From NCBI GenBank assembly GCA_029975295.1, contig JARKPK010000176.1, positions 1-32,569 on the forward strand: DNA of 32,569 nt. Direction: 5' to 3'. Shown here in pieces: positions 1 to 32,569 of the stretch. The notes under the pieces are model-generated. The model was given only the letters and a program-made list of their open reading frames with translations. It searched no databases and was not told the DNA's origin. The translations under genes were made by a program, and so were the position numbers. How positions within the stretch are numbered: position 1 is the first letter of the stretch; each line of letters opens with the position of its first letter. The stretch comes from Thermoguttaceae bacterium (GTDB lineage: Bacteria > Planctomycetota > Planctomycetia > Pirellulales > Thermoguttaceae).

Positions 1-1025
1 GCCGTTTGCAGATGCGTCGTTCATCGGATGGTCCCTCTAAGACAAAGGTATGTCAAAGAGGGAGGGCCGGGTCGATTCCTACCGACAGAATCACCGACAA
101 GGGGGCGCTTTAAGAAAAGGAGTCGCCAGAAGTGCCGAAACTATCGGCCGTTAGGGGCGGTGAGAAGTCCAACTGCCTGGAATCCCGAACCAAGCGCTCT
201 AAGCCAGGCTGAGCTACGCCCCGAATCGTTTTTGGCCGGTTGTTGGCCACATTAGCCGGGCAACCGTTTCGGCGCCCGACAATCACGCAATCCATGGACG
301 ATCAAATGATCAATAAATGCAAAAGGGGAACTCTTTTTCGCTTGCCGCCGATGCTCGAAGTCGAACAGAGCCCTTTCCTCCGACGACACAATCAAACGGT
401 ATTTCCCGCAAAATAGCGGTTGTCCACCGATCGCCTTGCAGCCCATCAAAAGGCCACATGAGGAGATTGCCCGGCTCGAAATCCGCGAAAAAAAGTGGAC
501 TGTAACGCTTAACAGTCGCACTTCTTCAACGGGCCCGCCGTGACGGCCACCGCCCGGTGCCGACGGGCCAGGAGCATCGCTGGAAGGCTCATCAGCACCG
601 TAAGATGCTAAGACTATCCTGTTCTTATCGCTCCGTCAACGGGGAGGGACCACCCCCGAAACACCGGCGAGGGGCACCGTGGCGATCCCCGCCCCCGTTC
701 CGCAGAACTCGCTGGAACCTTTCATTCCAGCGGCTACGCCCCACCCGAACCGGCACCAGAATAGAACTGCCATGCAAACCAGACGAAGATCAAGACGCCC
801 GGTTCAGACCGCAACCTTTGCGGATCGGCCGGCAAATCAACAGTCGCATCCGTTGCTCAACCCTCCTCGCAGCGTTGCGATGAAACCGCCGGCCGCGAAG
901 AGCCTATAGCCGGAAAGGATCATGTGCCGATTACTGTCCAAACCGCTTTCGTTTGCCAAGCACGGGCGCGGCTTAACCGCGGCGAATCAAGCCCCCAAGA
1001 AACCAAAGCGGCCGCAGCAAGGCAG
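1..1025. other. gene-poor left flank
   Basis: I see no credible protein gene here. The short open frames are arginine- and proline-rich, lack a convincing ribosome binding site and match no family I recognise. The stretch contains a decayed tRNA-Pro (153-223, minus) and a perfect 8-bp stem at 710-732 (CGCTGGAA, 7-nt loop, TTCCAGCG) with no T-run, so its role is unknown. The 1026-2378 gene on the minus strand ends into this region, but I found no clear intrinsic terminator for it. Confidence 0.5.
153..223 (-). pseudogene. degenerate tRNA-Pro (CGG) remnant
   Basis: Read on the minus strand, the 5' half is an almost perfect tRNA-Pro: acceptor CGGGGCG, TA at positions 8-9, D-stem GCTC/GAGC around a loop containing AGCCTGG, then anticodon arm CTTGG with loop TTCGGGA, which places anticodon CGG. 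The 3' half is damaged. The expected CCAAG is replaced by TTCCAGG, which could only pair with a 9-nt loop. The T arm has lost its 5' stem and the TTCGA loop consensus. Only CGCCCC of the 3' acceptor strand survives, and the base opposite C1 is T. The length is about 71 nt instead of about 77. It is most likely a dead tRNA gene or the remains of a recombination event at a tRNA locus. A sequencing error is less likely because several separate positions are affected. Confidence 0.5.
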
Positions 1026-2378
1026 TTATCTGTAGGCCTGGGTCCAGGCGGCCGGGGCCGATTCCCAGTCGGGGCGAAGCTTCGGCCCAATCTTGACGAT
1101 CTTAGCTCGGACGTAAAGGTCGTCGGCCTTCAGGGTATATGAGCCCTCAACGCCTTCGACCGTGTCAAGCACGACGCCGATGCTGTCCGAATAGAGATCG
1201 ATCTTTCGGGCGGGGTTGCGCGGTCCCTTCTCGACTTCGATAGAGCGGCAGGCGGGGTCGTAGTCTTTCTTCGTGCCGATGAACATGATCCGGTAGGCCC
1301 CCTCTTCGCGCACGTCGATCTTCACCGAAAGCGTCTTGCCGTCGAATTGCAAGTCCGCAAAATCCAGACCATTTGACGCGTACATGTCGCCCGCTTGGAT
1401 GGCGGCCATCACGTCTTCGATCGCAAGGTTGGCTGCGCGCACCATGCACCAAGCCTTCGGTGGAGATGTGTATGAATGGCGGTCGTCGCTGCCCATTGCC
1501 AGCAGCAACGGCTGGTCGTGCGCGGCGCGATGCGCGTTGACCACATCCCAGAACTTCTCCGGCTTCCAGCCCTGCGGGTGTCCATCGTAGTCGCCAAAGC
1601 CGTTGTTGTTCAATTCGAACACGCGAATCTGCGGCATCGCGATTAGATCGTTCGGCGAGTAGTCGTAATAGCGCCACAATGGATGGTTGGCCATGAAGAA
1701 ATAGTTCTGCCCAGCATACAGTTCTTGTCCCTTGGCGAAGGTTCGCTCCAAGATTTCCTTCGGCGTTTCGGCAGAGATATACGGAAAAACGTCGCGCACG
1801 TTGATGAAGTTGACGTGCACCTGCTGCCCATTCTCGCAACCGCCCGTTTGTTCGTAGCCGGGAACCATCAGGAACTTGCCGGGTTCGGCAAACATCCGCT
1901 CCAGTTCGGCATAGGGCGTCATGCGCACGTAGGTCTTGTCGCCCACGGTGATCGTTCGCACCGAATCGTTGCCGAATTTTGCGATGGTTTCGTCAACGGT
2001 CTTCTGCGTCAGCTTCGCCCAAGCGGTCTTTGGCGAAATCACCTTCCAAAGCGATGTCTCGTTCTTGAACGGGGCCAGGTCGGACGGCGGGTTCTCGAAC
2101 CCGAAGCCGTCGAAACGAAGCTTTTCCGACTGGAACAGATTGTGGTCGGACGGGCAAATGAAGTCGTAGCCGTGAGACTTGTACCAATCAATAGCCCATT
2201 CCGGAAGCGGCTCGCCGTCGGACCATTGATTGTGCATGTGAAGGTTGCCTTTGAACCATCGCTTAACTTGGGTAGGGGCAGCATGGGCGATTGGGCTGCT
2301 GCCAACCTCGACCACTGCCGCAGCAGCAATCGCCCCGGAAACCTTCAGAAAATCGCGACGCGAAACATTGAATGCCAC
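1026..2378 (-). CDS. Tat-exported PHP-domain metallohydrolase (CehA/McbA-like)
   Basis: This encodes a probable exported metal-dependent hydrolase of the PHP (polymerase and histidinol phosphatase) superfamily; its substrate is unknown. I chose the GTG start at 2378 because AAGGAG lies 9 nt upstream and the product then opens directly with a Tat signal (NVSRRDFLKVSG, hydrophobic alanine stretch, AHA cleavage-like site). The frame stays open upstream to an ATG at 2561, but that would put about 60 arginine-rich residues before the Tat motif. Counting from the GTG, metal-ligand motifs are H47-M-H49 in GNLHMHNQWSDG, D78-H79 in PSDHN, then GYEQTG, ANHPLW and GSDDRH further on, in the usual PHP order. 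The length of 450 aa fits CehA/McbA-like proteins. It diverges from the GH51 gene across a 491-bp gap with two palindromic sites. It could act on phosphoesters or sugar derivatives in the periplasm; that is inference. Confidence 0.88.
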   Translation of the reverse strand: MAFNVSRRDFLKVSGAIAAAAVVEVGSSPIAHAAPTQVKRWFKGNLHMHNQWSDGEPLPEWAIDWYKSHGYDFICPSDHNLFQSEKLRFDGFGFENPPSDLAPFKNETSLWKVISPKTAWAKLTQKTVDETIAKFGNDSVRTITVGDKTYVRMTPYAELERMFAEPGKFLMVPGYEQTGGCENGQQVHVNFINVRDVFPYISAETPKEILERTFAKGQELYAGQNYFFMANHPLWRYYDYSPNDLIAMPQIRVFELNNNGFGDYDGHPQGWKPEKFWDVVNAHRAAHDQPLLLAMGSDDRHSYTSPPKAWCMVRAANLAIEDVMAAIQAGDMYASNGLDFADLQFDGKTLSVKIDVREEGAYRIMFIGTKKDYDPACRSIEVEKGPRNPARKIDLYSDSIGVVLDTVEGVEGSYTLKADDLYVRAKIVKIGPKLRPDWESAPAAWTQAYR

Positions 2379-2592
2379 GGCTACCGGCTCCTTGCTGCTT
2401 TGTCGCAGGAACATGCGACTTTGCGGACGAATCGCCGCCACAAGTTTCCCGCAAGGCGTTGGGCAGGTTTCTTGCGGCGCGAGTTGACTCGGCCCACCAA
2501 GCGCCGCCGGCGCTCTTCGAGCCGTGCCCGCAAACCTAGCACGCCGCAGGTTGTGCGCCAATAGTCTAAGTGTTCCCTCCGGTGATCAACGA

Positions 2593-2619
2593 TGCGCAAT
2601 GTTACAAGATGATTGCGCA
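2593..2619. promoter_or_regulatory. inverted repeat, candidate operator between divergent genes
   Basis: TGCGCAAT and ATTGCGCA form a perfect 8-bp inverted repeat separated by 11 nt. The flanks (CAAC on the left, GTTG on the right) extend the symmetry with a 2-nt offset. It lies between the divergent PHP and GH51 genes, as expected for a dimeric repressor or activator site, although it could also fold as an RNA hairpin. No regulator can be assigned. Confidence 0.4.
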
Positions 2620-2787
2620 GTTGTTGGTTGAAAAGCCCCGGTCGGCCGTGCTACCTTTCGGTTGATGCCGATGGCGAGGCAAAGCGGCGGCGCCAGCCGA
2701 TAGCAATGCAAACCGTGCGAGCAACAGACCGACGCGCGTGGCGAAGCGCCGCCCGGCGCTGGAATCTCAACACCCGGCCGCCTTTTT

Positions 2788-2800
2788 TCTGTTGAACAGA
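2788..2800. promoter_or_regulatory. 13-bp palindrome upstream of GH51 gene
   Basis: TCTGTTGAACAGA is a perfect palindrome around a central G, directly after a run of six T. It is about 70 bp upstream of the arabinofuranosidase start. The position suits an operator, but a 6-bp half-site can occur by chance. Confidence 0.25.
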
Positions 2801-2869
2801 CCAAACCGCATATCCCTCGAACCGATCGACACTCCCTCAAGCGACTCTCGAATGCAAGGACCTACGACG

Positions 2870-5260
2870 ATGCTCCGATGTTCGCTCTCGTTTTCGCTGA
2901 TTCTTGCGTGTTTGGTTATTCGCGGCGCCGGTGCCGGTGAAATCACGTTGACAATTCACCCCGACCGCGTGCTCAATCGCATCGACGAAAAGGTGTACGG
3001 CCATTTCCTCGAGCACATCTATCACTCGTGCAACGGCGGGTTGTGGGGCGAACTGGTTTGGGACCGCAGTTTCGAAGGTGGTGGCGGCGGCCCGGCCTGG
3101 ACGCAGCGCGATGACCTGATCGCCCAAGAGGGCGGCGGCGAGAACGTGCGGCTGCTGTTCGGCGATCCGCAGTGGACCGACTACGAGTTCACCGTTGAGG
3201 CCCGCAAAACCGGCGGCGACGAAGGTTTTCTGATCATTGTTCGCGCGCTGAACAACCGCGAGTTCTATTGGGCCAACCTCGGCGGCTGGGGTAATACCGG
3301 CCACGCGCTGGAACGCGGCGTCAGGGGGCAAGAGCGCTGGGGCATCGTGGGCCGACGGCAGAACGGGCGGATCGAAACCGATCGCTGGTATCGCATTCGC
3401 GCCCGGTGCGAAGGGCCGCGGATCCAGTTCTGGCTCGACGACGACTTGGTGATCGACTACACCGACGACGGTCGCGGGCCGACTCGGGGCCGGGCGGGCG
3501 TGGGCACCTGGCTCACGCAGGCGCAGTTCCGCAACTTCGCTGTCAAGTCGCTCGATGGCAAGAGCCTGCACGAAGGCCTGCCCCCGCTGCCCAAGCAAGA
3601 GCCGGGCGTTGCGCCCGCGTGGCGAACCTTCGGCGGCGCGAAAGCGAGCACGATCACCGGCAATGCGCTCAATGGCGACAAATACCGGCAGATCGTCGCC
3701 ACCGGCGAATGGGCTGGGCTGGCGCAGCGACCGATGGCTGTTCGCAGCGGCGAAGTCTATCGCGGTTCGCTGTGGGCCAAGGGCGAAGCAGCCGGCGAGC
3801 TCGTCGTCCGCATGGTCGCCGGTGAGGCAGTGCTTGCCGAACAAACGCTTCCCGCACCCGGGGCGGAATGGGGCGAATACGCAATCGAATTGAAGCCGAC
3901 TGCCTCGTCCGACGATGCCGAGTTGCAAGTCGGCGTTCGCGGGCCGGGCACGGTCGGGCTCGATCAGGTGAGCCTGATGCCCGAATCGTGGCGGCAGCAG
4001 GGCGGTTTTCGTCCCGACCTGCTCGAAGCCATCAAACAGCTTCGCCCGCCGGTGATCCGTTGGCCGGGCGGCTGTTTCGCTTCGCCCTATCGCTGGAAAG
4101 ACGGCATCGGGCCGCAGCACAAGCGACGCCCGCACCCGATCACCATTTGGGACGACAAAGACGTGAACTCCTTCGGCACCGATGAGTTCATCGCCATGTG
4201 TCGCCGCGTGGGGGCCGAACCGTTGATCGTCGTCAACATCGGCACGCCGCAGTGGAACCGCGGGGTGCGCGGGGTGGACTTCCTCCAAGAGGTGCTCGAC
4301 TGGATCGAGTATTGCAACGGCCCGGCCGATTCGAAATGGGGCAGCGTTCGTGCGGCCAACGGGCATCCCGAACCCTACGGCGTGAAGTATTGGGAGATCG
4401 ACAACGAAACCTGGGCGATGGGCGCCGAAACGTACGCCGAGTGGGTCAATCGTTTTGCCCCGGCAATGCGCAAGGCCGATCCGTCGATCAAGCTGGCCGC
4501 TTGCGGCAGCGCCGGCTACGGCAACGATCGTAACGGCCTGGCTTGGAATCGGGTTCTGATCGAGCAGTGCGCCGATAAGATCGACTACCTAAGCATCCAC
4601 CACTACGAGAATCCGAATCGCTTCGCCGAAGGCCCGCGAGCCTACGAGGCCTTCTTCCGCCGGACGGGCGAGTTGATCGCCGCTTCGAAGAACCCGAATC
4701 TGAAGATCTACGTGTCGGAATGGAACGCGCAGAGCACCGACTGGCGCACCGGGCTGTACTGCGGCGGATTGCTGAACGCCTTCGAGCGATGCGGCGATGT
4801 AGTGGAGATCGGCGGGCCGGCGCTATTCCTGCGGCATGTTTCGGCCACTGCGTGGGACAACGCCTTTATCAACTTCGACCATCGCACTTGGTTTCCCGCG
4901 CCCAACTACGTGGTGATGAAGCTGTGGCGCGACCACTACGCGCCCCAGCGGATCGCGATGGAAGGCGACACCGGGCCGCTCAACGCCGTGGCTACTCGCT
5001 CGGCCGATGGTAAGACGATCGTCTTCAAGGCGGTGAATCCTTCGGAGGTGGTCGCGGCCGTCGTCTTGAAGCTGCCCGAGGGCGTCAAGGTCGAGGCGAA
5101 GCTGGAGTTGGTCGCCCCCGGCGAACTCTCGGCCCGAAACACTCTGACCGACCGCGACGCGGTTCGCCCGAAGTCGGCCGAAGTGCGGCGGGAAGGCTCG
5201 ACGCTGCGTTTCGAGATGCCGCCGATTTCTTGCGGCGTCGTCGAAATTCGCTGCGAGTGA
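2870..5260 (+). CDS. secreted alpha-L-arabinofuranosidase, GH51
   Basis: This is a retaining glycoside hydrolase that removes alpha-L-arabinofuranosyl side chains from arabinan or arabinoxylan. I chose the ATG at 2870 (796 aa) because AAGGA ends 9 nt before it and a signal peptide follows at once (MLRCSLSFSLILACL, cleavage near AGAG). An upstream ATG at 2738 would bury that signal. The first barrel strand is YGHFLEHIYHSCNGGLWGE. It is followed by an inserted concanavalin/DUF1080-like domain (about 75-240) and a CBM4_9-like beta-sandwich (about 255-375). The barrel then resumes with RWPGGCFAS near 396. The candidate acid/base is E513 in WEIDNE and the nucleophile E617 in YVSEWN, both in the GH51 arrangement. 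A beta-sandwich tail ends the protein. The esterase 308 bp downstream on the same strand suggests joint work on decorated hemicellulose. Confidence 0.93.
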   Translation: MLRCSLSFSLILACLVIRGAGAGEITLTIHPDRVLNRIDEKVYGHFLEHIYHSCNGGLWGELVWDRSFEGGGGGPAWTQRDDLIAQEGGGENVRLLFGDPQWTDYEFTVEARKTGGDEGFLIIVRALNNREFYWANLGGWGNTGHALERGVRGQERWGIVGRRQNGRIETDRWYRIRARCEGPRIQFWLDDDLVIDYTDDGRGPTRGRAGVGTWLTQAQFRNFAVKSLDGKSLHEGLPPLPKQEPGVAPAWRTFGGAKASTITGNALNGDKYRQIVATGEWAGLAQRPMAVRSGEVYRGSLWAKGEAAGELVVRMVAGEAVLAEQTLPAPGAEWGEYAIELKPTASSDDAELQVGVRGPGTVGLDQVSLMPESWRQQGGFRPDLLEAIKQLRPPVIRWPGGCFASPYRWKDGIGPQHKRRPHPITIWDDKDVNSFGTDEFIAMCRRVGAEPLIVVNIGTPQWNRGVRGVDFLQEVLDWIEYCNGPADSKWGSVRAANGHPEPYGVKYWEIDNETWAMGAETYAEWVNRFAPAMRKADPSIKLAACGSAGYGNDRNGLAWNRVLIEQCADKIDYLSIHHYENPNRFAEGPRAYEAFFRRTGELIAASKNPNLKIYVSEWNAQSTDWRTGLYCGGLLNAFERCGDVVEIGGPALFLRHVSATAWDNAFINFDHRTWFPAPNYVVMKLWRDHYAPQRIAMEGDTGPLNAVATRSADGKTIVFKAVNPSEVVAAVVLKLPEGVKVEAKLELVAPGELSARNTLTDRDAVRPKSAEVRREGSTLRFEMPPISCGVVEIRCE

Positions 5261-6480
<1,220 letters not shown>

Positions 6481-6591
6481 TCGCCGCCGAGAATGATAGG
6501 GCCTTCCGCCGGCGCAATAATGCCGCGAATCACCGTCTGATGGCCGACCCGCGAAGCCCAACTTGGGAAGCTAGCACGCGGGACGAAACAA

Positions 6592-6620
6592 GGCCGCCGA
6601 TGGCTACCCATCGGCGGGCC
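6592..6620. terminator. GC-rich hairpin between convergent genes
   Basis: A 12-bp stem with one bulged G (CCGCCGATGG, loop CTAC, CCATCGGCGG, closed by two further pairs) lies 112 bp after the esterase stop. The next gene converges from the right. No T-run follows on either strand, so it may slow polymerase or protect mRNA ends instead of acting as a classic intrinsic terminator. Confidence 0.35.
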
Positions 6621-6641
6621 GAATCGGGTGATCCGTTCTAA

Positions 6642-6756
6642 CTTGGTTACGGCATCCGAGAGTGCCGCGAATGCGGCCACAACTTCGTCGCCCGCCACCG
6701 CCTGCGGAGCCTTGTCTAAAGCTCATCTCAGTCTGTTGACGAGCTGAGCCGCAGGC
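6642..6756. other. zinc-knuckle-like coding scrap and long-loop hairpin
   Basis: On the plus strand, 6642-6719 reads as 25 residues ending in a stop, with IRECRECGHNFVARHRL. That resembles the second cysteine pair of a zinc ribbon such as those of NrdR or phage Ogr-type proteins. There is no start codon and a stop lies immediately upstream, so at best it is a gene fragment. Overlapping it, GCCTGCGG (6700-6707) pairs with CCGCAGGC (6749-6756), and an inner AGCTC/GAGCT pair sits within the loop. The rest of 6481-6854 holds no gene that I can support. Confidence 0.2.
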
Positions 6757-6854
6757 ACTCGGGGAACAGCAGCGAACAGAAAGCCCTTTTCGCCCGCCGG
6801 GGCAACAAGGGTGCTTGCCGGGCAATCTTCACCGACGCAACCAGCCGCTCGACG

Positions 6855-8171
6855 TCAAACGAACTTGGTTATGCCGGGCAGCGGGGCGGCATAGCGACCG
6901 TCAGGACTAGGACGAATCGGCGGTTCAATATCCCAATCGTAGCGCGGGAGCGAAAAATCGAGCGTCGACTCCATTGCCTTCTGCCAAGTGATTTCCTGGC
7001 CGGTGTAGCAGACCATTTGTGCCATGATCGCCAGCATCGTGCTGGTGAACATATAGTTGGAATTATTGATCGGATTGCCTGACCGGATGCCGGCGAACAG
7101 TTCGAGGTGCTCGACATCGTACATGCTTTGCTTCGGTCCATCATACTTCCAAGCGTTTTGACCTTCGATGCGCGGCCGCGAGGGCAGCACAGCCCGCCCC
7201 TTCGTGCCGAGGATCGTGTCGCTCGTATCGTTGAAGCACCCTGGGATCGCGCGGCAGTACGCGAAGACCCGCACGCCGTTGGCGTATTCGAAGACGACAG
7301 CATGATGGTCGAACTGGTCGCCATACTCGGGATCGACGCACACCTGCCGGCCTCCCATGCCCCAAGCCTTCACGGGCGGCACGTCGCCCAAGGCCCACGA
7401 GGCTTTATCGAGGCTGTGGATCAATTGTTGTGCGGTCTGATCTCCCGAGAGCCAATTGAAGTGATACCAGTTCTGCATCTGGTATTGCAGTTCAGTCCAC
7501 TCCGGTTGGCGACGGCGAAGGACGTAGGGGTTGGTTAGGTAGTTCTCCTGAATGGCGATGATCGTGCCGATCTGCCCATCGTGAACTCGCTTCATCGCTT
7601 CGCGCACGCCGGGGTCGTAGCGCCAGCACAGGCCGGACACGAGGCTAAGCTTCTTCTGACGAGCGACTTCGGCCGCAGCCATCGCGATTTTCAGCCCTGG
7701 CACGTCGATCGCGTGCGGTTTCTCGCAAAAAACGTGCTTGCCCGCCGCGATAGCTGCCTCGAGGTGCCGCGGATGGAAATGCGAGGCGGCGGCGATGAGT
7801 ACGACATCGACGCCCGCCTCGATCACCTTCTGATAGGCGTCGAACCCGGCAAAACGTCGATCGGCCGGCACGTCAACCTGATCGGGCTTTTGCTGTTTCA
7901 GCCGCGCATACGAATTCTCGACACGTTCGGCAAAAAGATCTCCCATAGCCACCAGGCGCACATCGGCCCCGGCATTCATCGCGTTCAGCGCTGCCCCGCT
8001 CCCGCGACCGCCGCAACCGATCAGCCCGACCTTGATGATTCCCTCGCCCGCTGCGTGGGCCGATCGCTCGATCGACAGGGCCGCCAGCCCGCCGGCGCCC
8101 AACAGGGCAGTCGATTTCAAGAAGTCGCGACGCGAATCTGTCGTCTTAACGTGGCGTGATGTGTTGCTCAT
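6855..8171 (-). CDS. Tat-exported Gfo/Idh/MocA family oxidoreductase
   Basis: The 438-aa product is a probable NAD(P)-binding sugar-modifying enzyme exported already folded. Its start is preceded by GGAGGAAACATC. Residues 13-45 form a Tat signal (DSRRDFLKSTALLGAGG, ending SAHAAGEG). The Rossmann motif follows (VGLIGCGGRGSG, about 48-59), and the family signature EKP appears in FCEKPHAID. The C-terminal alpha/beta domain includes GDQTAQQLIHSLDKASW, typical of the long planctomycete members. It is the last gene of a four-gene unit, 15 bp after the preceding oxidoreductase. Tat export suggests that it keeps a tightly bound cofactor outside the cytoplasm, as known for glucose-fructose oxidoreductase. 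The substrate is unknown; oxidation to or reduction of a keto-sugar, or cofactor-recycling glycoside cleavage, are the reasonable options. Confidence 0.92.
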   Translation of the reverse strand: MSNTSRHVKTTDSRRDFLKSTALLGAGGLAALSIERSAHAAGEGIIKVGLIGCGGRGSGAALNAMNAGADVRLVAMGDLFAERVENSYARLKQQKPDQVDVPADRRFAGFDAYQKVIEAGVDVVLIAAASHFHPRHLEAAIAAGKHVFCEKPHAIDVPGLKIAMAAAEVARQKKLSLVSGLCWRYDPGVREAMKRVHDGQIGTIIAIQENYLTNPYVLRRRQPEWTELQYQMQNWYHFNWLSGDQTAQQLIHSLDKASWALGDVPPVKAWGMGGRQVCVDPEYGDQFDHHAVVFEYANGVRVFAYCRAIPGCFNDTSDTILGTKGRAVLPSRPRIEGQNAWKYDGPKQSMYDVEHLELFAGIRSGNPINNSNYMFTSTMLAIMAQMVCYTGQEITWQKAMESTLDFSLPRYDWDIEPPIRPSPDGRYAAPLPGITKFV

Positions 8172-8186
8172 GATGTTTCCTCCAGA

Positions 8187-9221
8187 TCACGTTGAAGATC
8201 TATTGCGCCGATAGGCGCGATCCGTAAGTTCGGCGATTCGCAGGGCGTTTTCGGGGCCGTTGATCGCCGGCGGGATTCCGCGACGGACGCACTCGGCGAA
8301 GTAGTCGCATTCGGCCGTGTAGGGATTGGTCTTCTCGAACTCCACGGGTTGGAACCGTCGCGCGTCGTCTTTGCTTTGCATCGCATCGTACGCGGCATCG
8401 CCGAGGCCGAAGACGCCCTCCATCAGTCCGCCGTCGCCTTGTCCAATGGTGCCCTCGGTAAGCACCGCGCCCTGCGAACCGTACACTTCGAGCCGCGTGC
8501 GCGAGGCCTCATCGGGAATGCAGTAGAAGCAATCGACCGTTGCGTGAGCGCCCGAGGCGAATTCTAAAAGCGTCGTCGATGCGTCCTCCGAACGGTAATT
8601 ATGCACCAAGTTGCCCGTGAATGCTTCGATCCGCCGCACGGGCCCGGCGAAGTGCATGAGCAGATCGTAGAGGTGCGTGGCCATGTCGATCAGTGCGCCT
8701 CCGCCGCCGGTCTCCGGGGCTTGACGCCAGGCGCCCGCGATCGGGGGATACCAGCACGAAAGCTGGGCCCGCAGATAGACAAGCCGTCCGAGCCGTCCGG
8801 CGTCGATCAATTGCTTGAGCCGAACGTGGGCCCCGTGGAACTTCATCATGAAGCCCTCTTGCAACATCACCCCGTGCCGCGCGCAGCACTCGACCGCGGC
8901 GCGCGTTTCGTCGAATGTGGCCGTCAGCGGCTTCTCGCAAAGGATGTGTTTTCCGGCCGCAGCCGCCAGTTCGATCTGCCGCGCGTGGCACATCACCGGC
9001 GAGGCGATATACACGGCCTCGACCTCGTCGTCGGCAAGCAAAGCGTTCACGTCGTCGTACGAACGCGGAATCCCGAATTCGGCGGCGACGGCGCCCGGGG
9101 CGACGGGGTCCATGACCGCAACAACGCGGCAATGCGTGCTGCCGAGCATGGCGGGAATCGTGCGCCGACGGGCGATTCCTCCCGCACCGATAACGCCAAA
9201 GGCAAGCCGAGTGGCCGTCAT
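8187..9221 (-). CDS. cytoplasmic Gfo/Idh/MocA family oxidoreductase
   Basis: The 344-aa product is an NAD(P)-dependent dehydrogenase for a sugar or cyclitol. A GGAGG sits just upstream of the ATG. There is no signal peptide: the Rossmann motif GVIGAGGIARR begins at residue 9. ILCEKPLTATFDE holds the EKP signature lysine, and the second domain contains GGGALIDMATHLYDLLMHF with the usual D and H of the active site. The start is 13 bp after the aminotransferase stop and the stop is 15 bp before the Tat-exported paralogue, so co-transcription is very likely. The pairing with a DegT aminotransferase recalls pathways in which a dehydrogenase makes a keto-sugar or keto-inositol that is then aminated, or the reverse during breakdown. 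The actual substrate is not visible. Confidence 0.92.
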   Translation of the reverse strand: MTATRLAFGVIGAGGIARRRTIPAMLGSTHCRVVAVMDPVAPGAVAAEFGIPRSYDDVNALLADDEVEAVYIASPVMCHARQIELAAAAGKHILCEKPLTATFDETRAAVECCARHGVMLQEGFMMKFHGAHVRLKQLIDAGRLGRLVYLRAQLSCWYPPIAGAWRQAPETGGGGALIDMATHLYDLLMHFAGPVRRIEAFTGNLVHNYRSEDASTTLLEFASGAHATVDCFYCIPDEASRTRLEVYGSQGAVLTEGTIGQGDGGLMEGVFGLGDAAYDAMQSKDDARRFQPVEFEKTNPYTAECDYFAECVRRGIPPAINGPENALRIAELTDRAYRRNRSST

Positions 9222-9234
9222 CGAATCCTCCGCC

Positions 9235-10524
9235 TCAGCTATAGGCTTTGATCACTTTCACCAACCCGGCGGCAATCTCTTTCATGTTGTCCGCGGTGAA
9301 GGTGGGGTACGCGAAGCAAGTGAACGTGTGCGACTCATGCCAGCGCGCGTTCGGCACCTCGACCTTGCTGTAATCGACGCTTCTCGGATCGGTGTATTCC
9401 TGCGAAGTGAAGGGAAAACCCGACCGGCCGAATCCGCGGTGTTCGATAAATGCCCGCTCGGTGTGGCACTGCGGCCAAAATACCTTCCAGCAGGGGCACC
9501 CCTCGGCCGCCGCTGCCTTGACAAACTGCTGGATGTCGCACGACATGTTCTCGATATCGAGCGAAAAGGCGCAAACGTACCAGCCGTTCTGCCGCTCGGG
9601 CGTGTCGATGGGCCGATACAGCACTTGCGGAAGCTCGGCCAGAGCATCGATCAAGATCCTCGCATTCTCGCGCCGTCGCGGCATGTTCCACGTATCCATG
9701 CGATCGATTTCGGCCAGCCCGATGGCCGACTGCATTTCGGTCATCCGATAATTCCACCCCACGCGGTTGTGAATGTAGGGCAGCTTCTGTTCCAGCGCCA
9801 GCAGATTCAGCCGCTGGCGTACATCGTAACCGTGATCGCGAAAACTGCGAGCTTCCCAGGCCAGGTCTTCGTCGTCGGTGGTGACCATGCCCCCTTCGCC
9901 GCCCGTGGTGAAGGTTTTGTTCTGGCAGAAGCTGACGGCGGCCATGTGCCCCAGGGTTCCCGTTTTCCGCCCTTTGTAAACGCCGCCGAAGGCCTCGGCA
10001 TTGTCCTCGATGACGAACAAATTGTGGCGACGTGCGAAATCCAACAGCGGGTCCATGTCGCAAACGTTGCCGTAAAGATGCACCGGAATAATCGCCTTGG
10101 TGCGCGGCGTGATGAGCCGCGCGGCCGATTCGAGACTGATACAATGGTCTTCGCGGTTGACATCGGCGAACCGCGGAATCGCCCCCGCCTGGACGACGGC
10201 AAAGCTCGTGGCGATGAACGTGTAGCTGGGCACAATCACCTCGTCGCCGGGCCCGATGCCCAGCGCACTAAGGCACACATGCAGCGCAGCGGTGCCGGTG
10301 GCCGTGCTGACTGCATAGCGGCTGCCTTGCCATTGGGCGAAGCGGCGTTCGAACTCCATGCCCTTCGGACCGGTCCAATAGTTCACCTTGCCCGAACGAA
10401 GCACGCTCTCGACGGCTTGGATGGCCGATTCGTCAAATTGCGGCCAGCCGACCAGCGTGCTGCTGACGGCCTTCGGTCCGCCGTCAATAGCGAGTTTTGC
10501 GGTGCGCGGCATGTCTTTAGACAT
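9235..10524 (-). CDS. DegT/DnrJ/EryC1/StrS family PLP aminotransferase
   Basis: The 429-aa product is a sugar aminotransferase of fold type I that moves an amino group to or from a keto-sugar or keto-cyclitol. I chose the ATG at 10524 because GAGGAG lies 6 nt upstream and the protein then starts MSKDMPRTAKLAIDGG; an in-frame ATG at 10605 would overlap the regulator gene. The core has the cofactor-binding TATGTAALH, the aspartate in FVIEDNAEA, and the Schiff-base lysine K203 in SFCQNKTFTTGGEGG. The later GWNYRMTEMQSAIGLAE is also standard. It lies 46 bp after the AraC gene and 13 bp before the cytoplasmic oxidoreductase. AHBA-, glutamine:scyllo-inosose- and PseC-type relatives cannot be told apart by eye. 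Confidence 0.93.
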   Translation of the reverse strand: MSKDMPRTAKLAIDGGPKAVSSTLVGWPQFDESAIQAVESVLRSGKVNYWTGPKGMEFERRFAQWQGSRYAVSTATGTAALHVCLSALGIGPGDEVIVPSYTFIATSFAVVQAGAIPRFADVNREDHCISLESAARLITPRTKAIIPVHLYGNVCDMDPLLDFARRHNLFVIEDNAEAFGGVYKGRKTGTLGHMAAVSFCQNKTFTTGGEGGMVTTDDEDLAWEARSFRDHGYDVRQRLNLLALEQKLPYIHNRVGWNYRMTEMQSAIGLAEIDRMDTWNMPRRRENARILIDALAELPQVLYRPIDTPERQNGWYVCAFSLDIENMSCDIQQFVKAAAAEGCPCWKVFWPQCHTERAFIEHRGFGRSGFPFTSQEYTDPRSVDYSKVEVPNARWHESHTFTCFAYPTFTADNMKEIAAGLVKVIKAYS

Positions 10525-10570
10525 ATTGGGCTCCTCGGAAATCGCCGTGGCGGAGTCCCCGGCGTGTCTG

Positions 10571-11512
10571 TTAGTAAACACCAATCGCCGCGGTTGCCGC
10601 CACACTCTTTCCGACCAATTCCGATACTTTTCCGACCGGTTCGACCAACCACGACGTGGCCCGCAGCGTGCGGCGGAATTCGCTGGGTGATAGCCCTTTC
10701 AGCCGCCGAAACTGGCGATTGAAGTTCGACAGGTTCGGATATCCGCAGGCCTGGGCCACTGCGGTAACCGCCAGATCGGTTTCGGCCAACAGCCGGCACG
10801 CACGGCCGATTCGCAGTTCGTTGACAAACGCCGGAAACCGTTGCCCCATGTGACGGCGGAAGAACCGCCCAAACGCCCCTTCGCTCATGTGCGCTACGCG
10901 CGCGGCTTCGGCCAGCCGCAAGGGGCGATGATAGTTTTCGTCAATGAAGCGGCAGACGCGGCTGATGCGCTCCTGTTCGTAAAACGTCGGCCTCGCCGTG
11001 AAGCCCAAACTGGCGATGGGCGACGCTCCCCGCGACTGGGCCAGTGTTTCCAGTAATTCCAAGAATTCGGCGATCCGCCCCACGCCGCGCCGATCGAGCA
11101 TGGCCGTCAATTGCGCTGCGACATGCTTGCGCGTCGCCGCGGGAAACTCCAAGCCGTTGGCGGCGCGCCGCAGCATGCGGCGCACCGGCGCCATCGCGGG
11201 CAGCGAAAACAGTTGGCCGAACACCGACTCCTCAAACTGCAACAATATGCAATGGGCCGCCGCCGGCGCGGTCGAGAATCGGTCGGTATGCTGGTAGGCA
11301 TGCGGCAGGTTCGGTCCGAGCAGCACCAGGTCGCCGTGATCCAGCGAATGCGTCGAATCGCCGACAATCCGATACCCCTGGCTCCGCAATACGAGGATCA
11401 GTTCCACTTCCGCATGGCAATGCCACGAACAGTTGCACGCCTCGCCGCGGATTTCTTTGAGCATGAACCCTTCGTCAGGGCAGCTCACCAATCGTTCGAA
11501 GATCGGCTTCAT
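10571..11512 (-). CDS. AraC family regulator with cupin sensor domain
   Basis: The 313-aa product is a transcription factor, presumably controlling its own operon. I chose the ATG at 11512 (MKPIFERLV) because a GGAAGAG-type site precedes it and the protein then begins at the cupin domain. An ATG at 11569 is open in frame but adds no recognisable sequence. The N-terminal half is a jelly-roll sensor (CSWHCHAEVELILVL, then LDHGDLVLLGPNLPHAYQ). The C-terminal ~100 residues carry two helix-turn-helix units: the first around RPLRLAEAARVAHMSEGAFG and the second around AVTAVAQACGYPNLSNFNRQ, followed by KGLSPSEFR. A serine- and proline-free tail (SWLVEPVGKVSELVGKS) ends it. Its ligand is probably a sugar. 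The phased direct repeats about 400 bp upstream are a candidate binding site. Confidence 0.92.
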   Translation of the reverse strand: MKPIFERLVSCPDEGFMLKEIRGEACNCSWHCHAEVELILVLRSQGYRIVGDSTHSLDHGDLVLLGPNLPHAYQHTDRFSTAPAAAHCILLQFEESVFGQLFSLPAMAPVRRMLRRAANGLEFPAATRKHVAAQLTAMLDRRGVGRIAEFLELLETLAQSRGASPIASLGFTARPTFYEQERISRVCRFIDENYHRPLRLAEAARVAHMSEGAFGRFFRRHMGQRFPAFVNELRIGRACRLLAETDLAVTAVAQACGYPNLSNFNRQFRRLKGLSPSEFRRTLRATSWLVEPVGKVSELVGKSVAATAAIGVY

Positions 11513-11916
11513 GGCGTTCTCTTCCAGCCGCCGGTGGTCCGGTGCAACAGCTAGTGTATCGAACCCCACCGCGTGTCGAAACAGGCGGCGGCCACCGCGC
11601 CCGGTTCGTTCGCCGATCTTTCTACCCCGCCTGAAACCAGCCGATCGCTCGTGCTCAGTGGCGTGGAACGGCCCCGTCCGCGGCGCTGCGACACGAAATA
11701 GGCTCGACAGGAGCGTCGTCGGATTCGGCCGAAGAAACCGGCCCGCTTGAAGAACAAGTGCGCTATGAATCGCCGTTCCGATTCGGCCCCATTTTCAATG
11801 GGACAAGGGCCAAAAGGCGGAGTCGGCCAACGCTCGATCTTACCACTCCTTTGGCTGGCACAATTCCAGTCCTGCGTCGGGTTGTGCGTAAGAGAGCAAA
11901 AAGAAATGTCTACCAA

Positions 11917-11966
11917 ATTCTTGACATATGACAAACATTCTTGACACAATGCTTACATTCAAGACG
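11917..11966. repeat. three direct repeats at exact 20-bp spacing, candidate operator
   Basis: ATTCTTGACA starts at 11917 and again at 11937, and a third partial copy, ATTCAAGACG, starts at 11957. The interval is exactly 20 bp, about two helix turns, so all copies face the same side of the DNA. Direct half-sites at this spacing are characteristic of AraC-family operators. TTGACA inside each copy is also a consensus -35 element, so two plus-strand promoters are an alternative; no good -10 follows at 16-18 bp. The site lies 405 bp upstream of the AraC start and 824 bp upstream of the giant gene. Confidence 0.45.
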
Positions 11967-12019
11967 ATCACTGACGCACACGGCGGGGCTCGCGCCAGGG
12001 TAGAGGCACCACAAACCAT

Positions 12020-12430
12020 TGCCCTATAAGCACTTGTTGTCGGTGAGCCTTCTTGTCGCCGGGCGGTGAGCCGTTTGCTCTTGATCCCGATTCTAGTTGT
12101 TCGCTCGCTGCGGAGCATGCTCAACGCGGTCTGTCGCGGGACGCTTAGGTTCACGTTGGCCTGACCCTTGCGCACCCGAGATTGGTCCTCGTGATGCTCA
12201 TGTGGAGTTGCCAGTGCAACCGGTTCTGAATCTCCTGATGGCCCCGAACCGCTTTTGCGAAACAGCGGCGTCTCCTTCGACTCAAGGCGGCGACGGCCAC
12301 GAAGTCGTCGACCCCGCAGATCACCGCAACGATCGCGGCGACGACGTTGTTGATCGTGGGATAGACGGGCCGTTGGAGATGCGGATCGGTCCGCCGGCAA
12401 GACTGTTCGACGATCTTGGCAGACTCCGGT
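12020..12430 (-). pseudogene. ISAs1-family transposase remnant
   Basis: Minus-strand translation shows two recognisable ends of an ISAs1-type transposase joined without the middle. The N-terminal piece reads SAKIVEQ, then PTINNVVAAIVAVICGVDDF, close to the conserved AICAVICGAD segment. About 35 residues later comes QNRLHWQLHMS, matching the family's C-terminal LHW motif. At about 12195 the frame shifts, and the C-terminus continues as DQSRVRKGQANVNLS, ALSMLRSERTTR and IGIKSKRLTA. The catalytic core, roughly 250 residues, is absent and at least one frameshift is present, so the gene is dead. I could not identify terminal inverted repeats or a target duplication with confidence, so the boundaries are approximate. 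Confidence 0.7.
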
Positions 12431-12724
12431 GCAGACGCGTTGCGATGCACCGTCATGGCTGGGGCGATTGGGCGGCCTCGACTTTCGTGCCCGCGCCGCC
12501 CATCGGCACGCAGCGGAAATCAACACCGCCCATTCGCGCCCCCCTCTCGATCTTCGCACAATCACCCTGGGGGCCGAGTCTGTCATTCGTCTTGTGTCAT
12601 CAAGGGGAACGGAGCAGTCGTAGCGTCTGGCGACCGTCGGCCACCGGAGAGGAGTCGTGATCTCTCCTCGGAACCGCAGCGGCAGACCGCGAAGAGGCCT
12701 CGTAGCGCACGCATGACGCCAAGA

Positions 12725-12753
12725 GCGGTTGCCGCGGGACTCCGCGCAACCGC
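12725..12753 (+). promoter_or_regulatory. strong 5' leader hairpin before the giant gene
   Basis: GCGGTTGC plus GCGG pairs with CCGCGCAACCGC around a GACT loop: 12 base pairs with a single bulged C. It ends 36 nt before the start codon and leaves the ribosome binding site (GAGG at 12777-12780) free. It could be a transcript-stabilising structure or a leader attenuator. No T-run follows, so termination is unlikely. Confidence 0.35.
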
Positions 12754-12789
12754 CATACAAGGCGGAAAACAGAGAAGAGGAAACGAGCA

Positions 12790-15700
12790 ATGGCACGCAA
12801 CAAGCAGCGGGGGCGGCGTGTGGAGTCGAAAGGCAAAGCGCGGGCGACGGCCCGCCGCTCGCTCCGCTTCGAGTCGCTCGAGCCGCGTCAGATGCTCAAC
12901 GGCGGACCGCTAGTGATCAGCGAGTTCTTGGCCAAAGCCAACACGAGCAACCCGAACGCCCTGGTTGACGACTACGGCACAAAGTCGGACTGGATCGAGA
13001 TCTACAATCCCACGGCGACCGCTATCGATCTGGTCGGCTACGCGCTGACCGACAGCAAGGGCGATCCGCTCCAGTGCCGCTTCACCGCCGACAGTTTCCC
13101 CACCGGCCAACCCACCACGATCGGCCCGGGCGAGTACAAGATCGTCTTTGCGTCAGGCCGGTCGAACTCGGGCAGCGTGATCTACGGCCCGGGCGGCCAA
13201 CTGCACACGAACTTCAAGCTGAGCGACGATCCGCCCGAGTACTTGGGCCTCATTCAGCCCGACGGATCGACCGTGGCCGCCGAGTTCGCGCCAAAGTATC
13301 CCGCGCAGGCAGCCGACATTTCGTACGGCTGGACGACCGACGGAACACGGCAGGGCTTTTTCTTCGAGCCCTCACCGGGCCTGCCCAACGGCAACGAGGT
13401 GAGCGCCAGTTCCGCCCCGATCATCATCAGCGAAATCATGTACAACACGGCGCGCGGCGCGCCGGGCAGCATTGGCTATCTGCCCGAGAACATCCGCGAG
13501 GAGTACATCGAGTTGTACAACCGCGGTGCGACGACCACGAGTCTGGCCGGTTGGCAAATCGACAATTGGTGGTTCACGCTCGAACCGCTGAAGCGCGTGA
13601 CCGGCGGGCTGACGCGCAACGGATTGATCGCCACGGCGGTCGTCGGCACGGGGCACGGCTACGCCGAAGGCGATTCGGTGATGATCACCGGCGCCGACCA
13701 GGCGGAGTACAACGGCGTCTTCACGATCACCGCCGTCACGGCCACCTCGTTCGACTACCTAATCACGGGCGCGCCCGCGGCGACTGCCACCGGCGCGATC
13801 ACCGTGCAGAAGGGGCCGCGGCTGGTGACCGGCATCGCCCGCGACGAGTGGGTCGCCACGGTGACGATGACCAATCACGGTTTCGTCAACGGCAACACGA
13901 TTCTGATCAGCGGCGCCAGCGAGGAACCGTACAACGGCGTGTTTACGATCGCGGATGTGACGGCCCACACGTTCACCTACCGGCTGGAGAATTTGCCCGC
14001 GGCCGCGGCCAGCGGCGCGATCGTCGCCCAAAAAGCCTCGCGAAACTTGCCCAACGTGAGCCTCGCCGGCCAGGGTTACCTGGCGATCGCCGCGGATGTG
14101 AAGTCGTTCCGCGAGAAATATCCGTTGGTGACCAACGTGGTTGCCGGCTGGACGTCGAAGCTGGCCAATAACGGCGAACAGATCACGTTGCGCGACGCCG
14201 CCGGCGAGACCGTCGATCGGGTGAACTACTCGAACGAGGGCGACTGGGGCATCCGCACGCGCGGCGAACAACTCGTTACCAATCTGACGCGCAGCGGCAC
14301 GTCGGTGACGATCACCGTGCCCTATCATGGCTACACACTGGCCGACCGGGCGGAAGACAAGGTGTATCGCATCGCGGGGGCGAACCAGGCCGAGTTCAAC
14401 GGCGAATGGACGCTCACCGCCGTGACGCGCGACACGATGACGTTCACGATCCCGGGCACGTCGTCCTCGGCCACGGGCACGATCACCGTGCAGAAGAAAG
14501 ACGCCGGCCATTACGGCTGGCAGTGGTACTCGGCAGCCGACGGCGGCGGAAAATCTCTCGAATTGATCAACGCCGCGATGTCGAACAACAACGGCCAGAA
14601 CTGGGCCGCCAGTACGATCACGGGCGGCACGCCCGGCGCGGCCAACTCCGTCGCGTCGGCCGACATTGCGCCGTTGATCAGCGATGTGACCCACTTTCCG
14701 ATCATCCCGCGTTCGACCGATCCGGTGTACGTCACCGCGAAGATCGTGGATGAGTTGGCCACGGGCATCCAGGCGTGGGTCTATTACCGTGTGGACGGCG
14801 CGGCGGCGTTTACGGCCTTGGCGATGGCCGACGACGGCCTGCACGGCGACGGCGCGGCCCGCGACGGCAAGTACGGTGCGATCCTTCCGGTCCAAGCGGA
14901 CCATACGGTGGTCGAGTTCTACGTCTTGGCGCGCGACAAGAACGGCGGCCCGGGCACGTTGACACGCACCTGGCCCGCCGCGGCCGGCTTCGGCAACGGC
15001 CAAACGGCCAACCTGCTCTACCAGGTCGACGACACCTACGACCCGACCGCCGCCTGGACGCCGGGCAGCCAGCCGGTTTATTGGCTGATTATGCGGGAGG
15101 TGGAGCGAGCCGAGTTGGCGCTGATCGGTTCGGTGGATCCCGACCGCTGGAGCGATGCGGCGATGAACGGCACGTTCATCACGGTCGATGGCAGCGGCGT
15201 CGAATTGATCTATCAAGCCGGCTTCCGCAACCGCGGCCACGGCACGCGCATCGGCAACAACGGCGCCAACAATTACAAGATTGAGATTCCGCACGACAAT
15301 CCCTGGAAGGGCCAAACCGAGACGATCATCAACTACCAGAACACGCCGTCGCAGGCGTTGGGCATGGCGATTTTCGAAGCGGCCGGCTTGCCCGGTCCCG
15401 AACAGCAGCCGCTTCAAGTCCGCGTCAACGGCGTGAACTGGGCGCTCACCACCAGCCGCATGTACGGCGCCTACGTCTCAAAGGAGCAATACAACAGCGA
15501 CTTCACCTCCCGCGCCTATCCCGACGACCCGGACGGCAATCTGTATGTCGTCCACTACACCGATTATCCCTACACGACTAATTCGGCCGCAGGCGGAGAA
15601 CTGGAGTATCGCGGCGCCAACCCCGACGCGTATCGCATGAACTACTTCAAGCAGACCAACGTCGCCCAGGATGATTGGTCCGACTTGATCAACCTGACGC

Positions 15701-18700
15701 GCGTGCTCGATGCCGCCAATCCGGCCGGCATTTCCGACGCCGACTTTTTGGCCGAGGTCAGCAAGGTCATCGACGTCGACCAGTGGTTCCGCTACATCGC
15801 CGTCGATACGATTCTCGGCAACCGCGAGGGCGGGCTCTACAGCGGTCAGGGCGACGACTACGGCCTCTACCGCGGCATGAACGATACGCGATTCATTCTC
15901 GTGCCGTGGGACACCGATACGCTGATGGTGTACAACGGCAGCGCCGAAAATCCGTACACCCGGTCGATCGTCGCCGGTTATCAAGACGTTGCCGGCTTGA
16001 CACGGCTGTTCACAAACCCCGACACGCTCGGCCGCTATTACGCGCAAGTCAAGCAGCTTTGCGAGACCGTTTTCGCCGCGGCGAACTTCAATCCGCTCGT
16101 CGAGCAAGTCCTCGGCGGCCGAGTCGATGCCTCCGATCCCGAGTGGACGCCCCAGTCGCAGCGCGACGCCATCAAGACCTGGATGGCCAATCGCGTGGCG
16201 AATGTGCTGTCGCAGCTTCCTCAGGTCGATTTCACGATCACCAGCCCGCTGGCCGTCCAAGGCGGCTATCCGACGACGACCTCGAACAGCACGTCGCTAA
16301 ACGGCACGGCCGATCCGATCGAAACTCGCTCGGTGCTGGTGAACGGCCAACCGGCCGCGCTGAACACGGCCACCGGCGCGTGGAGCATCGGCACAACGAC
16401 TGGCGGCAGCGGCGTGTCGGACTATCTCATTACGGCCGGCTCCGAATGGAAGTATTACGCCGCCCGCGGCTTCGACGTCACCGGCTACCAAGCCACCATT
16501 GCCGTGGCCGACATCGCGACGGCCGAAAGCGTCATCAGCAACCCGGCCAACCGCTCGGGCACGTGGACGCTCGACACGCAAACCACGCGACCGGCAACGA
16601 TCAACTTGCGCAACAGCGGCACAAGCGGCGGCGCATCGTACACGTTCCAAGAGGGGGTCAACGGTTACGCCGGCACGCTCGATACGCATATCCGCAAAAG
16701 CGCCCCGAACACGTCTTATGAAAACGCTACGCTCAATATCGACGGCGAGCTGACCACCGGTCAGGCCGATCCCGCTCACGGCTTGCTCTGGTTCAACAAC
16801 ATCTTCGGCACGGCCGACGGCCAGATCAAATCGACCGATGTGATCCAGAGCGCCACGCTGACGTTGAACATCACCAACAGCAGCGCGAACAGCATGTCGC
16901 TCTATCGCCTGCTCGGCAGTTGGGCGGAGACCATCACTTGGAACAGCGCTTTCGGAGCCAACGGCATCCAGAACAACGGCGTGGAAGCCGCGCTGACGGC
17001 CGACGCCTCGTTGCAGCCCGGCAGCACCGGCAAGTACACAATCGACGTGACGGCCGCGCTGCAAGCCTGGCAGGCGAACCCCGGCACGAACTTCGGCTGG
17101 GCGCTGCTGCCCAACGGCACCGACGGCATTCAGTTCTCCGCCAGCGAAGATGCCACCGTGGCCAACCGACCGCTATTGACGGTGGCGCTGGCCAGCGAGA
17201 CGGGCGCGGAGCGATTCACCAGCAACAACAGCCAGTTCCCCGGCCAAACGGCCGCGGTCGACAATTTCGTCGTCGAAGCCAAGTATCGCGTCTACATCCC
17301 CACCGCCGGCGCGTGGACCTTCGGAGTCAACTCCGACGACGGCTTCAAGTTGGAACTGACCAACGGCGTCGATCCGCCGCGGGTCATGTCGTTTGATGGG
17401 CCGCGAACTCAGGCCGACACGCTGACGACGTTCATCTTCGCGCAACCGGGCACGTATGATCTGCGGTTGATCTACTTCGACAACACGGGCGACGCGGCAG
17501 TCGAACTCTTCGCCGCCCCCGGATCTTGGACGGCATTCGACCAGACCAGCGCCTGGCGGCTGGTGGGCGACGTGGCCCACGGCGGCCTCGGCGATTCCGA
17601 CCAAGGAACCGCGTGGCGCGAGGCGACATTCGACGACAGCCGCTGGGCCTCGGGGCCGGCGGAACTCGGCTACGGCGACGCGCCGGGCCGTCCGGAAATG
17701 ACCACAACCACCTACGTCGACACCGACCCGACCACGCCGACCGTCGAGAAGAATTTCACCACCTACTTCCGCCGCACCTTCGAGGTGACCGATCCGGCAC
17801 AGTACACCGGCCTGATCGTCCACATGCTTTACGACGACGGCGCTGTGGTTTATCTCAACGGCACGGAACTGTTCCGCACCGCCAACATGCCGACCGGCGC
17901 AATCACGTCGACGACGCAGTCGGGCACGACCCCGAGTGAAACCACGTACTACGCCTTTCCCGTCGGAGCGGGCAACTTGCGTGCGGGCACCAACGTCCTG
18001 GCCGTCGAAATTCATCAAGACGGCGCCACCAGCAGCGACATCAGCTTCGACTTGAGGCTCGAAGCCACGCGCCCCGCCGGCACCGGCACAGGCCTTCCGC
18101 TCACTCCGGGGTTGAACCGCTTCAAAGTCGAGACCTTCGACGCCCCCAACGGCTCGGGCAACAAACTGGAGGAAGGCTACATCGACGTCTGGTGCAATCC
18201 GGCCACGCCGCTCGACACGCCGCCGCAACCTTCCGGCGATCCGGCCGGACTCGAGGCCGATCCGCACCTGAACATCGTCGCGCGCAACAGCTACGTTTCC
18301 GGCGCGCCGATCACGGTGCGCGTGGACGTGGTTGACGCGTTGGACCGCGTCGACCGCGACGTTTGGGACGGCCTGGTGACGCTCGTATCGAGCAACCCCA
18401 ACGTCACGCTGTCGGCCTCGCAGATCACGCTCTACAACGGCATCGGGAGCGTATTGCTCGTTCCCACATGGAACGGCATGGGCAGCGGTGATTTCACTTT
18501 GACAGCCGCTTGGACCGACGCCGCCCGCGGACTGACGCGCACGGTGCAAAAGGCCATGATCTGCCTTGACGGGGCGCCCCAAACGATCGTTTCGGGCATA
18601 CTCGCCGGCGACACGACCTGGAGCGGCGTCATCCACGTGACCGGCGACGTCACGGTTCCCGTCGGCGCCACGCTCACGATCCAAGCCGGCACACTGGTGC

Positions 18701-21700
18701 TGATCGACGGCGTAACATCGGGTACGGCGGGCTTTGACATCGATGTGCTCGGCAGCGTGCAGTCGCTGGGCACCGCGTTCGCCCCGGTTACCTTCACCAC
18801 GCCGACCTACGGGGACACGCTCGGTTGGGGCGAGATCCATCACGCCAACGCTGCTGCATCCCTCTATCAATATACAGAAGTGCTGCGTACCGGCCGCGCG
18901 CCGGGGCAAGGCCACACAGGCGCCGGCCCGGCCTTCAACGTCAGCGGTTCGACGATCGTCTTCGACCACAGCTCGATCAGCGACAACATCGGCAAGATCA
19001 TGCAGTCGGGCAGCGGTTCGAACCTCACATTCCGCGACAGCCTGTTGGCCCGAGCGGTCATGGGCCCGGAGATCGCCAACACCGCGCTGCTGTTCGAGAA
19101 CAGTTTCATCCAGACGATGCACAACGGCGACGACGCTGACGGCATCTATCTGCACGACCAGCAGCCGGGTCAGACGATCGTGCTCCGCGGGGGCGCCGTG
19201 GCCGACACCTTCGACGACGGCATCGACACCCTGAGTTCGACCGTGCTCATCGAGAACATGGTCGTCCGCAGCACGAACGACAAGGGCCTCAGCGTCTTCA
19301 ACGGCGACGTGTCGGTCCGCAACAGCCTCTTCGCCGAAAACGGCCTTGTGGCCGAGGACGGCACCTCAGTCGCCATCTCCGGCAAAAGCAACAACAACAC
19401 GACCACCACAATCTATCTCGACGGCGTGACGGTCTACAGCGACACGATCGCCATTCAGGCTCGTCGCAAAACCGTCACCAGCGGCGATGTGATCACCTAC
19501 CACGTCAAGAACTCGATCCTCGTCGCGCCGCAACCATTAGACATCAGTTCCGCCGTTGCGGGATTGCCGACAGGCAACTTCTTTATCGACTACACCGACA
19601 CGTTCGGCGACACTGCCGGCTACACAATCGTCGGCGGCAACAACATCAACGCCGACCCGCTGTTCCTCAGTGCAGCCGATCACGACTACCGCCTGGCCGC
19701 CGGCTCACCGGCCATCAATGCAGGCGATCCGGCCGGTCGGCCCGACTCGGACGGTTCGCGGGCCGACTTGGGCGCGCGGCCCAGCGGCGCAACCGGCGTC
19801 TACGCCCCGCAAACCATCACGGGCGGACACATCACCGTCAATACGCTGCTGTATCCGGAAGCCGGCCCGTACCGCATCACCGGCGACGTGATCGTCGACC
19901 CGGGCGTTACTCTGACCATCTTGCCTGGCACCACGGTGTTTTTCGACGCCGGCGCGGGACTGACCATCAACGGCCGGCTGGCGGCCGAGGGCACGGCGGA
20001 CAAATTGATCCGCCTGACGGCCTATCCCGGCGAGGGCTATTGGGACGGCATCCACTTCCAGAACACGATGGAGGACAACCGCATCACGTATGCGATCGTC
20101 GAGTACGGCGAGGGTGTGTACGGGGCCGGCGGCGACAACGCGATGATCGGCGTCACCAACTCGCGGCTGCTGCTCGACCACGACACGTTCGACCACGCCC
20201 GCTATCGCCGCATCCGCACGGTCAACTCGTCGCTGACGGTCACCAACTCGACGTTCACCGACTTGTTCGGCCCCGGCGAAGCGCCGCTGACGAACAACCG
20301 CAGCGAGCAAATCTGGGGCAGCAACGCGCCCAACGGCGGCTGGATTCTCATCCAAAACAACGTTTTCGGCACGACCAAGGGACACAACGACATTATCGAC
20401 CTCAATGGCGGGCATCGCGCCGCCGGCGCGCCAGTGCCGCGCATTCTCGACAACGTGTTCCTCGGCGGCGGCGACGACGCCCTCGACCTCGAAGGCGACT
20501 TCGTCATCGAAGGCAACACGTTCATGCACTTCCACAAGGATCCGCTTTATCACACGACCGAGTCGGGCGAAGCCAATGTCATCTCGGCCGGCGACGCAGC
20601 CAACGTCGGCTACGACTACCTCATCGCCCGCAACGTCTTCTACGACATCGACCACGCGGTTCTTATCAAGGACGGCTCCACGCTCAGTTTCCTGAACAAC
20701 ACGGTCGTCAATGTGACTGCCGGAAAGGCGGCGATCTACTTCGACGTCGTCGGGGATTCCGCCGGCGCCGGGCGCGCGGCGCACCTCGACGGCAACATCT
20801 TCGACGACGTTCCCCTCCCCATCGATCTCACGGTGCGCAGCGGCGCGCCCACGCCGACACTGACCGTCAACCGCTCGGTCATCGCTTCGGCTTGGCACGG
20901 CTACGGGACGGGCAATACGGCCGAGAATCCGCGGCTGGTCGATCCCGCTGGCGGCGACTTCCGTCTCCGCCCCGGTTCGCCCGCCCTAAACGCCGGGCCC
21001 AACGGCCTGAACATGGGCGCCAAAGTTGCCGGCGGCGCGTCGCTCGCCGGTGAGCCGGAAGCGATCACGCGGCTGACCTCCGCAGCGATTACAGTCGGCG
21101 GTCCGGGCATCACGCACTACAAGTACTTCGTCAACACGATCGGCGATTGGGCTGCCGCGCCCGAGTATCCGGTGGCCGTCCCGCTGTCGCTGACGGGACT
21201 GCCTGACGGCACCTACGTTGTTTACGTCGTAGGCAAGAACCTAATGGGCCAGTGGCAATCAACGCCTACCGCCTCACAAACTTGGACCGTCGCGGCGGCG
21301 CGGCAGCACGTGCGGATCAACGAAGTGCTTGCCCGCAACACGGCGGCGGTCGCCGTCGGGACCACGTACCCAGACATGATCGAACTGTTCAACGACGGGG
21401 GCGCGGCCATCGATCTGGGCGGCATGAGCATTTCCGACGACCCCGATGTGCCGGCGAAGTTCGTCTTCGCCGCCGGCACGGTGCTCGCTCCGGGCGATTT
21501 CCTGGTACTCTATGCCGACAACAAAGACGGGCCGGGCATTCACCTGGGTTTCGCACTCGATGGCGATGGCGACGGCGTCTATCTGTTCGGCGCCGAACCG
21601 GCCCCGTTGACGCCGCGCCCGCTGGTGGATTCAGTCGTCTTCGGACCGCAGATCGTCGACCTGTCGATCGGCCGCGTGGGGCACAATGCGGCGTGGGCAC

Positions 21701-24700
21701 TGACGCAGCCCACCTTCGGCGCGGCGAACATCGCTCAGCGCACCGGCGATCCAACCACGATGATGCTCAATGAATGGTTCGCCAGCGGCAACGTCCGTTT
21801 GGTCGATGACTTCATTGAACTCTACAACCCCGATCCATTGCCGGTTCTTCTGGCGGGCCTCTCGCTGACCGACAACGCGCTCAGCCAACCGGGCGAGCAT
21901 GCCATCGGGGCATTGAGCTTCGCGGCCAGCGGCGGCTTCGCGGCTTTCAAGGCCGACGGCAACACCGACAAAGGCCTCAATCACCTCGGCTTCCGCCTCG
22001 ATGCGCGCCAGGAGTGGCTCGGCCTGTTCGACGCCGATCTCAAGCTGCTCGACCGCGTTCTGTACTTTGACCAAACCGCGGATTATTCGCAGGGCCGCAG
22101 TCCCGACGGCGCGGGCCAGCCCTACCAGTTCTTCGGCCTGCCGACGCCCGGGGTAGCCAATGCCGCGCTGCCGGCCCACACCGCGCTGTTGGACGGCCTG
22201 CGCATCACCGAGATCATGTATAATCCGGCCGGCGACAACGACTGGGAGTACATCGAGCTGAAGAACATCGGTGCGACGACGCTCGACCTGACTGGCGTGC
22301 GGCTCGGCGGCGGCGTCAACTTCACCTTCGGAGCCATGCAGTTGGCCCCAAATCAGTACGTGGTCGTCGCCCGCGATGTCGCGAAGTTCGCCGCGCGGTA
22401 TGGTTCCGGCATCAACTTGGCGGGGCAATATGACGGCAGCCTCAACGACGGCGGCGAGGAAATCGTCTTGCAACTGCCCGATCCGTATGCGGCCGCAATC
22501 CTGCGATTCAACTACAACAATACCTGGTATCCGGCGACCGACGGCGGCGGCTACGCGTTGACGGTGATCGACACCGGCGCGTTGCCGGCCGCATGGGATG
22601 GATCAGCCAATTGGCAGACGGGCACGATTCTGGGCGGCTCCCCCGGCCGCGCCGACGCCGCTACGGTCGTCCCAAGCATCGTCATCAACGAGGTGCTCGC
22701 CCACACCGACGAGCCCTACGCCGATGCCATTGAGCTCTTCAACACCACCGACCAGGCGATCGACATCACCGGCTGGTGGCTCAGCGACGACGCCGGCAAC
22801 TTTCGGAAGTTCCAGATTCCTGCGTTGCCCGACGGCGCGCCGCGCATCCTGGGCGCTCATCAGTACGTTGTCTTCTATCAGGGCCATTTCGAAAACCACG
22901 TGCTCGTCTCCGATCCCGTTTACGAGTTCGGCGGAAGCGGTCCCGGCGACTTCGCCTTGAACTCGTATCTCGGCGATCAGGTGTGGCTGGCAGCCGGCGA
23001 CGCGGCGGGCAACGTCACGCAGGTGGTCGATTACGTTCAGTTCGGTCCCTCGGCCAATCCGCGAATCGCCGGCGTCGCTCATCCCGAATCGTTCGGCCGC
23101 TGGTCGGCCGATCCGGCCAATCTGTGGAAGGGGACGCTCTATCCGCTGGCGGCCCCCACGCTTGGCCAGGCCAACAACGCGGCCGACAACGGCCCGCGCG
23201 TTGGCCCGCTGCTGATCAGCGAATTGATGTACAATGTCGGCCCGGTGGCCAACGCGAGCGACCTGGAGTTCGTCGAGATTTACAACCCGACCTCCACCGC
23301 CGTCGATCTCCACCGCTGGCGTCTTTCCGGCGGTGTCGACTTCGACTTCTCAACCCTCGCGCCGGCCGACCGCACGATCGGCGCGCGCCAAACGCTGGTC
23401 GTCGTGTCGTTCGATCCGAATGATCCCGCGAACGCCGGCCGGCTGACCGCGTTCCGCAGCCATTACGGCATCGGAACCGCCGTGAAGATCGTAGGGGGCT
23501 TCTCGGGTAAGCTCAGCGACCTGGGCGAAACGGTGCGACTGCTCGATTACGACGAGCCCCCTCTGGAAGACCCGTCCCTCTATCCGTCGTTGTTGGAAGA
23601 CGAAGTGGCTTATAGCAACACCTGGGGAGCCAACGGCACCGGCCAGTCGCTGCACCGCAACGGCTCGGCCTATTGGGGCCACGATCCGGCAAGTTGGACC
23701 GCGGCCGCGGCAACGCCGGGCACGGCCGAAGCGTCGTCGCCCCGCATCGTCGCACGCAAGCTTTTCTACAACCGATCAGGCTACGACGGCGGCAGTGCGG
23801 CGGCCAACGCGGCCGACGACGGTGCGATCGCAATCGACAAGATGGCCCTGCTGCCAGGCGGCGCAGCGACGCTGGCGAACTACTCGAACTATGCCCGCGG
23901 TCTCAACGGCATCATGATCGACCTTGCCGGTGCGCCCAATGCGGCCGCAATTACCGCGGCCGACTTCACATTCAAGGTCGGCAACGACGATACGCCCGAC
24001 GAGTGGACTGCGGCTCCGGCGCCGGCGAGCGTCAGCGTTCGGCTCGGCGCGGGCGTCGGCGGCAGCGACCGGGTGACGATTATCTGGAGCGACAACGCCA
24101 TTGAGAACCAATGGCTGCAAGTAACGGTCAAGAACACTGCCAATACCGGCCTCGCGGTCGCCGACGTATTCTATTTCGGCAACGCCATCGGCGAAAGCGG
24201 CGACAGCCCGCTCAACACCGCTGTCGATCTGTACGACGAGCAGGCCGTTTTGGCCCATTTCACGGCCAGCGGCGCGACCACGATCGCCGACCCCTTCGAC
24301 TTCAACCGCGACGGAGTGGTGAACGACACCGACAAGTCCGTGGTGCAAGCCAACCACAGCGGAGCAACACCGCTTGTGTTGCTGGGCCGCTCGTTGGTGT
24401 TCAGCGCCGCCGCCGGCGTCTGGACCGACGCCGGCCTGACGCTGCGACTGACGGATGACGGTTTGCTCCACCTGTATCGAACCGGAACCACGATTGACGC
24501 CGTGGCGCCGGTGGCGGCCAGCAGCGTCAACGGCATCCAAATCACCGGCCGCAACAATCTGTTCGATACACTGACCATCGACTTCGGCGGCGGCAGCCCG
24601 CTTCCCAACAGCGGCCTCAGCTTCAACGGTGGTGCGGGCGCCAACACGCTGTCGATTGCCGCCGCTACGCGCAGCGACACGCTAACGATGAGCGCCTCAC

Positions 24701-25587
24701 AGTTGTTCGTCAACGGCGCGCCGGCCGTGAACGTGGCGAACGTGCAGAATTACCGCTTCGACTTGGGCGCCGGCGTGTTCGACCTCGGCGGCGAGGCACG
24801 CGCCGTCGGCGACCTCACGCTAGTCAGCGGCCAGATTATCAATGGAACACTGAATGCCGCCTCTTACACGATCCTCGGCGGCACGGTCAGCGCCTCGCTC
24901 GGCTCGGCCCCGATCACAAAGCAATCGGCCGAAACAGCCACGGTGACAACGCCCGTCGCCGCCACCACGCTCGACGTGCAAGATGGCCAATTGAAGGCGC
25001 CAACCATCGTGGCCGACACTTTAACAATCGGCTCGGGCGCGAAGTTGCAACTCACCGGCAGCGGCACGAGCGTCGTCAACTTCCTGAGCATATTCAGCCC
25101 TTCCGGCGGATTCGACTGGGCCGCGACGGACGCGGCGCCGCCTGTCGTCGTCGCGGCCAGCGAGCCGGCCGGCCCGACCGTATTGGCCGCCTCGCCGGAG
25201 CATGTCGCGCAGCCCGCGACCGTCACCGCGGTCGGTCCGGGCAATGCCGCATTGTTGACTGCCGACATCGAAATCCCGCTCGCGCTGTCGGACCGTTGCT
25301 CGGTCGATCTGGTCGAAACCGTTGATCTGTCGTGGGTCGGTATCAAGGCAAACGGCGGCACGCTGAGCCCGGCCGAAGCGTCGTGGACGACAACTCGCGG
25401 CGACGTGGCGCTGTGGATGGCCGCCTACGCCGAAGAGACGCGGCGAGCCGAACAGCAAACGTGGCGACTGGCAGACATCGAAGAATCGATTGCCCAGTTC
25501 GCTCCCGCGCGGAAAACACTGCCGCCGTGGGCGTTCGGACGCCCCGACCGCTTGCGTGTGACAATGAAGTCGGCCGTGGACCGTTAG
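12790..25587 (+). CDS. giant secreted mosaic protein: LEPR-x-L, lamin-tail, CotH-like, DNRLRE, beta-helix, dockerin-like
   Basis: A 4265-aa extracellular protein with unproven function, probably structural or adhesive. The ATG at 12790 has GAGG 9 nt upstream. A basic leader ends in FESLEPRQMLNGG (27-39), the planctomycete export-associated motif. Approximate residues: lamin-tail 1 (LTD, 41-205) and 2 (210-620, interrupted by three modules at 274-341, 349-415, 496-569); CotH-like 761-1147 (FRNRGHGTR, VPWDTDT); PA14-like region 1150-1577 with a DNRLRE module inside (1284-1467); jelly-roll 1579-1764; beta-helix regions 1931-2334 and 2338-2757; Fn3-like 2757-2837; LTDs 3-7 starting near 2841, 2991, 3137, 3296 and 3474; dockerin/EF-hand-like 3807-3858 (DFNRDGVVNDTD); then a low-complexity beta region. 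No sortase, PEP-CTERM or transmembrane anchor is visible at the C-terminus. The kinase activity known for CotH is uncertain here, because the usual catalytic signature is not obvious. The long unbroken frame argues that it is intact. Confidence 0.93.
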   Translation: MARNKQRGRRVESKGKARATARRSLRFESLEPRQMLNGGPLVISEFLAKANTSNPNALVDDYGTKSDWIEIYNPTATAIDLVGYALTDSKGDPLQCRFTADSFPTGQPTTIGPGEYKIVFASGRSNSGSVIYGPGGQLHTNFKLSDDPPEYLGLIQPDGSTVAAEFAPKYPAQAADISYGWTTDGTRQGFFFEPSPGLPNGNEVSASSAPIIISEIMYNTARGAPGSIGYLPENIREEYIELYNRGATTTSLAGWQIDNWWFTLEPLKRVTGGLTRNGLIATAVVGTGHGYAEGDSVMITGADQAEYNGVFTITAVTATSFDYLITGAPAATATGAITVQKGPRLVTGIARDEWVATVTMTNHGFVNGNTILISGASEEPYNGVFTIADVTAHTFTYRLENLPAAAASGAIVAQKASRNLPNVSLAGQGYLAIAADVKSFREKYPLVTNVVAGWTSKLANNGEQITLRDAAGETVDRVNYSNEGDWGIRTRGEQLVTNLTRSGTSVTITVPYHGYTLADRAEDKVYRIAGANQAEFNGEWTLTAVTRDTMTFTIPGTSSSATGTITVQKKDAGHYGWQWYSAADGGGKSLELINAAMSNNNGQNWAASTITGGTPGAANSVASADIAPLISDVTHFPIIPRSTDPVYVTAKIVDELATGIQAWVYYRVDGAAAFTALAMADDGLHGDGAARDGKYGAILPVQADHTVVEFYVLARDKNGGPGTLTRTWPAAAGFGNGQTANLLYQVDDTYDPTAAWTPGSQPVYWLIMREVERAELALIGSVDPDRWSDAAMNGTFITVDGSGVELIYQAGFRNRGHGTRIGNNGANNYKIEIPHDNPWKGQTETIINYQNTPSQALGMAIFEAAGLPGPEQQPLQVRVNGVNWALTTSRMYGAYVSKEQYNSDFTSRAYPDDPDGNLYVVHYTDYPYTTNSAAGGELEYRGANPDAYRMNYFKQTNVAQDDWSDLINLTRVLDAANPAGISDADFLAEVSKVIDVDQWFRYIAVDTILGNREGGLYSGQGDDYGLYRGMNDTRFILVPWDTDTLMVYNGSAENPYTRSIVAGYQDVAGLTRLFTNPDTLGRYYAQVKQLCETVFAAANFNPLVEQVLGGRVDASDPEWTPQSQRDAIKTWMANRVANVLSQLPQVDFTITSPLAVQGGYPTTTSNSTSLNGTADPIETRSVLVNGQPAALNTATGAWSIGTTTGGSGVSDYLITAGSEWKYYAARGFDVTGYQATIAVADIATAESVISNPANRSGTWTLDTQTTRPATINLRNSGTSGGASYTFQEGVNGYAGTLDTHIRKSAPNTSYENATLNIDGELTTGQADPAHGLLWFNNIFGTADGQIKSTDVIQSATLTLNITNSSANSMSLYRLLGSWAETITWNSAFGANGIQNNGVEAALTADASLQPGSTGKYTIDVTAALQAWQANPGTNFGWALLPNGTDGIQFSASEDATVANRPLLTVALASETGAERFTSNNSQFPGQTAAVDNFVVEAKYRVYIPTAGAWTFGVNSDDGFKLELTNGVDPPRVMSFDGPRTQADTLTTFIFAQPGTYDLRLIYFDNTGDAAVELFAAPGSWTAFDQTSAWRLVGDVAHGGLGDSDQGTAWREATFDDSRWASGPAELGYGDAPGRPEMTTTTYVDTDPTTPTVEKNFTTYFRRTFEVTDPAQYTGLIVHMLYDDGAVVYLNGTELFRTANMPTGAITSTTQSGTTPSETTYYAFPVGAGNLRAGTNVLAVEIHQDGATSSDISFDLRLEATRPAGTGTGLPLTPGLNRFKVETFDAPNGSGNKLEEGYIDVWCNPATPLDTPPQPSGDPAGLEADPHLNIVARNSYVSGAPITVRVDVVDALDRVDRDVWDGLVTLVSSNPNVTLSASQITLYNGIGSVLLVPTWNGMGSGDFTLTAAWTDAARGLTRTVQKAMICLDGAPQTIVSGILAGDTTWSGVIHVTGDVTVPVGATLTIQAGTLVLIDGVTSGTAGFDIDVLGSVQSLGTAFAPVTFTTPTYGDTLGWGEIHHANAAASLYQYTEVLRTGRAPGQGHTGAGPAFNVSGSTIVFDHSSISDNIGKIMQSGSGSNLTFRDSLLARAVMGPEIANTALLFENSFIQTMHNGDDADGIYLHDQQPGQTIVLRGGAVADTFDDGIDTLSSTVLIENMVVRSTNDKGLSVFNGDVSVRNSLFAENGLVAEDGTSVAISGKSNNNTTTTIYLDGVTVYSDTIAIQARRKTVTSGDVITYHVKNSILVAPQPLDISSAVAGLPTGNFFIDYTDTFGDTAGYTIVGGNNINADPLFLSAADHDYRLAAGSPAINAGDPAGRPDSDGSRADLGARPSGATGVYAPQTITGGHITVNTLLYPEAGPYRITGDVIVDPGVTLTILPGTTVFFDAGAGLTINGRLAAEGTADKLIRLTAYPGEGYWDGIHFQNTMEDNRITYAIVEYGEGVYGAGGDNAMIGVTNSRLLLDHDTFDHARYRRIRTVNSSLTVTNSTFTDLFGPGEAPLTNNRSEQIWGSNAPNGGWILIQNNVFGTTKGHNDIIDLNGGHRAAGAPVPRILDNVFLGGGDDALDLEGDFVIEGNTFMHFHKDPLYHTTESGEANVISAGDAANVGYDYLIARNVFYDIDHAVLIKDGSTLSFLNNTVVNVTAGKAAIYFDVVGDSAGAGRAAHLDGNIFDDVPLPIDLTVRSGAPTPTLTVNRSVIASAWHGYGTGNTAENPRLVDPAGGDFRLRPGSPALNAGPNGLNMGAKVAGGASLAGEPEAITRLTSAAITVGGPGITHYKYFVNTIGDWAAAPEYPVAVPLSLTGLPDGTYVVYVVGKNLMGQWQSTPTASQTWTVAAARQHVRINEVLARNTAAVAVGTTYPDMIELFNDGGAAIDLGGMSISDDPDVPAKFVFAAGTVLAPGDFLVLYADNKDGPGIHLGFALDGDGDGVYLFGAEPAPLTPRPLVDSVVFGPQIVDLSIGRVGHNAAWALTQPTFGAANIAQRTGDPTTMMLNEWFASGNVRLVDDFIELYNPDPLPVLLAGLSLTDNALSQPGEHAIGALSFAASGGFAAFKADGNTDKGLNHLGFRLDARQEWLGLFDADLKLLDRVLYFDQTADYSQGRSPDGAGQPYQFFGLPTPGVANAALPAHTALLDGLRITEIMYNPAGDNDWEYIELKNIGATTLDLTGVRLGGGVNFTFGAMQLAPNQYVVVARDVAKFAARYGSGINLAGQYDGSLNDGGEEIVLQLPDPYAAAILRFNYNNTWYPATDGGGYALTVIDTGALPAAWDGSANWQTGTILGGSPGRADAATVVPSIVINEVLAHTDEPYADAIELFNTTDQAIDITGWWLSDDAGNFRKFQIPALPDGAPRILGAHQYVVFYQGHFENHVLVSDPVYEFGGSGPGDFALNSYLGDQVWLAAGDAAGNVTQVVDYVQFGPSANPRIAGVAHPESFGRWSADPANLWKGTLYPLAAPTLGQANNAADNGPRVGPLLISELMYNVGPVANASDLEFVEIYNPTSTAVDLHRWRLSGGVDFDFSTLAPADRTIGARQTLVVVSFDPNDPANAGRLTAFRSHYGIGTAVKIVGGFSGKLSDLGETVRLLDYDEPPLEDPSLYPSLLEDEVAYSNTWGANGTGQSLHRNGSAYWGHDPASWTAAAATPGTAEASSPRIVARKLFYNRSGYDGGSAAANAADDGAIAIDKMALLPGGAATLANYSNYARGLNGIMIDLAGAPNAAAITAADFTFKVGNDDTPDEWTAAPAPASVSVRLGAGVGGSDRVTIIWSDNAIENQWLQVTVKNTANTGLAVADVFYFGNAIGESGDSPLNTAVDLYDEQAVLAHFTASGATTIADPFDFNRDGVVNDTDKSVVQANHSGATPLVLLGRSLVFSAAAGVWTDAGLTLRLTDDGLLHLYRTGTTIDAVAPVAASSVNGIQITGRNNLFDTLTIDFGGGSPLPNSGLSFNGGAGANTLSIAAATRSDTLTMSASQLFVNGAPAVNVANVQNYRFDLGAGVFDLGGEARAVGDLTLVSGQIINGTLNAASYTILGGTVSASLGSAPITKQSAETATVTTPVAATTLDVQDGQLKAPTIVADTLTIGSGAKLQLTGSGTSVVNFLSIFSPSGGFDWAATDAAPPVVVAASEPAGPTVLAASPEHVAQPATVTAVGPGNAALLTADIEIPLALSDRCSVDLVETVDLSWVGIKANGGTLSPAEASWTTTRGDVALWMAAYAEETRRAEQQTWRLADIEESIAQFAPARKTLPPWAFGRPDRLRVTMKSAVDR

Positions 25588-25759
25588 CCGAAATACCGCA
25601 CCCGATCAGCAAATTCTCGAGCTGCTCAAATCGCCTAAGTGGTTATTGCCACGACACTTCGATGAAAACGCCGGCTCGCAGCACGTCGACAGACCGCAAC
25701 GGCCGGGGCATGGCGAACTCCGAAGTCCGGCGGCAGAGTGCCGCACAAAGAATGACCGA

Positions 25760-25788
25760 CATAAGCCCATTCGCCGCTGCGGCTTATG
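25760..25788 (-). terminator. hairpin downstream of tRNA-Ser
   Basis: CATAAGCC (25760-25767) pairs perfectly with GGCTTATG (25781-25788), and a GCC/GGC pair is possible inside the loop. It lies 44 bp past the 3' end of tRNA-Ser. On the minus strand TCGGTCATTCTTTG follows, a weak T-rich tail. It also lies after the giant gene's stop and could serve either transcript. Confidence 0.35.
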
Positions 25789-25831
25789 CGCGAAAAGTTG
25801 AAGACATCCAAGACTCTACAAGAATCGTCAA

Positions 25832-25918
25832 CGGAGAGGACAGGATTCGAACCTGCGGACCGGTTTCCCGGTCACGGGTTTAGCAAACCCGCGCTATAGA
25901 CCACTCAGCCACCTCTCC
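25832..25918 (-). tRNA. tRNA-Ser (anticodon GCT)
   Basis: A complete class II tRNA of 87 nt without encoded CCA. The acceptor stem GGAGAGG pairs with CCTCTCC and the discriminator is G. The D-arm starts GGCTGAGTGG. The anticodon stem CGGGT/ACCCG encloses loop TTGCTAA, giving anticodon GCT, which reads AGC and AGT. The long variable arm (GACCGGGAAACCGGTC) is the serine hallmark. The T-arm GCAGGTTCGAATCCTGT has the canonical TTCGAAT loop. All stems are intact, in contrast to the decayed tRNA-Pro at the left end. It stands alone, transcribed against its neighbours. Confidence 0.97.
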
Positions 25919-26699
25919 CGATCGAAAACACAAGCTTGATCAACGCCCAGCACTGCTTCCGCTGCTCCGCGGCAAAGCGCACCGATTTCGGCCACCCCAG
26001 CAGCTTCGAGCGGATCGTCCAACCTTCGGTATGATACCCCCGATTTGGGATTCCGTAAAGTGGCCGTCGCCTCGGGCAGCTCGGCCGGTCTTTTGAACTC
26101 AATTGCGGTTGTACCGCATTTGAATAGGCGCAGCGTCTTCCTTGTTCAGCCGTTCTGACTTCCAGGCACGTGCCTTCGCGCGCGTCGTTGCCCGGCAAGA
26201 TGGGAAGACTGCGAGATTCAATCACAGGACAGCCGCAGACAATTACCGAGATGCGACGGCAAAGCGGCAAGAAATCGGCTTTCCTCACTTTGCCTGTTCT
26301 CGCTACAATTCGCCGTTGAATGGGGCGACTCGTCGCGGCATGGCCGTCAGCCGGCAACGGTTTGATGGGCATCGCGTCCCGTTGAACGGCGATTGGGCTA
26401 CAAGTTTATCAGCCGTAAGGTTATCGGCCGGGCAGACGGCTGCCGATCGCCTCTGAGGGCAAGATGCGAAAAGAAGCACCGTTTTCAATGTGTCGTGTCT
26501 TCTTCCAAGCGATTGCGCAACCGGTGTTCGACAGGTCCGCACAACAACGAAAGTGGCCGCCGGTGCAGCCTTGCGGTCGATTGCGTGCATCGCCCGCTTG
26601 GGCCGCTATTTCGTTTTCCGCGGTTTCGTTGGGATTGGGTAGTTTTCGCTTATCGCAAGCAACAGCACTTGCGACGACGCAGGACATAAGGGTTCAGGG
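25919..26699. other. ~780-bp region without a credible gene
   Basis: The open frames here (for example 26464-26703 plus and 25905-26372 minus) have poor codon composition and no family features. The 3' part becomes T-rich before the AsmA-like gene. A promoter-like sequence for the tRNA is noted separately. I see no repeat or RNA gene. Confidence 0.45.
26031..26059 (-). promoter_or_regulatory. possible promoter for tRNA-Ser
   Basis: On the minus strand, TTTACG (26059-26054) and TATCAT (26036-26031) are separated by 17 bp, a sigma-70-like arrangement with a good -10 and a weak -35. It would give a leader of roughly 105 nt before tRNA-Ser. Confidence 0.25.
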
Positions 26700-29600
26700 A
26701 TGACCACACGCACCGGATCGCGCAAGCATTTTCGCTTCTGGCGGAACAAGTATCGGGAGGATGCGGCCTACGACGCCCCTCCGCGCCGACGTCCGCGTCG
26801 CGGGTGGTTGAGAACGATTCTGCTGCTTTCCGTTCCTTTGGTGCTGTTGTTCTGGTTTCTCCCGACAATCGTTGCGCATTCGCCGCTGCTGCCTTGGTTG
26901 GTGAGTCGGTCGCTGGCCGATCGCGGGCCGTCCGTCGAGATCGGCTCGGCTTCGCTGGGCTGGTTTTCACCGATCGAACTGCGTCAGGTGGTTATTGGAA
27001 AATCGAACGACAAGCCGGCCGCAGAAATACCTCGGATTGTCAGCAGCAAGTCGCTTTTCGGTTTGATCACCGATCGCGCATGGCTGGGCAGCTTTCGTCT
27101 GGAAAAGCCGAAGATCGCGGCCATTTGGCGGAAGGACGGCAGCAACTGGGAAGACATCGTGGCGCCGTGGATGCAGCCGAGCGAGCCATCGGAGCCGGTC
27201 GCCCTGGAAATCGAGATCGTCGATGGCACCATCGAGTGGATCGACCAAGCCCGTCAACAATCGTGGCGGATCGAGTCGGTCGAAGCGGCATGCGCGCTTT
27301 CGCGCGACCGTCCGCAACTGATCGACGTGCGGGTTTCGGGACGCGTTGCCGATCGCGAACCGGGCAAGTTCGAAGGCAAGATTTCGATGCGGCAGACCGA
27401 GTCGGGACAGTTCAGCCTGACGACTGAAGCCCTGCCGCTGGCGCTGGCCGACGCGCCGCTGTCGCGGTTTTCCAGCGGCTGGCAGGTGGCCGGACGACTC
27501 GACGGCGCCGTGCTCGGACAATGGGGCGGCTCGGCCGAAAAGGTCTCGGCACAGGCCGACATGAAAACCCGCGGCTTTGCCCTCAAAGGCGAACCACTGA
27601 AAGACGAACGGATCGCCCTGAACCAATTGGAATTGATCGTGCGCGCCGAAGGAAAAGGCCGAACGGTTGACATCCCGCGGGCGCAGATCAACAGCGAATT
27701 GGGGCGATTGCACCTTTCGGGCAGCGTCGATTTGGCCAAGTTCGAAACGGCCGGATTGACCGACGCGCTGTTGTCCCAACAAGGCGAATTACAGGGCGAA
27801 CTCGACCTGGCGCGTCTTGCGGCATTGCTGCCCGGCACGCTGCGGATTCGGCCGGAAACGAAGCTGACCTCGGGCAAGGTGGAAATGAGCCTTCAAAGCC
27901 GTCGCGGCGAACAGGGCATGCAATGGCTCGCCTCCGCGCAGGCGGCAAACATCGCGGCGGTGGACCGTGGCCGCGACATCCGCTGGGACAAGCCGATCAG
28001 CATGCGGATCGACGCCCGCCAGTCGCCGCGGGGCTTTGTCATCGACCTGTTGAGTTGCGAATCCGACTTCTTGCGGGTCAACGCGGCCGGCGATTTCGAC
28101 GATTTGGCCGGCAACGCGCAATTCGAGCTTGAAAAGCTGGTCGCGCAGCTTGAACAGTTCGTCGATCTGACCGATTTTCGCTTGAGCGGCCAGGGGTGGG
28201 CGCGCGGTCGATGGAAGAAGCTCGCCAATGGCGACTTCGATTCGACCTTCGACTTGGAGGTGATTCAGTTGGGCTTCCGTCTGCCCAGCGGAACGCAATG
28301 GAACGAACCGAACATTTCGCTCACCGTCTCCGCCCGAGGCCGAACCGATTGGGCCGCATGGACGAGGGCGACTCGAATCGACCGATTCGACCTTGAGGCC
28401 CGCACGTCCGCGGAAAACCTGATTGTGCGCACCACTGCGCCGGTCGTCGATATTCAAGGGGCTTGGCCGCTCGACCTGCGGTTCGCCGGCAAGCTCGAGG
28501 GTTTGCTGTCGCGAGCAGCCTCGTTCGTCTCAGTCGAGCCTTGGCAAGCGCGGGGCGCCTTGGCGATTTCGGCCGCCGGCAGCGTGTCGGCCGAAGGGGC
28601 GCACCTGCGCGATCTGAGGGCAACGGCCGAATCGGTCCAGCTGACCGGCCCATCGCTCGACATCGCGGAACAGAAGATCGAATTGACCGCCGCCGGCTCG
28701 TGGCAAAGGAAGTCGGGACAAGTCCAAATCCCGTCGCTCACGCTTGCTTCGAGCGCGCTGACGGTCCGCGGGGAGAATTGGACGATAGCGGCGACCGAGG
28801 GCAAGTTTGCGCCTTCGGGGCAAGCAAGTTTCCAGGCCGATCTGGCGAGGGTGGCGGCATGGTTTCCGGCCAAGTCGCCCAATCCGCCCCAAATCGCCGG
28901 TGCGGCCGTTGGGGTGCTGAAGTTCGCTTCGCCGGGTGCGGCGACGCGGCTTCAGTTTGATGCCGACATCAACCAACTGACCATCCGCGACCAAACAGGT
29001 GTTGTGTTCAATGAGCCGCGAATCCACTTCGCGGCCGCCGGAGACTGGGACCGATCGATGGGCATGCTTCGCATCGAGCGCGGCGAACTCGCCTCCAGCG
29101 CGGTCTCGTTGGGCATGGGCGGCACCCTGACGACGACAACGACGCAGTCGAGTGTTGTGACGACTGCGGCCGCCGCAACAACTCCGCCCGCAAAAGCAAC
29201 AGCGGCAACCTCGGCATCGCTTTCGGGCGCGTGCAATTACGATCTGGACCGTCTCACGCTGTTGCTGCGCCCCTTCATCGGCCCGCAAATGCAATTCAGC
29301 GGCCGGCACTCGGCCCAATGGAATTATCAGGGCGGGCTGAACCCGGCCGAGGGGCGAGGGGAAATCGCCCTGCCCTGGCAATCGGCAATGCTCTTCGGAT
29401 TCCCCATCGGCGCAGGAACACTCCGCGCTCGATTGGGAGACGGCTGGGTGACGTGCGAACCGTGCGAAGTGCCCGTCAGCGGCGGCAAAGTCGTGCTGGC
29501 CCCTCGCGTGTCGCTCGGCCCGAAGTACGAGCTGCTGATGCCGGCCGGCAAATGCATGGAACAGGTGCAGATTACGCCCGAGATGTGCGCGCGGGCGATG

Positions 29601-30173
29601 ATGTACGCATTGCCCGTGCTGGCCGAAGTGACCGAGGCGCAAGGGTCCTTCTCGGTTGAGCTGGAAGGCGCCCGCATTCCGCTGAACGATCCGGCGCAAA
29701 GCGACATTGCCGGGCGCATCCTCATTCACTCGATCGACGTCGGCCCCGGCCCATTGATCCGCGAATTGGCCCTGTTGCTGGGCCGCGCGGTCCCGGGCAA
29801 ACTACGGCGCGAGTCGGTGGTTCCATTCCGCATGGTCCAAGGCAGGGTATATCATCAGGGTATGGAGCTGATCTTCCCCGACATCACCATCCGCACCCAA
29901 GGTTCCGTCGGACTCGATCAGTCGCTTGCGTTGTTGATTGAAATGCCCCCGCCGCCCAAATGGATCGAGGCCTTGGGCAACACGCCCGCCGCAGCGGCCC
30001 TGAAGAATCAAACGCTCCGCATCCCCTTGGCCGGCACGCTGAGTCGGCCCGCGCTCGATCGCAAGGCGGTGGACGACTACAATCGGCAGTTCCTGCGCAA
30101 TGCGGCGGGCAACGTGATCGACGACGTGCTCAACCGCCAACTCGATCGCTTGCTCGCCCCACCGAAACGGTAG
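26700..30173 (+). CDS. AsmA-like envelope protein with N-terminal membrane anchor
   Basis: A 1157-aa protein with a basic cytoplasmic start (to about residue 36), one transmembrane helix (about 37-60, LRTILLLSVPLVLLFWFLP) and a very long periplasmic beta-rich region. The repeats of short strands with few cysteines, together with the C-terminal block (GRAVPGKLRRESVVPFRMVQ, VYHQGMELIFPDITIRTQG, IPLAGTLSRPALD), fit the AsmA/TamB-like superfamily. Known members are bridge-like proteins linked to outer-membrane lipid transport and biogenesis. A threonine/alanine-rich low-complexity stretch lies near residue 815. The ATG at 26700 has only a weak AGGG upstream, so the start is less certain than the rest. 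No TamA partner is nearby. The MBL-fold gene follows 167 bp downstream on the same strand. Confidence 0.82.
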   Translation: MTTRTGSRKHFRFWRNKYREDAAYDAPPRRRPRRGWLRTILLLSVPLVLLFWFLPTIVAHSPLLPWLVSRSLADRGPSVEIGSASLGWFSPIELRQVVIGKSNDKPAAEIPRIVSSKSLFGLITDRAWLGSFRLEKPKIAAIWRKDGSNWEDIVAPWMQPSEPSEPVALEIEIVDGTIEWIDQARQQSWRIESVEAACALSRDRPQLIDVRVSGRVADREPGKFEGKISMRQTESGQFSLTTEALPLALADAPLSRFSSGWQVAGRLDGAVLGQWGGSAEKVSAQADMKTRGFALKGEPLKDERIALNQLELIVRAEGKGRTVDIPRAQINSELGRLHLSGSVDLAKFETAGLTDALLSQQGELQGELDLARLAALLPGTLRIRPETKLTSGKVEMSLQSRRGEQGMQWLASAQAANIAAVDRGRDIRWDKPISMRIDARQSPRGFVIDLLSCESDFLRVNAAGDFDDLAGNAQFELEKLVAQLEQFVDLTDFRLSGQGWARGRWKKLANGDFDSTFDLEVIQLGFRLPSGTQWNEPNISLTVSARGRTDWAAWTRATRIDRFDLEARTSAENLIVRTTAPVVDIQGAWPLDLRFAGKLEGLLSRAASFVSVEPWQARGALAISAAGSVSAEGAHLRDLRATAESVQLTGPSLDIAEQKIELTAAGSWQRKSGQVQIPSLTLASSALTVRGENWTIAATEGKFAPSGQASFQADLARVAAWFPAKSPNPPQIAGAAVGVLKFASPGAATRLQFDADINQLTIRDQTGVVFNEPRIHFAAAGDWDRSMGMLRIERGELASSAVSLGMGGTLTTTTTQSSVVTTAAAATTPPAKATAATSASLSGACNYDLDRLTLLLRPFIGPQMQFSGRHSAQWNYQGGLNPAEGRGEIALPWQSAMLFGFPIGAGTLRARLGDGWVTCEPCEVPVSGGKVVLAPRVSLGPKYELLMPAGKCMEQVQITPEMCARAMMYALPVLAEVTEAQGSFSVELEGARIPLNDPAQSDIAGRILIHSIDVGPGPLIRELALLLGRAVPGKLRRESVVPFRMVQGRVYHQGMELIFPDITIRTQGSVGLDQSLALLIEMPPPPKWIEALGNTPAAAALKNQTLRIPLAGTLSRPALDRKAVDDYNRQFLRNAAGNVIDDVLNRQLDRLLAPPKR

Positions 30174-30340
30174 CGACTGCCCGCGACCGACTGTTGCCGG
30201 TAACAACGGCGCCCGACCGAGCGTTGCGACACGGCCGGTGAAAACGGCGTTCCTCCATCAACAAGGGGGCCGCCCGCCGATGCGCGGGCCGAAGACGGCC
30301 GCAACGGGTCTCCAAGCCATCACCAGGAATTGAGGAGCCG

Positions 30341-31084
30341 ATGAAGGTTGTTTTGCTGGGCACGGCGGGGTATCACCCCAACGAGCGGCGGCATACGTCG
30401 TGCATCCTCCTGCCCGAGGCCGGGGTGATGCTCGATGCGGGCACGGCATTGTTTCGAGCGGGCAAACGGCTGCAAGGCGCTTCGCTCGACATTTTTCTCA
30501 CCCACACGCATCTCGACCACGTTGTCGGACTCACCTATCTGTTCGACTTGGTCCGAGAGCACCCGCTCGATGCCATTCGCGTTCACGCGGCGCCCGATAA
30601 GTGCCGAGCGATCGACGAACACCTGCTCTCTCCCCTGCTCTTTCCGGCCAAGCTTCCGTTTGGGCTCCGGCCCTTGCTCGGCCCGATCGAACTGGCCCGG
30701 GGAGGCTGCTGTCGGTCTTTCGACTTGGCTCACCCCGGCGGGGCACTGGGATTTCGCCTCGACTGGCCCGGCCGTTCGCTGGCCTACGTGACGGACACTA
30801 TGGCCGATCCGACGGCCGCCTATGTGGAGCAAATCCGCGGAGTTGATCTGCTGATTCACGAGTGCTACGCCAACGACGACCAACAGGAATTCGCCCGACA
30901 AACCGGCCATAGTTGGCCCAGCGCCGTGGCACAAACAGCCGCTGCCGCCCGAGTCGGCCGCCTGGTGTTGACTCATCTGAACCCTTTGCTCGACACATCT
31001 TCTTCCGTTTGGCTCGAGGCCGCTCGTCGGCGATTCCCGAACCTTATCGTCGCCGAAGACGAAGTGGAGATCGACTTGGGGTGA
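30341..31084 (+). CDS. MBL-fold metallo-hydrolase (RNase Z-like subgroup)
   Basis: A 247-aa cytoplasmic metallo-beta-lactamase-fold enzyme. GAGGAG lies just before the ATG and there is no signal peptide. The first strand MKVVLLGTAGYHPNERRHTSC is typical of RNase Z/ElaC-like and phosphodiesterase-like members. The metal site is H55, H57, D59 and H60 in LTHTHLDHVVGL. Further ligands are the histidine in DLAHPGG, D in YVTDT, and H in VLTHLNP near the C-terminus. It lacks the long flexible arm of true tRNase Z, so a general phosphodiesterase or hydrolase role is as likely as tRNA 3' processing. Specific function is not assigned. Confidence 0.9.
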   Translation: MKVVLLGTAGYHPNERRHTSCILLPEAGVMLDAGTALFRAGKRLQGASLDIFLTHTHLDHVVGLTYLFDLVREHPLDAIRVHAAPDKCRAIDEHLLSPLLFPAKLPFGLRPLLGPIELARGGCCRSFDLAHPGGALGFRLDWPGRSLAYVTDTMADPTAAYVEQIRGVDLLIHECYANDDQQEFARQTGHSWPSAVAQTAAAARVGRLVLTHLNPLLDTSSSVWLEAARRRFPNLIVAEDEVEIDLG

Positions 31085-31134
31085 TGTTGAGCCAACGCGT
31101 CTTGATTGCTTAGCCCACCGGATCGGCGCGGCTC

Positions 31135-31166
31135 GCCCAATCGGGGCGCTCGTCGCCCCGCTGGGC
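31135..31166. terminator. hairpin between convergent MBL and PfkB genes
   Basis: GGGGCG/CGCCCC encloses a 5-nt loop and is extended by GCCCA/TGGGC after a small internal loop. It lies between two convergent stop codons 101 bp apart, so it may end both transcripts. There is no T-run on either side. Confidence 0.4.
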
Positions 31167-31185
31167 GGCCCCTACCCCGCGCGGT

Positions 31186-32115
31186 TTACGGGCGACTTTC
31201 GCATTGCAACTCCAAGAAGGCATCCACTTCGTCAGCAAACGGCGATCCACCACCGCCCTCACGTGTCGCTTTCAACGCTGCGGCCGCGGCTGCCAGACGA
31301 ACGCAACGGGCGATCGAAAGGCCGCGAGCCAAGCCCGTGCAATACGCGCCGTGAAAAACGTCGCCGCAGCCGGTCGTGTCGACAACGGGAACCGAGTACG
31401 ACGGTTGATGGCTCGGCGCCCTGCCCGGGCTGTCGCACCACCAGCATCCTTCAGCCCCGCAAGTCACCACCACCGCCCGACGCGACACGGAAAACAGCGA
31501 TCGGCAAGCCTCGGCGGGATCGTCGCGGCCGCACAATTGCCGCGCGAATCGGATCGACACGACCAGATGCTCGATCTCGTCGAGCAACTCATCAAAGGGG
31601 CCTTCGGCACGGCGTTCAATGTCGGCCGCCACGGCGACGCCGATCGCCTTTGCCGCACGAACCGCCCGGAGCGTGCCGGCGGGATTGTGGTGATCGATCA
31701 GCAACACCCGGACACCGGACAACACGCTGTGCCAATTTGTTTCATCACCCGGTCCGAGCAAACCGCTCGAACTGCTAAGCACCGTGCGCGTGCGGTTCTG
31801 CATATCGACAATGATCGTCGAATGCGCCGGCCGGGCCGAGGCGTTCCTCTCGGCCAGCGTCAGATCCACCCCTTCGCGGCGCAACTCGTCGGCCGCGATA
31901 CGCGAAAGATCATCGTCGCCCAACGTGCCGGCATAGGCGACCGAAGCCCCCAAACGCGCCGCAGCAATCAAGGCGTTTCCGGCCAAACCGCCCGCTTGAC
32001 GCAATCGCCGCAGCAGGCGGACCTTGGCGTCGGGCTTGGGATACTCGGGCACATAAAGCAGATCGTCAACGGCCAACGCTCCGATTGCCACCAAGTCGTA
32101 ACCTTGCATCGTCAT
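31186..32115 (-). CDS. PfkB/ribokinase family sugar kinase
   Basis: A 309-aa ATP-dependent kinase that phosphorylates a sugar or nucleoside hydroxyl. The ATG at 32115 (MTMQGYDLVAIGALAVDD) gives the normal family length; ATG 32109 is equally possible, and no strong ribosome binding site distinguishes them. The frame is open to 32238, but those extra residues do not resemble the family. The N-terminal strand plus the GG pair in RQAGGLAGNALIAAARLG form the sugar-binding motif. The C-terminal signature is VVDTTGCGDVFHGAYC, with catalytic base D252. LAERNASARPAHSTIIVD fits the lid strands. Substrate class (fructose, ribose, adenosine or KDG-like) is not clear. Confidence 0.9.
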   Translation of the reverse strand: MTMQGYDLVAIGALAVDDLLYVPEYPKPDAKVRLLRRLRQAGGLAGNALIAAARLGASVAYAGTLGDDDLSRIAADELRREGVDLTLAERNASARPAHSTIIVDMQNRTRTVLSSSSGLLGPGDETNWHSVLSGVRVLLIDHHNPAGTLRAVRAAKAIGVAVAADIERRAEGPFDELLDEIEHLVVSIRFARQLCGRDDPAEACRSLFSVSRRAVVVTCGAEGCWWCDSPGRAPSHQPSYSVPVVDTTGCGDVFHGAYCTGLARGLSIARCVRLAAAAAALKATREGGGGSPFADEVDAFLELQCESRP

Positions 32116-32302
32116 CGTCCAACGATCAACGCAGTGGAACCGACCACCGCCGTTTCCAGACTCATGCCGTGCGTCCCGGTTGCCGCCCGCCGGGCCGCGC
32201 CCCTGACGACAAAACGGAACAACACCTCGGGGCAGCATAACCGCCGCTCAACGGCGAGACAACACGTCGGCTGAGCTTGGCCGGGGCGGTGCACATGGAG
32301 CA

Positions 32303-32352
32303 AGAAAAAGAACGACAGGCCGTCGGATGCCCTTGGGCCCCGGCGGCCTGTC
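32303..32352 (-). terminator. intrinsic terminator of the right-edge beta-barrel gene
   Basis: On the minus strand GACAGGCCG (first arm, 32352-32344) pairs perfectly with CGGCCTGTC (32322-32314), and the stem is followed by GTTCTTTTTCTTG. A 9-bp GC-rich stem plus T-tract is the best intrinsic terminator in the window. It lies 114 bp after the stop of the gene at 32466 and faces the correct way. The rest of 32116-32465 holds no gene. Confidence 0.75.
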
Positions 32353-32465
32353 AACCCCTGGAAACCGTTGACAATTCGGATCGATCAGGCGAGCTGCGTT
32401 TGATCAAGCCGATCGTTCGCGCTCGCTGGCCCGTGCGGCGGGGAGCCGCGCGGGGTTCGTCGGCG

Positions 32466-32569
32466 CTAGAAGGTGAAGATCATGTCGAAGCCGCCCGACC
32501 ACTGGCTGCTGGAGTTGCCGCGGTTGAACGGCCGATCGTTGACGATCGGGCCGTCATACGTGTCGTAGC
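32466..32569 (-). CDS. C-terminus of an outer-membrane beta-barrel protein (partial)
   Basis: Only the last 33 codons are inside the window; the gene continues past the right edge. The visible end reads SSSQWSGGFDMIFTF then TAG. A C-terminal amphipathic strand with alternating hydrophobic residues and a terminal phenylalanine is the signature recognised by the BAM machinery for outer-membrane barrels. Planctomycete BBP7-like proteins end this way, but the family cannot be confirmed from 33 residues. A strong terminator follows. Confidence 0.6.
   Translation of the reverse strand, partial: YDTYDGPIVNDRPFNRGNSSSQWSGGFDMIFTF

Follow-up and report, generated by a model that had tools for sequence, protein, structure and literature searches.

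A predicted beta-barrel module akin to phage protein modules is inserted in lamin-tail and other host domains of planctomycete proteins

Results

Three copies of a small module, predicted to fold as a beta barrel and akin to a module of phage proteins, are inserted in the second lamin-tail domain (LTD) unit of a giant planctomycete protein, and the same module recurs as an insertion in unrelated host proteins. It is likely that a phage-type barrel, which by analogy may bind glycans, has been captured repeatedly in host loops through illegitimate recombination.

Insertions in the second LTD unit

The window, that is the whole stretch of 32,569 nucleotides analysed, is contig 76 (C76) of a 5.0 Mb genome in 190 contigs. 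Its giant ORF (12790..25587, plus strand; 4265 aa) encodes several LTDs, CotH, DNRLRE, a weak PA14 and further repeats. The motif RSLRFESLEPRQMLN is found at the N-terminus, where Planc_extracel, the planctomycete extracellular motif, scored below its cut-off. The upstream neighbours (2738-11569) match an arabinofuranosidase, an esterase, two GFO/IDH/MocA oxidoreductases, a DegT-type aminotransferase and an AraC-type regulator, and a tRNA-Ser(GCT) lies just past the giant gene (25832-25918, minus strand). Pfam matches to CdAMP_rec, SLC35F and Inh were dropped, their scores being below the cut-offs.

The host of the modules, LTD unit 2 (13414-14688; PF00932, 44.2 bits against a cut-off of 34.3), lies on the plus strand in three pieces. 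The first host piece (13414..13593; PIIISEIMYN..EEYIELYNRG..WWFTLEPLK) contains positions 7-44 of the Pfam LTD profile and is followed by modules 1 (13594..13815; residues 269-342) and 2 (13819..14040; residues 344-417) in tandem. The middle host piece (14041..14268; NLPNVSLAGQGYLAIAADV..EGDWGIRTRGE) holds the remainder of the LTD core, directly beyond which stands module 3 (14269..14502; residues 494-571), with an extra loop of five residues. The unit closes with a C-terminal extension (14503..14688; AGHYGWQWYSAADGGGKSLELIN..GQNWAAS..GTPGAANS..DIAPLISDV), whose conservation was recognised by homologue alignment and which terminates in GQNW..S...GTPG..NS. Each module comprises about 74 residues. 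The original prediction had placed three copies at about residues 274-341, 349-415 and 496-569, close to these profile hits, and the host motifs that it named are present and in order.

The Pfam LTD match halts before module 1 at profile position 44 of 109, so that modules 1 and 2 split the LTD core. In two module-free homologues the Pfam LTD ends at residues 105 and 114 (profile position 108), and in a Verrucomicrobial homologue it ends at 107, with a module beginning near 119; module 3 of the window, about 14 residues past the Pfam core, therefore stands between the core and the conserved C-terminal extension. The claim that all three modules lie inside one lamin-tail domain thus holds for modules 1 and 2, while module 3 sits at its edge.

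A search with LTD unit 2 at E 1e-10 gave matches in four of the 119 family genomes, the own genome included. Seven module-free LTD homologues from the same family (three in G010 and four in G018) have the flanks contiguous in every case, as had been expected for the segments around module 3. Relative to these homologues LTD unit 2 bears insertions, and the modules were rightly described as in-frame additions to an older unit; nor do all homologues carry modules at one place, since all seven close homologues are free of them. The homologue in G002, a genome of another genus, has all three modules at the same places at 55% identity.

By reading, other planctomycete LTDs (L207, L208, L212 and L213) carry an insert of another kind, some 100 residues long (N[G]..FD/E..GW type) and located after SLEL..AW..S and before GTPG.

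Predicted fold and family of the module

AlphaFold models were built from shallow alignments, with eight sequences for the window and 15 for a one-module Verrucomicrobial homologue. The three-module window model was of moderate confidence (mean pLDDT 70.5), its modules scoring 63-91 by blocks of ten (76-88 for module 1). The one-module model averaged 68.0, with 80-94 by blocks of ten over residues 121-190 and values below 50 in the portion following the module.

In VIA-align comparisons, module 1 of the window model matched the phi92 endosialidase 4hiz (Z 10.2, rmsd 1.9, 78 aligned) and the FCCH of UBA6 (7sol; Z 9.7, rmsd 2.2, 76 aligned), and module 2 (model residues 136-210) matched the E1 structure 5l6j (Z 8.8). 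The window model matched 3ju4 at Z 9.4, the endosialidase barrels ranging over Z 9.2-10.2 for 77-78 residues. The same two barrels, endosialidase and FCCH, were matched by the module itself in the one-module model, for which Foldseek gave 4hiz (E 1.7e-4), lamin 3jt0 (5.2e-4) and E1 6dc6 (3.0e-3). On these models, the modules are predicted to be a family of beta barrels of about 70 residues with the fold of the endosialidase barrel and the E1 FCCH half-domain. Sequence profiles agree weakly with the assignment: 4hiz gave a sequence-profile match to the module at 1.2e-3, PF12195 matched eight of 14 modules at E up to 5 (best 6.4e-4) and PF16190 two of the 14 (best E 0.014), with the curated cut-offs missed in each case where bits are given (13.8 against 35 bits for PF12195, first module; 17.3 against 29.5 bits for PF16190, L175 protein).

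Preservation of the host fold, which had also been proposed, is weakly supported. The portion before the module in the one-module model matched lamin A/C (1ifr; Z 10.7, 97 residues), and lamin was absent from the 50 best matches of the moderately confident three-module model (pLDDT 70.5) to solved structures.

The phage protein family phrog_9998 matches the giant protein in three stretches, with E = 4.8e-30 for the whole protein (PHROGs), which in sequence terms is far above chance level. The modules align to about positions 39-115 of its 401. Several other candidates were rejected. The match to BURRH (4cj9; E 5.5e-6), a repeat protein, is a sum of many short HG..D..I.G look-alikes; IcmX, scaffoldin and PPDK showed single weak stretches each; and riboflavin synthase and lumazine protein are look-alikes that span both tandem barrels only at rmsd near 10.

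Occurrence in cells and phages

The module is rare in the cellular genomes searched. With the phrog_9998 profile it was found in five of 119 genomes of the family at E 1e-4 (17 copies in 12 arrays) and, at E 1e-5, in 10 of 396 from the order. The own genome has nine matches, three in the window ORF and six in a second giant ORF on C180 (L006:133-13152; 4339 residues).

The family is common in phage proteins, as had been suggested. One module matched 26 of the 50,697 records of a phage collection (tblastn, E 1e-3), and at least 411 module relatives were found among the 600 pattern matches listed from IMG/VR, a subset of which (80 loci kept) gave 86 module-bearing viral ORFs with 158 modules. 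The viral proteins matched in fold by the one-module model include a fibre protein, one resembling baseplate J and an endosialidase. When the LTD unit 2 stretch was compared with the phage collection, one record matched, only within the module part. In bacterial contigs the module is also present in prophage-type baseplate J and head-completion proteins and, by reading, in PilY1-like and PQQ-propeller-like proteins (the latter below the Pfam cut-off), all four being copies without aligned empty sites. Several diverged modules are spaced along the L063 and L066 proteins, which have an LEPR motif near the N-terminus.

The modules of the own genome are 49-70% identical to their nearest copy in that genome and 49-65% to the nearest viral module among viral modules chosen by similarity. 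No donor was identified among the sequences searched.

Other host sites

The 12 arrays of the family are spread over eight different sites in their hosts. Every array splits a segment that is unbroken elsewhere, and one or more empty counterparts could be aligned for every site. Besides the LTD core and the LTD joint, both filled in C76 and G002, homologue alignment located modules in the C-terminal strand of a PA14 domain (one module), the N-terminal part of PA14 (three) and a CHB_HEX_C domain (two) in C180, and in CHB_HEX_C (one) and CotH (one) in G002, the CotH site being aligned with a single empty counterpart. A Y_Y_Y-like domain is filled in G018 and G010 and empty in the window protein, and an RHS region is filled in G015, with three empty rows of differing lengths, one of which has another small insert.

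Outside the family, a sodium:solute symporter (PF00474) of G319 carries one module between two putative transmembrane stretches. The site is empty in all five aligned relatives (five of 19 loci from other genomes) and, by tblastn, also in the congener G217. The flanks of the symporter module are likewise contiguous in these relatives. The description of the module as mobile-like is apt in the sense that it has proved transplantable over evolutionary time (12 of 12 arrays, eight sites and the symporter); as a statement about an active mechanism it is taken up below.

Some further arrangements were observed in the same proteins. In C180, CotH occurs in two stretches, apparently set apart by PA14 repeats and modules that together run to several hundred residues. 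At about residues 270-450 of L043 (G002 C26), a C-type-lectin-like stretch was read amid a domain that is shorter in C180. In the window, at 16282-18300, DNRLRE is seemingly nested in PA14, and PA14 in an Ig-like unit. The first half of this unit, labelled by reading (LNGTADPIETRSVLVNG..TGAWSI; 16282..16497, plus strand), is interrupted, and its second half lies near 18094. The DNRLRE domain (16681..17184, plus strand; NF033679, 68.1 bits) falls by alignment seemingly within the PA14 domain, which scored 19.6 bits against a cut-off of 24, its match running from profile position 34 at 17230. The DNRLRE in the PA14 of the giant ORF seems to be a nested insertion of a kind other than the barrel modules. 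In the G002 homologue, the DNRLRE stretch was matched twice in tandem, directly after the first half of the Ig-like unit.

Repeated filling of the LTD joint

At the position of module 3 (site 3), a module is also present in eight LTDs from Verrucomicrobia, a pattern that, like the equal places of the three modules in G002, would also suit modules that were an ancestral part of the LTD unit and were lost in most homologues, with no repeated insertion. In a tree of 44 LTD rows built without the modules, site 3 is filled in ten rows, which are not one clade and need three changes, at least two of them by well-supported branches. A single gain with two losses could account for these changes; against that, module 3 is missing in 34 of the 44 rows and a single clade of the ten carriers was rejected (AU p 0.017; groups seen before the test). 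The eight Verrucomicrobial rows as one clade were not rejected (AU p 0.21; groups likewise seen beforehand). The rows are the best matches from chosen loci, not all matches; one LTD search had matches in 75 of 146 genomes, giving 30 loci, seven with a module. The 94 LTD hits were reduced to 44 rows, three of them other LTD types, with five duplicate loci dropped together with rows in which the G[L/V]-W motif was missing after the site or fewer than 80 residues were left there.

A tree of the modules themselves has 73 columns and mostly weak forks, and holds 38 of 168 distinct modules taken by origin, the viral ones being the first eight. The two Pirellulales site-3 copies pair in it (97/90), and the pair joins modules 1 and 2 of its own protein and one C180 module (87/55) rather than the Verrucomicrobial copies; one clade of all site-3 copies gave AU p 0.0496, the groups again having been seen before the test. 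Loss within the LTD family, moreover, cannot account for the copies in PA14, CotH, RHS and symporter hosts, and an ancestral origin is judged unlikely. As the two trees suggest, Pirellulales and Verrucomicrobia probably acquired their site-3 modules in separate events; that one joint was filled twice is the preferable reading, short of proof.

DNA at the module junctions

The module could also be thought of as an actively mobile, in-frame protein-coding element with a DNA mechanism of its own, for which the Rickettsia palindromic elements are a comparable case. Its rare and scattered in-frame copies in unrelated genes, the gain or loss in the symporter inside one genus and the probable repeated use of LTD site 3 all fit such an element. 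The junctions do not. The longest direct repeat had a mean length of 6.1 nt over 13 arrays (5.8 nt when shuffled) and the longest inverted repeat one of 5.6 nt (5.8 nt when shuffled), so that neither target-site duplications nor terminal repeats stood out from the shuffle level. One array has a 9-nt flanking direct repeat (reached in 1-2% of its shuffles) and another an 8-nt repeat (5-6%), which is about the expectation from 13 tests. The junction residues vary, with no common target sequence among the 22 junctions listed, and no recombinase family was found among the matches of the ten neighbouring ORFs.

No module junction was recent enough to reveal the mode of DNA joining. When Y_Y_Y-like copies with and without a module within one protein (L045) were aligned as DNA, no clean junction emerged, and the insertions of the window are old, given that they are common to G002, another genus, at 55% identity. 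Protein identity among the copies of the own genome does not exceed 70%, which is not what recent clones would show, and all nine copies are confined to two genes. With repeats at chance level and window modules common to another genus, an active mobile mechanism is unsupported; the active recombination mechanism that had been suggested for these repeats was not borne out, and a self-mobile element is very improbable.

That the modules are ordinary linkers between separate domains, and the insertion an artefact of domain boundaries, would agree with the position of module 3 beyond the Pfam LTD end and with the tandem arrays of many bacterial and phage copies, and it is a highly unlikely reading, as the Pfam LTD is split by modules 1 and 2 at position 44 of the 109 in its profile, the copies in PA14, CHB_HEX_C, CotH and Y_Y_Y-like domains interrupt conserved segments for which empty counterparts exist, and the surroundings of site 3 are contiguous in all seven homologues.

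Discussion

The favoured explanation remains the repeated capture of a phage-type barrel in host loops. Being a self-contained unit, attached to its host by two loops at least in E1, the barrel could enter a surface loop and leave the host intact. In LTD unit 2, capture would have taken place at two sites before the split of the own genome (G000) and G002, one being a loop within the core, which received the tandem pair, and the other the joint of the core and the C-terminal extension. The most likely route would be ordinary illegitimate recombination, with donor DNA of phage type or from cells. Unequal crossing-over may then have led to tandem growth, as may be seen in CHB_HEX_C with its two modules in C180 and one in G002, and selection would have favoured in-frame, foldable and surface-exposed sites, followed by long inheritance. 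The modules probably add ligand-binding patches to the giant protein, presumably at the cell surface, and these may be glycan-binding, by analogy with the polysialic-acid site of the endosialidase barrel.

A further possibility is that phage infection, or phage-like DNA, keeps re-seeding the loops of unrelated cellular proteins with an itinerant barrel, and that certain loops, the joint behind the LTD core among them, serve repeatedly as landing sites. This is put forward tentatively and is doubtful at present; if true, the FCCH of E1 and the endosialidase barrel would be two further landings of one ancient insertable fold.

Domain insertion is common, and the usefulness of the present case lies in a single small module whose unrelated hosts are many and whose sites, filled or empty, can be compared within a family and even within a genus. 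Such sites allow it to be asked which loops accept inserts, how often the same loop is used again and whether phages act as donors. One fold, living repeatedly as an insert, connects proteins of phages and giant proteins of bacteria with E1 enzymes.

Comparison with known systems

Phage Ig-like modules are promiscuous and common to phage structural proteins; they differ in fold from the present module and are often terminal additions. The modules match one part of the phage family phrog_9998, the remaining profile being unmatched here.

Two further analogues are barrels with a fold alike by model. The endosialidase beta barrel (PF12195; K1F and phi92 endosialidases; 1v0e, 3ju4, 4hiz), to which the sequence link is weak, is a small barrel within the larger catalytic domain of a tail spike, much as the module lies within its host, and in K1F it is one of three polysialic-acid sites (PMC12632334). 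The present modules differ in occurring in giant planctomycete proteins and in tandem copies, and in sequence they fall below the Pfam cut-off where bits are given. The FCCH of ubiquitin-activating enzymes (PF16190) is likewise an insertion tethered by two loops, in this case in the inactive adenylation domain of E1 (PMC12355090). It differs in its E1 host and its contact with ubiquitin, and the sequence match of the module is below the cut-off.

In the open-licence PMC literature, at the level of titles and abstract openings, no account of the module as an insert of LTD proteins was found. PMC5177795 and PMC6461901 mention lamin tail domains or giant planctomycete genes, with no word of inserts in the available text of either. 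The main text of a paper reporting domain insertion to be widespread (PMC13114784) does not contain the words FCCH, endosialidase or lamin.

Small domains inserted independently, that is polyphyletically, are on record in the conserved domains of bacterial RNA polymerase, namely BEAN and HABAS, which differ from the module in having other folds, a single enzyme as host and, in the available text, no phage link (PMC11515920). Given this precedent and the reported prevalence of domain insertion (PMC11515920; PMC13114784), the capture of the module appears to belong to a known kind of event, for which the present set offers unusually good pairs of filled and empty sites.
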